Below are positions 1 through 64,000 of a DNA stretch of 64,000 nucleotides, piece by piece. Position 1 is the stretch's first letter, and each line of letters starts with the position of its first letter. Made by a program: the position numbers and the translations under genes. Source of the stretch: an uncultured Shimia sp. (lineage in GTDB: Bacteria > Pseudomonadota > Alphaproteobacteria > Rhodobacterales > Rhodobacteraceae); contig NZ_CANLRL010000007.1 in the NCBI RefSeq assembly GCF_947493595.1, positions 62,001 to 126,000 of the forward strand. The letters are read 5' to 3'. The notes beneath the pieces were generated by a model. That model did no database searches. It was not told the origin of the DNA and worked only from the letters and a program-made list of their open reading frames with translations.

Positions 1-403
1 TTTCTGGGTTTGGCACGGTGCTTAAAGCTTCAAAAAGCGCGTCCACATTGTCTTCATGCCACAGCGGATCAATCACAGTTTCAGCCCAGATGTTGGCTGC
101 GGTTTGGTCTGCGCCATTGAGCGCGACGCAGGCAGCCACAGGGAAGGCACGCTTGTGTGCGTCCAATGACGGGACAACACACAAAAGCAATGGACCCGCG
201 GGGCCGGCGATGACAGCGCGAATGCCGCCTGCGGGCCAGCGCTCTGGATGATGTGCCGCCTGGCCAAGTTTTTTTGTCAGAAAGCGATCCAGTACCCCAC
301 GTACCCCCGACGACAAGCCGCGCGCAACAAAGTCGCCCGCACATGGCACCTTACCAAAAAAGCCTGTTTGGTCTTGATAAGCGGACGAGTGCTTAGTTCC
401 CAT
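1..403 (-). CDS. tagF: T6SS accessory protein TagF (ImpM family), 3' end cut by window edge
   Basis: Reading the minus strand from the ATG at 403 gives an open frame to the window edge (about 134 residues). It has the family signature near the N-terminus: GFFGKVPCAGDFVARGL, then an LDRFL helix and a GP-GP-LLLCVVPS core. TagF proteins are post-translational repressors of T6SS assembly and are often found beside tssM. The ATG follows the tssM stop directly (TGA then ATG), so the two are translationally linked. In some alphaproteobacteria TagF is fused to a PppA phosphatase domain; the missing C-terminus lies outside the window, so a fusion cannot be judged. Confidence 0.85.
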   Translation of the reverse strand, partial: MGTKHSSAYQDQTGFFGKVPCAGDFVARGLSSGVRGVLDRFLTKKLGQAAHHPERWPAGGIRAVIAGPAGPLLLCVVPSLDAHKRAFPVAACVALNGADQTAANIWAETVIDPLWHEDNVDALFEALSTVPNPE

Positions 404-3400
404 TCAAAAACCACGCGGGCAGGAAAAGCCCGAAAAAAGTTGTAAATCAAATGGGTTTTCCACTGAGTTAGCTCTCAGGTCAAAGCGAGCAGAGTAGCCG
501 CTAGCCCCCAGCGACAACTTGAAAACTTCGGGGAGCGTGGTCTTGGACAAGCGCCCCTTGCGCAACAGGCGCAGCAGCGCCCAGCTACCGGTCTCGGATG
601 TGATCAGCTCAGAAGATCCGTCCACCGGCGCAAATGTCAGAGTGATCATATTGGTGCCATCCGGCCCCGGCCAGGTCATGGGCAAGGGGCGTGTTGCGGC
701 ATTGAAATAGCTCAACACTTGCCCGTCCACATTGAGCGTCACGCGGGAGGCATTGGCGCTTAGATCCTTGGGTTCCAAGGCAAAGGCCACCACTGGCCCC
801 GCGCCTCCGGGGAACAGCGCATCACGCATCGAACGGGCATTTTCAAATGGCTTTAGCAATTCGGCATCCAGACCAAAATCCGCCCGCCATTGCCACGGGC
901 GCACGGCAGTGTCGATGTAAGCCCCAAGGTTGTCGTCGGTGAAACTGTCAACCAAACCGCCGGGGCCAAACAGACGCGAGAAGTCGAGCGTGTTCACGTC
1001 AATCGCGCTGGATGGGTCAAACGGATACCGGCCCGCGGTCGCGGATCGACAGAACGGCAATACATCGGCGCGCCAACGTGCATTGAGCTGTGCGAGCACC
1101 GCGTCTCTGGTGACGCTGATGGCGTCACCTGCGATACCTGCGATCCACTGGTCAATTGGATCGGGTAAGGTGGCAGCTTCATTGGCAATTGCGCCAGTCA
1201 ACTGCGGCAGCCCTCCTCGGGCTAGTAATGCGGATTGTGGATCTGGACTGGCGGCAACGGTCTGTAATTCATTTGAAAGCGCAGTCAGCGCCACTACAGC
1301 GTCATCGAGTGATGGTGGCACGCCATCCACTTCTTGAACTGTGCCTCGGATGGGAGCGAAGTGGTCTGACACGGGTGTGCCTGGCGGCAGTTCCGGGGGG
1401 CCTCCACTGCTGCTGTTACCAACGCCGGACTTGCGTGCAATCCGGCTGGTTGATTTCACCAGCTTACCAATTTTTCCGAGTTTGGAGGCGGCTTTAAGGC
1501 CCGCCTTTTGGGCGGCTGCACCGCCGTCGCCTTCGGGGGCGATGTAAGCCAAATGCGTCTCGGCAACGACCGAGAGCAGAAGACGTTTGAGTGAGGAATC
1601 GACAGAGGAAAGATCTTTGAGATTGGCGCGGGCCTGATTGAGATCACTGATTGGTGTCAGGCGAATGTCGCGCAGGAAACTGTCCCACTGCGCAATGTAG
1701 TCGTCATAGTAGAGCTTGAGGATGTCTTTCTCTAATGTATCGGCGTTGGCCTCAGCACTTTCTGCGCAACCACCGGCGAAGACCGCGCGATCCAGTAAGG
1801 CTTGCGCCGCGACTTCGGGCAACAGCGGCAGCACGCTTTCGTGAAAGGCATTATAAGTGAAGGCCCCTGGCAAGCCCACGCGTAGGGTTTTCTCAGAGAG
1901 ACGAGAGAAGACTTGTGTGCCTTTTGGTCCGGTCTGCTCTGCCGGGATCCAATCCGGCAGTCCCGCCAATGCCGGATCGCTGCGAAGCGCACGATAGGCC
2001 CGTACGGCCAAGGGAATGGTGCAGATTGACTCCAAGGCGGTTGCAATCAGTGCGGGATCAGCTTCGATTTTGTTTTCCTCAACGGCCATCCGTTCCAGCG
2101 CGGCGAGCTGGTGATCAATGGCTTCATCGGTTGGGAACGGATCAATTGGGGCAAACTCAGGCAAGACTGTCTGCCACCAAACCCCAAGGAATTCGACGTC
2201 ATAAGGCGCGCGGCCGGTGAGCATCTGGTAACTTTTGAGACCACCTAACAGAAATTCAGGATCGCGGGAGTGGCGCCACATAGTGGCTTCCAGCATCGCG
2301 ACCATGCGGGGTTCGAGGATGTTTCTTAGGGTGTGATCATACGAAATGCGCTGTACCTGGGCGAGTTCGGGTTCGGCGGTTGGGCCAAGCGCTGTTAGCG
2401 GGCTGGAGGCCACTACAGTGGCGGCCAAAATCGTTTCATTGGCGGCTTCGAGTGCAAGATTCAAATCCAAAGGATCGGTCGGGGCTTGTCGTGCGGCTAC
2501 ATTCGAGAGCCGGGCAGAAAGAGCGGTTAACTGGCGTTCCTGATCGGTCAAACCGCTTTGGTAGCGCAGGAATGAAAACAAAAAGAGTGTGCCCAGCAGA
2601 ACGGTAACGAGAGCGGACCCTGCCAGTGAACCACGCCAAATCCATCTGCGGCGCTCTTCAGCCCGTGGATCAAACTGGCCCAAACCTGCCTCAGGGAAAA
2701 TTAGATCGGTGAGCATGTTGCGCAGAAAGAAAGAACGTTTTTCGCCATGTGTGCGGCGTTCAGGTGGGGGCGGCGTTATGTCTAATGAGCCCGCAATGCC
2801 CGCCAACATTTGGTCAACCGGTGAGCCCTCCTGTGTGGCTGACGTGAAATAGAACCCGCGAAGCCAGGGGCTTTCTTCGTAGCGGCTCTCACCAAACACG
2901 GCCTCAATGAGAACCTTTAGTGGATGGGTGATCTGTTCCATCTGGCTGGGGAAGCGGAAGACCTCTGCACGACCGGGCAGCGGGAGGTCATCTGACATGC
3001 GCGACAGCAGGCGCTCTTCCAGAGCTTCTTGAAGCAGGGATGACTCGCGTTCGACTGTCAGCGTGTCGACTCGCTCCGTTGTGCCTAGCGTGGCGCCCCA
3101 GACCTGTTCACGCTCTCGCGAATTGAGATCGCCAAAATAGCTTTCAAAGCCTTGCACCAGATCGGTCTTGGTAATCATCAGATAGACGGGCAGGTTCATG
3201 CCCAATTCTTCGCGAAGCTCAGACAGCCTTTTCCGGATTTCACGCCCATGTTCCCGGATCGAGGCATCGTCGCCAAAAAGCTCCAGCACTGACAGGGTCA
3301 GGATGATACCGTTGAGCGCTCGGCGACCGCGGTGTTTTTGCAGTAGGTTCAAGAAGCCTTTCCATTCGGCAGCATCTGCTTCTGGATCGGATTGTTGCTG

Positions 3401-3958
3401 CACGTAACGTCCAGCTGTGTCGATCAACACAGCGTCTTCCGTGAAGAACCAGTCACAATTGCGCGTTCCACCAATGCCTTTGAGATCGTCGGACAGATCG
3501 ATCGGGAAGTGCAGGCCGGATTGGCGGAGTGCTGTGGTTTTGCCGGTACCGGGCGGTCCGATGATTAAATACCACGGCATGTCGCGCAGGAATTTGCGCC
3601 CACCAAGTTTGGAGCGTTTGAGCTGTTCCAAGATTCCCTGAAACTTGTCCTGCACCTCGGCAATGTTTTCCTCACCTGGAGCCGAGACGGCTTCTGGAGC
3701 AGGAGTGGCGAGTTCAGCGACAAAGGCGCGGTTGGCACGAGCGGCCCGTAGCTGACGGATCAGCATTGAGACCAGCCACAGTATAATTATCACCCCAATC
3801 ACAATCAGACGGGTGACGTCGGAGGCGAGGGGCGCACTTTCACCAAAGCTGATCAAGGGGCCATAAAACCAGATGAGCGCGCAAAGCAGAGCTATGCCAA
3901 TTAAGGTCCAAAGTGTGCGGGAAAACAGGATGCCCAAGATTTTTTTAAGAAACCCCAT
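404..3958 (-). CDS. tssM: T6SS membrane complex protein TssM (IcmF family)
   Basis: A protein of about 1184 residues, the usual size for TssM, the inner-membrane component that links TssL to the outer-membrane lipoprotein TssJ. Two N-terminal membrane segments lie near residues 14-34 and 49-68, followed by a cytoplasmic NTPase-like domain with Walker A GPPGTGKTT (about 134-142) and a Walker-B-like VLIDTAGRY. A third membrane segment (ending LFLFSFLRY) precedes the long periplasmic part. The start MGFLKK at 3958 was chosen over an upstream in-frame start at 4036, which would overlap tssL by over 70 bases; with 3958 the gap to tssL is 4 bases. Family and role are clear. Confidence 0.95.
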   Translation of the reverse strand: MGFLKKILGILFSRTLWTLIGIALLCALIWFYGPLISFGESAPLASDVTRLIVIGVIIILWLVSMLIRQLRAARANRAFVAELATPAPEAVSAPGEENIAEVQDKFQGILEQLKRSKLGGRKFLRDMPWYLIIGPPGTGKTTALRQSGLHFPIDLSDDLKGIGGTRNCDWFFTEDAVLIDTAGRYVQQQSDPEADAAEWKGFLNLLQKHRGRRALNGIILTLSVLELFGDDASIREHGREIRKRLSELREELGMNLPVYLMITKTDLVQGFESYFGDLNSREREQVWGATLGTTERVDTLTVERESSLLQEALEERLLSRMSDDLPLPGRAEVFRFPSQMEQITHPLKVLIEAVFGESRYEESPWLRGFYFTSATQEGSPVDQMLAGIAGSLDITPPPPERRTHGEKRSFFLRNMLTDLIFPEAGLGQFDPRAEERRRWIWRGSLAGSALVTVLLGTLFLFSFLRYQSGLTDQERQLTALSARLSNVAARQAPTDPLDLNLALEAANETILAATVVASSPLTALGPTAEPELAQVQRISYDHTLRNILEPRMVAMLEATMWRHSRDPEFLLGGLKSYQMLTGRAPYDVEFLGVWWQTVLPEFAPIDPFPTDEAIDHQLAALERMAVEENKIEADPALIATALESICTIPLAVRAYRALRSDPALAGLPDWIPAEQTGPKGTQVFSRLSEKTLRVGLPGAFTYNAFHESVLPLLPEVAAQALLDRAVFAGGCAESAEANADTLEKDILKLYYDDYIAQWDSFLRDIRLTPISDLNQARANLKDLSSVDSSLKRLLLSVVAETHLAYIAPEGDGGAAAQKAGLKAASKLGKIGKLVKSTSRIARKSGVGNSSSGGPPELPPGTPVSDHFAPIRGTVQEVDGVPPSLDDAVVALTALSNELQTVAASPDPQSALLARGGLPQLTGAIANEAATLPDPIDQWIAGIAGDAISVTRDAVLAQLNARWRADVLPFCRSATAGRYPFDPSSAIDVNTLDFSRLFGPGGLVDSFTDDNLGAYIDTAVRPWQWRADFGLDAELLKPFENARSMRDALFPGGAGPVVAFALEPKDLSANASRVTLNVDGQVLSYFNAATRPLPMTWPGPDGTNMITLTFAPVDGSSELITSETGSWALLRLLRKGRLSKTTLPEVFKLSLGASGYSARFDLRANSVENPFDLQLFSGFSCPRGF

Positions 3959-3962
3959 GCCG

Positions 3963-5321
3963 TTACACTTTCTTTTGCAGGATGATTTCGACGCGCCGAT
4001 TGCGAGCGCGACCCTCTCTGGTCGCATTGTCTGCAATTGGATCAGCGGCGGCTTTGCCTTCAGAAGAAAGCAGGGTCTCTGGTACGCCCGCCGCGATCAG
4101 CATGTCCGCAATGGTTTTGGCGCGCGCTTCGCTTAACCCTTGATTAGATTGGAACGGATTGCTGCGCTGCACCGGCACACTGTCCGTATGGCCGACAACT
4201 CTCACTTGGCCAATGACTTCTTGGTACTCGTTGATGACGTTGGCCACAGAGGTGATGAGATCATTGTATTCCGCGTTCAAATCCGCCTTGGAGGAGCGGA
4301 AAACCTCTGGATCGGTTGATTGGACAACCACCACGGCAATCGACACATCCTCGCGGCCGGTCAAAGCGCGCGCGGTGTCCTTGGGGGCAGCCTCAGCAAA
4401 GAGTGGCAGCAGTTCCAGTAAGACTGGGGCGGCAGCCACAGGCAACACAGGTTCTTCTACTGTTTCAATGATTGGGCGGAAGATGTCAGCGCGTTCGGGC
4501 GGGGGCAGGACAGAAGCGAGTGTATAGAGTTGTTCGCCTTTGGCAGAGAGACGCACACCAAGCCCGATAAAGATCAGGGTAATCACCGCGATTGCAATCA
4601 ACCCGATGGACCAAAGCGGCACGACGAAACGTTTGGGTTCATCCGACGCTTCCACACCATGCCAGTGGGGAGCCAGTGGCGCGTCTTCTGCCTCGCGATC
4701 TTGCAGAAGGCGGGCCAATTGGCTGCGCATTTGAGAGAGGGCTGCTTCGCCGCTGCCGGAAACCCGGTGTTTGCCGCGAAACCCCAAGGACAGGCAGAAA
4801 AAGACCAATTCCAGTAATTCCGGGTCGCGTTCGGGGTAACGCATCAGATCTTCGGTGAGGTCAAAAAACCGCTCGCCCGCGTCTACATTTCCGTAAAGAG
4901 CGGCCACCAAAGGATTTTGCGGCCATCCGGAACTCACGCCCCAGGGGGTGTTGAGCGCCACGTCGTCAAGGAGAGCGGAAACAAACCACGCCCCCTGATC
5001 GGCGCGCGATAATGGCACGCCAGACGCAACGGCGTTGTCCCGCGCATACGTCAGATTGTCCTGCAAACGGGTTCGCAACATGTCTGGTGCTTCAGGTGCG
5101 GTGGCGCGTTCCAGCTCTGGAGCAAGTCCCAAAAGCGGGGCGTAGGCCTTCACAAATGGATTGTCGTTGGCCCGGCCGTCACGCAAACGCGCCTCTAGGC
5201 TTGGGGCGTTTTGAGCCGTCCGTCTCGGTGTGGGCTGATCAGCCTGTTGGCTTCGGCGCACCGGGCGCACGCGCGTGCGTCCCGCGTCGTTTTCCAGTCC
5301 AAAGGGATCATCACCATTCAT
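3963..5321 (-). CDS. tssL: T6SS membrane protein TssL with C-terminal OmpA-like domain
   Basis: 452 residues. The N-terminal half is the DotU/TssL cytoplasmic domain, a single membrane segment spans about 233-257, and the C-terminal 120 residues form an OmpA/MotB-like peptidoglycan-binding domain (VVGHTDSVPV, then RARNRRVEI). This is the extended form of TssL that can anchor the membrane complex to the cell wall. The N-terminal tail carries DPFGL (residues 5-9) and a threonine in GRTRVRP (Thr16). In Agrobacterium the equivalent N-terminal threonine is phosphorylated by PpkA and bound by Fha; here that is inference. The gene lies 4 bases after tssK and 4 bases before tssM. Confidence 0.95.
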   Translation of the reverse strand: MNGDDPFGLENDAGRTRVRPVRRSQQADQPTPRRTAQNAPSLEARLRDGRANDNPFVKAYAPLLGLAPELERATAPEAPDMLRTRLQDNLTYARDNAVASGVPLSRADQGAWFVSALLDDVALNTPWGVSSGWPQNPLVAALYGNVDAGERFFDLTEDLMRYPERDPELLELVFFCLSLGFRGKHRVSGSGEAALSQMRSQLARLLQDREAEDAPLAPHWHGVEASDEPKRFVVPLWSIGLIAIAVITLIFIGLGVRLSAKGEQLYTLASVLPPPERADIFRPIIETVEEPVLPVAAAPVLLELLPLFAEAAPKDTARALTGREDVSIAVVVVQSTDPEVFRSSKADLNAEYNDLITSVANVINEYQEVIGQVRVVGHTDSVPVQRSNPFQSNQGLSEARAKTIADMLIAAGVPETLLSSEGKAAADPIADNATREGRARNRRVEIILQKKV

Positions 5322-5325
5322 AAGA

Positions 5326-6660
5326 TCACCTGCTCACTGCGTAACAATCGATTTCAGGCTCTTTCTCCAACTGCCCAGCGACGCCCAATACGAACCCCGG
5401 GGCCTCCGTTAACGCAGCGAAATGTTCTGAGGTGCGGTCAAGTTCCAGGCAGAGGCGCTCACCGTCAAAAGGGATCTCGCGGGGTTGGCTGTTGAGTGGC
5501 TTGAGCGGGATGCCGGTCAGTTTGGAGGTCCAGAGTTTGTCAAAATCGTCAGCGGCCCCAACCGTGGCCTGATCCACAAAGATTTTGCGCAGTAATGCGT
5601 CCGAGATGCCGCCGCCAATGCGCAAGACAATGCGGTTTCTGTGCAATAGCGCCGGGTTGTCGATGCGCACCGTCCAGATGTTGTCGGAGTGACGGCTGAC
5701 TTTTAGCGCGCGGGCCTTGGGTTCCACGTGCTGCAGGCTCAGTACAAAGGAACGTAAAGTTTCGGCCAGTTCGGTGAAAGCCAGTTGAGGGTCAAGGTGG
5801 TGGTAAGGTGCCACTTCACCCAGGCGGCGTGAAGAGGCGCCATATGTGGCCAGTTGGCCGGCAATGCCCGAAAGTTCCAGGAAAAGCTGAGACGGGTGAA
5901 TGTTGTTCTGCTCGGCCAAATGGGCGAGGCGCTGGCGGGCGCGATTGGAGGCTTCGAGTATGAGCAGGTTTTCCATCGAGGCGCCGGAGCCGCCAAGTAC
6001 CATTGAGCCATGGGCTTCGCTCACCCGATCAAGACCGGTGACCAGCTCTTTGAGTAACTGAGAATACCAACTCACAGCCTCAATGCGAATGGCTGGTGCC
6101 AGAAACAAAGGGTCAAACGCCACGGCGCCTTCGGCAGAAAGGCCCTCAATCCGCGCGACGGGCAGCGCAGTGTATCCGGTGGTTTCCTCGCCCGGAAGGA
6201 TCAGGCGCGGTGCGGTTCGGGCCACTTCGATGTCAGACGGTTCCGCGCCATTGCGCACGGCGTCCCGCGTGGTGACCATTGTGCCTCGCCAGCGCATGCC
6301 GGAGGGTTCTGAATGAGCCGGGTCCATGTCATTGGCGCCTGCGGCCTCGGCGGGCAAGGCAAGGTGCACAAGACCTGAGGCCGTATCGGCATCGACACGC
6401 ACCGGCGCGATCTGGGTCGTGTGATGTGGTGCAGATAGAAACGTGCCGTCAGGTAGGATGCCTTCAGCTTCCAAAAGCGCAATCTGTCCAGCTTCAGCAG
6501 CTACCGGATCCAATTGCAGAGCCAAAAAACCAGCGGATTGCAGGGGGGCGGCATCTACAGCGCGCCGCACCAGCCATTCGGTGTGGCGGTCTTGCTGTTG
6601 AAAATGCTGTGTGCGCAGGAAAAGTCCTTCGGACCAGACAACTCTATTTCTGTCAGTCAT
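5326..6660 (-). CDS. tssK: T6SS baseplate protein TssK
   Basis: 444 residues, the normal TssK length. It begins with the family hallmark VVWSEGLFLRTQHFQQQDRH, which marks the shell domain that contacts the TssFG wedge. TssK trimers connect the cytoplasmic baseplate to TssL and TssM in the inner membrane. The start at 6660 is preceded by AAAGGA at a good distance. It lies 11 bases after the tssJ stop and 4 bases before tssL, inside one long operon. Confidence 0.95.
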   Translation of the reverse strand: MTDRNRVVWSEGLFLRTQHFQQQDRHTEWLVRRAVDAAPLQSAGFLALQLDPVAAEAGQIALLEAEGILPDGTFLSAPHHTTQIAPVRVDADTASGLVHLALPAEAAGANDMDPAHSEPSGMRWRGTMVTTRDAVRNGAEPSDIEVARTAPRLILPGEETTGYTALPVARIEGLSAEGAVAFDPLFLAPAIRIEAVSWYSQLLKELVTGLDRVSEAHGSMVLGGSGASMENLLILEASNRARQRLAHLAEQNNIHPSQLFLELSGIAGQLATYGASSRRLGEVAPYHHLDPQLAFTELAETLRSFVLSLQHVEPKARALKVSRHSDNIWTVRIDNPALLHRNRIVLRIGGGISDALLRKIFVDQATVGAADDFDKLWTSKLTGIPLKPLNSQPREIPFDGERLCLELDRTSEHFAALTEAPGFVLGVAGQLEKEPEIDCYAVSR

Positions 6661-6671
6661 TCACGGGTCCT

Positions 6672-7124
6672 TTACACGGAAGTCAAAGATATGCCGCCTG
6701 GGCCAACATTGATCAGGACACCCTGATTGCCGGACGGAGCGTTGATTTTTGTGCGTACAGTTTTGCCCGCTGGGTCACGGAAGCCGCCGGTCACGCCAAT
6801 CACAGAAGCACCTGGCTGGATCGCGATCACTTTCTCCCCTGACCCACCTGGGGCGAGGGTGATCTGATCGGTGCGAAGAAGTTCAGGGCCAAGTGCGGCA
6901 GCGGGGTTTTGCAAGGCAAAAGCGTCTGCGCTGTCAAAATTGCCGGAACTCGACATTTGCAAGATTGAAATGGTGACTGGGCGATCGCTGCCATCCGGGC
7001 CTGGGTTCATTCCGGTTTGGGCTTGCGCCGCAACCGTGAGGGTGGTGGTGCCGCCGCCCATGCAGGTTGTCAGAACAAGTCCGGCAGAGCCGGTGATCAG
7101 AAAATTGCGTCTTGAAAAAGTCAT
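6672..7124 (-). CDS. tssJ: T6SS outer-membrane lipoprotein TssJ
   Basis: About 150 residues. From the ATG at 7124 (preceded by GGGAG eight bases upstream, with the fha stop one base away) the protein begins MTFSRRNFLITG, then a hydrophobic stretch and a cysteine at about residue 21 (LVLTTC). The rest fits the TssJ beta-sandwich that binds the TssM periplasmic tip. An upstream in-frame ATG at 7148 would overlap fha and is less likely. SRRNFL matches a twin-arginine (Tat) export motif, and LTTC is a loose lipobox, so both route and lipidation need testing. Identity rests on moderate similarity plus its place between fha and tssK. Confidence 0.8.
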   Translation of the reverse strand: MTFSRRNFLITGSAGLVLTTCMGGGTTTLTVAAQAQTGMNPGPDGSDRPVTISILQMSSSGNFDSADAFALQNPAAALGPELLRTDQITLAPGGSGEKVIAIQPGASVIGVTGGFRDPAGKTVRTKINAPSGNQGVLINVGPGGISLTSV

Positions 7125-7125
7125 G

Positions 7126-8646
7126 TCACGATCTCCCTTGATTTTCATATGCGTCTCTGAAATCTGCGCCGACTTCGCCGAGGAACCGCTCTTCCGCGGC
7201 GCGGGCTATTTCGCCGTAACGTTCTACGTAAAGCTGCCACATCTTTGCGCTTGAACCGCCGGCGAGCAGCTTCTCCATCAAGCCAGCGTCTTGCATCTCG
7301 CGTTCGATTGCATCGGGGTCAAAGCTGTCGATCATGCGGCGTAGGGCGGTTTGTAGCGCTGCCCATGTGCGCACCTGATGGTCGTTCAAATCGCGAAAAG
7401 CCCAGTTCACGGCGTCTTCGGGCGCAAGATATCCTTCCCCGCGTGGCTGAAGAAGGGCCGACAGCCCGTCATCAGTTGTGGCCAGAAATTTCAATGGGTT
7501 CACGTTTGCACTAGCAATGATGGTTTGGGCCACGCGCACGCGGTTTTTTTCCTCGGCACGTGTGCGTAAGAGGGCCATAACGCCCTCGACCAGCACGCGT
7601 AGGCAGCGCCCGATGCGTTCCATTTCTTCCTCGCTGGCCTCGGGGGACAATTGTGTCGATGACAAACCCATGCCGCGAAAAAAGGCTGCGCGCAGGGCTG
7701 CGTCATTGCCTGAGGATGCAAGTGCTGCCTGTGCCGATGTGGAGGAAGTTTCAGGGCTTTCTGATGAGGCGGGCTGGGCCTTTTCGGTATCGAGAGCATG
7801 GGCCGGTGGCGACGGTTGCGCCGAGCCCGGGTCCGTTATGGGCGGCGATCCTTGAGAAACTGTGTTTCCTCTGAGCCCAAATGGGTCGCTTGACGATGTC
7901 GCCTGAGGCGAGCGCGCCTCGGTGCTTTTGTGAGCCTCGCCGCGGGTACGGCTTCGATTACTGCCAGCGGATTCTACTGGCTGCCAAAAATCGTTCTCTG
8001 CGGCGGCGTTGGGTTCGGTGACTGGTGTATCGCTGAAGTAGTTGCCAAATCCCCCGTTTTTGCTTTCCTCTTCTTTTGGTTCTTGGGGAGTTGCCCGTGG
8101 GGCACCACGCAGATCAAGGTCAAATGGATCGTCTTGATCTAGTGGTCGAGGTGGACGAGGCTCTTCTTGATCTTGACCTGTGTCGCGGGTGTCTTCGCGC
8201 AGTCCAAACGGGTCAGGTAAACTGTCCGGTCGTTCTTTGGGTGCGGGCGCGACCTCTTCTGAGCCAAATTCGAAGGAAAACACGCCTGCGCCGGAGCGAT
8301 TGGGCGAACGTTGGCTCAGGCTGTTCCGTACCGTCATCTCTTCGATGCGTAGCACAAAATCGCCCAATCTCAGGCGCATGCCTGCATCGATAGGCACTGA
8401 ATTTCCGGCGCCCACGGGATTGGCAGCATTGTCTATGTATAGCCCGCCTGATGACGCGTCTGTCACCATGATACGTCCACGTTCTTCGGTGACAATGGCA
8501 TGGCTGCGTGAGACAAATTTGTCGGGATCATCAATTTGCCAATCGGCGTCCGCACCGCGACCAATCACTAGGCGGCCCCCTCCAAATTCTTTTTCGGAGA
8601 CCACCTGGGGATGGGGGGCGTTTTCCAGAACAAACCTGAGAGTCAT
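7126..8646 (-). CDS. fha: T6SS FHA-domain protein (Fha/TagH)
   Basis: 506 residues. The N-terminal ~95 residues are a forkhead-associated (phosphothreonine-binding) domain with GRGADADWQI, SRSHA and GGLYID-like turns. A long polar, Pro/Glu-rich linker follows, containing two DPFGL copies and a DPFDL. The C-terminal ~190 residues match the T6SS-specific FHA C-terminal domain (FFRGMGL, then ALLRTRAEEKNRVR). Fha proteins act in the PpkA threonine-phosphorylation switch that starts T6SS assembly. The start at 8646 gives an ATGA overlap with the tssG stop and has GGAG nine bases upstream; the longer in-frame start at 8661 is less likely. Confidence 0.93.
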   Translation of the reverse strand: MTLRFVLENAPHPQVVSEKEFGGGRLVIGRGADADWQIDDPDKFVSRSHAIVTEERGRIMVTDASSGGLYIDNAANPVGAGNSVPIDAGMRLRLGDFVLRIEEMTVRNSLSQRSPNRSGAGVFSFEFGSEEVAPAPKERPDSLPDPFGLREDTRDTGQDQEEPRPPRPLDQDDPFDLDLRGAPRATPQEPKEEESKNGGFGNYFSDTPVTEPNAAAENDFWQPVESAGSNRSRTRGEAHKSTEARSPQATSSSDPFGLRGNTVSQGSPPITDPGSAQPSPPAHALDTEKAQPASSESPETSSTSAQAALASSGNDAALRAAFFRGMGLSSTQLSPEASEEEMERIGRCLRVLVEGVMALLRTRAEEKNRVRVAQTIIASANVNPLKFLATTDDGLSALLQPRGEGYLAPEDAVNWAFRDLNDHQVRTWAALQTALRRMIDSFDPDAIEREMQDAGLMEKLLAGGSSAKMWQLYVERYGEIARAAEERFLGEVGADFRDAYENQGRS

Positions 8647-9710
8647 CCGGCCAATCTCCATGACGTGTTGTTGGCAGGGGCAGGCCGGCCTGCAAGATCA
8701 CTAAATGCAAGATCTTCGGCGCCTTTTGTGGGATCCGGTGCAAGCCAGCTGGTGCGGCCGAGCTCGCTGTGCCCTAATTGGGCGGCAGGTACTTCGCCGG
8801 CGGCTAGTACAAGCCGCAACGAAAAAACAGTTTCACGTCCCGCCGCAAACAGAACTGCGTGATGTAGGCGTTCCCAAGTTACCCTACTTTCTAGAAACCG
8901 GTTGAATTGTTCTTGCGTGAGTGGGCCAAGACGGATTTCCGCTTGATCCGCCCGATCAAAGAAACGCGTGCCCATAACTGCGGCCGTTCCAAGAGCTGCA
9001 TGAGCCTGACCCAACCGCGACTGTAAATGTGTCGGGATATCGACCCAACGACCGGTGAATTCCTCCAACGTAACGCGCACACCCACAACTGTTTCCAGAA
9101 AAGCGGTGAGCCTTTCCGGGCTTCGAGCTTGAAGCGCAAGCGAGGTGGCATGGCGCAATTTTGCGCCTTCAAGGTGGTGATCGGAGCTGACAGTGCCGGG
9201 TAAGCCTTGACCCGCGAGCGAACGCATCAGAGCCGTAACCCGACCTCCATCACCAAATGCCACATGAATGTCGGCGCGGGCATCCGCCCAGGCGCGCCAG
9301 TACAAAGCGATTACCCGATGCTGCAGCATATTGATGAAATCAAGAAAGGCCTTGTCCGCAGAAGCGCCTTCCCCTTCGCCAGCAAACCACCGGTTGGACA
9401 TGCGGGCCATGATCCAGCGGGTTAGATGCAGAGGCATGGGACCTTCAGGTCCAATCAAGCCAAGCACATTACTATCGATCCGGATTGGTGTGCTTTCCGA
9501 TCCAGGGGTGAGCGCTTCAACATCACTGGCGGCAAAATTCATGCGTGGGAGTTGTCCGAGACGTGCGGGCTCTTTGGATGCGTCACCTGCGCGTCCGAAC
9601 CGTGTCGTCTCAGTTTCGAGTTGCCGCAACAATTCGAAAAAATCCATCCTTCCTATGCTGTCTGCGAGCGCGTTTAAATCAGCGCGCGTGTGCCTGGCGT
9701 CATCGGCCAT
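8643..9710 (-). CDS. tssG: T6SS baseplate protein TssG
   Basis: 355 residues, the TssG size. It has the N-terminal FFELLRQLE motif, then FLDFINMLQHR followed by LYWRAW, and a PLTQEQFNRF-like segment typical of this family. TssG pairs with two TssF copies to form the baseplate wedge. The ATG at 9710 has GGAGG just upstream and lies within the end of tssF (37-base overlap); it ends in an ATGA overlap with fha, so coupling is likely on both sides. Confidence 0.93.
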   Translation of the reverse strand: MADDARHTRADLNALADSIGRMDFFELLRQLETETTRFGRAGDASKEPARLGQLPRMNFAASDVEALTPGSESTPIRIDSNVLGLIGPEGPMPLHLTRWIMARMSNRWFAGEGEGASADKAFLDFINMLQHRVIALYWRAWADARADIHVAFGDGGRVTALMRSLAGQGLPGTVSSDHHLEGAKLRHATSLALQARSPERLTAFLETVVGVRVTLEEFTGRWVDIPTHLQSRLGQAHAALGTAAVMGTRFFDRADQAEIRLGPLTQEQFNRFLESRVTWERLHHAVLFAAGRETVFSLRLVLAAGEVPAAQLGHSELGRTSWLAPDPTKGAEDLAFSDLAGRPAPANNTSWRLAG

Positions 9711-11554
9711 GTCACCTCCGTCTGATGTTGGGAAAGTCGCGTGCGGGTCCGCACAAAGGAATTGATGCCTGTGTGACGTGCAAACAGTTGTGCCAATAGA
9801 GCGGACAGCAAAAGTCGGGAGCCACCGGACAGCACACCGTCATCCACCTCGAGCGTGATGTCGGTGCCATGACCAAAGCAGATTGGTCCGGGACGAGCGA
9901 TGCGTTCTATCAACCGTTTGGATGTAACACGCATGATGGATTGGCCGTGGCGCGCAAGTTTCGGGTCGCCTCGTCCAGCATAAAGCTGAATGAGTGCGCG
10001 TAGGGGCTCGGCATTTTTTTCATCCGCTGCCAGTGAGATATGATTTAGGGAGAGTTGCGAAATCCAGCGCCACGTCAGGTCGTCCATGCGCTCCTCTCCG
10101 CCCACGCCCGAGGGAAGGGACGCGCGCAGAGAGGGGCGGGGGCGCCGCATCGGGCGCAGCAGTGTGACACCTGTCACAGGATCGCCGGTTTCGACGCTGA
10201 GACGGGGGGTGTCATCCAGTATGGGGAGGTCTCGATTGGTGCATAGCGCCCGGATGTCCACCCGACGCACCGGTTTTACGCCTTTGCGGTGCGCCGGGAT
10301 TGCGACGGAGACATAAATATCATCACCGGTGTAACTGGAGCGTGTTTGGCCGCGGCGGAGTTCGTCAGTGTTTGGGCGGCGTGGGCGTCGCTCGGCGGTG
10401 TAGACATGGCCACTGTCGGCATGTTGCTCGACCGAAAAAAGGGGAGTGATTTGGGCCTGGGGGCCTTGAACCTCGCCATCCTCCACACGCATTAACCGGT
10501 AAATTTCATAGTCCCAGGGACGGGTGCGGTCCGCGTGCACAATATGGCTGGAGCGGTGAGTTTTGAGATCCACCAAATTGCACTCATGCTCAAAAAGGTT
10601 AACAAGGGGAGTAGCAAATAGGTGAAAGTCGTCGGCTTTGATCTCGGCCAAAGAGGGATCGGATTGGCGCAGCAGGACAATCAATTCCAATTTGCGCTTG
10701 GATGTTTTGCGGACGGCGGATGCAAGGTGTCTCAAGCGCGCGGCGTAAAATCTCTCCGGCATTAAAAAGTACTCCCGCAACAGTCGGTAACCTTCGAAAG
10801 AAGACCGCACGCGGGGCAACAAAGCCTCGCGGTCAGAGATGCCGGTCATTTGCGGGCTTGGCATCTCTGAAAAAGACGCGGATTTGGTGTCGGACGGGCG
10901 GGCCAAAACCGGGCCGCCAAAGCCAAAGAAGGCATCAAAAACAGCGCCGCCACGGCCGCTGGCGCCAAAATAGATGTCCAATTGATCCAGAGACAGTTCA
11001 GAGAGGCTCCCCGCGCCACGGCGTTCAAGCGTGATGCGAATGCCAGCCTCATGGGCGCGCAGTTGGTGGTCGTTTACGCCGGCCTGCACAAGCGCGCCGC
11101 GGTCCTGTAAAAACTCTGCGCCGGAGATCTTAATCGGCCAAAGGTGTACCGCTTGGCTGCTGGTGTAGGTGGCTCGGGTTTGCAGCCCTTCTCGCAAAGA
11201 AGCAATGAAGCGCGTCCCACGTGCCATAACATGGCCGTCGATCATGCGATCGACTTGGGGACCGGGTTCAATGGTTGCCATGGTCATTGCGGGAGCCGGG
11301 CCGGCCAAATCAGGGTAAAGTGCGTCAAGAAGGTTGCGGACGTAGCGGGAGCTTTCTCCATCCACTTTTAGGCGCGTGCGCGCCGACAAATAAGCAACCC
11401 CTTCGAGCAGGCGTTCAACATAAGGATCAGGGCATGGCACAGAAGCAATGGAAAGATTGCCGGCCACATTGGGATGCAAAGTGGCGAACTCCTTGGCGAG
11501 AGATCGGATGTGGCCCAATTCTTCTTCGTAATACTCCAGGAAGGCTTGATCCAT
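9674..11554 (-). CDS. tssF: T6SS baseplate protein TssF
   Basis: 626 residues. It opens with the highly typical YYEEELGHIRSLAKEFA and continues with VERLLEGVAYLSARTRLK, the signature of TssF (VCA0110/ImpG family). TssF is the main wedge protein of the T6SS baseplate and resembles phage T4 gp6. Its ATG overlaps the tssE stop (TGATG), with GGAGGG nearby, so it is probably translated by reinitiation after tssE. Confidence 0.95.
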   Translation of the reverse strand: MDQAFLEYYEEELGHIRSLAKEFATLHPNVAGNLSIASVPCPDPYVERLLEGVAYLSARTRLKVDGESSRYVRNLLDALYPDLAGPAPAMTMATIEPGPQVDRMIDGHVMARGTRFIASLREGLQTRATYTSSQAVHLWPIKISGAEFLQDRGALVQAGVNDHQLRAHEAGIRITLERRGAGSLSELSLDQLDIYFGASGRGGAVFDAFFGFGGPVLARPSDTKSASFSEMPSPQMTGISDREALLPRVRSSFEGYRLLREYFLMPERFYAARLRHLASAVRKTSKRKLELIVLLRQSDPSLAEIKADDFHLFATPLVNLFEHECNLVDLKTHRSSHIVHADRTRPWDYEIYRLMRVEDGEVQGPQAQITPLFSVEQHADSGHVYTAERRPRRPNTDELRRGQTRSSYTGDDIYVSVAIPAHRKGVKPVRRVDIRALCTNRDLPILDDTPRLSVETGDPVTGVTLLRPMRRPRPSLRASLPSGVGGEERMDDLTWRWISQLSLNHISLAADEKNAEPLRALIQLYAGRGDPKLARHGQSIMRVTSKRLIERIARPGPICFGHGTDITLEVDDGVLSGGSRLLLSALLAQLFARHTGINSFVRTRTRLSQHQTEVTWPMTPGTRALI

Positions 11555-12279
11555 CAGTTGCCCTCCAACTCGGTTGTGGCTTGACCGCTGTCCAGATCAA
11601 TGGCGGTTGACAGACGTAGCCGCTCAGGCGCTGGCGACATCATCAGCAGGCCGTCGATCTCAATACGCATGCCGGATTTACTCCCGACCTTGACCTTCAC
11701 GCGCAGACTGTCAGGTCGTAGCCGCGGTTCATACACCGTGAGCACGTCGCGTAGTTCGCGGGCCAAAAGGTCTGTATCAAAATCGCTACCAAGTTTGCCG
11801 GAAAAAGACGGCACACCATAGTTCACCACAGAGCGCCGCACTTCGGGAAAGTCCTCCAAAAATTGCGACGGGCTATCGTATCTGCGTGCCTCTTTCTCCG
11901 TAAACAAATAGTCTGCCTCCAGTCTTTCGATATTAAAAAGCATCTCAATGTCGCGTCGGACCGCTTCGCGCAAAACGTCGGGTGTCACGACCACGCCGCC
12001 ATCCTGAAGGCGTCTCAGTGCCGCTTGCCGGGACAAAAAACGGTGGGCGAGAGCACGACCATCGTCATCCAGGTCCGGATGTGCGGCAATGGCACGGGCC
12101 TCTCCCTCAATCAGTTTGTCAACGGCGGCCTCGTCGCCTTTGAACATGCGAGACAACTCTTTGCGCAGTCCTTGTGTTTCCGCCAAAAGACCTGGCAAAT
12201 CATCAATTAGTCTGTCCCACAGCGAGGGCTGAACGGCCTCCTGCAGAGCTGCAGGAGGAGTTTCGTGATCAGCGACCAT
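11554..12279 (-). CDS. tssE: T6SS baseplate protein TssE (gp25-like), long N-terminus
   Basis: About 241 residues. The C-terminal ~140 residues match the gp25/TssE fold: RRDIEMLFNIER, then SVVNYGVPSF, then IRE-like REL and YEPRL. TssE sits at the baseplate hub edge and nucleates the sheath. The protein has roughly 95 extra N-terminal residues, mostly helical and charged, compared with the common 140-170-residue form. The ATG at 12279 has AGGA at normal spacing, while an alternative in-frame ATG at 12288 has none. It ends in a TGATG overlap with tssF. Confidence 0.9.
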   Translation of the reverse strand: MVADHETPPAALQEAVQPSLWDRLIDDLPGLLAETQGLRKELSRMFKGDEAAVDKLIEGEARAIAAHPDLDDDGRALAHRFLSRQAALRRLQDGGVVVTPDVLREAVRRDIEMLFNIERLEADYLFTEKEARRYDSPSQFLEDFPEVRRSVVNYGVPSFSGKLGSDFDTDLLARELRDVLTVYEPRLRPDSLRVKVKVGSKSGMRIEIDGLLMMSPAPERLRLSTAIDLDSGQATTELEGN

Positions 12280-12300
12280 GGCTGGCATCCTGCGTCAGGG

Positions 12301-12789
12301 TTAAACCCCGGCCGCGATGTCGTACGTGATTTCATGTTCGTCGCCAGCAGAGTGATCTTCTTCCTGCACGGTGTATTTGACGGTTACGTTCTCAAATACG
12401 GCGCCGAGCACCTCTTCAACCAGTTGGCCACCTTCATCGTCCCCGACACCAACCATTTCAAATTTGGAGATGGTGACGTGCTCCATTGTGATGTGCAGAT
12501 AGTCGATGTGGGCGTCGCCAGAATCTTTGCGCAGGAAGAGCTCCCACTTGGCAAATGACTTGCCCTGCATACAGGCCAAAGCCAGATAGGGAGACGCCGC
12601 ATCCAGATGCTTTTTCATCAGCAGCGCGTCCACCTGCGCGCGGGCGCGTGCGCGACCCTTACCAATTTGTGCCGCGGACCCCTGTTCGATGTTCCACGAA
12701 ATGTCGTGAACATCAATCTGGTCCTCGTGATCGACCCTTTGGCTTTCACCTGGAATTTCTTCGATACTCAGATAACCTGTTAGTGCCAT
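12301..12789 (-). CDS. hcp: T6SS tube protein Hcp (TssD)
   Basis: 162 residues, the standard Hcp size. It begins with MALTGYLSIEEIPGESQ, and shows the Hcp beta-barrel pattern with the DVHDISWNIEQ and VDALLMKKHLDAASPYL segments. Hcp hexamers stack to form the inner tube that is propelled out by sheath contraction, and small effectors can ride in its lumen. A GGAG box precedes the ATG. It lies between tssC and tssE in the operon, 30 bases after tssC. Confidence 0.95.
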   Translation of the reverse strand: MALTGYLSIEEIPGESQRVDHEDQIDVHDISWNIEQGSAAQIGKGRARARAQVDALLMKKHLDAASPYLALACMQGKSFAKWELFLRKDSGDAHIDYLHITMEHVTISKFEMVGVGDDEGGQLVEEVLGAVFENVTVKYTVQEEDHSAGDEHEITYDIAAGV

Positions 12790-12819
12790 TTGATTTCTCC
12801 ATTTTACTGGTTACGAAAA

Positions 12820-14328
12820 TCAGGATTTGACGGAAGGCAACTCGGACACCAGTCGCAAAGATGCGTTGATGCCTTCGAGCTGATAGTGTGGGCGTAGGAA
12901 GAAGCGGGCGTTGTAGTATCCGGGACGTCCTTCAACACTGTCCACCTGAACTTCGGCTGCCGCCAAGGGGCGCTTGGCTTTGGCCGCATCATCCGCCATG
13001 GCCGGATTGGCCAGCACATAACGGTTGATCCACTCACTGAGCCAGATCTGCATGTCACCGCGTTCTTTGAAGGTGCCAACCTTGTCTCGGGCAATTGCCT
13101 TGAGGTAATGGGCAAAGCGGCTGACAGGGAAAAGATATGGCAGATTGGCTGACAGACGTTCATTGGCCTGTGCATCCGGGTCCACCAGGCGTCCGGCGCG
13201 TGCTTCGTCATCCTGCAGGCTGTGCGCGCCGATAAAGGCCGCCACATCGGTGTTCTTACGATGCAGGATCGGCATCATTCCGAGTTTGGCCAGTTCCGCT
13301 TCGCGGCGGTCGTCAATTGCGATCTCGGTTGGGCATTTCATAGCCACAGAGCCGTCATCCGTCGGGAAGGTGTGGACCGGTAGATTCATCACTGTACCAC
13401 CAGATTCCACGCCGCGGATTTGTGTGCCCCAACCAGAGATTTTGTGGCTGCGGTTGATGTTCACACCCATGGCATAGGCCGCGTTCATCCAGGTGTAGTG
13501 GTCGTGCTTGCCATCAATGACTTCTTCAAAATCAAAGCCTTTGACCGGGACGGTTTCGGCACCATACGGCAAGCGTCCCAGAACACGGGGCATGGCAAGA
13601 CCAATGTAACGCGCATCTTCGCTTTCCCGCAAAGACTGCCAACTGGCATATTCAGGGCTTGAAACGATCTGTTCCAGATCCTGTGGATTGGGCAACTCCT
13701 GCCAGCTTTCCATGCGGAAGAGCTGTGGCGCGACGGCCGCAATGAATGGTGCATGCGCAGACGCGGCAATGCCGGAAATGTTACGTAGCAGGCCCACATC
13801 TTTTGGCTTGTGGCTAAATTCATAGTCGCCCACGATTGCCCCAAAAGGTTCCCCACCCAACATCGAGTACTCGTCGGAGTAGATTTTTTTGAAGATCGGA
13901 GACTGGTCCCACATCTGACCTTCGTAGTCTTCCAGGTGGTCGGCCAACTCGTCTTTCTTAATGTTGAGCACGCGGATCTTGAGCTTCTGATCGGTCTCGG
14001 TGTTGTTTATCAAATAGTGCAGACCGCGCCATGAACCCTCCATTTTGGAAATCTCCGGCGCGTGCAAAATCTCGTTCATCTGATCTGAGAGAAGCTGATC
14101 GATGCCGCCAATCAGAGATTTGATGGATTTTATAGCATTGCCGGAAATGGCGGTAGTGCCGGACCGTTCCTGCGCTGCAACGGCGAGGTTGGAGACCAAG
14201 GCCTTGAGCTTTTCGCCTTCCTTGTCTTTGACGCGGAAGTCTTTTTCTAGCAGATCACTGAATTCGCCAAGATCAAGCGCTTCGGCTTCCGCAGCGGCGC
14301 CATCAGTTTTGAGTTCTTCATCAGCCAC
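12820..14328 (-). CDS. tssC: T6SS sheath protein TssC
   Basis: 502 residues, typical TssC (VipB) length. Landmarks are MEGSWRGLHYLI, RFAHYLKAIARDKVG and a C-terminal half rich in sheath-core beta strands. TssC with TssB forms the contractile sheath that is recycled by ClpV. Translation starts at a GTG at 14328, preceded by GGAGGG that overlaps the end of tssB, so the pair is co-translated, as needed for a heterodimer. Confidence 0.96.
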   Translation of the reverse strand: MADEELKTDGAAAEAEALDLGEFSDLLEKDFRVKDKEGEKLKALVSNLAVAAQERSGTTAISGNAIKSIKSLIGGIDQLLSDQMNEILHAPEISKMEGSWRGLHYLINNTETDQKLKIRVLNIKKDELADHLEDYEGQMWDQSPIFKKIYSDEYSMLGGEPFGAIVGDYEFSHKPKDVGLLRNISGIAASAHAPFIAAVAPQLFRMESWQELPNPQDLEQIVSSPEYASWQSLRESEDARYIGLAMPRVLGRLPYGAETVPVKGFDFEEVIDGKHDHYTWMNAAYAMGVNINRSHKISGWGTQIRGVESGGTVMNLPVHTFPTDDGSVAMKCPTEIAIDDRREAELAKLGMMPILHRKNTDVAAFIGAHSLQDDEARAGRLVDPDAQANERLSANLPYLFPVSRFAHYLKAIARDKVGTFKERGDMQIWLSEWINRYVLANPAMADDAAKAKRPLAAAEVQVDSVEGRPGYYNARFFLRPHYQLEGINASLRLVSELPSVKS

Positions 14329-14331
14329 GAC

Positions 14332-14865
14332 TTAGCCCTCCTCGTTTTCTGCTTCTACAGCCGCTTCGGCGGCTTGTTGGAGCAGGGGTTCGTTGTTGAG
14401 AAGCTGAGCGATGCGCTTTTCCGCATCCACCTTGCCGTCCATGTAGCTCAGCAGTTCTTCTAGCTGTCCCCGCATCTTGAGTAGCTCAGCAAGCGCGGGC
14501 ACTTGTTCGGCCACTTTGTCGGGAGCAAAGTCACCCATGTTTTTAAATGTGAGGTCGACAAAAAGCTCTTCGTCGTTCTCTTCCCCTTCTGCCGCAGGAA
14601 GCGTGTTTGGCACCCGCGTTTTGACACGAGGTGAGAGCGCTTCCATAAACTTGCCAAATCGGCCAGCGTCGGTTTCCACAAAGGCGCGGTCATTGATTGG
14701 TTTCTGGGCTTCGGGCGCCTCGCTTGCACCGGCTAAGTCAGCCATGACACCCATGACAAACGGCAGTTCGATGGTTGTTGGGCTGCCGTAGTGTTCCACA
14801 TCATAGGCGATTTGGACCCGCGGGGCCCGATTGCGCTCTATGACCTTCTGCTTACTCGTATTCAT
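14332..14865 (-). CDS. tssB: T6SS sheath protein TssB
   Basis: 177 residues, typical TssB (VipA). It has the RAPRVQIAYDVE start, the LPFVMGVMADL motif and the FVDLTFKNMGDFAPD segment that bonds with TssC. The C-terminal acidic tail is common in this family. AGGAGGG lies about 11 bases before the ATG. It is separated from tssA by 24 bases and from tssC by 3 bases. Confidence 0.96.
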   Translation of the reverse strand: MNTSKQKVIERNRAPRVQIAYDVEHYGSPTTIELPFVMGVMADLAGASEAPEAQKPINDRAFVETDAGRFGKFMEALSPRVKTRVPNTLPAAEGEENDEELFVDLTFKNMGDFAPDKVAEQVPALAELLKMRGQLEELLSYMDGKVDAEKRIAQLLNNEPLLQQAAEAAVEAENEEG

Positions 14866-14889
14866 TCTTCAAAAGCCCTCCTTGTAACA

Positions 14890-16026
14890 CTACTTTTTGC
14901 GTTGGTCTTCGACCCCCGCGATATTTCGAAATTCTTTAAGACCTGACGGCGCGATTTCTTCGATGAGTTCTAAAAAGTCCATCGCCACCATACGGCGCAT
15001 TCGCCGGGCCAGGTGCGGGATGGGGCTGGACGGTTCTGTACGTTCATAAAACGCAACAATCTGATCCAACGCGGTTTCGACGTCTTCGCGGGAATTGACT
15101 GGACCGGTGCCGCTCGCACCATTGAGCTGGGTAGTCGGGTTGGCAATTTGGGATTGGGCGGGGGCATCGGTGACTGCGCCACTTTCAACGGGTGACGCGT
15201 TTTTGCTGACAACTTCAATCGCGCTTTCAAGCGTGGTTTTGATCTGTGCCAAATACTCGCTAACTTCCGCAAGACTCAGGCCCGTGCCATCTGAAATAGT
15301 GGACGTCTCGGCAAACTTTGTCTCAAGAGCTGCTGTTGCTGTTTCACAGGCAAGGATGTCATTCACCATCTGTGCTGCGGCTGCCGCATCCTGGTCCGCA
15401 AACAGGCGAGCCGCTGCGTTGACCCGATTGACCAGTTCTTCATGCTTGGCAGAAAGCGTGTCTTTTTCGGATTGGCTAAGGCCCGCAGCGGCACGGCTGA
15501 GCATGTCATAATTGTTCAGCGATGCCTTTGCCAACTGATCGCCTGTAATGGCACCAATGCCGCGTGGATTGAGCACGACATCAAATTTCAGATCTCCTAG
15601 GAGGCCGTTGTCATCGTTTTCAAGCTGGCGTAGGGCATTGACACGGGGCAGGGTGGCCATTCTTGGATCGTCGCGGTCCCGCAATGCCGGATGCAGTGTG
15701 CCCCAATGCTGATCCAATGTGTCGGTGAGCAGACCAAGCCCGGTGCTCAGGCCCGCAAAGCCATCCAAAGCATAAAGCGTACGCACAACGATAACGAGCA
15801 GGCGCAAGTCTCGTCCTTTTTGGGCGAGCGCGGAAGCGTCCGATGCAACAACTGCCCAATCAACATCCGGTGTCTTTGGATTGATTGATCCGTCGTCGTT
15901 TAGGCGATGTTCACGTCCGGCGGGTTGCACCATGCGCTCAAGAGAGTGAAATTCACTTTCATTTCTGAGTTCAATACCGGACGGAGAGTCCCCCTCTAGA
16001 GGTTTGAGGAGGCTGGAAATATCCAT
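14890..16026 (-). CDS. tssA: T6SS assembly protein TssA (ImpA family)
   Basis: 378 residues. The ImpA N-terminal domain is at the start (PLEGDSPSGIELRNESEFHSL) and the C-terminus carries the short-form ending with ERTEPSSPIPHLARRM followed by FLELIEEI. TssA organises baseplate docking and sheath priming. It is the first gene of the structural operon, with GGAG upstream of the ATG. About 124 bases separate it from the TonB-like gene upstream, leaving room for a promoter, though none was recognised. Confidence 0.93.
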   Translation of the reverse strand: MDISSLLKPLEGDSPSGIELRNESEFHSLERMVQPAGREHRLNDDGSINPKTPDVDWAVVASDASALAQKGRDLRLLVIVVRTLYALDGFAGLSTGLGLLTDTLDQHWGTLHPALRDRDDPRMATLPRVNALRQLENDDNGLLGDLKFDVVLNPRGIGAITGDQLAKASLNNYDMLSRAAAGLSQSEKDTLSAKHEELVNRVNAAARLFADQDAAAAAQMVNDILACETATAALETKFAETSTISDGTGLSLAEVSEYLAQIKTTLESAIEVVSKNASPVESGAVTDAPAQSQIANPTTQLNGASGTGPVNSREDVETALDQIVAFYERTEPSSPIPHLARRMRRMVAMDFLELIEEIAPSGLKEFRNIAGVEDQRKK

Positions 16027-16150
16027 GCCTCATTCTCCAAAATGAAATTTTCATAACTTCTAAAAACCCATTCAGCATCACAGAAGATTATGATTCGAGC
16101 AAGTTTGGCTGTGCGGGGGGCGTTTGGCGCGCTCCGTGTATCCATCAGTT

Positions 16151-17530
16151 TCAATTTTGACGTGTAGCCACAAAGAGGTAGGCCCATTCTCCGCGGAAAT
16201 TTTCACGGGTGTTACGAACCAGCGAAATCTGGTCTTGGAGGAAAGCCAAATAGGCTTCGGCTGGTTCAATAAAGGGCCGGAAACCGTCATAAAGTGGATG
16301 GCTGGCAGCATAGGCCACAGCGATGTCTTGGCCAAAAGGCGCAGCGATTTCCAGAACCAGAGCTGGTGGAGCACCGGTCACCGGATCAGGTCGTCCAATT
16401 GAAAAGAGGGTGGCAGGCTCATACGCCTTGAGAGGACGCTGTGTGCTTGGCACCAAATGGATCACGTCCCCGTTGGCGTCGAAGTAGTCAAGGTAGACAA
16501 AGGCGGGGTAGTCCGGTGCCTCCAGGTCCAGGATCAAGCGCTGGCCCGCAACAAAGTTGTAAGTCTGCACTTGTGAGCTCGCCCCCACCAGCATCGGATC
16601 GGTGAACTGCTCCTCGGATTGTGGCAGATCCAATTGGTCCAGAGATGTCAAGATGGCGCACTGTGGCGGGGGCAAAATGAGCAATTGATCCTTCAGCGGC
16701 AGGCTGTCGCCAAGTTGATCTGAAAGTGCGGCTAAAAGGGGCGCGCGTTGTGCTTCGTCGCGGAGGTGGCCTCGAATTGCCAACGAGCCGGTAGCCGGAT
16801 CAAAGGCGGTTTGCACCCGTGCGCAACTCGGCGCCTTAAGTGCTGCCGCAAGTGAGTCCCGCATATTTTGACCTGTGGAAGAGGCCGGCTGTAGAAATGC
16901 CGCGATAGTCTCCAGACTTGCAGGATCAAAAGCGGTCGCGCCACTCCAGTCAAAGGCGGCAGCAACACGCTTGGATGCGGGCGGTTTTGCAAATGACTGG
17001 CGCCTGGCAGGTGCCGTCGTAGGGATGATGTTTGACGTAAGATCTATTGCGGTCTGATTGCGGGCTGCCAATGGCGAAGACGCGATAGACGGCTTGTTTG
17101 GCTCCGCAATTGGGACAACGCGCGCCTCCGGCGAGAGCGCGGATTGTAGTGTGTGGACTATTGCTCGCGACGCTTGCGTGGTTGGAGTGACTTTGACTTC
17201 TGTCAGTTTCACGGTTGGGCTTGCCGTGCTTTTTACAATGGATGGCGGTTGTGGCGTTTTGGCTGCGGTCTGCGCAGTGTGTACCGCCTCGCGTGCGGAT
17301 AGAGATGGTCCGTAGTCCGCAAGTTTCTTATCTGATCGTAGTCGTCGCGCATCTGGCGATGTAGCGCTGGCTTCGGATTGAGGTACCAGCATGGCTGCAA
17401 GGCTCAGGCTGCTGTTGGGTACAGTTTGCTGCGGGACTTGAGTGGGCGCGACAAGCATCACGCCTAAGGTGGCAGCGCCACCGTGCACTATCAGCGAGCT
17501 CAATGCTGCAAAGATCATGCGAGCGGTCAT
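16151..17530 (-). CDS. TonB-like envelope protein with BON-like and DUF4384-like periplasmic domains
   Basis: 459 residues. One N-terminal membrane segment (about 5-27) is followed by a long Pro/Ala/Thr-rich stretch to about 190, as in TonB or TolA spacers. A compact region at about 218-300 looks BON-like (SLAIRGHLRDEAQR, then a conserved CAIL at 291), and the last ~140 residues look DUF4384-like (FVAGQRLILDLEAPD, VIHLVPS, then LEIAAPFG). There is no classical TonB C-terminal domain. It is the last cistron of an ExbB-ExbD-ExbD module, joined by an ATGA overlap. I infer that proton-motive energy is passed to a periplasmic partner; the partner is unknown. Domain names are by eye. Confidence 0.6.
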   Translation of the reverse strand: MTARMIFAALSSLIVHGGAATLGVMLVAPTQVPQQTVPNSSLSLAAMLVPQSEASATSPDARRLRSDKKLADYGPSLSAREAVHTAQTAAKTPQPPSIVKSTASPTVKLTEVKVTPTTQASRAIVHTLQSALSPEARVVPIAEPNKPSIASSPLAARNQTAIDLTSNIIPTTAPARRQSFAKPPASKRVAAAFDWSGATAFDPASLETIAAFLQPASSTGQNMRDSLAAALKAPSCARVQTAFDPATGSLAIRGHLRDEAQRAPLLAALSDQLGDSLPLKDQLLILPPPQCAILTSLDQLDLPQSEEQFTDPMLVGASSQVQTYNFVAGQRLILDLEAPDYPAFVYLDYFDANGDVIHLVPSTQRPLKAYEPATLFSIGRPDPVTGAPPALVLEIAAPFGQDIAVAYAASHPLYDGFRPFIEPAEAYLAFLQDQISLVRNTRENFRGEWAYLFVATRQN

Positions 17531-17958
17531 GGCGTCACGACCAGAACCACCTCACCGAGCGCAGCGGCTTGCAGAGCCTCAGTTATTGGCAGGACAAAAC
17601 GCAAAGGCGTGGTGCGGTGCGCATTCACACGCAGGAGTGTCGCTTGGTCGCGCTGGGCTACTAGCATTGTTTGCTCCAACCAAGCCCTTGAGTCATACAC
17701 TGTGCCGTTGACCGCAATTTCGCCGCCTTGAGCAATGCTGATTGTGACCCCACCGCCCGGCATGTCGCGCCCTGAATTGGCGTTGGGCGGGATGACTTCA
17801 AAGGGCGCAGAAGCATCCAAACGCGCCACCAGCATGAAAAAAACGAGTAGAAAAAACACAACGTCAATCAAGGCTATGGTGGGCTCAGATGCGGCGCGGC
17901 GTTGTGGCCGTCGCAGGCCGGCGGGTTGGGGCTTTGCTGAGCTTAGAGGGCGAGTCAC
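17527..17958 (-). CDS. ExbD/TolR-family protein (second copy)
   Basis: 143 residues. An Arg-rich cytoplasmic start is followed by one membrane segment TIALIDVVFFLLVFFML that keeps the Asp essential for proton use in ExbD/TolR, then a periplasmic domain of about 95 residues. ExbD dimers sit in an ExbB pentamer and convert proton flow into motion of a TonB-type partner. Start and stop overlap its neighbours by ATGA on both sides. It differs clearly from the other ExbD at 17955, so the motor may be heteromeric. Confidence 0.85.
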   Translation of the reverse strand: MTRPLSSAKPQPAGLRRPQRRAASEPTIALIDVVFFLLVFFMLVARLDASAPFEVIPPNANSGRDMPGGGVTISIAQGGEIAVNGTVYDSRAWLEQTMLVAQRDQATLLRVNAHRTTPLRFVLPITEALQAAALGEVVLVVTP

Positions 17959-18377
17959 GGCGAGCCCTCAATGCGAATGATACGCGTGTTTGTTAAGCCG
18001 ACCGAGGCCAAGGCGTCCAGGACTTCGGTCAACGCAAATAGCGGCGCAGCGCCTGACGGCAGGATTAGGATTTGTGGTGGTGGCACTCTTGCGGCTAGAG
18101 GGAGGATTGCTGCGGCCAAGTTGCCTTCGCTAAGCCGCTGGCCACGCAGGCTCACGGTGCCATCGCTGCTGATCCGAAGAAGAACGCGCGTGACGTCACC
18201 TATTGCCCCAGTTTGTGTGTCTGTCGCTGGGAGATCAACTTTTTGTGACACGGGGATCATGTCGAGATCGAGGTAGACTGAAGTCACCATGAAGTAGACC
18301 AACAGGATAAACAGCACATCAATCAACGGCACCAAAGAGATGCGTCCGGACGTGCGCTGTGGGCGAGACAAGGTCAT
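17955..18377 (-). CDS. ExbD/TolR-family protein (first copy)
   Basis: 140 residues. The single membrane segment LVPLIDVLFILLVYFMV carries the conserved Asp of the ExbD/TolR family, and the periplasmic part ends in a typical ALTEVLDALASVGLTN helix. Its gene overlaps exbB-like and the second exbD-like gene by four bases each. Presence of two ExbDs with one ExbB is known from some multi-component Exb/Tol systems; the role in a T6SS island is inference. Confidence 0.87.
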   Translation of the reverse strand: MTLSRPQRTSGRISLVPLIDVLFILLVYFMVTSVYLDLDMIPVSQKVDLPATDTQTGAIGDVTRVLLRISSDGTVSLRGQRLSEGNLAAAILPLAARVPPPQILILPSGAAPLFALTEVLDALASVGLTNTRIIRIEGSP

Positions 18378-19009
18378 TGCGGGTGCACTGGAGAAGACGT
18401 TGGATCAGGCTTTTGACTGGGCACCAAGCGTACCCCTGCCAGAATGGTCTCAATTTCTTGCGTTTCGGCTTCGGCCCGTGCGGTGAGCCAAGCGGCCTCT
18501 GCAAGCGCTGGAATGGCGACAACCAGCCCGGCGGCGGTGGTTAAGAGCGCTTGCCAAATGCCGCCTGCGAGAATGGATGCGTTTGCCGCGCCTTCCGCAA
18601 GCTCCAGTGAGCGAAAGGACTGGATCATCCCAAGCACCGTGCCCAATAGGCCAAGCAGGGGCGCAATCATGCTAATCAATTCCAAAGTGCGAATTCCGCT
18701 AAAAAGGCGTGTGACGTCTCGTTGTGCTAATGGGTGCAGCGCATCCGCCACAAAGAGTCCTTTTTGTCCGAGGTGCAGGCGTTCGGCGGCGGCTTTGGCG
18801 ATGTTATCTGCTGCGCTGTGACTGGTCGGCGGTGTTTCAATGGAGCCTTTTTCCAATGCGCGTAGCCAGCCGGAACGTGCCTCGGTTCCCTTGGTGCGCA
18901 CGCCCAGTTTCAACAAGCGTGCCAGAAAAATCGCAACCGATAGCACCGATAACATTCCCAGCAACAAGAGCACGGGCAAGGCGGTACCAAGATCAGATAA
19001 CGCTCTCAT
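18374..19009 (-). CDS. ExbB/TolQ/MotA-family proton channel protein
   Basis: About 211 residues from the ATG at 19009, which overlaps the stop of the upstream gene (ATGA); the longer in-frame reading from 19090 would lie inside that gene. Membrane segments are near the N-terminus (ALPVLLLLGMLSVLSVAIFLA), around LISMIAPLLGLLGTVLGMI, and in ALLTTAAGLVVAIPALA, the last being the hallmark of ExbB/TolQ. It should form the stator ring around the two ExbD proteins. The context (T6SS island, no TonB receptor) suggests a special rather than a siderophore role. Confidence 0.88.
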   Translation of the reverse strand: MRALSDLGTALPVLLLLGMLSVLSVAIFLARLLKLGVRTKGTEARSGWLRALEKGSIETPPTSHSAADNIAKAAAERLHLGQKGLFVADALHPLAQRDVTRLFSGIRTLELISMIAPLLGLLGTVLGMIQSFRSLELAEGAANASILAGGIWQALLTTAAGLVVAIPALAEAAWLTARAEAETQEIETILAGVRLVPSQKPDPTSSPVHPQ

Positions 19010-19437
19010 TTGATCAACGGCACCGCGGCCCGGCTTGAAAGTGTGATCAAGGGGTAGCAATCGCGGGGTTCTGCGTTTTGTGGCGTGCATGCGGGTATGT
19101 CATGCAGTAACAATTCGCCAATCTGGGGGCAGGCGATGTCCGGGAATTCGAACAGTTTGAGAGATGTACGGGCCACCGGAGTAGGGGCGGCGTCTACGGT
19201 CAGCAACTGGTTGATAATCCCGTTGGTGTCCAAAATGGCAAAGGACAGTTCCAACGCCTCAAAGCTCATGCCGGAGTCGTTGCGAAATAAAAAGAAAGCC
19301 TGACATGTGGCTTCGCCAGCTTCCAACTTGTTGAGTTCCACATAAAGTTGAGCAGCCGTCTGTTCCTGCGCCTGTAGTGGCGGTGTTTGTGTGAAGGAAA
19401 ACAGTAAAACAAGTGCCTGAAAAAGGGTCTTTCGCAA
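19006..19437 (-). CDS. Small exported protein with four cysteines, function unknown
   Basis: 143 residues. A signal peptide is clear (MRKTLFQALVLLFSFTQ up to PLQA). The mature part has four Cys (in ATCQ, DIACP, PACT and RDCY), suggesting two disulfides in a small beta-rich domain. I do not recognise the family. It is the first cistron of the Exb module and overlaps exbB-like by ATGA, so a periplasmic partner of that motor is the natural guess. GGAGC lies upstream of the ATG. Confidence 0.7.
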   Translation of the reverse strand: MRKTLFQALVLLFSFTQTPPLQAQEQTAAQLYVELNKLEAGEATCQAFFLFRNDSGMSFEALELSFAILDTNGIINQLLTVDAAPTPVARTSLKLFEFPDIACPQIGELLLHDIPACTPQNAEPRDCYPLITLSSRAAVPLIK

Positions 19438-19666
19438 TGGATTGCTCCTTTGTCTGAAATCAAGAGAAGCCTAGCCAGAGAGATGATTCTTGTAAAATCT
19501 CCCCCTAAGGCGCGCTTTCAAACTGGCGCAATCAACGCGGTACAGAGCGGAGCATCGACACAAACTTAATGGCTGTGCTACCATCGTATCGATTTTAAGC
19601 AATGTGTTGAGTGAAGTCCGGTCCAGCTGATTTTTGCGGAAAGGACAGTGAAAGGAGTTGCGCGTT
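19438..19666. promoter_or_regulatory. Divergent intergenic region between Exb module and DUF6484 gene
   Basis: 229 bases between two genes that start away from each other, so promoters for both should lie here. It is richer in A+T than the flanks. No confident -35/-10 pair or operator was recognised. The plus-strand side ends with AAAGGAG at 19651-19657, the ribosome site for the TTG start at 19667. Confidence 0.4.
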
Positions 19667-20131
19667 TTGGACGTAAAGACCCCGCAGGCAAAGACCCAAA
19701 CGGAGCAAGCAAACACGCATGTAGATGGCGTGGTGATTGGGTTGTTGCTTGGTTTTGAGGATAGCAAACCACTGGTGGTGTTTCCGGGCAATCCTGCGGA
19801 TGCAGCTGTGGCAGCACGCAGTTTGTGCCAACTTTCTCCCAAGGATGCCGGTGGCGAAGTTGCCCTGCTTTTTGAGGATGGCGCATGGGATCGGCCTTTA
19901 ATTGTCGGGCGCATTGTGGACCCAATAAAGGCGCCGGATGCCTTGCCGATGCAAGTGATCAGCGATGGACAGACGCTCAAAGTCACAGCAGAGCAGCGGA
20001 TTGAACTGCGTGTTGGGAAGTCGGCAATTGTGATGGAAGCGAATGGCCATATCACCATTCGCGGCAAACATTTGGTCAGTCAGGCGTCCGGGTCAAACCG
20101 AATTCGGGGTGCCTCGGTAAATCTCAACTGA
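19667..20131 (+). CDS. DUF6484-domain protein, T6SS-associated
   Basis: About 154 residues. The core (DGVVIGLLLGFEDSKPLV, then DRPLIVGRI) is the OB-like DUF6484 pattern often found near VgrG spike genes. The C-terminal part (IELRVGKSAIVMEANGHITIRG) resembles the beta-helix end of spike-like or gp5-like proteins. I chose the TTG at 19667 because AAAGGAG sits nine bases before it; the in-frame TTG at 19658 abuts that box. Its stop overlaps the next start (TGATG). Probable role: accessory to the spike or its cargo. Moderately sure of family, unsure of function. Confidence 0.7.
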   Translation: MDVKTPQAKTQTEQANTHVDGVVIGLLLGFEDSKPLVVFPGNPADAAVAARSLCQLSPKDAGGEVALLFEDGAWDRPLIVGRIVDPIKAPDALPMQVISDGQTLKVTAEQRIELRVGKSAIVMEANGHITIRGKHLVSQASGSNRIRGASVNLN

Positions 20132-20487
20132 TGGCGGTGCCGGTTCTGATAGATATCGTGCGCCAACATGCTGAAGAGGCGGCGCATCTGTGGGTGACCT
20201 ATGACTGGCACCTTCTGAACCCAGACGAAAACCCCGATATGGACGAAGAGCGGTTGGATCGGCTAATCGAGCGGCTGGAGGCGCATTTGGATGCGATGCG
20301 GGTTGCCGGAAAACACGGGCTAAAAATTGCGCAGGAGCGGTATGAGGAGTTCCCTGAGGCGGGAGAGCTGTTTTTGTTACGCATGTTGCAACCCGAAGCG
20401 GCCAGCTTGCGTGTGCGCGAGCTGGATTTGGTTGCGGTGAGGGAATTTCTAGCGACGAAGCTGGAAAGTTACGCGACGCCAACCTGA
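20131..20487 (+). CDS. Short TIGR02270-like protein, probably a truncated form
   Basis: 118 residues. The N-terminal ~75 residues (IVRQHAEEAAHLW, LDRLIERLEAHLDAMRVAGKHG) match the start of TIGR02270-family proteins, T6SS-linked HEAT-like proteins that normally run to about 400 residues. Here the frame stops after KLESYATPT, and the last 19 bases overlap the convergent gene at 20469. Either the HEAT part has been lost by a deletion joined to the neighbouring effector locus, or this is a genuine short version. Start couples to the DUF6484 gene by TGATG. Family assignment by eye. Confidence 0.6.
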   Translation: MAVPVLIDIVRQHAEEAAHLWVTYDWHLLNPDENPDMDEERLDRLIERLEAHLDAMRVAGKHGLKIAQERYEEFPEAGELFLLRMLQPEAASLRVRELDLVAVREFLATKLESYATPT

Positions 20488-21374
20488 TTGATACGGGTCC
20501 ATTCCTCACCATCGAACGTCAGAACGTCCTTGTCACCAAGACTCCACATTTTCTTTGTGCCACGACCGAGGTTGTAAAACGAGCTTGCAAGGGCCATCGG
20601 CTCGAGCACAGGGGTCAGTCCCTCTTCGTCGTTCCAAGTCATTAAGGCGCGCATCATGGCGCAATAAATCTCTCCTTGAAACTCCACGATCCCCCAGATG
20701 TCTTGCAACGGCACCGGGGGGGTAGACACCAAAAACTCGTCGCGCCGTCCTTTGGCGACAATTCCGGTCATTCCACCAGCATAAACAAAACCATCAGTTG
20801 CGCAGTGCAGGCAGGTGAACGCCAGGTTAGTGGCGCATTGGACAGGTGCCCAAATCTCGCCATTGAACCACCAGACAACGCCATCCCGTCCAGCCGCATA
20901 CATCTCGGTTTTGGAAAATCCATCGATGGCTTCAAGATGGTTTTGTGGGAACTCCTTTTGCAGCACGGCGTCCGGACCGAACTCGGTCCAACTGCCATCT
21001 TCACTTCTACGATATGCAGCGAGGTTGCCACCGCAAGCAACCACGACGTTGTCGATTTCTGCCACACTGCGAACTGGGTTTTCAGTGCCGTTGATTTCCT
21101 CCAATGGACCCACCGTTCCCCCCTCAAAAACCACGGCTTCTCCGTAGTGCCCAATTGCGACAACCCGCTTTCCATCGCGTGCCCAAGTAAGGTCGGAGAC
21201 TTCAAAGTCCACAAAAGATAATTCCGACCCCAGTTCGGGTGTCAGATTGTAGATAGCCGCGTGCGGGTCCTCGAATTGATAGGCAAAATCATCCATGATC
21301 AAGGCCATGCACGCCAAATCGTCGCTTTGCACCGCTGCGCGCGTTAAGGACATTTTGTTAAAGAAAGGCCGCAT
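20469..21374 (-). CDS. Beta-propeller-like protein, candidate immunity protein of the effector upstream
   Basis: 301 residues without signal peptide or membrane segment. It shows repeated short beta motifs (LTWARDGKRVVAIG, VVACGGNLAAYRR, MYAAGRDGVVWWFNGE, FVYAGGMTGIVAKG, KMWSLGDKDVLTFDGE), which is the pattern of a WD40/Kelch-like propeller. It begins 17 bases after the stop of the toxin gene and is co-directional, the usual place for an immunity gene. I do not recognise a named family. That it neutralises the GHH toxin is inference from position only. Confidence 0.6.
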   Translation of the reverse strand: MRPFFNKMSLTRAAVQSDDLACMALIMDDFAYQFEDPHAAIYNLTPELGSELSFVDFEVSDLTWARDGKRVVAIGHYGEAVVFEGGTVGPLEEINGTENPVRSVAEIDNVVVACGGNLAAYRRSEDGSWTEFGPDAVLQKEFPQNHLEAIDGFSKTEMYAAGRDGVVWWFNGEIWAPVQCATNLAFTCLHCATDGFVYAGGMTGIVAKGRRDEFLVSTPPVPLQDIWGIVEFQGEIYCAMMRALMTWNDEEGLTPVLEPMALASSFYNLGRGTKKMWSLGDKDVLTFDGEEWTRINQVGVA

Positions 21375-21391
21375 GTGTTCTCTTTTCCACG

Positions 21392-22684
21392 TTATGAGCC
21401 GCGCAACATCTGGGCTCTCTCTCTTGTGTAGGCCATGGCCGCGCTCTCAACTTTGCTACTTTTGCCACACCGCTCTCCTCTGAGCTGGCGTGACGGCGGC
21501 ATGCCTAAAGCGTCGCAATGGTAGGAATCTAACTGCGCCTGCAAACAGGCGGGGGAACAATCGGAGAGGGGGAAAACAACGTCCATTGAGCGGATTGCCT
21601 CGTCGCGCATGTCCTCATAAGAGCAGGTCTCCATTTCCTGAATTTGGATCGTTTTCCGACCCGGGGATTGGGCGGTGATGACCCCAACGCTGTTGGAACT
21701 GGAATTCGCAGAGACAAACGCGCTCATTTCCGTATGCATCATACCGTGCGATCCAGTTGTGTTTGAACACCCTTCCGCACACACACAGGGTGCATCGGCT
21801 GCTGCGTATGGTGGCGCGGATTTTCCCGGTGGCCAATCTGGATTTGCCAAGCGACTGAAGATGCTCAGCGGTTTTTCATCCGGCTTTGGGTTCTCTCCTC
21901 GACCTTTGTTGTAAAACGCAGAGGCTGGCACCATGTGATGACCGGTCTGCCCTGGGCAAGGGCAATTGTTGGTGCCGGAGCCGCCGTAGGGAGGCAGTTG
22001 GCATGCCAAAGCGGCCAAACAGTCATTCTTCTGGGCTTTGTTTGAAATTTCAATGACATCCGCATTGTCTTTGAAGTCGCCGTCGGCGGTCGAAATTGTT
22101 GTGTTGTAGCCATCGCGGGTGCCAATTTCCTTGGCCCGTTCGCCCACCTTCTTGTCCAAACCCGTACTTTTGCAGACTTCGTCTGTTGTCTTGCCATCGC
22201 AGGCTTCTGCAATTTTTCGTTTTTCGCTTTCGCAGGGATCAGGACTTCCCGGCACATGAGGTTGTCCGATTTTTGGCCAGGGCGGCGTGTTGGGGGGCGA
22301 GCCATGGTTGTCCGTTTGAATGTCTGAAAAGCGAGTGACGTTCTTCCCCTCGGCCTTCACGTTCATTGAGTAGGCTTGAGAGTAGGCTTTGCCTGTGTTC
22401 TTGGAACTAATCACGCCTTTTTTGGCAGCGCAGCCGGCCTCATCCCCGGTGGTCTTGCTGAAGTATGAGGAGTTTTTTTGATTGACAGTTTTGCCGCCAA
22501 TTTTGACCGATCCAGTGCCTTTGTCTGTGTCTCCATCTGATCCGAAATTTGGATAGGGAACCGGCACGCCGGGTGGGGTGGCCGGGTTTTCCGGAGGGGT
22601 CATGCAAACGTCGGGAAAGGAGGCAATGACCTTGTTGGCCTGCGCCTTGCAGCTGACTTCCAAACTATTGGCAAAGACGGTCAT
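21392..22684 (-). CDS. T6SS effector: PAAR-like DUF4150 domain fused to GHH nuclease-like toxin domain
   Basis: 430 residues. Residues 1 to about 125 fit DUF4150, a PAAR-like spike tip (VFANSLEVSC, PPGVPVPYPNFG, GSVKIGGKTV, then MNVKAEGKNVTRF). A Pro-rich hinge follows (about 130-150). The C-terminal part has GHHMVPASAF at 248-257 and SHGMMH at 312-317, the pattern of HNH/EndoVII-fold toxins with a GHH signature, predicted DNases. The second half is unusually rich in Cys. Start and stop context: ATGA overlap with the ketosynthase-like gene upstream, 17 bases to the putative immunity gene. Cargo of DUF2169-type adaptors is often of this kind. Confidence 0.85.
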   Translation of the reverse strand: MTVFANSLEVSCKAQANKVIASFPDVCMTPPENPATPPGVPVPYPNFGSDGDTDKGTGSVKIGGKTVNQKNSSYFSKTTGDEAGCAAKKGVISSKNTGKAYSQAYSMNVKAEGKNVTRFSDIQTDNHGSPPNTPPWPKIGQPHVPGSPDPCESEKRKIAEACDGKTTDEVCKSTGLDKKVGERAKEIGTRDGYNTTISTADGDFKDNADVIEISNKAQKNDCLAALACQLPPYGGSGTNNCPCPGQTGHHMVPASAFYNKGRGENPKPDEKPLSIFSRLANPDWPPGKSAPPYAAADAPCVCAEGCSNTTGSHGMMHTEMSAFVSANSSSNSVGVITAQSPGRKTIQIQEMETCSYEDMRDEAIRSMDVVFPLSDCSPACLQAQLDSYHCDALGMPPSRQLRGERCGKSSKVESAAMAYTRERAQMLRGS

Positions 22685-23760
22685 GCCGCCTTCCTCCGGC
22701 GGCTGTCATTGCGGTTTGGTGTTTGAAAGATTGCGGTGCCGCAGGCGCCATCATCACCCGATCCTTCGATCATTATGCGATGGCCGTCAGCATAGTCTTT
22801 TTCATATGCTTCCAGCCCCCAGGCCGCCATCAAAGGCACAAACGCCGCTCCAATATTGCCAAGACAATCTGCAGGGCTCCAAATTGGCTGCGGATCGCGG
22901 TGTAGGCGCATGGTGCGCTGCATCGCCAGCGCGCTTTGTTTGAAGAAAAAATGTTCGCCAGAGACATCAGACAGGCGGAAATCTATTCGGCCGAAATCCT
23001 GCAAAGACGACATCTCCAACGCATCGCGATAGGCTTGTGTCATGCCATCCGCGCGCAAAGGCAAATCCAGTCCGTCTTCGTCCAATTCATTGTAGAGAAA
23101 GGCCTTCTCTCGAGTAAGGCCTAGCCCGGTCAGGGCGAAATGTGTGGCGTTACCAGCGGTGCAGAGGATGGCGGCTGCGGCTTCTCCCGGGATAAATCCA
23201 TTGGCGTTTTCTGCCGTCAATAGGCGGTTCTTGCGCAAATAATGCGCAACCGTTGGCCCAGTCAGCAGCGTGTCGGCACCGACAATCAGGACATATTCAG
23301 TCGCACCGTTGCGCAGCACTCGTCTCGCGCGTTCCAGTGCAACAAAGCCGGATGGTCGCCCGTGGGTGACCACTTGGCATTTGGTTTGGGGAGAAAGGCC
23401 TGCGTATTTCAAAACCTTCTGAGCGAAACTCTCAGAGGCACGCACCGGGCGACCGGGGCGCTCACTTTCCGCAAGGCAAAAGATCACCTCTATGTCGGCT
23501 TTGCTGGCAGCATGCTGCGCCAATGCATCGACAACAGCGCCAGCAGCCAGATGGGCGAGGCGCTTTTCTCCAATCCAGTTTTTGGGCAGCGGCACCGGTG
23601 CCCCCACCAACCAATCGCCGCCGGGCACGACAAATTGCGTTTCCGCAAAGCCATCTATGGCACCACGTAAGGCTGCCGCGGACGCCGCGCGGTTTAGTCC
23701 AACGGCCGTAACCATGCCCGCGGAAAGGATGTTGAGGCCAAGGCCTTTGAGCACCGTCAT
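22681..23760 (-). CDS. Ketosynthase/thiolase-fold protein lacking active-site residues, effector-locus accessory
   Basis: 359 residues. The fold is that of beta-ketoacyl synthases: an N-terminal GMVTAVGLN, a central VLIVGADTLLTGP, and GFIPGEAAAAIL (about 189-199). All three catalytic positions seem lost: the nucleophile region reads THGRPSGFVAL (132-142) with no Cys, the first His region reads SDVSGEHFF, and the second His (GH) reads GN in CLGNIGAAF. It sits between the DUF2169 adaptor and the PAAR-like effector, with ATGA overlaps to both. Thiolase-like genes are known beside DUF2169 effector loci; a chaperone or scaffold role is inference. Confidence 0.75.
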   Translation of the reverse strand: MTVLKGLGLNILSAGMVTAVGLNRAASAAALRGAIDGFAETQFVVPGGDWLVGAPVPLPKNWIGEKRLAHLAAGAVVDALAQHAASKADIEVIFCLAESERPGRPVRASESFAQKVLKYAGLSPQTKCQVVTHGRPSGFVALERARRVLRNGATEYVLIVGADTLLTGPTVAHYLRKNRLLTAENANGFIPGEAAAAILCTAGNATHFALTGLGLTREKAFLYNELDEDGLDLPLRADGMTQAYRDALEMSSLQDFGRIDFRLSDVSGEHFFFKQSALAMQRTMRLHRDPQPIWSPADCLGNIGAAFVPLMAAWGLEAYEKDYADGHRIMIEGSGDDGACGTAIFQTPNRNDSRRRKAA

Positions 23761-24896
23761 GACGGGGCCTCCGCAACTGACACCGCAGGGGGAGGCGTGT
23801 CGCCCGGCAAGCGGAAGCGGCCGCCACGTGGGTGATAAGCCTTACCTTGTCGTTTTGCGCGCTCCAGGCCCTTGGCTGGGGTGCCAATCCAGGCCTCGGT
23901 GATTTCGGTGATGATGCGCTTCATCGGCACGTTCACGCGCCAAACCATCGACATACGCCGCGCCTCAGTGTCAAACAGGAGCGTGTCTGGCCGAACAATG
24001 CCAGAAAAGGCCTCCTCCCACTCACGAAACAAACGCACAGGGAGGTCAGTTTGCGGCAGATGAAATTGCTCGCGACCTTTGGGGGTGAGGTTGAGAGTGG
24101 TGACCGGGGTGCCAGTGGCCGGTTGCGTTATCTGCTGATCTTTGCCAACCTGCTGATAGTATCGCTCGTCAAAATCGTGCGGTAGAAACGGGAAAACCTC
24201 GTCCTGCCACTTCTGGTCGTAGGTGCCTGCCCATTTCAGCCGATCAGCGCGGGCTCGGGAAATCGGCCCAAGTGCCATGGGCTGGTATTCTTCATAAGGC
24301 GACGTGACTTCAACGCCGGGCTCTTCTGTCAGGGGCAGGGGCGTGCCGCTGAGGCGATCTTGATTGCGGGGAGTGGCATAACCGCGGCCTACGGGATTGG
24401 TGGCGTAGGAATGCGGATTATCCACCTCAGGGTCGAGCCGATCCGTGCCGCCAAATGCAACATCGTAGGAAAAAGGCAAACGGGTAAACGGATAGGGATC
24501 TGTGGCCATGATAGCCGGGCCGACTACCCGCCATTCACGATGCCCCACCACCATCAGGGTTTTGTGCCAATCCCCAACACGAATGCCAACTTGCACCCGT
24601 TCGGCTTTCTGCCCGTTTGGAGCATAAGCGGCCCCTTGAACCACCACATCGCAGTTTGGTTTTCGGAAGGCAAAATCGGTTTCCCAAAGAGTGGCGGAAT
24701 AACCGGGCTCTCCGGTGTGTTGATCCGCCAACATCAGCGGTGTTTGCTCTGTCTCGGGCAGCGGACGCATTGGGGTGCCGGGTGTGTCTGGAAACGCCCA
24801 AGTGCCTTTAATCACCAAAGAGAAATATTCGCGTCCGGCCACATCCATGCCCATGGTGTGCTGGTGTAAATAGCCGTGACGGTTGTAGACCTTCAT
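23757..24896 (-). CDS. DUF2169 T6SS effector adaptor
   Basis: 379 residues. Family marks are REYFSLVIKGTW near the start, MVVGHREWRVVG, PFSYDVAFGGTD, NPVGRGY and the C-terminal RRMSMVWRVNVP. DUF2169 proteins load PAAR/DUF4150 effectors onto VgrG; the best-known case is Atu3641 with Tde2 in Agrobacterium. It follows clpV by 18 bases, with AGGAG before the ATG, and overlaps the ketosynthase-like gene by ATGA, so adaptor, accessory protein and effector are made together. Confidence 0.88.
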   Translation of the reverse strand: MKVYNRHGYLHQHTMGMDVAGREYFSLVIKGTWAFPDTPGTPMRPLPETEQTPLMLADQHTGEPGYSATLWETDFAFRKPNCDVVVQGAAYAPNGQKAERVQVGIRVGDWHKTLMVVGHREWRVVGPAIMATDPYPFTRLPFSYDVAFGGTDRLDPEVDNPHSYATNPVGRGYATPRNQDRLSGTPLPLTEEPGVEVTSPYEEYQPMALGPISRARADRLKWAGTYDQKWQDEVFPFLPHDFDERYYQQVGKDQQITQPATGTPVTTLNLTPKGREQFHLPQTDLPVRLFREWEEAFSGIVRPDTLLFDTEARRMSMVWRVNVPMKRIITEITEAWIGTPAKGLERAKRQGKAYHPRGGRFRLPGDTPPPAVSVAEAPS

Positions 24897-24914
24897 CCCT
24901 GTCCGCTCCTGAGG

Positions 24915-27665
24915 TCACTCAAAGTGATAAGAAAAGCCATCCTCTCCGCCGGTAACCGTAACTTTGTTAAGCTCCTTGCCCTCAAGACTGTGGTTGAGAA
25001 TGCGGCGGCTCAATTCGGGCATTAGCGAGTTGGTTAGAATGGCGTCGATCATGCGTCCCCCACTTTCAATCTCAGTGGCGCGGGCTTTGATCACATCGAT
25101 GGCGCCTTCGCCGATCACAAGATCCGCCCCGTATCCTTCGCTTAAGCGTTTGGCGATGGACTTGAGCTTAAAGCCCGCAATGGCCTCGATCATCGAGTCA
25201 GATAGAGGGTAGTATGGAATGGTTACAACCCGCCCCAGCAAAGCGGCAGGAAACACCTTGAGCAGAGGTCCGCGCAATGACCGATTTAGCTCATCCATGT
25301 CGGCCGGCTGCGTGCCGTTTTCTGTCATAGCCATGATCTCGTCAGAACCAACATTGGAGGTCAGCAAGATCAACGTGTTTTTGAAATCAATCCGGCGCCC
25401 CTCGCTGTCGTCCATCATGCCTTTGTCAAAGACCTGAAAGAAGATTTCATGTACGTCTGAGTGTGCCTTTTCTACTTCGTCCAACAACACTACCGAATAA
25501 GGGCGACGACGGACCGCTTCGGTCAGGATGCCGCCTTTGCCGTAGCCAACATAGCCGGGCGGAGCCCCTTTTAAGGTTGAAACCGTATGGGCCTCTTGGA
25601 ATTCCGACATGTTGATCGAGATGATGTTGTCCTCGCCGCCGTACATCAGTTCGGCCAGTGCCAGCGCCGTTTCAGTCTTCCCGACCCCAGACGGTCCACA
25701 CAGCATAAACACCCCGACGGGTTTCTCAGGCGGCTTGAGGCCCGCAGCGGAGGTCTGAATGCGGTTGGCAATCATCTCCATTGCATGATCCTGCCCAACA
25801 ACGCGTTGAGCAAGATCTTCAGCCAGTGATAACGCGCGTTCGGTCTGGCTTGCCATCATCCGGCCCATGGGGATGCCGGTCCAGTCCTGAACCACACTTG
25901 CCACAGCCTGCTTGTCGACGGCTGGCAGAATGAGAGGCGTTTCTCCCTGTGCATCTGTCAGAGCAGCCATACGCGTGCGCAAAGTGGCCAGTGTTACTTC
26001 GCGATCAAAAGGCTGCGCCGGTTCCGCAGTCCCTTGTTCGTCCTCTGAGTCGGCATCTTCGGTTGCTACCTCGGGATCCAGCTCGGCGGGATCCGCATCA
26101 CCTACGTCCCCGGTGTCATCCACTGCCGCACCAGCTCCCCGAAGCTTCGCGCGCAATTCCAGGATTTCGGCGACCATGTCTTTCTCAGTAGACCAACGGG
26201 CAGTGGCCGCATCAAGCTCTGCCTGGCCGACCTCCAGCGCGGTTTTGACATCGATTTTGCGCTCCCCCACATCGATGCCAATCGCTTCTTCGCGTTCAAT
26301 GATACCTTCTTCAATCTCCAAAGCTGTGAGGCGACGTTGAATGTCTTCAACCTCAGCAGGGGTGGCATGCTGGCTGACCGCGACCCGTGCGCAGGCAGTA
26401 TCCAAAAGCGAGATCGCCTTGTCCGGTAGTTGGCGCGACGGGATATAGCGATGAGACATTTTTACAGCCGCTTCGATGGCCTCATCCAGCAGCTCGACTT
26501 GGTGGTGTTTCTCCAGAACGCCAGCGATGCCTCGGCACATCAAAACGGCTTTGCCCTCATCCGGTTCGTCCACTTTCACCACTTGAAAGCGACGGGTCAG
26601 CGCGGGATCTGGTTCAATGTGTTGCTTGTATTCGGCCCAGGTGGTGGCGGCTATGGTGCGCAGTTCGCCACGGGCCAAGGCCGGTTTGAGCAAGTTGGCC
26701 GCGTCGCCAGTCCCAGCCGCGCCGCCGGCACCAATTAAGGTGTGGGCTTCGTCAATAAAGAGGATAATTGGGGTGTCAGACCCCTGCACCTCGTCGATCA
26801 CAGCTTTCAGTCGTTTTTCAAACTCACCTTTGACGGAGGCACCGGCTTGCATCAGGCCAATGTCGAGCATTTGCAAATCTACATTGCGCAGCTGGGGGGG
26901 CACGTCGCCCCGCGCCAGGCGCTGAGCAAACCCTTCGACCACAGCGGTTTTGCCAACGCCCGCTTCCCCGGTCAGGATTGGGTTGTTTTGTTTGCGGCGC
27001 ATTAGGATATCGACGATTTGGCGAATTTCAGGGTCGCGGCCCACCACTGGGTCCATTTTACCATCTCTTGCGCGGGCGGTCAGATTGGTGGCAAATTGGG
27101 CCAGCGCGGATTTTCCGCCTGGTGCCTTTCTGCGCGCAGGTGCCTGATTGTCAGCGGCGGTGGCTGGGGCCTCAATCGAGTCCACCAGTAATTCTTCAAG
27201 CTGTGACGCCATTGCGGCGCTGTCCAATTTGTCAAACTCAAGGCTGATCTTGTACAGCAGGCCTTCCAAAACTGGTACCTGCAGCGCTCCAAGAAGGACA
27301 TAAGCAGAGCGCACAGTGTCATCGCCAAATTCGAGCGATCCAAATTGCCAGGCTTCCTGAATGGCGCGGAAAATATGGTCTGAAAATTCTTCTACGGAAC
27401 CGGCGCCGTGGCGCAGCGCATCGGTCGCACGCAATACGTCGCCGTCAAATGTGTGGCGATCAACACCAGCCGATACAAGCAGAAGCGCGAAATCTGATCC
27501 TTCGCTGTCCGCCAACCCGGTTACAAAATGCACAAGCTCGACATAAGGGTTACCGCGACGCTTTGCGGCTTGGGCAGCTTCAGAAAAGGCTTTTAGGCAA
27601 GTTGGATTGAGCTTGCCCACAAGCTCTTTGCGTTTGATGGAATCCTGCGATCCACGTGGGGACAT
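24915..27665 (-). CDS. clpV: T6SS sheath-recycling AAA+ ATPase ClpV (TssH)
   Basis: 916 residues, the ClpV size. The Clp N-domain has [16 protein letters not shown]1 carries [16 protein letters not shown], the coiled middle domain follows, with a low-complexity acidic insert ([18 protein letters not shown]), and AAA2 carries [16 protein letters not shown]. The N-terminal region [17 protein letters not shown] is T6SS-type and separates it from ClpB. ClpV disassembles contracted TssBC sheaths. It leads a minus-strand operon that continues into the DUF2169-effector genes. GGAGGA lies upstream of the ATG. Confidence 0.95.
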
Positions 27666-27799
27666 ATCAAAGTCCTCCGAAAAAAGGATGACGACGAACA
27701 GCGATGAAAAAATAAAATTCAGGTATACTGAGCATATTAGCCCCGTTTCGCATTTGAATCGACACCTTTGAAATTTCGCCGCCTAGTTAGGAGCTTTCG
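27666..27799. promoter_or_regulatory. Divergent promoter region between clpV and the Ser/Thr kinase
   Basis: 134 bases between two divergent starts, A+T-rich around 27700-27750. It should hold promoters for the clpV-effector operon and for the kinase. No operator or clear promoter pair was recognised. The kinase ribosome site is GGAGC at 27790-27794. Confidence 0.45.
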
Positions 27800-29881
27800 A
27801 TGAAGACGCCGCTGCCCACGGATATCTTTAAAGTTGGCCAGGTATTGAACAACACCTATGAAATTCAGGGTGTTCTGGGACGTGGTGGAACCGGAGAGGT
27901 GTATCTGGCATGCAATCAGATCAACAGCCGGGAGGTAGCGATCAAGGCGTTAAACGCGCAGTTCTCAGGCAATGACGATTATGTCGAGTTGATGAAGCGC
28001 GAAGACCAAATGCGTTCGATTCGACATGACGCTGTGGTGCGATACATCGAAGTTTCCAAGTCAGATGACGGGCACGTTTTTCTGGTGATGGACTATATTG
28101 AGGGGCCTTCTCTCAACAATATCCTGACCGAGAAACGCATGTCTGCACGCGATTTGCTTATTGTCGCGCATCGCGTTCTGGAAGGGTTGGAAGCCACCCA
28201 TGCCGAAGGCATTATCCATCGCGACCTGTCTCCGGATAACATCATTTTGGCCAATGGTTCGCCGGAGAAGGCCACAATAATCGACTTTGGGATCGCCAAA
28301 GACACTGCTACGGGCGCACGCACAATTGTGGGAAACGAATTTGCCGGAAAATATGAATACGCAGCGCCTGAACAGTTGGAAGGCCGCGTTGAATTTCAGA
28401 CCGATATCTACGGTTTGGGGGCAACGCTACTTGCCGTGTGGCGAGGTGTTGTGCCGGACTTGGGCGCGATGCCCGCTGAGATTGTCCGTCGCAAAGCGAA
28501 CCGGTTGAACACAGAGGGTGTGCCTGATCCTCTGAAAGAATTGATAGATTGGACAACCAATCCTGCCATTGAAGAGCGTCCCGCAAACGCGACAACCGCG
28601 ATCTCATGGCTTGATGGGAAGTTGCGCCCAAACCAACGGGAGGAGACCCCAGCCAGGATCCAGAAGTCGCGGTGGAGGCAAATTGCCTTAATGGCAGTTT
28701 GCGGAGTAGGGGCAGGGGGTGTTTGGCTCTGGAATTTTGATGTTCTTACACCCAAATTGCCAACTGCAAGCCCGTATGAATTTCTTGCCGTTCACGGCCC
28801 GGATGGTAACGCCGTGATGAAATCTCATGTGCCAGATAATGCCGCTGGAGATCTTCTAAAAGGGGCGTTTCGCGATGCCACAGGGCGTGTGCCGGCTGAC
28901 GACAACGTGACGCTGGCGCAAGGCGTGCCATCTTTGCAATGGGTTTCTGAGGCGGCTGCGCTTATGAAAACCGCGTCTGACCTTGATGAGTGGCGTGTCT
29001 CTCTTACAGACCTTTCCGCAACGGTGACAGGCATTGCCCCAAGCAGCCGCACAAGGGCAGAAATTGCCAGTGCTTTTGCGGCCCAGGCGCACACCTCCAA
29101 CATGTCGATTGAAACCGATCTGGTGGCTGGTCCGGTTTTACTGGCTGCACAAGCTTTGACACCAGACCTGGCAGACTTGGCGACTTGCGGCGCGCTTTCA
29201 TTGACGCGTGAGAAAGGAGCCGTTTTTGCGCTTTATGAGGATGTCACGATTGTGGGAGACGTCGCCAAGGTTGGAGATGCCATGTCGATCCAATCTCATT
29301 TTGAACCTGTGATTGGCGATAGGCAGCTTAAGGTCGAAACCCGAGTCCTAAATGACGATTTGTGCGCCATTCGTGCCGTCCTTCCGCAGATTGCGGCGCA
29401 AACGGTTTCAGTGCGGCTTGGGCACGGGACCTCGGGCGAAGATTCCCTGACCGGGGTATTTACAACTGGAGATAATCCGGTTGTCGACATTCAGATGCCG
29501 GAAAGTATCGTTGGCGCCTCTCTTTGGGTGATGGTTGTGGACAACACCGGCAAGGTTTTTCACGTCCTGCCAAATGTCTACGACACCGAAAATCAGGTTG
29601 ATGCCTTGGGGCAAGTGGTCGCTGGTATTCGGCAAATACGGGTGCTTTGGCCAGTTTCAGCTCTCTCTCAGGATCCAAGAAAACTCGCAATTGAAGTGAC
29701 GAAAGGAGACTATGGAAAATCTGAAGTCATTGCCATTCTATCGAAGTCTCCGCTGTTTGAAATCAGACGTCCAACTGAGGAGAGCGTGGCATCTGTGGCG
29801 GCGGCTCTTGAGGAGTTGATGGTGCATCGGGCAGAGGACATTCTGGGCGTCGCAACTCGTATTATTGATGCGCGTCCTTGA
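27800..29881 (+). CDS. ppkA: Transmembrane Ser/Thr protein kinase, PpkA type
   Basis: 693 residues. A full kinase domain is present: Gly loop GRGGTG (27-32), Lys49, catalytic HRDLSPDN (140-147), DFG (162-164) and APE (189-191). A membrane segment lies at about 293-312. The periplasmic half has BON-like units (one with LCAI at 521-524) and a DUF4384-like C-terminus (about 555-693). In other species PpkA triggers T6SS assembly by phosphorylating Fha or TssL. The ectodomain closely resembles that of the TonB-like protein at 16151. GGAGC precedes the ATG. No cognate PppA phosphatase is visible here. Confidence 0.88.
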   Translation: MKTPLPTDIFKVGQVLNNTYEIQGVLGRGGTGEVYLACNQINSREVAIKALNAQFSGNDDYVELMKREDQMRSIRHDAVVRYIEVSKSDDGHVFLVMDYIEGPSLNNILTEKRMSARDLLIVAHRVLEGLEATHAEGIIHRDLSPDNIILANGSPEKATIIDFGIAKDTATGARTIVGNEFAGKYEYAAPEQLEGRVEFQTDIYGLGATLLAVWRGVVPDLGAMPAEIVRRKANRLNTEGVPDPLKELIDWTTNPAIEERPANATTAISWLDGKLRPNQREETPARIQKSRWRQIALMAVCGVGAGGVWLWNFDVLTPKLPTASPYEFLAVHGPDGNAVMKSHVPDNAAGDLLKGAFRDATGRVPADDNVTLAQGVPSLQWVSEAAALMKTASDLDEWRVSLTDLSATVTGIAPSSRTRAEIASAFAAQAHTSNMSIETDLVAGPVLLAAQALTPDLADLATCGALSLTREKGAVFALYEDVTIVGDVAKVGDAMSIQSHFEPVIGDRQLKVETRVLNDDLCAIRAVLPQIAAQTVSVRLGHGTSGEDSLTGVFTTGDNPVVDIQMPESIVGASLWVMVVDNTGKVFHVLPNVYDTENQVDALGQVVAGIRQIRVLWPVSALSQDPRKLAIEVTKGDYGKSEVIAILSKSPLFEIRRPTEESVASVAAALEELMVHRAEDILGVATRIIDARP

Positions 29882-30171
29882 CAGGAGATGTGTGATGTCA
29901 AGTGAACTCGAGTCTTGCACAAGGCTTTCGGTAGTCGCCTCGTTGACCAAGGCGATGTCGAACAATTTGACAAGAGTGACGGACGCGATCTGATTATTGA
30001 TAAGGGTGTTTTGGCGACGTGCATCTATCTGATTAGGATGGGAAAATGTGAATTTGTTGGCGGCACGGTCGCGTTTGGTCAAAAGCCAATTTCTGACCCA
30101 AGATCTGACCGAAAGGTGAAAACCTATAGGAATTGTGCTATTTTGAACCTGTTTGTTTGTGGGAGATTGTT
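29882..30171. other. Intergenic region upstream of the outer-membrane barrel gene
   Basis: 290 bases with lower G+C than the neighbours. No gene is supported: the open frames across it lack coding character. It probably holds the promoter of the barrel-caspase-lipoprotein genes. The barrel gene's ribosome site GGGAG is at 30161-30165. Confidence 0.4.
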
Positions 30172-31443
30172 TTGGGTTTCAAAAGCTTTACTGTCCGACC
30201 GATATCCGTTTTTGGCGCCACAACGGCTTTGGTGTCGTTACTTCCTTTGGTGCCCAGCAACGCAGAGCCTTTGTTTAACGTTACTGTCACGAGTAATGGC
30301 ACCACGACGGAAACGTCCTTCACCAACGCCATTGATTTTGTGGATCAAACAACCACGTCGGAAGGCCTAACGGGGTTGAACCCCAATTACACAATTTCTT
30401 CGGTCGCCACGGTGTTGGGGGACTTCCGTGGGGTCGACTATTCCCTTACATACCCGGATAGGGGGGCTACGCTGATTTTCGAAGTCCCCGATTTAGACAT
30501 CAGTCAAACATTTTCGGAGGCTACTCGCGAAGCGAACGAGGATGCGCTGGATGACTATTTGGTCACAAATCAGGACGACATTTTAACTAAGCTCGGCGAG
30601 TTCTTAGTGCGAACAACAGCGACGGATCCCGTTGCTGGCAACCCTGCCTCTTTGCAAGCCACCATGATTTCCAGTGACTTTGGTCTTGGCTCGGGTTTCG
30701 GCGGTAACGGCAGTGTCCAGGTGAATGATGATAACACTGTTGAAGAGACGCCTGGTGGCATCCCTGGCCTGGCTGCAAGATTGGGACGGTTTTCGGTAGA
30801 CGGAAATGACGGCACAGTTATTGAGCTTCCTTTGTCCTATGTGAAACCACTTGCGGATCCACGCTGGGCGGTCGTTCTAGAGATGCCACTGACCTATGTG
30901 GACATCGGTGGTTCGCAGTCCTATTCGGCCTCTCTCGGAGGGGGCTTGCGTATACCCGTTTTGGATAACTGGTCCTTGACCCCAAGTGTGCGCGTCGGTG
31001 GCGTGGGATCAGACGATTTTGGGGCATTTGCCTTTATGTACTCCGGTTCAGTTACTTCCTCGTTCCGTTTCACCGCCATGGGGTTGGATTTTAATCTCGG
31101 CAACATGCTCAGCTACATTTCCACGACGGGTAACCCCAATGATGGTGAAAAAAGCCCAGATTATGATCTGCAAAATACAGTAGCCCGAAACGGTTTGTCT
31201 GCTTCCGGAAGTAGCAGTTGGCGGTTGTTTGATCAGCCGACCACTTGGGAAGCGTCTATCGTCAATACTCAGATTCTGGGCGACGACATTTACATTGATA
31301 ATTACACCGATTTTGCCGTTTCGCTTGGAACGGTTCAGTCGCAGAACGGTTTAACATGGGATGCTGCACGACTTGGCATTACCTATACGATTGGGAACCA
31401 CGGTTACAAAAAGGTCAATGTGAACTTTGGATACAAATTTTAG
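30172..31443 (+). CDS. Outer-membrane beta-barrel protein, autotransporter-barrel-like
   Basis: About 423 residues from a TTG at 30172, six bases after GGGAG. This start gives a good signal peptide ending near PSNA. The C-terminal ~230 residues alternate hydrophobic and polar residues in barrel fashion (LPLSYVKPL, WAVVLEMPLTYVDIG, GLRIPVLDNWSLTPSVRVG) and end in NFGYKF, with the terminal Phe expected for BAM-inserted proteins. The N-terminal ~200 residues are acidic and could be a plug or passenger-like domain. No named family recognised. It is followed by a caspase-like gene after 73 bases. Function unknown. Confidence 0.75.
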   Translation: MGFKSFTVRPISVFGATTALVSLLPLVPSNAEPLFNVTVTSNGTTTETSFTNAIDFVDQTTTSEGLTGLNPNYTISSVATVLGDFRGVDYSLTYPDRGATLIFEVPDLDISQTFSEATREANEDALDDYLVTNQDDILTKLGEFLVRTTATDPVAGNPASLQATMISSDFGLGSGFGGNGSVQVNDDNTVEETPGGIPGLAARLGRFSVDGNDGTVIELPLSYVKPLADPRWAVVLEMPLTYVDIGGSQSYSASLGGGLRIPVLDNWSLTPSVRVGGVGSDDFGAFAFMYSGSVTSSFRFTAMGLDFNLGNMLSYISTTGNPNDGEKSPDYDLQNTVARNGLSASGSSSWRLFDQPTTWEASIVNTQILGDDIYIDNYTDFAVSLGTVQSQNGLTWDAARLGITYTIGNHGYKKVNVNFGYKF

Positions 31444-31516
31444 TTTGAGTGTCCGCGCCCTTGTTTGACGAACTGAATGGTGCCGACGCTTATTCACGGG
31501 AGGAGAGGCTAAGCAG

Positions 31517-33139
31517 TTGTGGAATACTGGGACATCACACCCTGAGATCCGAAACAAAAAGGGATTGAGAGCTGTCGAGGTCTTTCTGGGCGCGGCAGTG
31601 ATCTGGCATGTTTTGACTTTCACGGTATTGGCCGCCGACAGGGTTGCTTTGCTGGTTGGCAATGGAAACTTTGATAACCCTGCGCTTTCACTTGCTAATC
31701 CATCCAATGACGTAAACGATCTGGAAGCGGCGCTGTCTGCTTTGGGGTTTCGGGTTTCCGTGTTGCGGGATGGTACGCGTCAGCGGATGTTGGACGAGCT
31801 GTCCCAGTTTACGGAAGCGGCCAAGAGCGCGGACGTCGCGTTGTTCTTTTTTGCGGGCCATGGCGTTCAGTATACGGGGGAAAACTACCTCATTGGTCGC
31901 GAATTTTCAGTTGCAAATACGCGAACGCTTTTGAGTAGTTCGGTCACGCTCACCGAAATTCGCCGGGCCCTGGAGCGCGCACGTCCAAAGACTGGATTGA
32001 TCTTTGTTGATGCGTGCCGAGATGCGCCGTTTGACATTGCAGAAGTTGAGCAATCAGGGTTGGCACGCACCTCGGGGGGAGCAGGCCTGATGTTTGTTTA
32101 TTCAACGGATCCGGGCAACGTGGCTTTTGATGGTTCTGGTCGAAACAGCGTATTCACCGCGGCTTTGCTTGATCACATAGAAACACCAAACTTGGACGTA
32201 CGCCTTTTGATTGGACGGGTGAGACAGCAGGTCGTGATGAAGACGTCAGGCAAGCAGGTGCCATGGGTCGAGGAAGCTCTGCTAAATGAGCTTACGTTTG
32301 CACAGGACGGGGAAGTATCCCGCCACAACGATCCGGTGGCGGCAGATATGCGGCGCTGGCAAATGGTTGTGCAGGACGGGAGTTTTGAGGCTGTTCAAGG
32401 ATATTTGGCGGCATACCCAAATGGTACGTATGCAGACATCGCTAGATCGATTTTGGCTTTTGGAGACAGCTCGGTATCAAAAGGTACTTCCCAGACATCA
32501 TTGGATATTGTGGGTGACAACCCGGATGCGGCAATTGCTGCCTTAAAAATGCTTGGGTTTGTGCCGCCCGACATGTCTTCGGAAGCCTTTGGTGACGCTG
32601 AATTGGGAGCAGCCTTTGAGCGATATCAGTCTACCGCCACAGCGACAGGAGATGTGGATTTTAACACGATGATTGATGATGCCACACGGCTGTCGATGAT
32701 GTTGGCCTCAACCACAGCCCAACGAATGCGCACCGATCTTGTCGCCCTAAATGGGGTCGAACGCACTTTGACAATCGCGGAGGATGCCTTGAGAGACTTT
32801 GAGGTTATCGCGGCTGGCAGCGACGAATACCTTGCAGAACTGACACAGGCGCGGCGCGATGTGGCGGCAATAAAAGACGCACGGGACACCGTTTTGGGAC
32901 GATTGGATGGCAGCCGACAATATTATCGTAGCCTATTGGATCAGTCCGTGCTGTTTGTACCGCAAGACGCCTCACTTGCCTTACTCAACCTCAGCGGGGG
33001 CACGCGCGGTGCACTTAACGTCAATCAGCGGGCGATGGCCGACACCGGTCAGTTTTTGAAACATGTCCACAGTTCCCGAATATCTGAGGTGGGCAGTATG
33101 TCCTGGCTCGCCGATTTTCTCCCCAACCAGAAAGAGTGA
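31517..33139 (+). CDS. Exported caspase-like (peptidase C14) protein
   Basis: 540 residues. A hydrophobic N-terminal signal (about 17-39, ending LAA) precedes a caspase/metacaspase p20 domain: RVALLVGNGNF, catalytic His115 in FFAGHG, and catalytic Cys167 in FVDACRDAPF. This is the C14 family usual in proteobacteria. The C-terminal ~250 residues are helical with peptidoglycan-binding-like spacing (AAIAALKMLGF) and coiled coil. A TTG start at 31517 has GGGAGGAGAGG upstream. It lies between the barrel gene and a lipoprotein, so a periplasmic protease role near the outer membrane is plausible. Substrate unknown. Confidence 0.85.
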   Translation: MWNTGTSHPEIRNKKGLRAVEVFLGAAVIWHVLTFTVLAADRVALLVGNGNFDNPALSLANPSNDVNDLEAALSALGFRVSVLRDGTRQRMLDELSQFTEAAKSADVALFFFAGHGVQYTGENYLIGREFSVANTRTLLSSSVTLTEIRRALERARPKTGLIFVDACRDAPFDIAEVEQSGLARTSGGAGLMFVYSTDPGNVAFDGSGRNSVFTAALLDHIETPNLDVRLLIGRVRQQVVMKTSGKQVPWVEEALLNELTFAQDGEVSRHNDPVAADMRRWQMVVQDGSFEAVQGYLAAYPNGTYADIARSILAFGDSSVSKGTSQTSLDIVGDNPDAAIAALKMLGFVPPDMSSEAFGDAELGAAFERYQSTATATGDVDFNTMIDDATRLSMMLASTTAQRMRTDLVALNGVERTLTIAEDALRDFEVIAAGSDEYLAELTQARRDVAAIKDARDTVLGRLDGSRQYYRSLLDQSVLFVPQDASLALLNLSGGTRGALNVNQRAMADTGQFLKHVHSSRISEVGSMSWLADFLPNQKE

Positions 33140-33143
33140 ACCG

Positions 33144-33569
33144 ATGCCCAAATTACACATGTTGCCCTCATTTTCGGTTGTTTTTTCTGTGTGCGTTTTG
33201 TCTGCCTGTGAAACATCTGATGATCCTGCTGACGGTGGTTTTGTCGCCGGGGTTGCAGGCATCACCTCGGGTACATACCAGTCGCGGGTGGATACCCTTG
33301 AAGCGCAGGCTGCCGCGGAACAGGCACGCAACGTCGACTTGAAGCGTCAAATCAATGCTGCGGAGGCTGATCTGTCCTACCAGCAGTCCAAACTCAAAGT
33401 ACAATTGGCATCGACGCAAGGGGTAAGCCGTCAGTTGTCAAAGGAGGCCAATCGCGTGATAGCCTACGTGCCGACAGCGCAAAACCCAGACGCAAAGCTG
33501 TCAGACTTGCAGCGTACCATTGCGGAGGCCAAATCGTTGAGTGCCGAGTTGACGCAGCTCTCCAACTGA
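33144..33569 (+). CDS. Small lipoprotein with coiled coil
   Basis: About 141 residues from the ATG at 33144, four bases after the caspase stop. A signal peptide ends in the good lipobox LSAC. The mature part has a short Gly-rich segment (GGFVAGVAGITSGTY) and then a long heptad-like coil rich in Gln, Ala and Lys. The Gly-rich segment resembles GFVAGVTAGSY in the convergent lipoprotein at 33578, so the two may be distant paralogues. No named family. Probably outer-membrane anchored, acting with the caspase-like protein. Confidence 0.75.
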   Translation: MPKLHMLPSFSVVFSVCVLSACETSDDPADGGFVAGVAGITSGTYQSRVDTLEAQAAAEQARNVDLKRQINAAEADLSYQQSKLKVQLASTQGVSRQLSKEANRVIAYVPTAQNPDAKLSDLQRTIAEAKSLSAELTQLSN

Positions 33570-33577
33570 GGCGGGAT

Positions 33578-34207
33578 TCAGAGATCAACCGCCAAGGCTT
33601 CGGCCACTGAACGCATCTCCGAAATTCGCTTACTTAAGGTTGCCATTTCCTGGTTCATGGATGAAGTCTGATATCCTTGCGAGGACAAAATGGAGCGGGT
33701 TTCGGAAAAGAGCTCATTGTAGTTTTCCCCGACTTGAAGAGTTGCCGCAGCTTCGCGCGACAAGCGAGCGTCTCGCGTCGCATCGGGTTGAGGGCGGTTT
33801 TGTTTTTCTTTCAGGGCGGCACGCATCGCGCGAAGACTGTCTTCCATTCGGGCGTTAGTTCTCTGAAGGTCCGAAATGACTTCGGTAAGAAGGCGCTCTT
33901 GTTGTGAGTATTTTTGTTGCAGTGACTTCACATAGGACCCTGCTGTAACGCCGGCCACGAACCCAATTTGCGCGCCCCGAAATCCCCCTTCTGACCCGTC
34001 GATTAAAGCGCCAATTGCAGCGCCGGCGGCAGCGCCAATCAGCGCGCCCTCGCCAACGGTGCGCTGCAAGGCTTCTCGGCTTTCCCTGAGTTGTTTTTCA
34101 GAACCCGTTTCTGGCTCCCAGGTCATCACCTCTCCGCTGTCGCAGGCGGTCAATACCAATGCGCCTCCGTAGATCAAAAAACAGCGTCTTCTTATAATGT
34201 GCTCCAT
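33578..34207 (-). CDS. Lipoprotein with glycine zipper and coiled coil
   Basis: About 209 residues from the ATG at 34207, which has GAGG upstream; an in-frame TTG at 34222 is less likely. The signal peptide ends in lipobox LTAC. A glycine-zipper segment follows (GALIGAAAGAAIGALIDG), then GFVAGVTAGSY and a long coil (QQKYSQQERLL, DLQRTNARMEDSL). Glycine zippers are common in outer-membrane lipoproteins that insert or oligomerise. It converges on the lipoprotein at 33144 with an 8-base gap. Function unknown. Confidence 0.75.
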   Translation of the reverse strand: MEHIIRRRCFLIYGGALVLTACDSGEVMTWEPETGSEKQLRESREALQRTVGEGALIGAAAGAAIGALIDGSEGGFRGAQIGFVAGVTAGSYVKSLQQKYSQQERLLTEVISDLQRTNARMEDSLRAMRAALKEKQNRPQPDATRDARLSREAAATLQVGENYNELFSETRSILSSQGYQTSSMNQEMATLSKRISEMRSVAEALAVDL

Positions 34208-34600
34208 ATTCTCAATCCTCAAATTTCAATTGTGCTTTGTCGACGCCAATGAGGTTGCTAAGCGCTTTCCATGGCGTGATTGTGGGCAAAAATACCCCAA
34301 CAAGGCTTTGCAACGGCGCTCAAAAATGCGCCGTTTGAAACCATCTTACACCAAATCTACAGTGCGCGCTGAAATTGCGGTAACTCATTTTGGGTATTGT
34401 AAGAGTTTTCAACAGATCTATCTGCGACTGCCTAAAGATCGTGCCATTGGGACAGATCAGGCTGAAACCCGAAATGGGGTGAATGAAATCCAGACTACAA
34501 AAATGGATACAGGAGCGAGGACTGTGAGGTAGATCCGCATGGGATATGGGGAAACTGGTCCATCAACCGGTTTGCGCAATGTCGTTGATCTTCATTGTCG
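34208..34600. other. Non-coding gap between T6SS island and catabolic cluster
   Basis: 393 bases with no supported gene. The left part should contain the promoter of the lipoprotein gene at 34207. No terminator hairpin, repeat or tRNA was seen. A frame from 34197 to 34532 lacks coding character. Confidence 0.5.
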
Positions 34601-35164
34601 TTAAAGTTGTACCCAATCGGCTGGCGGTTTACCTTTGCCCGGATGCACCTCTCCACAAGACGGACAGGTGCGGTTCTCGGTGCTGTTGTGGAACCGGTCG
34701 TAGATTTTTGGCAGGGCGGTCACGATGCCTTCGGGGCCGTCCAGCGCCACTTCTTCGCGATGCACCAAGCCAGCGCAGTTGAAGCAGAACCATTCAAATC
34801 CTTCTTTCATGCCGGGCTGACGTGGAGCTTCAACGACGATGCCAATTGACCCTTCTTGTGGCCGTTGTGGAGCGTGGCGCACATGGGGTGGCAACATAAA
34901 GACTTCGCCTTCGCGCACCGGTACGTCGTAGATTTTGCCTCCATCGGCAATCTTGAGCATCATGTCGCCCTTTTGCTGGAAAAACCACTCTTCCACCGGA
35001 TCGTCATGGAAATCGACGCGGGTGTTGGGCCCCCCTACAACCATCACAATCATGTCGCCTTCTTTATGCAGAAGTTGATTGCCAACCGGCGGTCGCAGTT
35101 TGTCCGCATTGTCCGCAACCCATTTTTTGAAGTTGAACGGTTTCAAAGTTGGATGTGTGGCCAT
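34601..35164 (-). CDS. nbaC: 3-hydroxyanthranilate 3,4-dioxygenase
   Basis: 187 residues. This cupin dioxygenase opens the ring of 3-hydroxyanthranilate to 2-amino-3-carboxymuconate semialdehyde (ACMS). The iron ligands expected from the bacterial enzyme are in place: His53, Glu59 (HDDPVEEW) and His97 (VRHAPQ). The C-terminus has the rubredoxin-like pair of CxxC motifs (Cys127/130 and Cys167/170) of bacterial forms. GGGAGGGG lies upstream of the ATG. Together with kynU at 40641 it points to kynurenine-route breakdown. ACMS cyclises to quinolinate unless a decarboxylase acts; none is seen nearby. Confidence 0.95.
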   Translation of the reverse strand: MATHPTLKPFNFKKWVADNADKLRPPVGNQLLHKEGDMIVMVVGGPNTRVDFHDDPVEEWFFQQKGDMMLKIADGGKIYDVPVREGEVFMLPPHVRHAPQRPQEGSIGIVVEAPRQPGMKEGFEWFCFNCAGLVHREEVALDGPEGIVTALPKIYDRFHNSTENRTCPSCGEVHPGKGKPPADWVQL

Positions 35165-35287
35165 TTACCCCTCCCAGTATGATAGCGCGAAACCGGTGCC
35201 GCGCGCGTGTTGGGAGCAAGCTAGGGGAATTTGTTGCAAGGAAATACGGAATTTGGAGAAAGTGGCTATCTGCTTTTGGAATATGGT

Positions 35288-36163
35288 TTAGGGCGAGAGC
35301 AGCAAAACTGTGCCTACCATGGCCAGAAACATGGCCAGCATCAGTCGCGACAGTGCGACTTTCTCTTGGGTTGGTCGCCAATGAATCAGCAGGGCAGCAA
35401 ACAACACATCCAAGGCCCCCAGCACCGACACGGCGGCCACCGAGGTGTGACTGAGTGCAAAGAACTGCAAGGCCTGACCTGCGCTGAGCGCAATGGCGGT
35501 GATCCAATGCGCGGGTGTCCGGTCGGTGGTGATGTGGCGCCAGCCTCGCGATCTGCCTTGTCGCAGCATGGTCGCAAAGGCGACCCAGACTGCCGCCACC
35601 GACGCACCAATCGCGATGCCCAAAGCTGCGTCCGGCAGGTACAACAATCCAAGGCCGCGCAGGGTATAGGCCATTGCATAGGCAAAGGCGGACAATGTCC
35701 CCAGTGCAACCCAACCACCCAACGGCGTTTTGCTAGGGCGGAAATAGGACAGCACACCTGCAAGGACAAACGCGCCGCCGACCAGAAGCTGTGGGCCGGG
35801 CGTTTGCCCCAGCACAACAAAGGCGCAGGGCAGGGCAAAGACCGGCACCAATCGGCGTAGCAGCCCTGCGTTGACCGCCCCCGCGACTTCAGTGACACGA
35901 TACATACTTCGGCGCCCTAGCACGTTGGCACATAGCCCAGCGCAGGCAAATATCAGCACGGCCGTTCCACCTGAGCCTGACAACAGCAGGATCCAAGCGG
36001 CGGTTGACGTGATCAGCCAAAGCACCCAAGCACAGACCGCTGTAACCACAATGGACAAAAAGACCCCGTTGTCGCCCCGCGCCTGCGGTTTCGCATGGAC
36101 AATGGACACGCCCGCCACGCCGTAGGCGGCGGCTGCAAGCAAGGCCAGCGCTTCGCCTAACAT
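35288..36163 (-). CDS. EamA/DMT-family transporter
   Basis: About 291 residues with ten predicted membrane segments in two repeats, as in drug/metabolite (EamA) transporters (for example ALALLAAAAYGVAGVSIV near the start and VALSRLMLAMFLAMVGTVLLL at the end). I chose the ATG at 36163, seven bases after the DapA-like gene's stop; the longer in-frame reading would run into that gene. It is probably co-transcribed with the DapA-like gene and may move a pathway intermediate. Substrate unknown. Confidence 0.8.
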   Translation of the reverse strand: MLGEALALLAAAAYGVAGVSIVHAKPQARGDNGVFLSIVVTAVCAWVLWLITSTAAWILLLSGSGGTAVLIFACAGLCANVLGRRSMYRVTEVAGAVNAGLLRRLVPVFALPCAFVVLGQTPGPQLLVGGAFVLAGVLSYFRPSKTPLGGWVALGTLSAFAYAMAYTLRGLGLLYLPDAALGIAIGASVAAVWVAFATMLRQGRSRGWRHITTDRTPAHWITAIALSAGQALQFFALSHTSVAAVSVLGALDVLFAALLIHWRPTQEKVALSRLMLAMFLAMVGTVLLLSP

Positions 36164-36170
36164 CGCCGGA

Positions 36171-37124
36171 TCAGAGCTGTAGTCCGCAATCTTCAAACGC
36201 GGCGCTGGTGGCGGCTTTTTCGGCTTCACTTAGTTCCAACATCGGATGGCGCACCCGGCCGCCAACCTGTCCCAGCAAGTCCTGCCAGTATTTGCCGTGG
36301 GCGGTGGGTTTTCCAGCGGGCTTGCTGTTGCGGATCGCTGCTCGTACCGGCTCCAGGCTGTCGCGCACCCGGTGGGCCTGATCGAACTTCCCAGCAAAGG
36401 CCAGCTCGGTGTATTCGTGCATCCGGCGGTCATTTTTGGTTTGCAGCTGGTAGGGAGGGGACGAGCACAGGTACAGCTGCCAGCCCAGCTCTTCGATGTT
36501 GTCGAGCCAGTCGTCTTCCAGCGAGGTCGAGACCAGAATTTTGTCGCCGACCATCTTGGTCAACTGGGCATACATCTCGCGCGGCACCGAATATTTGATC
36601 GCCATGATATTGGGCAGGTCCGCAATCCGGGCGCAGGTTTCCGGTGCCATCAGGTAACCGCTGTCCGGATGGCTCCACATTGCGATGCCAATGTCCAGCC
36701 GGTCACAGAGGTATTTGTAATAATTGTACAAAACCTCGTCGCGGTCGTGGCAGAAACTCAGCATCGGGGCATGGACGACCACATAGTCCGCGCCGCACTC
36801 CTGGGCATGTTGACCTAGCTCCAGCACGGTCTGCACGCTCTGATCAGAGATCGACATGATGGTGCCAGCTTTGTCGCCACATTCCTCCACCGCAATCGTC
36901 ATGTTGCGCTTGCGCTCTTCCAGCGACATGGACCAGAACTCACCTTGCTTCCCGGCAATGAACAGCCCCTGAATGCCGAGATCATCGATCCAGTGGCGGA
37001 TGTTGCGGCGCAATCCGGCTTCGTTTAGCGCCAAGGTCTCGTCAAACGGATTGAGCGCCGCTGCCCAAATGCCGCGCATGGTTTCGCGGGAGTAGGCTTT
37101 GGCTTCATGTTTGGTGTATTTCAT
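36171..37124 (-). CDS. DapA-family (class I aldolase/dehydratase) protein with altered active site
   Basis: About 317 residues from the ATG at 37124, preceded by GGAG. The TIM-barrel DapA pattern is clear, with the Schiff-base lysine in MAIKYS (Lys177). Other active-site positions differ: the usual GTTGE reads GKQGE (58-62), and the usual YNxP reads WSHP (150-153), replacing the proton-relay Tyr by Trp. The length and the HAPM motif recall hydratase-aldolases of aromatic breakdown (NahE/PhdJ type) more than lysine-pathway DapA. Adjacent genes suggest an aldol or dehydration step in the same catabolic route; this is inference. Confidence 0.75.
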   Translation of the reverse strand: MKYTKHEAKAYSRETMRGIWAAALNPFDETLALNEAGLRRNIRHWIDDLGIQGLFIAGKQGEFWSMSLEERKRNMTIAVEECGDKAGTIMSISDQSVQTVLELGQHAQECGADYVVVHAPMLSFCHDRDEVLYNYYKYLCDRLDIGIAMWSHPDSGYLMAPETCARIADLPNIMAIKYSVPREMYAQLTKMVGDKILVSTSLEDDWLDNIEELGWQLYLCSSPPYQLQTKNDRRMHEYTELAFAGKFDQAHRVRDSLEPVRAAIRNSKPAGKPTAHGKYWQDLLGQVGGRVRHPMLELSEAEKAATSAAFEDCGLQL

Positions 37125-37296
37125 GGCGACACTCCGATCCGGCAAAGAGGGGGAGCCGGTTTTTGGGCTCTTTGCAGACCTGATAAGCCACAGATACGGC
37201 CTCGTACTAGCGGCATCCCGAGAAATTGGCTATCCAAAATTCTGATAACAGAGGGTGCTCTCTTCCAGTATATTGATGGGACACTTGGAGAGACAC

Positions 37297-38079
37297 ATGA
37301 AAATCGGCATCATCGGGGAAGGCGCAATCGGGCGCTATGTGGCAGAGGCTTTGCATCAACACGGCTGGGGACCTCATGCGGTTCTGGCGCGGACGGCACA
37401 GCCCAAGGACACGACGCTGTCGGATGTGGTGCGCGTCACATCGGTGACGGAGTTGCCCGCCGAGATCGCTTTGGTGTTGGACTGCGGCGGCCACGCGGCG
37501 TTGACGCAGCACGGGCCCGCGCTTCTGGCGCGGGGCACCGATGTGATCACTTTGTCCTTGGGGGCATTAGCCGATACTTCTTTGGCGGAAACGCTCACGC
37601 AGGCCGCACAGTCCGGTGGCGCACAGCTGCATCTGGCCAGTGGTGCTATCGGCGCCTTGGACAGTTTGCGGGCCGCCAAGGTCGGGGGCCTAAAAGAGGT
37701 CACCTACATTGGCCGAAAGCCGCCACTTGGATGGCAGGGCTCGCCGGCGGAGGCCCAACTGGACCTTGGCAGCCTGTCCGTACCCACCGAGCATTTTGAG
37801 GGCACCGCACGTCAGGCGGCGCTGTCGTATCCCAAAAACGCCAATGTTGCGGCCGCGGTTGCCTTGGCGGGCACTGGATTTGATGACACATGCGTCAAGC
37901 TGGTGGCGGACCCGACGATCACGGCCAACATTCACGAGGTGCAAGCAACGGGGGCCTTTGGGCAGTTCTCGTTCCGCATCGAAGGCAGCGCCTTGCCCGA
38001 CAATCCCCGCAGCTCGGCTCTGGCCGCGATGAGCATGGTCGCCACTGTCGAGCGTCTTCTTTCCCCCATGTCGATGTGA
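37297..38079 (+). CDS. Aspartate dehydrogenase-like NAD(P) oxidoreductase (NadX family)
   Basis: About 260 residues from the ATG at 37297, with TTGGAG upstream. An N-terminal Rossmann motif GIIGEGAIGRYV and the C-terminal family pattern (NANVAAAVALAGTGFDDTCV, ADPTITANIHEV, GAFGQF) match L-aspartate dehydrogenases. These oxidise aspartate to iminosuccinate or act on similar amino acids. The divergent DapA-like gene and the following lysR gene suggest a catabolic, not NAD-biosynthetic, role. Substrate is unproven. Confidence 0.8.
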   Translation: MKIGIIGEGAIGRYVAEALHQHGWGPHAVLARTAQPKDTTLSDVVRVTSVTELPAEIALVLDCGGHAALTQHGPALLARGTDVITLSLGALADTSLAETLTQAAQSGGAQLHLASGAIGALDSLRAAKVGGLKEVTYIGRKPPLGWQGSPAEAQLDLGSLSVPTEHFEGTARQAALSYPKNANVAAAVALAGTGFDDTCVKLVADPTITANIHEVQATGAFGQFSFRIEGSALPDNPRSSALAAMSMVATVERLLSPMSM

Positions 38080-38089
38080 GGAACCTGCC

Positions 38090-39055
38090 ATGGCCACCCG
38101 TCACACCCGGATTGTAGAGCGTGCTTTGACCCGCCTAAAGCTGCGGCAATTGCGGTTGTTGGTCGCCGTGGGCCAGCATGGCAGCATTCAAAGCGCCGCG
38201 CGGGACCTGAGCATCTCGCAACCGGCTGCCACCAAGATGATCCAGGATCTAGAGTTGGATTTTGAGGTGAAGCTGTTTGAGCGCACCAATCGGGGTGTGG
38301 TGCCCACGGTGTTTGGCGACTCCCTCATTCGGCACGGCAAGCTGATTTTTGCGCAGGTCTCGAATGCGGCGCAGGAGCTGGACGATTTGAACGAGGGTAA
38401 TGCCGGGCGGGTGGTCGTTGGCACCTTATTGGCGGCGTCGCCGTCTTTGCTGCCGCTGGCGGTGGAGCAGCTGTTAAAAGACCGTCCCAAAGTGGCGATC
38501 AAGATTGTCGAAGGCACCAATGAAGTCCTGATGCCGGCGCTGTTGTCCGGCGAAATCGACATGGTGGTCGGGCGGTTGCCCGATCATCGGCACCGTCAGC
38601 ACACCAGTCAGGAGAAGTTCTTTGACGAACGGATTGTGGCTGTGGTGGGCACTCAGCATCCGCTGGCGGCGCAGGCCAACGTCAACTTTGAACAACTAAA
38701 GCCCTATGGCTGGATCCTGCCGCCCATCGAAACCACCCTGCGTCGGCAATGTGACCAGTTCTTTGTGCGTCAGGATCAATACGCGCTGGAGACGGCCATT
38801 GAATCCGTGTCTTACCTGGCCAACCGGTCTTTGCTGCGCTCACACAACTTTATTGGCCTGATGCCGGCCCACGTGGCCGCGCTCGACATTCAAAACGGTC
38901 TACTGGCAGCGCTGGATTGGGTGGCTCCGTTTGGCGCAGGGCCGGTTGGGGTGTCTTATCGCGGCAGCCAAAGCCTGTCCCCGGCCAGTGCGGCCTTTCT
39001 GGAGGCGCTGCGCGGCGCCGCAGAGGAGATACAGGGGCGCATTGAGATGCTCTGA
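38090..39055 (+). CDS. LysR-family transcriptional regulator
   Basis: 321 residues. The N-terminal winged helix is standard (LKLRQLRLLVAVGQHGSIQ, then QPAATKMIQDLE, FERTNRGVV) and is followed by a periplasmic-binding-like effector domain (VVVGTLLAASPSLLPLAVEQLL). GAGGAAC precedes the ATG. It follows the aspartate-dehydrogenase-like gene by 10 bases and precedes the aldehyde dehydrogenase, so it likely controls this cluster, including the divergent pair at 37124/37297. Confidence 0.92.
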   Translation: MATRHTRIVERALTRLKLRQLRLLVAVGQHGSIQSAARDLSISQPAATKMIQDLELDFEVKLFERTNRGVVPTVFGDSLIRHGKLIFAQVSNAAQELDDLNEGNAGRVVVGTLLAASPSLLPLAVEQLLKDRPKVAIKIVEGTNEVLMPALLSGEIDMVVGRLPDHRHRQHTSQEKFFDERIVAVVGTQHPLAAQANVNFEQLKPYGWILPPIETTLRRQCDQFFVRQDQYALETAIESVSYLANRSLLRSHNFIGLMPAHVAALDIQNGLLAALDWVAPFGAGPVGVSYRGSQSLSPASAAFLEALRGAAEEIQGRIEML

Positions 39056-39154
39056 TATTCGCCATTGTTATAGCTGGATTTGTTCAATTCTGTTGCGGCA
39101 AGGCGCTGGAAGCAGGACTTATGTGGGCAAGTCAAGGACGACAGCGAGGGCGGC

Positions 39155-40591
39155 ATGCACACCTATCCAGACCTGCAACTTTTCATCAACGGACGGTGGC
39201 GCGACAGCACAAAGACCCTTCCGGTTGTGAATCCCGCGACAGAAGCGGTGCTGGGCCAGTTGCCCTGCGCCAGCGGTTCCGATCTGGAAGACGCCTTGCG
39301 GGCTGCCGAGGCAGGGTTCGAGGTCTGGCGTAAGACGTCGCCACGCGCGCGGGCGGACCTGATTGTGCGGGCCGCCGCCATTATGCGGGACCGTCAGGAA
39401 GAGGTCGCGCAGAGCATCACAGCGGAACACGGCAAGCCCTTGGCGCAGGCCCGTTTGGAGGTCATCCGCGGGGTCGAGTTTTTTGAATGGGACGCTGGCG
39501 AAGCCATGCGCACTTATGGCCGGGTGATCCCCTCCGCCGCGGGGGGCAAAATTTCGGTGCATCACAGCCCTATTGGCGTGGTCGCGGCGTTTTCGCCGTG
39601 GAATTTCCCAATGAGCCAACCTGCCCGCAAAATTGCCGGGGCGCTGGCCTCCGGCTGTTCCGTTATTCTCAAAGCCGCCGAAGAAACCCCTGCTGGGGCG
39701 ATCCACATCGTGCGCGCATTTGAGGAGGCCGGACTGCCTCCGGGGGTGCTGAACCTTGTGTTTGGTGTGCCCTCCGAGATTTCCGAGTACCTGATCCCGC
39801 AGCCCTCCGTGCGCCTTGTTGCCCTCACCGGCTCCACACAAGTCGGGCGGCATTTGACCGGTCTTGCCGCGCAAAGTGACACGCGGGTTCTGATGGAGCT
39901 TGGCGGGCATGCGCCGGTGATCGTTTGTGAAGACACCGACGTGGAACAGGCCGCGATCAGCGGTGCGGTGCGGAAAATGCGCAACGCCGGGCAGGTCTGC
40001 ACCTCGCCGACGCGGTTTTTCATCCACGAGAGCATTTTTGACCGCTTTGTAGACACCTTTGTGACCCGCGCAGCCGCCACAGTCGTGGGCAACGGGATCA
40101 CCGACGGTGTGGAAATGGGCCCAACCGCCAACGAACGGCGCATCCCTGTGCTGAGCGCTTTGGTCGAAGACGCCGTGGCCCAGGGTGCAGAATTGCGCAC
40201 AGGCGGCGGACGGCATGGCGACACCGGCTATTTCTTCCAGCCCACGGTGCTCACAAATGTGCCAGGTTCAGCCCGGATCATGCAGGAAGAGCCGTTTGGC
40301 CCGATTGCGGTGCTCAATCCGGTCGGCAACTTGGATGAAGCAATTGCACAGGCCAACGCGGTGCCATACGGGCTCGCGGGCTACGCCTTTACCAACCGCG
40401 CCGACTACATTGACCGTCTGATTGACGAGATCGAGGTGGGCAACTTCTCAATCAACACGCTGGAGGCGTCCCTGCCCGAAACCCCGTTTGGGGGCGTGAA
40501 GTCCAGCGGCTACGGCCGCGAAGGCGGCACCGAAGGGCTGGAGAGCTACCTGACAGTGAAAAACGTCTGGCACTCCGCCGACATCGCCTAA
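39155..40591 (+). CDS. NAD(P)-dependent aldehyde dehydrogenase, semialdehyde type
   Basis: About 478 residues from the ATG at 39155 (GAGGG upstream), the normal ALDH length; the in-frame upstream reading from 39080 has no support. Motifs: SPWNFP (147-152), Glu248 in MELGG, catalytic Cys282 in NAGQVCTSP, and the C-terminal PFGGVKSSGYGREGG. It is closest in pattern to succinate-semialdehyde-type enzymes. Next to 3-hydroxyanthranilate dioxygenase and kynureninase it could oxidise a muconate semialdehyde; that is inference. Confidence 0.92.
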   Translation: MHTYPDLQLFINGRWRDSTKTLPVVNPATEAVLGQLPCASGSDLEDALRAAEAGFEVWRKTSPRARADLIVRAAAIMRDRQEEVAQSITAEHGKPLAQARLEVIRGVEFFEWDAGEAMRTYGRVIPSAAGGKISVHHSPIGVVAAFSPWNFPMSQPARKIAGALASGCSVILKAAEETPAGAIHIVRAFEEAGLPPGVLNLVFGVPSEISEYLIPQPSVRLVALTGSTQVGRHLTGLAAQSDTRVLMELGGHAPVIVCEDTDVEQAAISGAVRKMRNAGQVCTSPTRFFIHESIFDRFVDTFVTRAAATVVGNGITDGVEMGPTANERRIPVLSALVEDAVAQGAELRTGGGRHGDTGYFFQPTVLTNVPGSARIMQEEPFGPIAVLNPVGNLDEAIAQANAVPYGLAGYAFTNRADYIDRLIDEIEVGNFSINTLEASLPETPFGGVKSSGYGREGGTEGLESYLTVKNVWHSADIA

Positions 40592-40640
40592 GCCAACATA
40601 TTCCCTATGCGCTACTGCGCCCAACCGAACTGACAACACC

Positions 40641-41837
40641 ATGACTGATTTCTCCAAAACCCGCGCCATGTTCGACATCCCAGAGGGTATGATCTACCTC
40701 AACGGCAACTCGCTTGGTCCGATGCCGAAAGCCGCGCCGGAGCGCATGCAGCGCTTCCTGATGGATGAGTGGCGCACGGAGCTGATCCGGGGGTGGAATA
40801 CCCGCAACTGGTTCATGCAGACCAACACATTGGGCGATCGGGTGGGGCGACTGATCGGCGCGCCCGACGGCAGCACCGTGGTGGGCGACACGCTCTCGAT
40901 CCGCGTATTTCAGGCGGTGGCAGCGGGTTTGGCCTTAGTGCCAGAGCGAAAAGTGATCCTGTCTGACAACGGCAATTTCCCCACCGACCTCTATATGGTT
41001 GAAGGGCTGATGAAGCTCAAAGACGCCGGGTATGAACTGCGCATCCCAAATCCAGAGGACGTACTAGATAACATCACTGACGAGGTTGCGGTGGTGATGG
41101 TCACGGAGGTGGATTACCGGACCGGACGGCGCCACGACATGCGCGCTATCATCGAGAAAGCCCACGCGCATGGTGCCGTGGTGGTTTGGGATCTGGCGCA
41201 TTCCGCCGGTGCCATTCCGGTGGATTTGGCGGGTCTGGACGTGGATTTCGCTGTGGGCTGTACCTACAAATACCTCAACGCTGGCCCGGGCGCGCCAGCC
41301 TTCATCCATGTGGCGCCGCGCTTGTTGAGTGTGGTCGAAAGTGCGTTGTCGGGGTGGTATGCCCATGAGGCTCCGTTTGCCTTTGATACCGATTTCCGCC
41401 CGATGCCAGATGCGATTGAACGTATGCGCATTGGCACGCCTTCCATCGCATCCTTTGCCCTTTTGGATGCCGCGCTGGATGTGTGGGACGTGGTGGACAT
41501 GGAAGACCTGCACCAAAAGTCCATTGACCTGAGCGAGCTGTTTATCCGCGAAGTGGAGGCGCGCTGCCCGGGCGTGACTTTCGCCGGTCCAAGAGACCCG
41601 CAGGCCCGCGGCAGCCATGTGTCCTTCCGGTTCGAACACGGCTACGCCTGCATGCAGGCGCTGATTGCCAATCAGGTCATTGGCGATTTCCGCGCACCGG
41701 ATGTGATGCGCTTCGGGATCACACCGCTGTTCATTGATCAGGCTGACATCCTGAAGGCCGTGGACACATTGGAACGGATTCTGACGAATGAAACATGGCG
41801 AGAGGAACGGTTCCAAATACGGGCTAAAGTGACTTAG
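40641..41837 (+). CDS. kynU: Kynureninase
   Basis: 398 residues. This PLP enzyme cleaves kynurenine or 3-hydroxykynurenine to (hydroxy)anthranilate and alanine. Family marks are YLNGNSLGPMP near the start, DLAHSAGA (Asp184), the PLP lysine in GCTYKYLNAGPG (Lys210), and GWYAHEAPFAFD. It follows the aldehyde dehydrogenase by 49 bases on the same strand. kynA and kynB are not in the window, so the substrate may come from elsewhere on the genome or from outside the cell. Confidence 0.95.
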   Translation: MTDFSKTRAMFDIPEGMIYLNGNSLGPMPKAAPERMQRFLMDEWRTELIRGWNTRNWFMQTNTLGDRVGRLIGAPDGSTVVGDTLSIRVFQAVAAGLALVPERKVILSDNGNFPTDLYMVEGLMKLKDAGYELRIPNPEDVLDNITDEVAVVMVTEVDYRTGRRHDMRAIIEKAHAHGAVVVWDLAHSAGAIPVDLAGLDVDFAVGCTYKYLNAGPGAPAFIHVAPRLLSVVESALSGWYAHEAPFAFDTDFRPMPDAIERMRIGTPSIASFALLDAALDVWDVVDMEDLHQKSIDLSELFIREVEARCPGVTFAGPRDPQARGSHVSFRFEHGYACMQALIANQVIGDFRAPDVMRFGITPLFIDQADILKAVDTLERILTNETWREERFQIRAKVT

Positions 41838-41894
41838 GTCTGTAGTCTGAAGTCCAAGTTAGAGATACTCGTTTACTCAGGAGTTTTGGCGCCC

Positions 41895-41915
41895 CAGCAC
41901 GGGTTTCCCGTGCTG
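41895..41915. terminator. Perfect hairpin downstream of kynU, no T-tract
   Basis: A 9-base perfect stem CAGCACGGG / CCCGTGCTG with a TTT loop. It lies 58 bases past the kynU stop. There is no following run of T, so it may be a weak or Rho-assisted terminator or an mRNA 3' end protector rather than a classical intrinsic terminator. Confidence 0.4.
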
Positions 41916-42078
41916 TGAACCTAATCGCAAGGTAGGGCGCGCGCCAATAGGGCGCCGCAGAGCAGAGTTTAGCCCGGCATCCTCCAAAATCTCTCATGTT
42001 CAAAAAAGCTTCAAGAATTCGACACGATTTCTTTGAGAGGCTCTCGTAATTCCGACTTAAGCAAGCCGGGGAATTACA

Positions 42079-42897
42079 GTGCTGAAAATTGAGAGATTGA
42101 CCAAAGCCTTTGGGTCCAATGTAGCTGTCGATACGGCCAGTGTTGCAGTCGATAGGCCCGCGATGATTGGCATTATTGGCCGATCTGGTGCGGGCAAATC
42201 CACGCTTTTGCGCATGTTGAACTGTCTGACAGAGGCAACCTCTGGTCAAATCATGTTCGATGGACGTGACATCACCGCGTTAAAGGGCAGGGATAAGCGC
42301 AATTGGCAAAGCGAATGCGCGATGATCTTTCAGCAGTTCAATCTGGTACCGCGTATGGATGTAGTGAGCAATGTGTTGCATGGCACGTTGAACCAGCGCA
42401 GCACGCTGGCGACGATGTTCAACCTCTTTCCAAATGAGGACATCCACCACGCCATCGATATTCTTGATCGGCTTGGCATCGCCGCGCATGCTGCAAAGCG
42501 CGCTGAAGCGCTCTCGGGAGGGCAACAGCAACGTGTCGCCATTGCCCGCGCGCTGATGCAGGATCCGAAGATCATTTTGGCAGATGAGCCGATTGCTTCG
42601 CTGGATCCGATGAACGCCCAGATGGTAATGCAATCGCTGCGTCAGATCCACGAAGAAGATGGCCGAATGGTCATTGCCAACCTGCACACGCTGGACACCG
42701 CGCGGCGCTATTGTGACCGCGTGATCGGCATGCGCGACGGGCGGATCGTTTTTGACGGCACGCCTGCGCAGCTGACCACTGGCGTGGCACGCGACATTTA
42801 CGGCGCTGATGCTTCTTTTAGCGAAGCGGCCACCTCGACCGAGATCGAGACGTTGGACCGCACCGCCAAAGAGCGCGCCAATCTCGAACTTGCCTGA
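42079..42897 (+). CDS. phnC: Phosphonate ABC transporter ATP-binding protein PhnC
   Basis: 272 residues. Walker A is [14 protein letters not shown], the signature is [15 protein letters not shown], and Walker B is [13 protein letters not shown]. The [10 protein letters not shown] and NVLHGTL segments are PhnC-like. It energises import of phosphonates bound by PhnD. Translation starts at a GTG at 42079 with GGGGAA upstream. It leads the phnC-D-E1-E2 operon, with no Pho box recognised in the 240 bases upstream. Confidence 0.95.
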
Positions 42898-42908
42898 CTT
42901 TCATCATA

Positions 42909-42937
42909 CCCCACGCAGCGAACAGCGTGGGGTTTTT
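42909..42937 (+). terminator. Terminator-like hairpin between phnC and phnD
   Basis: Perfect 8-base stem CCCCACGC (42909-42916) / GCGTGGGG (42925-42932), 8-base loop, followed by TTTTT (42933-42937). It sits 12 bases past the phnC stop and before the phnD ribosome site. As phnD must still be transcribed, it likely acts as an attenuator or RNA 3'-end stabiliser. Confidence 0.75.
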
Positions 42938-42955
42938 ACCAACTGGAGAGACACG

Positions 42956-43858
42956 ATGAAAAAACTGCTAGCTGCCGTACTGGCTACCACTGCCCTGACC
43001 ACACCTGTTGTGGCAGAAGACATCAGCGAATTCCGCATTGGCCTGTTGGGCGGCGAAAACGCTCAGGACCGCCTGAACAACAACGAATGCCTTCGTGCAA
43101 AGACTGAAGAAGTGTTGGGTGTTCCAACCAAACTCTTCGCGCCGGCGGATTATAACGGCGTGATCCAGGGCCTGCTGGGCGGCACCATCGACATGGCCTG
43201 GCTGGGTGCATCCGGTTACGCCAAAACCTATCTGTCCGATCCGGAAGCAGTTGAGCCGATCCTGGTGAAAGTAAATGTGGACGGCGGCTACGGCTACTAC
43301 TCCATCGGTTTTGCCCGCAAAGACAGCGGCATCACCTCGCTGGAAGACATGAAGGGCAAGACCTTTGGCTTTGGTGACCCAAACTCCACCTCCGGCTTCC
43401 TGATCCCGTCCATCGAAATTCCTGAAGCCACCGGCGCAACCATGACCTCTGGCGATTACTTCGGCGAAGTAAAGTTCTCCGGCGGCCACGAGCAGACAAT
43501 TGTTGGCGTGAACAACGGTGACTTTGACGGTGGCGTGACCTGGGCTGACGGCCTGGGCGAGTGGGAAGACGGCTACAACTCCGGCGCGCTGCGCCGTGCC
43601 GTGGATGCCGGTCTCGTGGACATGAACGAACTGGTCAAAATCTGGCAGTCAAAGCCGATCCCAGAAGGCCCAATCGTGCTGCGCAAGGCGCTGCCAGAGG
43701 ACGTGAAAGTCAAGTTCACTGCGCTGATGGCGTCCTTGCCGTCGATTGATCCGGATTGCGCCTATGGCGTGCTCTCGGGCGAGGCTAAAGGTGTGATGCC
43801 AATCGGCCATGACGCCTATGAGGTGATCATCGAGGCACGCAAGCTGAAGTCCAACTAA
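42956..43858 (+). CDS. phnD: Phosphonate ABC transporter substrate-binding protein PhnD
   Basis: 300 residues from the ATG at 42956 (CTGGAGAG upstream). The signal peptide is clear (KKLLAAVLATTALTTPVVA). The mature protein has the PhnD pattern: FRIGLLGGENAQDR, GTIDMAWLGASGYAK, TFGFGDPNSTSGFLIP and GGHEQTIVGVNNGDFDGG. It captures phosphonates (2-aminoethylphosphonate and others) in the periplasm. The gene is bracketed by two terminator-like hairpins. Confidence 0.96.
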   Translation: MKKLLAAVLATTALTTPVVAEDISEFRIGLLGGENAQDRLNNNECLRAKTEEVLGVPTKLFAPADYNGVIQGLLGGTIDMAWLGASGYAKTYLSDPEAVEPILVKVNVDGGYGYYSIGFARKDSGITSLEDMKGKTFGFGDPNSTSGFLIPSIEIPEATGATMTSGDYFGEVKFSGGHEQTIVGVNNGDFDGGVTWADGLGEWEDGYNSGALRRAVDAGLVDMNELVKIWQSKPIPEGPIVLRKALPEDVKVKFTALMASLPSIDPDCAYGVLSGEAKGVMPIGHDAYEVIIEARKLKSN

Positions 43859-43879
43859 GCCAAGAACACTTAGATTTGG

Positions 43880-43913
43880 CAGGCCCCGTTCGTTTCTGCG
43901 GGGCCTGTTTTTT
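43880..43913 (+). terminator. Terminator-like hairpin between phnD and phnE
   Basis: Perfect 9-base stem CAGGCCCCG (43880-43888) / CGGGGCCTG (43899-43907) with a 10-base loop and TTTTTT after it (43908-43913). It lies 22 bases past the phnD stop and directly before phnE, so read-through is needed for the permeases. Confidence 0.8.
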
Positions 43914-43929
43914 GAATGAAAGGGTGATC

Positions 43930-44802
43930 ATGACAGATCAGGCTTCAAGCGTTTTGGAAATCCGCGCCGACTACATGGCGCAGATGCGGCGCAAGCGGAT
44001 GATGGACGGCATCATCCTGGTGGTGTTCATCGCGTTAATGGTCACCGGTTTCATGATTGCAGATGACAGGAACGCAGGCGGTTTCTGGGACGGGCTGCAC
44101 CGGTTTTTTGATTTCCCCAAAGAGGTGCTGAGCGAAGCCGTTGAAAAGATTGCGGAGTTGCCGGGCAATCTTTGGACATATTTCCCATCGCTGATCGAGA
44201 CCATCAATATCGCCGCTGCTTCCACGCTGTTGGGGGCGATGCTGGGCATGTTGCTGTCGTTGCTGTCCACGCGCGGCGTGGCGAAGTGGCCGCGGCTTAT
44301 CCCGCTGTTTCGCCGGGTGATGGACATCATGCGCGCGATGCCGGAGATCGTGATTGCACTTGTGCTGATTTTTGTGATGGGCGGCGGGCCTGTGCCTGCG
44401 ATGATTGCCATTGCGTTCCATACAGCGGGCGCGCTGGGCAAGCTGTTCTCGGAAGTGAATGAAAACGCCTCGCTTAAGCCCGTTGAGGGGCTGCAATCGG
44501 TTGGTGCCAGCTGGGCGCAACGTATGTGGCTTGGCGTTATCCCGCAGGTGGTGCCAAACTACTTTAGCTACGCGCTTCTGCGCTTTGAAATCAACATTCG
44601 CGCCTCAGCGATCCTTGGCTTCGTTGGCGCAGGCGGTATCGGCTACGAACTGCGCAACGCCATGAGCTGGGGTAAAGGTCAGTATGACGACGCCATGGCA
44701 ATTTTCCTGCTGTTGTTCCTGACCATCGTTGCGGTCGATCAACTCTCTTCCGTGGTGCGCGAGCGCCTGACCCACGGCAAAACTCAGAAAGTGGCGTCAT
44801 GA
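43930..44802 (+). CDS. phnE: Phosphonate ABC transporter permease PhnE (first copy)
   Basis: About 290 residues from the ATG at 43930, preceded by AAAGGG. About six membrane segments, with the permease EAA-like loop (GLQSVGASWAQRMWLGVIPQ) and RASAILGFVGAGGIGYEL typical of PhnE. It pairs with PhnC. The stop overlaps the second phnE by ATGA. The longer in-frame reading from 43876 would start inside the hairpin. Confidence 0.94.
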   Translation: MTDQASSVLEIRADYMAQMRRKRMMDGIILVVFIALMVTGFMIADDRNAGGFWDGLHRFFDFPKEVLSEAVEKIAELPGNLWTYFPSLIETINIAAASTLLGAMLGMLLSLLSTRGVAKWPRLIPLFRRVMDIMRAMPEIVIALVLIFVMGGGPVPAMIAIAFHTAGALGKLFSEVNENASLKPVEGLQSVGASWAQRMWLGVIPQVVPNYFSYALLRFEINIRASAILGFVGAGGIGYELRNAMSWGKGQYDDAMAIFLLLFLTIVAVDQLSSVVRERLTHGKTQKVAS

Positions 44803-46124
44803 CCCTCACTGTCAATGAAACCGATCTGCTGAAGGTCGAGACCGACCGTCTGTTCAACCGTAAGAAGCTGATGAGCTTTGGCGTGCCTGCTGTTGTGATC
44901 GCCTATCTGACTTACATTTTCTTCGCTTTTGACATTCCGGGACTGGCGCAGCGGTTTGAGGTGGATAACGCCCGCGCATTGGTGGCGGACAGCTACAGCT
45001 ACAAGACACATGTCACGCGTGACAATCGCACGGGAGAGATCAGCGCCGCCATAGAAGGTGAGCGCAAGGGCACCTATCCCGAGGGCACGTCACCGGAGTG
45101 GGTGACCCGTGGCGAGTCCGAGACGGTCATTGACTTGGGAGACGGTCACCTTGTGAACTTTGGTGCGGACAATTTTGTCAGCTATGCCATTCCGGAATAT
45201 GGGATTGTAACGGCGCAACCGAGCCGGTCCAAAGGGGTGCAGGCAGTGTTGCCGACTGACGAAACTCCGGAGTGGATCAACGCGTCTAAAAATCGGATGA
45301 CCATCACCACGGACGCCGGTCGTCTGACCATCACGCGCAACCGGACAGAAGTGTTCCGCTATTTCACCGGCTGGGAGCTGTTCTTCTTTACTCTGGATAG
45401 CCCATATTCTGGTTTGAGCGTTGGTGAAGTCATGTCGCGCGCGCTTGGCGGCGAACATGCGCAGATTTGGCAGGAATTCTGGACCAACAAGATGTGGCGC
45501 CATCAGGACGTGGCATGGGCGATCTTTGAAACCATCTTGATGGCCTTCCTTGGTACAATGGGCGCCGCGATGGTGGCATTGCCACTGGCGTTTATGGCGG
45601 CGAAGAACTTCTCGCCATTTATGGTGGTGCGGCAGATCACGCGTCGGTTCTTTGACTTTTTCCGCGGTGTAGATGCGCTGATCTGGACCATCGTTTTGTC
45701 CCGCGCTTTTGGGCCTGGCCCCCTGACCGGCGCTCTGGCGATCTTGATCACGGACACAGGTAGCTTTGGCAAAATGTTCTCCGAGGCGTTGGAAAACGTG
45801 GACAAGAAGCAGATTGAAGGCATTCAGTCCACAGGCGCGAAACCGGTGCAACGTTATCGCTTTGGCGTGATCCCGCAAATCACGCCAATCCTGTTGAGCC
45901 AGATCCTCTACTATCTGGAATCCAACACCCGCAGTGCGACCATTATCGGCGCCATCACCGGGGGCGGCATTGGGTTGATGCTCACCCAAGCGATGATCAC
46001 CCAGAAAGACTGGGAAGAGGTGACCTACTACATCGTGCTGATCATCCTGATGGTGATGGTGATGGATTGGTTCTCTGGCTGGCTGCGCCGCAAGCTCATC
46101 AGCGGCGACGACAGCGGTCATTGA
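44799..46124 (+). CDS. phnE2: Phosphonate ABC transporter permease PhnE (second copy, long form)
   Basis: 441 residues. After the first membrane segment (VPAVVIAYLTYIFFAF) there is an extra periplasmic domain of roughly 170 residues, then the permease core with GIQSTGAKPVQRYRFGVIPQ and RSATIIGAITGGGIGLML. The long PhnE2 form is known in alphaproteobacterial phn operons. With the shorter PhnE it makes a heteromeric channel. The start overlaps phnE by ATGA. The role of the inserted domain is not known. Confidence 0.93.
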   Translation: MTLTVNETDLLKVETDRLFNRKKLMSFGVPAVVIAYLTYIFFAFDIPGLAQRFEVDNARALVADSYSYKTHVTRDNRTGEISAAIEGERKGTYPEGTSPEWVTRGESETVIDLGDGHLVNFGADNFVSYAIPEYGIVTAQPSRSKGVQAVLPTDETPEWINASKNRMTITTDAGRLTITRNRTEVFRYFTGWELFFFTLDSPYSGLSVGEVMSRALGGEHAQIWQEFWTNKMWRHQDVAWAIFETILMAFLGTMGAAMVALPLAFMAAKNFSPFMVVRQITRRFFDFFRGVDALIWTIVLSRAFGPGPLTGALAILITDTGSFGKMFSEALENVDKKQIEGIQSTGAKPVQRYRFGVIPQITPILLSQILYYLESNTRSATIIGAITGGGIGLMLTQAMITQKDWEEVTYYIVLIILMVMVMDWFSGWLRRKLISGDDSGH

Positions 46125-46129
46125 CCGAT

Positions 46130-46144
46130 CTCGCTTTTGGCGAG
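46130..46144 (+). terminator. Small GC hairpin after phnE2
   Basis: 5-base stem CTCGC / GCGAG around TTTTG, followed by GATATTTGA. It lies just past the phnE2 stop. It is short, and its role as a terminator is uncertain. Confidence 0.3.
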
Positions 46145-46227
46145 GATATTTGAGGCCCGACAAATTACTGTAGTCCAAATTGTCCTCGCCGGACACATCC
46201 TTTAATCAAGCGCAACGGGAGCGATCT

Positions 46228-46845
46228 ATGCCCAAACTCTCAGCAGACACACCGCTGATCCATGACAATTGCATTCTGTATAACGCCACCTTTGGGCGCT
46301 ATGTGGAGATCGGGCAGGGCAGCCGGATTATCTCTGCGCATTTTGATGATTACTCCTACTGTGACCGGATGGCGGAAGTGGCTAATGCAAAGATTGGCAA
46401 GTTCGCCAACATTGCTGCGTTTAGTCGGATTGGGGCGACGGACCACCCGATGGAAAACGCCTCTTTGCACCACTTTCTCTATCGGTCCGACGACTATTTT
46501 GACGATGCGGAGCCGGATGCCGCGTTCTTTGCGCATCGCCAAAGCCGCGTGGCTACGATTGGGCATGACACTTGGATTGGGCATGGCGCCATGATCAAGC
46601 CAGAGGTCACGCTTGGTCATGGCAGCATTGTGGCCAGTGGGGCCGTGGTAACCAAAGACGTGCCGCCCTACATGATCGTGGCGGGCATGCCGGCCACGCC
46701 TATGCGACGCCGGTTCAGCGAAAGCGTGTCGGATCGCTTGATGGCTTTGGCGTGGTGGGATTGGGAACATGCGCGGTTGCGGGATGCGCTAACCGATTTC
46801 CGCACGCTGAAAGCCGAGGCCTTTCTCGAAAAATATGAGACCTGA
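46228..46845 (+). CDS. Phosphonate-associated hexapeptide-repeat acetyltransferase
   Basis: About 205 residues from the ATG at 46228, with GGGAG upstream; the longer in-frame start at 46180 has no such site. Left-handed beta-helix repeats are visible (IGKFANIAAFSRIGA, IGHDTWIGHGAMIKPEVTLGHGSIVASGAVV), as in the DapH/chloramphenicol-acetyltransferase type (TIGR03308-like, common in phn clusters). It probably acetylates an aminophosphonate. It converges with phnF 7 bases apart. Confidence 0.9.
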   Translation: MPKLSADTPLIHDNCILYNATFGRYVEIGQGSRIISAHFDDYSYCDRMAEVANAKIGKFANIAAFSRIGATDHPMENASLHHFLYRSDDYFDDAEPDAAFFAHRQSRVATIGHDTWIGHGAMIKPEVTLGHGSIVASGAVVTKDVPPYMIVAGMPATPMRRRFSESVSDRLMALAWWDWEHARLRDALTDFRTLKAEAFLEKYET

Positions 46846-46852
46846 TGGTCGG

Positions 46853-47569
46853 TCAGGACTCTGACAAGGTGAGTGTGACCCGGTCTCCGGCGAACCATGT
46901 GGTGCCGAACTCGATTGGAGACTGATTGGCATCCACGTTGACGCCGATAGAGCGTAAGATCGGGTCACCTTCGTTCAGGCGCAAATGGAGTGCCTGTGTC
47001 GCGGTTGCGCGTTTGGCCGACAGGCGTGTCCAAGCGCGGGTATAATCCGACACATTGTTGGCGTTGAGAGCTGCTGTGACCGACCGCAGGTCTGCCAATT
47101 GATCTGTGAGCATCGGAAAGCGCGCGGCAGGGAACACGCTGCGGAACACGGCAATCGGGTTGTCGTCCGCAAGTGAAAGCCCGTCATAAACATGCACACG
47201 CGCGTTTTCGGAGAGCTGCAACGCTTCTTTTTCTGCCGCATCGGCCGCGCGGGTTTCAAGGTGCAGGACCTCCTTGCCCGGCAGTCGACCCGCTTGTTCC
47301 AGATTGCGGTGGAAGCGAACACGTTTGCCGATGGCATAGTCCGTTGGCACTTGGGCCACAAAGACACCTGCGCCGCGCCGCGCATGCACCAAACCGTTTT
47401 CGGACATGGATTTTATGGCGTGCCGTACGGTGTGACGATTGACACCAAATCGCGCAGAAAGCTCTGCTTCGGTGGGTAATTTTTCTCCGGGGGCGTAGCG
47501 GCCTTCGGTGATGTCTTCCGTCAGAGACGCGGCAATCGATTGCCAGATTGGGGTGCGTTTGGCGGTCAT
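46853..47569 (-). CDS. phnF: GntR/HutC-family repressor PhnF
   Basis: 238 residues. The N-terminal winged helix reads LPTEAELSARFGVNRHTVRHAI and the C-terminal UTRA domain has VHVYDGLSLADDNPIAVFRSVFPAARFP and PIEFGTTWFAGDRV. Such PhnF proteins repress phn genes. It diverges from phnG across 124 bases containing a Pho-box-like site and an inverted repeat that fits a HutC-type operator. Confidence 0.93.
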   Translation of the reverse strand: MTAKRTPIWQSIAASLTEDITEGRYAPGEKLPTEAELSARFGVNRHTVRHAIKSMSENGLVHARRGAGVFVAQVPTDYAIGKRVRFHRNLEQAGRLPGKEVLHLETRAADAAEKEALQLSENARVHVYDGLSLADDNPIAVFRSVFPAARFPMLTDQLADLRSVTAALNANNVSDYTRAWTRLSAKRATATQALHLRLNEGDPILRSIGVNVDANQSPIEFGTTWFAGDRVTLTLSES

Positions 47570-47590
47570 GGGGTGGTCAAGGTCTGCTCT

Positions 47591-47609
47591 GTGTCATGAA
47601 AATTTCATG
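47591..47609. promoter_or_regulatory. Pho-box-like element and 15-base palindrome
   Basis: GTGTCAT, GAAA, ATTTCAT at 47591-47608 matches the 7-4-7 layout of a Pho box (CTGTCAT-N4-CTGTCAT) at 6/7 and 5/7 positions. The same stretch is a palindrome CATGAAA-A-TTTCATG (47595-47609). Both PhoB binding and another dimeric regulator are possible. Seen by eye; binding is inference. Confidence 0.45.
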
Positions 47610-47646
47610 GGCCTCGGGATTGCGCAACTCGCATCGCACGGCTACG

Positions 47647-47678
47647 ATTTGTCTAGTTGTATAGGAAAGTAGACAAAT
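47647..47678. promoter_or_regulatory. Inverted repeat upstream of phnG, candidate PhnF operator
   Basis: Perfect 9-base arms ATTTGTCTA (47647-47655) and TAGACAAAT (47670-47678) with a 14-base spacer that includes GTATAG. The half-sites resemble HutC-type GTnTAg boxes, and a further GTCTAG at 47688-47693 touches the phnG start codon. It lies 15 bases before phnG, fitting a repressor site. Confidence 0.6.
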
Positions 47679-47693
47679 TCACAAGGTGTCTAG

Positions 47694-48137
47694 ATGACCG
47701 CAGAAAATAACAGACGCGCCTGGATGTCGCTGCTCGCCAAAGCGCCCGCAGATCGACTGAGCGCGCTTTGGCAGGCATATGGCGCTGCCCCAAAATTCCA
47801 CTGGCTACGCGCACCGGAAATTGGTGCGAGCATGGTGAGGGGGCGCCTTGGAGGCACTGGCGCGCCGTTCAATCTTGGCGAGATGACGCTGACGCGCTGC
47901 GCCTTGCAGCTAGAGAGTGGCGAGGTGGGGCACGGCTATGTGCAGGGACGTGACAAGCAGAAGGCAGAGATTGCCGCGCTGGTGGATGCGTTGATGCAAG
48001 GGCCGGAAGCGGCGGCGGCGGAAGCCGCGATCCTGAAGCCGCTGGGCGATGAGCTTGCAGAGGCCAAGACCGCGCGTGCGGAGAAGGCTGCGGCCACAAA
48101 GGTGGACTTCTTCACCATGGTGCGGGGAGAGGACTGA
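47694..48137 (+). CDS. phnG: C-P lyase complex subunit PhnG
   Basis: 147 residues, typical of PhnG (MSLLAKAPADRL, WLRAPEIGASMVRGR, TRCALQL..GHGYVQGRDKQKAE). PhnG with PhnH, PhnI and PhnJ forms the C-P lyase core; PhnI needs PhnG and PhnH to make ribose triphosphate phosphonates. AAGG lies upstream of the ATG and the stop overlaps phnH. First gene of the phnG-N operon. Confidence 0.95.
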   Translation: MTAENNRRAWMSLLAKAPADRLSALWQAYGAAPKFHWLRAPEIGASMVRGRLGGTGAPFNLGEMTLTRCALQLESGEVGHGYVQGRDKQKAEIAALVDALMQGPEAAAAEAAILKPLGDELAEAKTARAEKAAATKVDFFTMVRGED

Positions 48138-48706
48138 TGAACGCAGATGTCTTAAAAGGCGGATTTGCCGATGCGCCGGTGGATGCCGCACATGCGTTTC
48201 GCGCGGCGATGAATGTGATGGCACGGCCAGGCACGATCGAAACCCTGGAAGGCGTTGAGCCGCCTGCACCGATGTCGGCGGCCGCTGGGACGTTGATCCT
48301 GACGCTATGTGATCCAGACACGCCGCTGCATTTGGCTGGCGACTGGGACTGCCAGGAAGTGCGAGACTGGGTTGCTTTCCACATTGGGGCGCCCATTGTA
48401 GGGTCCACACATGCGATGTTTGCGGTTGGCAACTGGGATGCCCTAGCACCACTCAACCGTTTTGCGATTGGTACGCCGGAATATCCGGATCGTTCAGCGA
48501 CATTGATCGTGGAGCGCGAGACACTTGTGGCAGCGGGCGCAACATTGCGCGGACCTGGCATCAAGGAAACCGCCGTGATGGCTTTGCCTGAGACAGAAGC
48601 GTTTCAGATGAATGGGCTGCTCTTCCCATTGGGGCTCGATTTCTTCTTCACCAGCGGAGATCAGGTGTCTGCGCTGCCGAGAACAACAAAAGTGGAGGCG
48701 GCCTGA
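48137..48706 (+). CDS. phnH: C-P lyase complex subunit PhnH
   Basis: 189 residues, PhnH-like: AHAFRAAMNVMARPGTI, LILTLCDPDTPLHL, LRGPGIKET and LFPLGLDFFF. PhnH holds the core together and its fold resembles a PLP-enzyme without cofactor. It overlaps phnG (TGATG) and phnI (TGATG), so all three are co-translated. Confidence 0.95.
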   Translation: MNADVLKGGFADAPVDAAHAFRAAMNVMARPGTIETLEGVEPPAPMSAAAGTLILTLCDPDTPLHLAGDWDCQEVRDWVAFHIGAPIVGSTHAMFAVGNWDALAPLNRFAIGTPEYPDRSATLIVERETLVAAGATLRGPGIKETAVMALPETEAFQMNGLLFPLGLDFFFTSGDQVSALPRTTKVEAA

Positions 48707-49800
48707 TGTATGTTGCAGTGAAAGGTGGCGAGCGCGCGATTGACAATGCGCATGCGTGGTTGGCCGAAGAACGCCGGGGCGATCTGAATGTTGCGGAATT
48801 GTCCGTTGCGCAGATCCGCGAACAGCTGAGCCTTGCGGTGAACCGGGTGATGGCTGAGGGATCGCTGTATGATCCGGATTTGGCGGCGCTCGCAATCAAG
48901 CAGGCGCAGGGCGATATGATCGAAGCGATTTTCTTGATCCGCGCCTATCGCACCACCTTGCCGCGCTTTGGGGCATCGGCGCCGGTAGAAACCGCTGATA
49001 TGGCCTGTGATCGCCGGATTTCGGCGACATTCAAAGACGCGCCCGGTGGGCAGGTCTTAGGGCCGACGTTTGATTACACCCACCGTTTGCTAGATTTTGC
49101 GCTGGCCGCAGAAGGGGAAGCTCCCGTGGTTGAGCGCGGTGAAGCACGCGCGGAGCCGACGCCGCATATCACCGAGTTTCTCAACAAAGAGGGGCTGATC
49201 CAGGCGGAAGTGGACTCGGAAGACGTCCCAGGCGATTTGACGCGCGAGCCGCTTGAATTGCCCGCTAATCGCCCGCTGCGGTTGCAAGCGTTGACGCGCG
49301 GCGATGAAGGCTTTGTGCTGTCGATGGCCTATTCCACGCAACGTGGATATGCGCGCAACCACGCTTTTGTAGGCGAGTTGCGTATCGGCAAGGTCCCTGT
49401 CGAGATGGAGGTTCCTGAACTGGGGTTTGCCATTGAGGTTGGCGAGATCGAGCTGACCGAATGTGAGACGGTGAACCAGTTTCAGGGCAGCAAAACCGAG
49501 CCACCCCAGTTTACGCGCGGCTATGGCCTGGTCTTTGGACAGTCCGAGCGCAAAGCGATTTCCATGGCCCTGGTGGACCGGGCGTTGCGTTGGGAAGAGT
49601 TGGGGGAGGACAATCTCGGCGCCCCGGCGCAAGATGAAGAGTTTGTACTTTATCACTCCGACAATATTCAGGCGACGGGATTTTTGGAGCACATCAAGCT
49701 ACCGCACTACGTGGACTTCCAATCCGAACTGGAGCTGATCCGCAAGCTGCGCCGTGAGGCGATGGAAAACGCGGCGCCTGTTCAGGAGGCAGCAGAATGA
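48706..49800 (+). CDS. phnI: C-P lyase complex subunit PhnI (nucleosidase-like)
   Basis: 364 residues, PhnI-like: YVAVKGGERAIDNAHAWLAEERRG, FLIRAYRTTLPRFG, LRIGKVPVEM-type segment and NIQATGFLEHIKLPHYVDFQSEL. PhnI displaces adenine from ATP with the phosphonate, giving 5-triphosphoribosyl 1-phosphonate. It is followed by about 230 bases before phnJ, unusual in an otherwise tight operon. Confidence 0.96.
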   Translation: MYVAVKGGERAIDNAHAWLAEERRGDLNVAELSVAQIREQLSLAVNRVMAEGSLYDPDLAALAIKQAQGDMIEAIFLIRAYRTTLPRFGASAPVETADMACDRRISATFKDAPGGQVLGPTFDYTHRLLDFALAAEGEAPVVERGEARAEPTPHITEFLNKEGLIQAEVDSEDVPGDLTREPLELPANRPLRLQALTRGDEGFVLSMAYSTQRGYARNHAFVGELRIGKVPVEMEVPELGFAIEVGEIELTECETVNQFQGSKTEPPQFTRGYGLVFGQSERKAISMALVDRALRWEELGEDNLGAPAQDEEFVLYHSDNIQATGFLEHIKLPHYVDFQSELELIRKLRREAMENAAPVQEAAE

Positions 49801-49808
49801 TGCTGGAA

Positions 49809-49982
49809 TCAATACGTATCCGGCGGCACGTTTCGGTCATTGTCGCGTCTTGCGTCGATGCGTTTTTGCACCGGATGATTGCGCTTTTTACCGGGGCTGC
49901 GCAGCGAGAGCCACAGCACGCCGCCGACCAAGAGCGTGCCAAACACAACCGAGGCGAGGGTCACAAAAGTTTCTTCGCTCAT
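49809..49982 (-). CDS. Possible small membrane protein, antisense between phnI and phnJ
   Basis: A minus-strand frame reading MSEETFVTLASV then a hydrophobic run to WLSL and a basic tail (RSPGKKRN, ARRDNDRNV), 57 residues. This looks like a one-pass small membrane protein and the region is free of another gene. The ribosome site is poor (GGAG one base before the ATG); a longer start at 50003 is also possible. It runs against the phn operon. A conserved gene or a chance frame cannot be told apart here. Confidence 0.4.
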   Translation of the reverse strand: MSEETFVTLASVVFGTLLVGGVLWLSLRSPGKKRNHPVQKRIDARRDNDRNVPPDTY

Positions 49983-50028
49983 ACTCCATCTTTCGTCATG
50001 CAATTGCTAACGCCGGAAAGGGCGCGTC

Positions 50029-50910
50029 ATGTCTGACTATAACTTTGCTTACTTGGATGAACAGACCAAGCGCATGATCCGACGCGCGATCCTGAAAGGC
50101 CTTGCCATTCCGGGTTATCAAGTGCCCTTTGCAAGCCGAGAAATGCCGATGCCATATGGTTGGGGCACGGGTGGCGTACAGGTTTCAGCGGCGACATTGA
50201 CGCCGGAGGACACGCTGAAGGTGATCGACCAAGGCGCGGATGACACCACCAACGCCGTGTCGATCCGCAAGTTTTTTGAGAAAACCGCCGGTGTGGACAC
50301 CACCGAAGAGACGGCGCAGGCGAGCGTCATTCAGACGCGCCACCGCATTCCGGAGGAAGACCTGCGCGAGGATCAGATCCTTGTCTATCAGGTGCCTATT
50401 CCAGAGCCGCTGCGGTTTTTGGAGCCTTCGGAGATTGAAACCCGGAAGATGCACAGCCTCGAGGAATATGGCCTCATGCATGTGAAGCTCTATGAGGACA
50501 TCGCCAAGCACGGCGCCATTGCCACGTCTTACGCCTATCCGGTGAAGGTCGAAGGCCGGTACGTGATGGACCCAAGCCCAATCCCGAAGTTTGACAACCC
50601 AAAGATGGAAATGGCCGCGATCCAGTTGTTCGGAGCTGGCCGGGAGCAGCGGATCTATGCGCTGCCGCCCTATTGCCAAGTGGTGAGCCTCGATTTTGAG
50701 GACTTCCCGTTTGAGGCCAGTAAGGCTGACCATCCTTGTGACATGTGCGGTGCTACGGACAGCTATTTGGATGAGATCATCATGGATGACGCGGGCAACC
50801 GGATGTTTGTGTGCTCGGACACAGATTATTGCGCCAGCCGCCGCAAGGCCGGCCACGTCGGCGCGCAAGCCGCGGCCGCAAGTGTTGCGCTGAAGGAGAC
50901 AGCCGCATGA
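50029..50910 (+). CDS. phnJ: C-P lyase catalytic subunit PhnJ (radical SAM)
   Basis: 293 residues. The four Cys near the end have exactly the PhnJ spacing C-x2-C-x21-C-x5-C (CDMCG then MFVCSDTDYC). Three of them hold the [4Fe-4S] cluster and one is the thiyl-radical Cys that breaks the C-P bond. N-terminal marks are YAYLDEQTKRMIRRAI-like residues and GYQVPFASREMPMPYGWG. The stop overlaps phnK by ATGA. Confidence 0.97.
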   Translation: MSDYNFAYLDEQTKRMIRRAILKGLAIPGYQVPFASREMPMPYGWGTGGVQVSAATLTPEDTLKVIDQGADDTTNAVSIRKFFEKTAGVDTTEETAQASVIQTRHRIPEEDLREDQILVYQVPIPEPLRFLEPSEIETRKMHSLEEYGLMHVKLYEDIAKHGAIATSYAYPVKVEGRYVMDPSPIPKFDNPKMEMAAIQLFGAGREQRIYALPPYCQVVSLDFEDFPFEASKADHPCDMCGATDSYLDEIIMDDAGNRMFVCSDTDYCASRRKAGHVGAQAAAASVALKETAA

Positions 50911-51677
50911 CGCCGCTTCTGAAAGTTGAGAACATCAGCAAGTTCTACGGCCACCGGATTGGCTGCAAGGACGTGAATTTTGACCTCTACCCAGGAGAGG
51001 TCATGGGAATTGTTGGGGAGAGTGGGTCAGGCAAGTCGACTCTGCTCAACTGCCTCGCCGGGCATCTTGATCCGGATACCGGCGAGGTTCTGTTTGAAAT
51101 GCGCGACGGCGCCATGCGTGACACGGTCACGATGAGTGAACCGGAGCGCCGGATGCTGAGCCGCACGGACTGGGCCTTTGTGCATCAGCACGCCCGTGAC
51201 GGGCTGCGCATGAACGTCAGCGCTGGCGGCAATGTGGGCGAGCGGCTGATGGCCGTGGGTGCGCGTCACTATGGCAACATCCGCGAAGAGGCTGTGGATT
51301 GGCTTGGCCGCGTGGAGATCAGCGAGACCCGTGTGGATGACCGGCCAACGCAGTTTTCCGGCGGTATGCAGCAGCGTTTGCAGATCGCGCGCAATCTGGT
51401 GACCGGCCCGCGGCTTGTGTTCATGGATGAACCCACCGGTGGCTTGGACGTCTCCGTGCAGGCGCGGCTTTTGGATTTGCTGCGCGGGTTGGTACGCGAG
51501 ATGGGGTTGAGCGCGATCATTGTGACCCATGATTTGGCGGTGGTGCGACTTTTGGCGGATCGCTTGATGGTGATGAAAGACAGTCATGTAGTGGAAACCG
51601 GCCTGACCGATCAGGTGCTGGACGATCCACAACATGCCTATACGCAGCTGCTGGTCAGCTCGGTTTTGCAAGTGTGA
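50907..51677 (+). CDS. phnK: C-P lyase ATP-binding subunit PhnK
   Basis: 256 residues from the ATG at 50907 (ATGA with phnJ); the longer reading from 50811 lies inside phnJ. ABC motifs: GESGSGKSTLLNCLAG, FSGGMQQRLQIARNL, and LVFMDEPTGGLDVSVQ. PhnK binds the C-P lyase core and hydrolyses ATP during turnover. RTDWAFVHQHARDGLRM is a PhnK-specific stretch that separates it from transporter ATPases. Confidence 0.95.
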   Translation: MTPLLKVENISKFYGHRIGCKDVNFDLYPGEVMGIVGESGSGKSTLLNCLAGHLDPDTGEVLFEMRDGAMRDTVTMSEPERRMLSRTDWAFVHQHARDGLRMNVSAGGNVGERLMAVGARHYGNIREEAVDWLGRVEISETRVDDRPTQFSGGMQQRLQIARNLVTGPRLVFMDEPTGGLDVSVQARLLDLLRGLVREMGLSAIIVTHDLAVVRLLADRLMVMKDSHVVETGLTDQVLDDPQHAYTQLLVSSVLQV

Positions 51678-51704
51678 CCCTTAGGTTTTGAGAAAGACAA
51701 ACTG

Positions 51705-52388
51705 ATGATTGAGATCAAAAATCTGAGCAAGACCTTCACGCTGCACAATCAGGGCGGAGTTGTTATTCCGGTGATGGATGCAGCTGAGCTTTCGGTGGCA
51801 CGAGGCGAATGTGTGGCCCTGACAGGAGCATCAGGGGCAGGAAAATCCACCTTGATGCGGATGATTTACGGCAACTATCTGGCCGCCGCCGGCTCCATTG
51901 TGGTGGACGGTGTGGATGTGGTTACCGCAGAGCCTCGTGAGATTTTGGCGCTGCGGCGGGAGGTGCTGGGTTATGTGAGCCAGTTCCTGCGCGTCGTACC
52001 AAGGGTGCCAACCTTGGATGTGGTGGCCGAACCGCTGTTGGCTGTTGGCGTTGAGACTGAAGTGGCCCGGGACCGGGCGCGAGACCTATTGGCGCGGCTC
52101 AACATTCCAGAGCGGTTGTGGTCTTTATCGCCAACTTCCTTCTCAGGCGGTGAACAGCAGCGGGTGAACATCGCGCGTGGCTTTGCGCACACGTACCCGG
52201 CGATGTTGTTGGACGAGCCGACAGCAAGTTTGGATGCCGCCAATCGCGAAACCGTGCTGAGCCTCATTGAGGAGGCCAAGGCGCGTGGCGCGGCGATTGT
52301 CGGGATTTTCCACGATGAAGCGGCGCGGGAGCGCGTGTGTGACCGAGAGATTGACGTCGCTGTGTTCACACCCGGAGTGGCTGCGTAA
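51705..52388 (+). CDS. phnL: C-P lyase-associated ATP-binding protein PhnL
   Basis: 227 residues. Walker [14 protein letters not shown], signature FSGGEQQRVNIARG, Walker B AMLLDEPTASLD. The VSQFLRVVPRVPTLDVVAEP segment is typical of PhnL. PhnL docks onto PhnK in the C-P lyase complex. It follows phnK by 27 bases and overlaps phnN. Confidence 0.95.
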   Translation: MIEIKNLSKTFTLHNQGGVVIPVMDAAELSVARGECVALTGASGAGKSTLMRMIYGNYLAAAGSIVVDGVDVVTAEPREILALRREVLGYVSQFLRVVPRVPTLDVVAEPLLAVGVETEVARDRARDLLARLNIPERLWSLSPTSFSGGEQQRVNIARGFAHTYPAMLLDEPTASLDAANRETVLSLIEEAKARGAAIVGIFHDEAARERVCDREIDVAVFTPGVAA

Positions 52389-52924
52389 TGGCTCAGGTTG
52401 TGGGCGTTGTTGGCCCCTCAGGCGTGGGGAAGGACTCTGTTATGGAGGCCATGGCTGCGTTGCGCAAAGACATCAAGCTTGCGCGCCGGGTGATCACACG
52501 CCCGGCAGGCGCGGGCGGCGAAAGATCGATTGGGGCCACAGATCACGAGTTTGACGGCCTGATCGCACAAGACTCGTTTCAGCTTTGGTGGGCAGCGCAT
52601 GGTTTGCGCTATGGCGTGCCGCGCGCCGCAGTGCAAAATCCACAGGCTTCTATTGTTCTGGTGAACCTGTCACGGGCTGTTTTGGATCAGGCGCGGTCGG
52701 CGTTTGGTGACTTTACCGTTCTGTCGCTCACGGCCGAAATCGAGACGCTCGCTGCCCGCTTGGCGGCACGGGGGCGGGAAACCTCCGCCGAGATTGTCGC
52801 GCGTTTGCAGCGTGCAGGCAGCCTGCGTCCGCAAGGCCCCGACGTGATAGAAATTGCCAATGATGGCCCGCTGAGCGAGACGGTTGAGAAGGCTTTGGCC
52901 GCGCTTCAACCAGTGAGGGCTTGA
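52388..52924 (+). CDS. phnN: Ribose 1,5-bisphosphate phosphokinase PhnN
   Basis: 178 residues. A guanylate-kinase-like fold with P-loop GPSGVGKDSVMEAM, RRVITRPAG, and SLTAEIETLAARLAARGRE. It converts ribose 1,5-bisphosphate from the C-P lyase route to PRPP. The start overlaps phnL; the last 19 bases overlap the convergent DUF1045 gene. Confidence 0.95.
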   Translation: MAQVVGVVGPSGVGKDSVMEAMAALRKDIKLARRVITRPAGAGGERSIGATDHEFDGLIAQDSFQLWWAAHGLRYGVPRAAVQNPQASIVLVNLSRAVLDQARSAFGDFTVLSLTAEIETLAARLAARGRETSAEIVARLQRAGSLRPQGPDVIEIANDGPLSETVEKALAALQPVRA

Positions 52925-53589
52925 CGATGTATTTCGTGGAACATGCCGTTGGTGTCCTCCCCAACCAAAGTCAGGCTGTCGACCTCAAAGGGGCGGGCCA
53001 GAAGCGGTTCGATGTGAGGCGCGAGGGCGTTCATGGTGGCCTCGACATCGCGCCCAAGGCGGTCGGACAGGGTGATGTGGAAGCGGAACTCCTCCATCAC
53101 ATAGGGGTAGCCCCATTGCGCCAGCAGCGCCTCTTGGGTCGCCGTCAAGTTGGCCTTGCGCCGCCGCGCCAGTTCGGCGTCAGATGGCGGTGCTCGAAAT
53201 GTGTCCAACTCTCGGACCACCGCGCCCGCCAGATTCGCCAGCGGGGTTTGGTCGCCATCAATTTTCAACGCGATAAAGCCGCCAAGGCGGGCCAAAACCA
53301 GGCCGTCCAGCGTGACAGGCGCCAGCGTGGCGCAGATTGCATCAAAGCGCGCCACGAGTGCATCAGTTTCCGTGCCATCCGCCAAAAAGAATGGCGGCTT
53401 AATAGTGCCGTGCAGCCCGTATGTGCGCGGGGTCGCCGTGATGTCGGCCAGCGGCCGAGGCAGCCCCTCTATTGTTGGATGGGCTACGGCCTCTCCTTTG
53501 ACAGGGTCCCACCCCAACCAAGACTTACCGAAATCCGCCAGTGCGCCAGGGCGCGGAGTGTAGTATACGCCGTATCTTTGAAACTGCAT
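52906..53589 (-). CDS. DUF1045 phosphonate-associated 2H phosphoesterase
   Basis: About 227 residues from the ATG at 53589. Family marks: FQRYGVYYTPRPG near the start, and two HxT motifs of the 2H superfamily, GLHGTIKPPF (His60) and FRFHITLSDR. 2H proteins cleave cyclic phosphodiesters. DUF1045 is nearly restricted to phn clusters. As phnP (cyclic phosphodiesterase) is not seen here, DUF1045 may take over opening of 5-phosphoribosyl 1,2-cyclic phosphate. It is divergent from phnM across 52 bases. Confidence 0.88.
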   Translation of the reverse strand: MQFQRYGVYYTPRPGALADFGKSWLGWDPVKGEAVAHPTIEGLPRPLADITATPRTYGLHGTIKPPFFLADGTETDALVARFDAICATLAPVTLDGLVLARLGGFIALKIDGDQTPLANLAGAVVRELDTFRAPPSDAELARRRKANLTATQEALLAQWGYPYVMEEFRFHITLSDRLGRDVEATMNALAPHIEPLLARPFEVDSLTLVGEDTNGMFHEIHRQALTG

Positions 53590-53641
53590 GGTGCCTCTTT
53601 CAACCTTTTGACAGCGAATGCCAACAATGCGTGACACCCAC

Positions 53642-54787
53642 ATGACACAAGAGATGATACTTGCAAATGCCACCCTCGTTTTGCCTGAGGAAACCGTGAC
53701 TGGTTCGATCGTGGTGCGAGACGGAAAAATTGTGGATATGGCGCAGGGCAAGTCTGTCCTCGCTGGTGCGGAAGACTGTGAAGGCGATTTTGTGTCGCCG
53801 GGACTAATTGAACTGCACACCGATAATCTGGAGCGGCATATGAAGCCGCGTCCGAAGGTGGACTGGCCTCATCAAGCAGCGATTGTGGCGCATGATGCGG
53901 AACTGGCGAGTGTCGGCATCACAACCGTGTTTGACGCGTTGCGGGTTGGATCGATCCTCTCGGGTGAACGGCGCAATTATGGCAAATATGCGCGCTCGGT
54001 GGCGGATGAAATTCTGTCTATGCGGGACAGCGGTGGATTACGGATCAGCCATCATATTCATTTGAGAGCTGAAACTTGTTCTGAGACATTGGTGGAAGAG
54101 CTGGCCGAGTTTGGCCCGGACGATCGTGTCGGCATCGTCAGCCTGATGGATCACACGCCGGGCCAGCGTCAGTTCACCGATGTATCTAAGTTTGAAGCCT
54201 ATGTGCGGGGCAAATATGCCATGGATGCGGACGGATTTGATGACTACGTCCAATTCCTATGTGGGCTCCACGCACAGTTTGGTACAGCGCATGAAAAGGC
54301 AACCGTTGTGGCCGCCAAGCGTTTTGGCGCGGTTCTGGCAAGCCATGATGACACAACAGTAGAGCAAGTTGCGACGTCGGCGGCCTATGGCATTCACTTG
54401 GCTGAGTTTCCGACCACGGTTGCGGCGGCCGAAGCGAACCATCGCCATGGCATTGCAAATATCATGGGCGGGCCCAATCTCGTGCGCGGCGGTAGTCATT
54501 CGGGGAATGTCGCTGCGATGGAGCTGGCCCAACATGGCTTGCTGGATATCATTTCGTCGGACTATGTACCCTCGTCTCTCTTGTTGGGGGCCGTGATGCT
54601 GGGGCGCCAGTGGGGTAATTTGGCCAAGGGAATGCACGCTGTGACCGCTGCCCCTGCAAAATACACTAACCTTGAGGATCGCGGACGCTTGGAAATTGGC
54701 CTGCAGGCAGATTTGATCCGTTTCCGTTTGACGGAAGGTGTGCCTGCTTTACGTGCGGTATGGCACAAAGGTATTAGGGCGGCTTAG
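53642..54787 (+). CDS. phnM: Alpha-D-ribose 1-methylphosphonate 5-triphosphate diphosphatase PhnM
   Basis: About 381 residues from the ATG at 53642, chosen by alignment of MILANATLVLPEE with the family; in-frame ATGs at 53618 and 53627 exist and none has a clear ribosome site. It is an amidohydrolase-fold enzyme with metal motif GLIELHTDNLERH and FPTTVAAAEANH. It removes diphosphate from the PhnI product. Placed after the DUF1045 gene and facing it. Confidence 0.94.
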   Translation: MTQEMILANATLVLPEETVTGSIVVRDGKIVDMAQGKSVLAGAEDCEGDFVSPGLIELHTDNLERHMKPRPKVDWPHQAAIVAHDAELASVGITTVFDALRVGSILSGERRNYGKYARSVADEILSMRDSGGLRISHHIHLRAETCSETLVEELAEFGPDDRVGIVSLMDHTPGQRQFTDVSKFEAYVRGKYAMDADGFDDYVQFLCGLHAQFGTAHEKATVVAAKRFGAVLASHDDTTVEQVATSAAYGIHLAEFPTTVAAAEANHRHGIANIMGGPNLVRGGSHSGNVAAMELAQHGLLDIISSDYVPSSLLLGAVMLGRQWGNLAKGMHAVTAAPAKYTNLEDRGRLEIGLQADLIRFRLTEGVPALRAVWHKGIRAA

Positions 54788-54883
54788 GCTTTGCCACGCT
54801 TAAATCGCCAGAGAATTTGCCTCGGTTTTTGATGAGAGCAAGGAGATTTTACTCTCCGAAGTGCTCAAGAGGCACACGCAGCT

Positions 54884-55558
54884 TTAGAGCAAGGACTTGT
54901 TGTCCAACTCTGCACGCAACGCGCGGATGCGCGCCCTTTGACCTGCAGTGATATGGGCGCGCATGGCCGTTTCGGCAGCGTCGCCATCTCGTGTGGATAG
55001 AGCGGTTAGGATTGCAGAGTGTTCGGCGATTGCGCTTTCATAGCGCTCTTCGTCGGCAAGTGTGGTGCGCCCCAGTATCAACATGGCTTTTTGGAGCGCC
55101 AACATGGATTTGATCAGGAAGCGGTTTTTGGCGGCTTCCAGTAGTGCTCGGTGGAATTGTCGGTTGAGGCGAGAAGCTTCAGTGCCTTTCCCCACTTTGG
55201 CAAGCTCTTCACAGATCACAGCAAGCTCTGCAATTTCCACATCTGATGCCGCACGTGCTGCCATGCGCGCGGCAGTGCATTCCAGAACGCTGCGCATCTC
55301 ATAAAGTTCCATCACTTCGGAGTAGTCCAGTTTGCGCACAGTCGCGCCAACTCGCGGGAGATGCATGACGAGTCCGTCGGCCTCCAATTGTCGAATGGCC
55401 TCCCTTACAGGGGTGCGGCTGACCCCTAACCGGGCAGCGATATCTGTTTCACGAAGGCGGTCACCTGGCGAAATTGCGCCGCTTTGGATTTCTGTCAAAA
55501 GCGCTCTGTATGCGGCATTGCCTTGTAGATTTTCTGGGGAGGTAGGTTCGTCACTCAT
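54884..55558 (-). CDS. GntR-family regulator (FadR/FCD type)
   Basis: About 224 residues from the ATG at 55558. Winged helix: ISPGDRLRETDIAARLGVSRTPVREAI; C-terminal FCD domain: RLNRQFHRALLEAAKN and a metal-type His at IAEHSAIL. An in-frame ATG at 55588 lies inside the operator-like dyad (55584-55611) and is unlikely to be used. It is divergent from the AbrB-family gene, which it probably controls. Confidence 0.9.
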   Translation of the reverse strand: MSDEPTSPENLQGNAAYRALLTEIQSGAISPGDRLRETDIAARLGVSRTPVREAIRQLEADGLVMHLPRVGATVRKLDYSEVMELYEMRSVLECTAARMAARAASDVEIAELAVICEELAKVGKGTEASRLNRQFHRALLEAAKNRFLIKSMLALQKAMLILGRTTLADEERYESAIAEHSAILTALSTRDGDAAETAMRAHITAGQRARIRALRAELDNKSLL

Positions 55559-55583
55559 CCGGAACAGCCACGTGTTGAAGCTT

Positions 55584-55611
55584 TGCATCCAGATGTATAC
55601 ACTTGGATGCA
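55584..55611. promoter_or_regulatory. Concentric dyad between GntR and AbrB-family genes, candidate operator
   Basis: Arms TGCATCCA (55584-55591) and TGGATGCA (55604-55611) enclose TGTATACA (55594-55601) on the same centre, so 24 of 28 positions are symmetric. The TGTATACA core fits FadR-type GntR sites. It sits just ahead of the AbrB start at 55639 and the regulator start at 55558, suiting autoregulation plus control of the transporter. Confidence 0.7.
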
Positions 55612-55638
55612 GTCAGTCAATCGAGATTGGAATCACCC

Positions 55639-56676
55639 GTGTCTATTTTGCGACTTCGGGCCTTCACTTTTGCAGTGGCGGCGCTTGGGGCTTTTGTGTT
55701 TGTTGCGGTGGGCCTGCCGCTGCCCTTTTTGTTTGGACCAATGTTGGCCTGCCTCATTGCGGCGCTCAGTGGTGGCAAGTTTGCGGGCTTTGGTGAGATC
55801 ACGGCCGCGGCCAGAACCATTCTTGGGGTGGCCGTGGGGACTTCGATTACACCAGAAGTGGCGGCTCAATTGCCCAGTATGGCGGGTTCGATTGCGCTGA
55901 TGCCGATCTATATTTTCTTGATTGCACTGATTGGCGTGCCGTTCTTTCACAAGATCTGCAAATTTGACCCGGTGACGTCTTACTACGCGGCAATGCCTGG
56001 CGGATTGCAGGACATGATTTTGTTTGGCCAAGAAGCCGGGGGCAACGCACGGGTGCTGTCGTTGATCCATGCCACGCGGGTACTGGTGATTGTGTCGGTG
56101 GCACCGATCACGTTGATTTCGGTCTATGATGTGAGCCTGTCCAATCCAATGGGACAACCTGCGTCGGAACTACCTGTGCATGAGATGGCAATTATGGTTG
56201 CCGCAGCCTTTGTTGGCTGGAAGGGCGGCGAACGTATTGGGCTGTTTGGTGCGTCAATATTGGGGCCAATGATTGTGTCGGCGGCATTGACTATGGGAGG
56301 CGTGTTACACTCGCGCCCGCCACAGGAAGCGATTTGGGTCGCGCAGTTCTTTATCGGGGTGGTGATCGGCGTTCACTATGTCGGTGTCACCATGCGCGAA
56401 CTGCGCAGTGTGGTGCTGTCTGGGTTGGCATTTATGGTTGTTCTGGCGGTATTGGCGGCATGTTTTGCCGAAATCGTCAGGCGGCTTGGTCTCGCGCCTG
56501 CAATGGAGGCATTTCTGGCCTTTGCTCCAGGCGGGCAGGCGGAAATGACGGTTTTGGCAATTGTGGTTGGCGCTGATCTCGGGTTTGTCATTGCGCACCA
56601 CCTGACGCGGATAGTCTTGGTAATTTTAGGCGCGCCGATCGCGGCGCGCCTGTTAAAGCCTAAGGCCTCTGGTTAG
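55639..56676 (+). CDS. AbrB-family membrane protein (TIGR03082-like), probable transporter
   Basis: About 345 residues from a GTG at 55639; an in-frame TTG at 55603 lies inside the dyad and is unlikely. It has two membrane repeats with the family pattern (GLPLPFLFGPMLACLIAAL, ILGVAVGTSITPEV, AMPGGLQDMILFG, and FAPGGQAEMTVLAIV). Such proteins were named after AbrB/ammonia monooxygenase; real substrates are not settled. The 3' end overlaps the convergent permease gene by four bases. Confidence 0.85.
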   Translation: MSILRLRAFTFAVAALGAFVFVAVGLPLPFLFGPMLACLIAALSGGKFAGFGEITAAARTILGVAVGTSITPEVAAQLPSMAGSIALMPIYIFLIALIGVPFFHKICKFDPVTSYYAAMPGGLQDMILFGQEAGGNARVLSLIHATRVLVIVSVAPITLISVYDVSLSNPMGQPASELPVHEMAIMVAAAFVGWKGGERIGLFGASILGPMIVSAALTMGGVLHSRPPQEAIWVAQFFIGVVIGVHYVGVTMRELRSVVLSGLAFMVVLAVLAACFAEIVRRLGLAPAMEAFLAFAPGGQAEMTVLAIVVGADLGFVIAHHLTRIVLVILGAPIAARLLKPKASG

Positions 56677-57524
56677 CCCTTCTTCTGAAAGGCGATCATG
56701 ACGAGGGCCAACAGAGATGAGCCAAGCATCAAGAGCAGGCTGACTGCGTTCAAGAGCGGGGTAGAGCCCTCTTTGAGGCGATCAAACATTGCAATGGTCA
56801 AAGGGGCATCAGAGCCGACCAGCATCAGCGTGGTGTTGAAATTCTCAAAGCTCATCAAGAAAGCCACCACAAACGCGCCGATCATCGCAGGAGCGAGGTA
56901 GGGAAGGGTGACGGTTCGGATCGCGGTGAGCCGACCTGCGCCAAGGTTCAGCGCGGCCTCTTCCAAAGTCTTGTCAAACTTCTGCAGGCGCGCGCCAATC
57001 ACCAAGGTTGCGATTGTCGTGATGAAGGAGAATTGACCAAGGATCACCAACCACAGTCCGGGTCGCAGGGCTTCTACGTCCCATTGGAAGCCATCCCATA
57101 GGCCATTTGCCAAGCGGCTGGAGGCGACGAGAATGGAGATGCCAAGCACGATGCCAGGGATGACCAAGGGCAGCAGCATAAAGACGTAGAGAATGCTTTG
57201 GCCGCGGAACTTGTAGCGGTTGAACAAGAAGGCATTGGAGAGGCCAACCACCATTGAAAGCGCTGAAACGCAGAAAGCAACAAACACTGACGTGCCAATA
57301 GCGCGCAGGATTGAACGTTCATGGAAAGCGCCAATCATCGGGCGTTCGGAGCCAAAAAACCAATTCCAGGTGAACCCTTCCCAAGGCAGGGAAGGGAACT
57401 GACTGTCGTTGAAGGCAAAGGCCGCGACAACGATTAATGGCAGTGCAAGAAAGATGAAAAACAGCACCACGTAAGCTGTGTAGGCGGTGGTGACAAAGCG
57501 GGATTGTGGGATCGAAGGGATCAT
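56673..57524 (-). CDS. potC: Polyamine-type ABC transporter permease (PotC-like)
   Basis: About 283 residues from the ATG at 57524 (AAGGAGAGC upstream). Six membrane segments and a permease motif EEAALNLGAGRLTAIRTVTLP. Pairs with the PotB-like protein. In-frame upstream start at 57590 would overlap the previous gene. Last cistron of the potD-A-B-C-like operon; substrate is likely a polyamine or similar compound. Confidence 0.9.
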   Translation of the reverse strand: MIPSIPQSRFVTTAYTAYVVLFFIFLALPLIVVAAFAFNDSQFPSLPWEGFTWNWFFGSERPMIGAFHERSILRAIGTSVFVAFCVSALSMVVGLSNAFLFNRYKFRGQSILYVFMLLPLVIPGIVLGISILVASSRLANGLWDGFQWDVEALRPGLWLVILGQFSFITTIATLVIGARLQKFDKTLEEAALNLGAGRLTAIRTVTLPYLAPAMIGAFVVAFLMSFENFNTTLMLVGSDAPLTIAMFDRLKEGSTPLLNAVSLLLMLGSSLLALVMIAFQKKG

Positions 57525-57534
57525 GTTGCTCTCC

Positions 57535-58392
57535 TTAACCCATGGTCTTTTCAAGCGATTGGCCTGTGAGGCGCAACATGCCCCAGACAATCACGGAAGA
57601 CAGGATCAACAGAAGGAACCCAAAGGCCGCACCGAGCTCCCAATTGAATCGTACGATGAACTGAGAATAGATCAACTCGGTGAACCACAGGCTTTCTTTG
57701 CCGCCCAACATAGTGGGGGTCAGGTAGTTGCCGAGGCAGAGCATGAACACAACAATGGAGCCCGAGACGATGCCTGGCATCGCGTGGGGAATGATGATTT
57801 CGCGCAAAACGCTGAAGCCGTTGCCGCCGAGATCATAGCCTGCTTCGACCACTTCGTCTGAAAGGCTTTCAAGCGTTGTGATCAGTGGTACAACCATAAA
57901 CAGCATGGAGGTATAGACCAACCCCACCATAATTGCGGCATCGTTGTAGAGCATTTCAACAGGGCCACTGGCGAGGCCGACAGATTGCAGCAAGTTGGAA
58001 ATGATACCGGTTTCACGCAGTAGGATCATCCAGCCAAAGGTTCGGACCAGTTCGGAGACCCAAAACGGCACAAGACACAGCAAAAAAAGTGCGGATTGCG
58101 CGCGACCCTTGGCCATTTTTGCAATGTAGTAAGCGACCGGAAACCCGATCAAGAGGGTCAGTATGGTCGCAAATATCGACATCACTGCGGTGCGCAAGAA
58201 AGTCACCATGTAGAGTGGCTCGGTGAAGAAGGTGAAGTAGTTTCCGAGGCTGATTTCATATTGGCCGACGCCGACACGCTCACGCAGGGAGACCAGTAAG
58301 AGGTCGATGTGAGGGATCACAATCAGCAGGCTGAGCCAGAGAAGAAATGGCGTCAGCAAAAGGATGAGTCCAAGTTTGGCTTCGCGGTGCAT
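57535..58392 (-). CDS. potB: Polyamine-type ABC transporter permease (PotB-like)
   Basis: About 285 residues from the ATG at 58392, which overlaps the potA-like stop (TGATG) and has AGGAG upstream. Six membrane segments with EAGYDLGGNGFSVLREIIIPHA as the ATPase contact loop, and SELVRTFGWMILLRETGI typical of PotB. It is followed by the PotC-like gene after 10 bases. Confidence 0.9.
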   Translation of the reverse strand: MHREAKLGLILLLTPFLLWLSLLIVIPHIDLLLVSLRERVGVGQYEISLGNYFTFFTEPLYMVTFLRTAVMSIFATILTLLIGFPVAYYIAKMAKGRAQSALFLLCLVPFWVSELVRTFGWMILLRETGIISNLLQSVGLASGPVEMLYNDAAIMVGLVYTSMLFMVVPLITTLESLSDEVVEAGYDLGGNGFSVLREIIIPHAMPGIVSGSIVVFMLCLGNYLTPTMLGGKESLWFTELIYSQFIVRFNWELGAAFGFLLLILSSVIVWGMLRLTGQSLEKTMG

Positions 58393-59492
58393 CAGGACGC
58401 TCCTGCAGAGAAGCAATTGGCTTGATCGCTGGCCCAACCGATGTGCACCGGCGCACCTTTGGTGAGATTTGCAAATTCACCAGATTGCGGCAGGTTCACG
58501 GCCACTTCTTCGTGACCTTCCGTATCGCGGACCATCACGCGTGAAGCGGCGCCGTTGAACAGAATAGAGGTGACCGTGCCGGAGATTTGGTTGTCAAAGC
58601 TGGCAAGATCTTCGGCATTGTGGGCGATGCGAATGGCTTCGGGCCGCACAAAGGCGTCAACTGTGTCTCCCTGAGACAATGATCGACCTTGCGTCGCGCC
58701 GCGAAGCGTCAAGCCGCTTGTGGTTTGTACTAGGGTGTTGTTTCCGTCTTGTTTTACGACTTTGCCAGACCAGCGATTGCTGTCTCCCACAAATCCCGCA
58801 ACGAAAGCGGTGTCGGGGCGGTAGTACAGGTCTTGTGCGCTGCCTACCTGCTCAAAGCGTCCGGCGTTCATCACTGCTATATTGTCAGACATCACCAACG
58901 CCTCTGATTGGTCGTGGGTGATATAAACAAAGGTGGTGTCAAAGGCGGCCTGAAGGGTCTTCAGCTCCACCTTCATGTGCTCGCGCAGTTTTAGGTCAAG
59001 TGCGCCAAGTGGTTCATCGAGCAAAAGGACGTCAGGCTCAAGCACCATACAGCGGGCAATAGCCACGCGCTGTTTTTGACCGCCAGAAAGCTCATCAACG
59101 CGACGGTGGCCGATGCCGGGTAAGCCAATGCGCTCCAGCGCCTCGTCGACTTTGAAGCCAATGTCTTTCTTGTGCATGCCTGCGCGGCGCAGGCCGTAGC
59201 CGATGTTGTCGGCAATGTTCATCATTGGGAAGAGAGCGAGGTGCTGGAACACCATGTTCACGTGGCGCTTGTTGGGCGGCACGTTTAGGACCGAATTGCC
59301 TTTGATCTGGATGTCGCCACTGCTCGGCTCCAGGAAACCTGCAATCATGCGCATGATGGTGGTTTTACCACAGCCAGAAGGGCCGAGGATCGAGAAAAAT
59401 GACCCCGCCGGGACAGAGAAGGAAACATTGTCCACCGCTGTTGTCTCGCCAAATTTTTTGGTGAGGTTGGTGCACTGCAGATCGGGCGTCAT
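58392..59492 (-). CDS. potA: Polyamine-type ABC transporter ATP-binding protein (PotA-like)
   Basis: About 366 residues from the ATG at 59492 (AAGGA upstream). Walker A GPSGCGKTTIMRMIAG, signature LSGGQKQRVAIARC, Walker B VLLLDEPLGALD, and a C-terminal TOBE domain (VDAFVRPEAIRIA). The in-frame reading from 59537 has no ribosome site. Energises the potB/potC-like channel. Confidence 0.93.
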   Translation of the reverse strand: MTPDLQCTNLTKKFGETTAVDNVSFSVPAGSFFSILGPSGCGKTTIMRMIAGFLEPSSGDIQIKGNSVLNVPPNKRHVNMVFQHLALFPMMNIADNIGYGLRRAGMHKKDIGFKVDEALERIGLPGIGHRRVDELSGGQKQRVAIARCMVLEPDVLLLDEPLGALDLKLREHMKVELKTLQAAFDTTFVYITHDQSEALVMSDNIAVMNAGRFEQVGSAQDLYYRPDTAFVAGFVGDSNRWSGKVVKQDGNNTLVQTTSGLTLRGATQGRSLSQGDTVDAFVRPEAIRIAHNAEDLASFDNQISGTVTSILFNGAASRVMVRDTEGHEEVAVNLPQSGEFANLTKGAPVHIGWASDQANCFSAGAS

Positions 59493-59512
59493 TGGGAGGT
59501 CCTTTAAAGTCG

Positions 59513-59542
59513 TAAAAGCGTGCGCCCGCGAGGACACACGCT
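59513..59542 (-). terminator. Terminator-like hairpin between potD-like and potA-like genes
   Basis: On the minus strand: stem AGCGTGTG / CGCACGCT (8 pairs, one G-U) around a 10-base loop, followed by TTTTA. It lies about 27 bases past the binding-protein stop and before the ATPase gene, so it may cut expression of the later genes or stabilise the binding-protein mRNA. Confidence 0.65.
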
Positions 59543-59569
59543 GATTTTTGGTAGTTGAAAAGCGCTGGC

Positions 59570-60640
59570 TTATTTTGCGGCTTTTACGCGGTCCAGAACG
59601 CCACCTTCGATGGCTTCAAGACCAGCTGGTACTGGCGGGTACCACTTGATGTTGTCGATGGCTTCGGCTGGGAAAGACCCCTGGTAGCGTGCTTTCAGAT
59701 CCGCAGAAGCGAATTCATCAGCACCTTTGGATGCGGTGAAGTTGCCTGCGGCTGCGGTGATCATTGCGGCCACTTCTGGCTGCATCACAAAGTTAATCCA
59801 TGCGTAGGCCGCGTCATCTGCTTTGCCTTTGGCTGGCAGAACAAAGGTATCTACCCAACCCAAAGCACCAGCAGCAGGCGCCACAAAGGTGATGTCCGCA
59901 TTATCAGCGTTCAGCTTCCATCCACCGGTGTCCCAAGCCATGGAGGCCACAACTTCGCCGGAGCGCATCAGACCCATCAGTTCGTCGCCGCCACCCCAGT
60001 AGGTTTTTACGCCAGCTTTACATTCGATCAGCTTGGCTTCGACCTGAGACATGATGTCAGCGTAGGCCGCTTCGTCACCGTATGCGGCAAACGGATCCAG
60101 CCCCATGGAGAACGCGAACCCAATCAGAGTCGGCCGCTTCAGGCGGTAGGATACTTTGCCGGCAACGTCGGAAGCGCAGAGGTCGGTGTAGTCCTGAACC
60201 ATGGAGGCTTTGGCAGTGTCGACCACGAGACCAGATGTGCCCCAAACATGCGGCACGCCATAAACATCGCTGCCAACAGTGGTGTTGCCCTGTGTGGCTT
60301 CCAGCATGGAGGGGATAAAGAGGGACGCGTCGATTTTGGACAGGTCAATTGGCTTATAGATGCCAAATTCGGCTTGCGGGCCTGCGATGCGGTCTTGGCT
60401 TGGTTGTGCCAGGTCAAAACCACCGCCGCCGGTGGCGCGCAGCTTAGCGATCATCTCTTCGTTGTTGGACTTGGTCACTTCAACGGTGTGGCCGGTCTCT
60501 GCTTCAAATTTGGCAACAACTTCTTCTGGTGCGTAGCCGCCCCAAGTCAAAAGACGCAGAGTGTCGGCGGACGCAGCACCGGCGCCAAGTGTGGCGGCAA
60601 CGGCGATGGTCGCGGACAGCTTAAATGATTGATTTTTCAT
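59570..60640 (-). CDS. potD: Polyamine-type ABC transporter substrate-binding protein (PotD/PotF-like)
   Basis: About 356 residues from the ATG at 60640 (GGGGGA upstream). Signal peptide ending in GAGAASA, then LRLLTWGGYAPEEVVAKFE, typical of PotD-type proteins. SMAWDTGGWKLNADN and GWVDTFVLPAKGK complete the pattern. It likely binds spermidine, putrescine or a related cation. First gene of a minus-strand operon potD-A-B-C. Confidence 0.92.
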   Translation of the reverse strand: MKNQSFKLSATIAVAATLGAGAASADTLRLLTWGGYAPEEVVAKFEAETGHTVEVTKSNNEEMIAKLRATGGGGFDLAQPSQDRIAGPQAEFGIYKPIDLSKIDASLFIPSMLEATQGNTTVGSDVYGVPHVWGTSGLVVDTAKASMVQDYTDLCASDVAGKVSYRLKRPTLIGFAFSMGLDPFAAYGDEAAYADIMSQVEAKLIECKAGVKTYWGGGDELMGLMRSGEVVASMAWDTGGWKLNADNADITFVAPAAGALGWVDTFVLPAKGKADDAAYAWINFVMQPEVAAMITAAAGNFTASKGADEFASADLKARYQGSFPAEAIDNIKWYPPVPAGLEAIEGGVLDRVKAAK

Positions 60641-60916
60641 GGAACATATCCCCCTGGGATTTTTCTTTTGGTGTTTGGTGCCGCTACCATGGGGGGAATG
60701 TATCATTTGGTCAAATATTTTCGTGTCGCGTTACGAAAGTTTTAAAAACCGCAATTTGGGGTTGTGTCGCGGCGGTGTTGAGCTGTGTTGCAAGTTGGAA
60801 AACCGTACTGATAAGTTTGCGCAAGCTGCGACTTTTGTCTATGTTTATGGCTGATTTTGACATTTACATTGCGCTTAGTAAAAGTATTGTCCAGCTTCGA
60901 TATGCGCGAGGAAAAT
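60641..60916. promoter_or_regulatory. Divergent intergenic region between potD-like and P450 genes
   Basis: 276 bases, A+T-rich, with promoters expected on both strands. A TTGACA lies at 60857-60862, but no well-spaced -10 box goes with it. No dyad was recognised. The P450 ribosome site is GAGGA at 60909-60913. Confidence 0.4.
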
Positions 60917-62158
60917 ATGACAACAGATCCAGCTGCCGAGATAGACTTGGCACCTCATAGCGCAGCATTTGCTGTGAACCCCTATGCCACTTATGCGGCC
61001 ATGCGTGCATTGGAAACACCATACTATTGGGAAGACGCCAATACGTGGATGCTAACAAAAATTGCAGATGTTGAGGCTGTGGCACTCAACAAGACCATGC
61101 TGCGCAACAACGATGACTATATCAGCGCAGAAGATCGCAAGGCGCAACAACGCGCGATCAATTTCCACGACATGCCGTTCCATGAGCATTACGTGCAGGT
61201 TAACTTGCTGGAAAGTGAGGGGGCGACACACGACCGATTGCGCAAAGTGGTGTTTCGCGAGTTCACGCCGGCGATGATTGCGCGACAGCGGGACGCGATT
61301 CAAACTTTTGTTGATGGGCTGCTTGATGAGCTGTCCGAACAAGACGACATTGATTTTGTCAGCGATTTTGCAGCCCACGTGCCTGGCCACATTATTGGTC
61401 GGGTACTGGGTGTCCCGGACGAAGACGCGCCAAAACTACGACATTGGTCCGAGGAGGTTGTTCGATACTTTGACCCAGGGCGGGGAAATGCGGACAAAGC
61501 TCGGGCCGAGGTCGCAACAAAGGAGTTCTACGAGTACCTGCTAGACCTGTTAGCAATTCGTGAGACCGCGCCGCAGGACGACTTGTTAAGTCGCCTGATT
61601 GCGCACCGCGACGCGGGGCAGTTGAGCCAAGACGAACTGATCTCCACAGCCATGTTGATTTTAATGGCCGGCCATGGATCAACCATTGACGTGCTAGGGA
61701 GTGGCTTGCATTCCCTCTTGCGGTTTCCAGACCAGCATCAGCGGTTGCGGGACGATCCCGCACTAATAAAAACGGCCGTGCAGGAGATGTTTCGATTTGA
61801 ATCGCCCCTGCCGTACTTTCACCGGTTTGCCACTGAAGATACGGAAGTTGGCGGCATGATGTTCCCCGCGGGAACACGATTTGGGTTGCTTTACGGCGCA
61901 GCGAACCGTGACCCGGTTCGTTTCCAACACCCGGATAGTTTTGATGTTGGACGGGCGCCAAACCGACACATGGCCTTTGGCGGAGGAGGGCATTTTTGTC
62001 TGGGCAACCATCTCGCACGTCTGGACATGGACGTAATCTTCTCGACAATCAACGCGCGTTTCTCCAGCGTCGAGCTCGCCGAAGCAACGCCGGAATACAA
62101 ACGCGGCCTTTCTGTGCGCGGGCCCAAAGCGCTGCGTATACGTTGGCAACGGGCATAA
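60917..62158 (+). CDS. Cytochrome P450
   Basis: 413 residues, the bacterial class I size. The I-helix oxygen motif is AGHGST (251-256), ExxR is Glu290-Arg293, and the heme site is FGGGGHFCLG with Cys361. The pattern is soluble, with no membrane anchor. It is followed after 12 bases by its own ferredoxin. Substrate is unknown; candidates include terpenoid or fatty acid compounds. A ferredoxin reductase is not in the window. Confidence 0.94.
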   Translation: MTTDPAAEIDLAPHSAAFAVNPYATYAAMRALETPYYWEDANTWMLTKIADVEAVALNKTMLRNNDDYISAEDRKAQQRAINFHDMPFHEHYVQVNLLESEGATHDRLRKVVFREFTPAMIARQRDAIQTFVDGLLDELSEQDDIDFVSDFAAHVPGHIIGRVLGVPDEDAPKLRHWSEEVVRYFDPGRGNADKARAEVATKEFYEYLLDLLAIRETAPQDDLLSRLIAHRDAGQLSQDELISTAMLILMAGHGSTIDVLGSGLHSLLRFPDQHQRLRDDPALIKTAVQEMFRFESPLPYFHRFATEDTEVGGMMFPAGTRFGLLYGAANRDPVRFQHPDSFDVGRAPNRHMAFGGGGHFCLGNHLARLDMDVIFSTINARFSSVELAEATPEYKRGLSVRGPKALRIRWQRA

Positions 62159-62170
62159 GGGCAGGAAAAA

Positions 62171-62491
62171 ATGATCAAACTTACGTTTGTGCAAGCGGAT
62201 GGGACGCAAGTTGAAACGGATGCGTCACCTGGAATGTCTGTGATGCAAGCTGCGGTGAACGCCGGAGTGGATGCCATTGCGGCGGAATGCGGTGGGGCCT
62301 GTGCTTGCGGCACCTGCCATTGCGTGCTTTCGCAGGACTGGTTTGGTAGAGTGGCCGCGCCGGAAGCTGACGAGGTCGACATGCTTGAATTTGTGATTGA
62401 TCCGCAGCCCACCAGCCGTTTGAGCTGTCAGGTTGTTGTCACTGAGGACATGCATGGCATCACAATCAGAGTTCCGGCGTCGCAGGTGTGA
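62171..62491 (+). CDS. [2Fe-2S] ferredoxin, adrenodoxin/putidaredoxin type
   Basis: 106 residues. Cluster ligands have the spacing C-x5-C-x2-C (Cys40, 46, 49) plus Cys86, as in putidaredoxin. Extra Cys44 and Cys51 flank the cluster loop. AGGAAAAA lies upstream of the ATG. It should hand electrons to the adjacent P450. Gap to the araC-type gene is 6 bases. Confidence 0.94.
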   Translation: MIKLTFVQADGTQVETDASPGMSVMQAAVNAGVDAIAAECGGACACGTCHCVLSQDWFGRVAAPEADEVDMLEFVIDPQPTSRLSCQVVVTEDMHGITIRVPASQV

Positions 62492-62497
62492 AGGCGC

Positions 62498-63340
62498 ATG
62501 CTCCCACATGCATTTGACGCCTCTGCGATAGTTTTCAATGAGACACCCGTTGATCTTAACCTGTGGCCATACGATGTGCCTGCTGCAGGCCGGACGCTTG
62601 TCCAGGCCGACCACGGAATGGTGCGGCAGAATTATCACGAACATGTCCTGATCCTAACGCTTCAAGGAACTGGGCGCATCGAAGTGGGAAAGGCGCAATT
62701 TGAGGCACGTCCCGGAGACCTCGCTTGGATTGATACGGCACTTTCGTATGCGCATGGCGCAGGTTATGAGACCGATTGGGGCTATCACTGGATGGCCATT
62801 TCAGGGCATGGATTGCACGCCTTGCATCATCTGTTGGGCTTTGATGAGGTGCCGGTGGCGAGCGGTTGTGGTGATCTGGTGCCGGTTTTTGAGTCCGTGT
62901 TTGCGCGGTTGTCGAGGTCTGACGGGGGCAAAGCCGCTCTTCTGAATTCTCTTGTACCAAGAGTGCTGGAGAAAGCGTTCTTGGTGCGCGGGCGGGAGCA
63001 ACCTGTTAATCAAACGACAGCAGTTCGGCGCGTCACTCAAAGGGTTCGGGCCGAATTGCATCGCCCTTGGGACATTGCCGAACTGGCCGACATTTCCGGA
63101 CTAAGTCAGTCTCAGTTGTTTCGGCGGTTTAAGGCCGAAACAGGAAACAGTCCCATAGGATGGTTGCGAAAGGAACGGATCGTCTTGGCGTGCTACCTAC
63201 TGCGTACAACGGCCTTGTCGATCGCCCAGGTTGCGCTTCAATGCGGTTACCTGGATCCATTCCATTTTAGTCGGGACTTTAAGCGATTGCAGGGGCGCGC
63301 TCCTCGCGCATTTCGAGCTCAGTTTCGGAAGGAAGGGTGA
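62498..63340 (+). CDS. AraC-family transcriptional regulator
   Basis: 280 residues. An N-terminal cupin-like sensor (HVLILTLQGTGRIEVGKAQF, FEARPGDLAWID) and two C-terminal helix-turn-helix motifs (DIAELADISGLSQSQLFRRFK; SIAQVALQCGYLDPFHFSRDFK). It follows the ferredoxin closely, so it likely controls the P450-ferredoxin operon and may sense the P450 substrate or product. Its last 62 bases overlap the convergent glycosyltransferase gene. Confidence 0.9.
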   Translation: MLPHAFDASAIVFNETPVDLNLWPYDVPAAGRTLVQADHGMVRQNYHEHVLILTLQGTGRIEVGKAQFEARPGDLAWIDTALSYAHGAGYETDWGYHWMAISGHGLHALHHLLGFDEVPVASGCGDLVPVFESVFARLSRSDGGKAALLNSLVPRVLEKAFLVRGREQPVNQTTAVRRVTQRVRAELHRPWDIAELADISGLSQSQLFRRFKAETGNSPIGWLRKERIVLACYLLRTTALSIAQVALQCGYLDPFHFSRDFKRLQGRAPRAFRAQFRKEG

Positions 63341-64000
63341 TTGGGTTCAGCGGTGGCAGGTGGACCGCGGGCCTTTTTTGACGACCGCTCAGTTTGATCG
63401 AAAGCATGCTTTCAAGTGTGAAGTAGGCGCGCATCATTCGGAAGACCGTGTATTCGGGGAGGCAGAGAATGGCGCGGGGCGTTTTGTTGATAAGTACAGC
63501 GCCTAGTGCCACCAAAGTAGGCGCGCCGAGGATCACGGCGGCAACGGCCGTCCAGAGTGGTCGTGGGCCGGTGTCGAAGGGCTCCAGTAGTTCAATCAGA
63601 CCAAAGATCACCAAAGGGATGCCCATGGTGCGCACGGCTGTATTGAGCAACATGATGGGCAAGACAAGCCAGCCACGCAGAGAGGGATTGCGAAACTCGG
63701 TTGCCTCGCGGCAGCGGGACGTGATGTGAAACGCAGATCGGAACCATCGCATGCGCTGCTCCCGCATGTGCGCGTAGGTCGCCGGCACTTCTGACTCGTA
63801 GCGTACGTGCTGGTCTACCTGGACACGGTAGCCAAGCTCACCAATACGCATGGACATGTCACTATCTTCTCCGTTGAGACCAAAGGCAAACCCGCCGAGT
63901 TTACGCACTAGATCGGTGTGATACACAGCAAACATGCCTGGGATGGCGACTTGACCGTCAATCGATGTGTTGGCGATGGCATAGTACCCGTGATTGATCA
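63279..64000 (-). CDS. Family 2 glycosyltransferase, C-terminal part (5' end beyond window)
   Basis: The open frame enters from the right edge and ends at 63279, giving about 239 residues. It has the catalytic-domain end: GGFAFGLNGEDSDMSMRIGELGYRV and QRMRWFRSAF (a QxxRW motif), then three or four membrane segments (LPIMLLNTAVRTMGIPLVIFG; AVILGAPTLVALGAVLI). This is the pattern of processive GT2 enzymes such as cellulose- or hyaluronan-synthase-like proteins. The in-frame ATG at 63935 is internal. It overlaps the AraC gene end by 62 bases. Confidence 0.85.
   Translation of the reverse strand, partial: INHGYYAIANTSIDGQVAIPGMFAVYHTDLVRKLGGFAFGLNGEDSDMSMRIGELGYRVQVDQHVRYESEVPATYAHMREQRMRWFRSAFHITSRCREATEFRNPSLRGWLVLPIMLLNTAVRTMGIPLVIFGLIELLEPFDTGPRPLWTAVAAVILGAPTLVALGAVLINKTPRAILCLPEYTVFRMMRAYFTLESMLSIKLSGRQKRPAVHLPPLNPITLPSETELEMREERAPAIA

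What the first reader, a model, noticed from the sequence alone, without database searches (positions are those of the whole stretch)
16151..19437. Five-gene ExbB-ExbD-ExbD-TonB-like motor inside a T6SS island, joined by four ATGA overlaps
A Cys-rich exported protein, one ExbB, two ExbDs that both keep the proton-relay Asp, and a TonB-like protein that ends in a DUF4384-like domain instead of a TonB domain form a single overlapping chain next to tssA. Exb/Tol motors are not standard T6SS parts. An energised envelope module could open the cell wall or outer membrane for the T6SS, or drive a sensor for it.
Basis: partly seen in the sequence, partly recalled or inferred. Interest (0 to 1): 0.72.

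Follow-up and report, generated by a model that had tools for sequence, protein, structure and literature searches.

The report
Proton motor tied to roseobacter T6SS
A five-gene proton-driven envelope motor, relative of the TonB iron-uptake energiser but with a different working end, travels with the type VI secretion 'harpoon' in marine roseobacter bacteria and may power or sense something for it.

Summary
Five genes, CysP-ExbB-ExbD-ExbD-TonB-like, lie at 16151-19437 (-), joined by three ATGA and one GTGA overlaps, next to tssA. The T6SS link is not chance: of 195 Rhodobacterales genomes, 43 of 55 with T6SS and 0 of 140 without carry the TonB-like arm (two T6SS-less genomes have only a stand-alone secreted relative of its head). 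The gene order holds in 93 of 101 loci; the other 8 end at contig edges. A sister version sits in a third T6SS type. An iron-type operon of this genome has the same order but a true TonB. In the T6SS versions that end is replaced by another head, of the same class as the outer part of the T6SS kinase, type for type. Best reading: a T6SS-dedicated proton motor whose arm shares a periplasmic target with the kinase. The motor also correlates with absence of TssJ, confounded by ancestry. It is accessory: 12 T6SS genomes lack it. No experiment exists.

The parts
19006..19437 (-). CysP: exported small protein, four invariant Cys, all-beta fold; first gene of the module
   Evidence: Cys invariant in 21 of 21 rows; model mean pLDDT 87.9; a homologue heads the iron-type operon of the same genome (29% identity, E 2e-16)
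18374..19009 (-). ExbB/TolQ-like channel subunit
   Evidence: PF01618 E 1.4e-27; ATGA overlap with CysP
17955..18377 (-). ExbD1 with TM Asp (D20)
   Evidence: Asp in 93 of 93 loci
17527..17958 (-). ExbD2 with TM Asp (D32); Asn at this place in 20 of 21 iron-type paralogues (one not readable)
16151..17530 (-). TonB-like arm: TonB-type TM with S12-x3-H16, long linker, new C-terminal head
   Evidence: S-x3-H in 87 of 92 loci
16154..16975 (-). Head of the TonB-like protein (alpha/beta BON-like part plus DUF4384/Ig-like part), in place of a TonB C-terminal domain; the BON label rests on a weak match (E 0.044)
   Evidence: (model mean pLDDT 88.8)
14890..16026 (-). tssA, next gene downstream, same strand
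27800..29881 (+). T6SS Ser/Thr kinase (PpkA-like) whose outer part is of the same head class
7126..8661 (-). FHA protein TagH, likely kinase substrate (inferred)
6672..7148 (-). tssJ, present in this T6SS type

Best explanation
A T6SS-dedicated proton-motive-force motor. Inferred mechanism: an ExbB pentamer surrounds a dimer axle made of the two different ExbDs; proton flow past their Asp residues moves the axle. The TonB-like protein, anchored by a TonB-type TM, is the arm; its long linker carries a BON-like/Ig-like head through the periplasm. The head is of the same class as the outer domain of the T6SS Ser/Thr kinase, so arm and kinase most likely act on the same periplasmic target (the T6SS membrane complex or an envelope-state signal), the motor adding energy to sensing or siting of T6SS assembly. 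CysP is an exported helper shared with the iron-type version of the operon. Shown: gene content, conserved order, residues, co-occurrence, head classes that follow T6SS type in arm and kinase. Inferred: complex formation, proton use, target, effect on T6SS.
For: 43 of 55 T6SS+ vs 0 of 140 T6SS- genomes carry an arm of the A/B or C kind (Fisher 1.3e-32, not corrected for ancestry). A/B arms: in 17 of 18 other genomes within 6 kb of tssC on one contig; in the 18th (G123) head and CysP lie at the ends of two contigs. C arms: 21 of 26 lie within 18 kb of a tssM or tssC hit. Copies away from tss genes still co-occur with T6SS: Aliiruegeria (none within 10 kb; TssM in the genome), Qingshengfaniella (type B TssC on another plasmid), four genomes of one genus with the arm over 1 Mb from TssM. 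Motor residues kept: Asp in both ExbDs 93 of 93; S-x3-H 87 of 92. ExbB groups follow T6SS type. Head class and kinase class follow T6SS type together: A/B profile hits 7 of 8 A/B kinases and 0 of 10 C kinases; C profile hits 10 of 10 C and 0 of 8 A/B. In ten of ten T6SS-linked C clusters inspected, arm and kinase genes are convergent neighbours. In Acidovorax, PpkA is reported to interact with TssJ, TssM and TssL (PMC12607579, passages).
Against: 12 of 55 T6SS genomes lack it; sister type A clusters differ (G067 has it, G115 does not, TssC of both 93% to the window), so T6SS can presumably work without it. The kinase with the same head exists without the motor: 5 of the 8 A/B kinases come from motor-less clusters, so head class follows T6SS type rather than the motor itself. 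The head class also occurs with no motor: a secreted protein in two T6SS-less same-genus genomes, kinases and a papain-like peptidase in other orders. The A/B and C heads are not shown to be homologous (hhalign E 0.064, probability 0.86%). No complex was modelled and no experiment exists.
Confidence: 0.46

Rival explanations
1. The motor takes the place of TssJ: in T6SSs without the outer-membrane lipoprotein the TonB-like arm links the TssLM complex to the outer envelope.
For: TssJ (TIGR03352) found in 12 of 195 genomes; PF12790 in 0 of the other 43 T6SS genomes. An arm is present in 39 of 43 TssJ-less vs 4 of 12 TssJ-bearing T6SS genomes, p 1.5e-4; type B alone p 7e-4, counting the C arms of G072 and G168. 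A published survey also found roseobacter T6SS1 clusters without tssJ (PMC9515649, section 12 read).
Against: Type A clusters with the motor, this window included, have both. The pattern rests on few evolutionary events, so p overstates. Three genomes lack both (G034, G166, G191), and G148 keeps only CysP. The models may miss a diverged TssJ.
Confidence: 0.22
2. The motor drives local peptidoglycan or outer-membrane remodelling so that the T6SS can pass, together with the caspase-like, OmpA-like and (type C) M23 peptidase genes nearby.
For: A caspase or OmpA-family hit lies on the fetched stretch in 59 of 80 named loci (counted); a type C cluster carries an M23-domain protein, with homologues in two more; a head protein co-occurs with OmpA and caspase genes without T6SS.
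Against: No catalytic domain was found in the module; T6SSs without the motor exist.
Confidence: 0.15
3. An accessory transport energiser (uptake of an unknown ligand) that merely rides on the same mobile islands.
For: Paralogous to an iron-type operon; many copies lie on plasmids.
Against: No TonB C-terminal domain; no TonB-dependent receptor named at the four loci annotated (that gene table is incomplete); 0 of 140 without T6SS; copies away from tss genes also co-occur with T6SS.
Confidence: 0.1

Closest known systems
CysP-ExbB-ExbD-ExbD-TonB iron-type operon of the same genome (contig C8, L038)
   Same: Same five-gene order; homologous CysP (29%, E 2e-16), ExbB, two ExbDs
   Different: Its last gene ends in TonB_2/TonB_C; ExbD2 has Asn in 20 of 21 such operons, one not readable; a TonB-dependent receptor and a periplasmic binding protein gene lie near (the iron role is inferred); its ExbB falls in a separate group
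Xanthomonas tonB-exbB-exbD1-exbD2
   Same: One ExbB, two tandem ExbDs, TonB; exbD2 not needed for iron uptake (PMC3551730, passages)
   Different: Has a TonB; a T6SS link was not looked for; no sequence comparison made here
Myxococcus AglRQS gliding motor
   Same: One MotA/ExbB-type subunit plus two different MotB/ExbD-type subunits with a TM Asp (PMC9389320, passages)
   Different: Powers gliding; no sequence comparison made here
TagQRST-PpkA damage sensing of P. aeruginosa H1-T6SS
   Same: Trans-envelope module coupled to a T6SS kinase and FHA protein (PMC11881912, passages)
   Different: TagT/TagS are described as an inner-membrane ATPase; no TagQRST name appears among the cluster genes listed; here a proton motor would be the energised part (inference)

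Membership tests
ExbB-ExbD energiser family | MotA/TolQ/ExbB channel subunit | tested here: met
   PF01618 E 1.4e-27, over cut-off
ExbB-ExbD energiser family | ExbD with TM Asp | tested here: met
   PF02472 over cut-off twice; Asp in both ExbDs in 93 of 93 loci
ExbB-ExbD energiser family | Proton-driven 5:2 complex | not testable with these tools
   Needs complex prediction or biochemistry
TonB protein | TonB-type TM with S-x3-H (motif recalled) | tested here: met
   87 of 92 loci; the other 5 have Asn for His
TonB protein | TonB C-terminal domain | tested here: not met
   No TonB_C/TonB_2 match up to E 0.1, whereas the two iron-type paralogues match
T6SS accessory component | Occurs with T6SS and not without | tested here: met
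   43 of 55 vs 0 of 140 genomes
T6SS accessory component | Needed for T6SS activity | not testable with these tools
   Needs a deletion mutant
T6SS core component | Present in all clusters of the type | tested here: not met
   4 of 8 type A and 17 of 22 type B genomes have an arm
TagQRST-like sensor module | Acts on the T6SS kinase | tested here: inconclusive
   Head classes of arm and kinase follow T6SS type together; no interaction tested

The most novel reading that the evidence does not exclude
Most roseobacter T6SSs have a proton-powered membrane complex: an ExbB-ExbD-ExbD' motor swings a TonB-like arm that stands in for TssJ and for TagQRST, so that assembly of the harpoon is energised and sited from the inner membrane by the proton motive force.
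Probability: 0.2. Interest if true: 0.9.

Novelty: new variant of a known kind. Interest (0 to 1): 0.73.

Why it matters
T6SS is thought to be powered by sheath contraction and ClpV recycling; I know of no proton motor as a part of it (background knowledge; see the searches named under Tried and rejected). A dedicated motor kept with three T6SS types in one large marine lineage would add an energy input at the envelope. It would also give a testable account of how T6SSs without TssJ or TagQRST reach and sense the outer membrane. That arm head and kinase head are of one class makes the question directly testable.

Tried and rejected
Chance adjacency: rejected by co-occurrence and by copies away from tss genes.

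Rows dropped before the counts: one search also gave weak matches (E 1e-6 to 3e-4) in G063, G092, G108 and G152, and in G092 and G108 (E 2e-14), G152 and G168; one search shows those in G152 and G063 to be the kinase and those in G092 and G108 (no T6SS) a stand-alone secreted protein without Exb genes. I did not count them as arms.

'Only A/B T6SSs have it': my first reading; overturned when an iron-type CysP search hit T6SS clusters of a third type, shown to be full modules.

Orphan modules: of 80 named loci, 11 showed no tss gene on the fetched stretch; 10 of the 11 genomes could be searched and all 10 have TssM; L081 was not held. Qingshengfaniella has a type B TssC on another plasmid.

Fold searches: the head gave only generic Ig-like matches; CysP's best match was IrmA, E 4.5e-4. 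Neither names a function. A profile search of the head in the PDB gave the YscD periplasmic part, E 6.7e-4; CysP gave nothing.

hhalign of A/B against C heads was not significant, so I do not claim that they are homologous.

Origin: in the ExbB tree (72 rows, a selection) A, C and iron-type are each one group, and A/B stand apart from iron plus C (99/99). In it L026 (G127) was labelled type B by mistake; it is type A. The root is a midpoint and TolQ is on a very long branch, so I do not claim which version came first.

Literature: in the listings (30 of 93 papers shown; 25 of 46; 15 of 17; 12 of 23; 10 of 19; 10 of 17; 10 of 48) I saw no title or abstract start that describes an Exb motor in T6SS; two searches found no paper. 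ExbB is not mentioned in PMC9515649 (term search of the text; section 12 read), PMC4337385 (term search) or PMC11556119 (whole text read). The library holds open-licence papers only.

Class-level search (385 genomes) gave 11 non-own genomes with weak matches; four inspected by Pfam were three kinases and a papain-like peptidase, not TonB-like; the other seven were not inspected.

On re-checking I lowered the best explanation from 0.50 to 0.46 and the novel case from 0.22 to 0.20, because 5 of the 8 A/B kinases come from motor-less clusters.
Full report
Observation. The window holds a T6SS island. At 16151-19437 on the - strand five genes follow each other: CysP, ExbB, ExbD1, ExbD2 and a TonB-like protein, with 4-nt overlaps (three ATGA, one GTGA) at the four junctions. 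Pfam confirms ExbB and both ExbDs; the last protein matches DUF4384 just below the curated cut-off and no TonB domain; CysP matches nothing. tssA lies 125 bp downstream.

Conservation. Searches of 195 Rhodobacterales genomes found the TonB-like head strongly (E below 1e-59) in this genome and 18 others; weaker matches in four to five further genomes were dropped as kinases or as a secreted protein (see Tried and rejected). TssM marks 55 of the 195 as T6SS-bearing and includes all 19; TssC marks the same number. In 17 of the 18 the arm lies within 6 kb of tssC; in G123 the head is at one contig's start and CysP at another's, 1.8 kb from tssC. Named relatives give 80 loci, the best of 149 relatives found. 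In 101 loci (17, 4; 92 distinct heads) the five-gene order holds in 93; the other 8 lie within 175 nt of a contig end. The ExbD1 and ExbD2 genes end in ATGA, GTGA or TTGA in 92 of 93 loci each; CysP and ExbB do so in only 19 and 23 of 93.

T6SS types. By TssC identity to the window I call type A 87-100% (8 genomes), type B 56-60% (22) and others at most 52% (25 genomes with only those). The A/B arm is in 4 of 8 A and 15 of 22 B genomes and in none of the 25.

A third type. A search with the iron-type CysP (61 genomes) hit ten T6SS clusters of the other types. All ten show CysP-ExbB-ExbD-ExbD-TonB-like, with a TonB-type TM and a different head. That C head is in 26 of 195 genomes, all T6SS-bearing: 21 lie within 18 kb of a tssM or tssC hit, four (one genus) lie over 1 Mb from TssM, and one (G072) is on a contig without a tssM or tssC hit. 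Two genomes (G036, G185) have both kinds. Together 43 of 55 T6SS genomes and 0 of 140 others have an arm (Fisher p 1.3e-32; not corrected for ancestry). Without: G032, G034, G039, G041, G063, G065, G115, G130, G148, G152, G166, G191. For the 11 A/B genomes without the A/B arm I read 11-17 kb at tssA and found no Exb genes there; two of them (G072, G168) have the C version elsewhere. In G148 only CysP is left beside the kinase.

Anatomy. CysP has four invariant Cys (21 of 21 rows) and an all-beta model (pLDDT 87.9). The arm has S-x3-H in its TM in 87 of 92 loci, as in TonB (recalled: Ser16/His20 of E. coli TonB). The head model (pLDDT 88.8) has an alpha/beta part, called BON-like on weak matches, and a beta-sandwich part; fold searches give only generic Ig-like matches. 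Both ExbDs carry Asp in A/B modules (93 of 93); ExbD2 has Asn in 8 of 8 C modules read and in 20 of 21 iron-type operons, the 21st not readable. So a two-Asp axle marks the A/B motor.

Iron-type paralogue. On contig C8 of this genome the same gene order ends in a true TonB and lies near a TonB-dependent receptor and a periplasmic binding protein gene. A second ExbB-ExbD-ExbD-TonB set lies about 13 kb away. Double ExbDs are therefore ordinary here; what is new is the exchanged head and the T6SS partnership. In the ExbB tree A, C and iron-type are each one group, with A/B apart from the rest.

The kinase link. The T6SS Ser/Thr kinase (27800-29881) has a weak DUF4384 match in its outer part (E 0.0019). 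Among 18 cluster kinases that I had in hand, the A/B head profile hit 7 of 8 A/B kinases and none of 10 C kinases, the C head profile 10 of 10 C and none of 8 A/B. Five of the eight A/B kinases come from clusters without the motor, so the class follows T6SS type whether or not the motor is there. In ten of ten T6SS-linked C clusters inspected, kinase and arm genes are convergent neighbours. In Acidovorax citrulli PpkA is reported to interact with TssJ, TssM and TssL (PMC12607579, passages); in P. aeruginosa outer-membrane damage is read by TagQRST-PpkA (PMC11881912, passages). From this I infer that arm and kinase read or act on the same periplasmic target.

TssJ. TIGR03352 finds TssJ in 12 of 195 genomes (all 8 type A, 4 type B) and PF12790 in 0 of the other 43 T6SS genomes. 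An arm is in 39 of 43 TssJ-less and 4 of 12 TssJ-bearing T6SS genomes (p 1.5e-4). A TssA+TssB tree of 28 of the 30 A/B genomes shows that few events underlie this, so it is a lead only. A published survey noted missing tssJ in roseobacter T6SS1 clusters (PMC9515649, section 12).

Verdict. A real, conserved, T6SS-dedicated accessory motor of a known family with an exchanged output end. Its function is untested. I put the sensing/siting reading first (0.46 for the statement as a whole) and the TssJ substitute second (0.22).

Noticed in passing
21392-22684 (-), with 20469-21374 (-): PAAR-like protein with a GHH2 nuclease-toxin domain, a likely T6SS effector; the adjacent 301-aa gene without a Pfam match may be its immunity protein (inference).
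   Followed up: no
22681-23760 and 23757-24896 (-): Ketoacyl-synthase-like gene and DUF2169 gene in the effector operon, also seen in other type A clusters.
   Followed up: partly
G000:C7:57475-59457, outside the window (L040 7014-9470): A second, shorter TssM-like (IcmF) protein of 818 aa, beside a PP2C phosphatase and an M15 peptidase gene.
   Followed up: no
L155 6334-9544, L156 6011-9359: In two T6SS-less genomes of the same genus a secreted DUF4384 protein sits with an OmpA-family gene and a caspase gene; in L155 the caspase protein has a peptidoglycan-binding domain.
   Followed up: partly
L217 2536-2985 (G148): A lone CysP beside the T6SS kinase, with no motor genes found next to it: a likely remnant.
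   Followed up: partly
L038 8912-11935 and L039 6934-9938: Two iron-type ExbB-ExbD-ExbD-TonB sets in this genome, both with Asn instead of Asp in the second ExbD.
   Followed up: partly
31517-33139 (+), L040 2153-4495: Caspase-family genes recur in and around roseobacter T6SS islands; their role is unknown.
   Followed up: no
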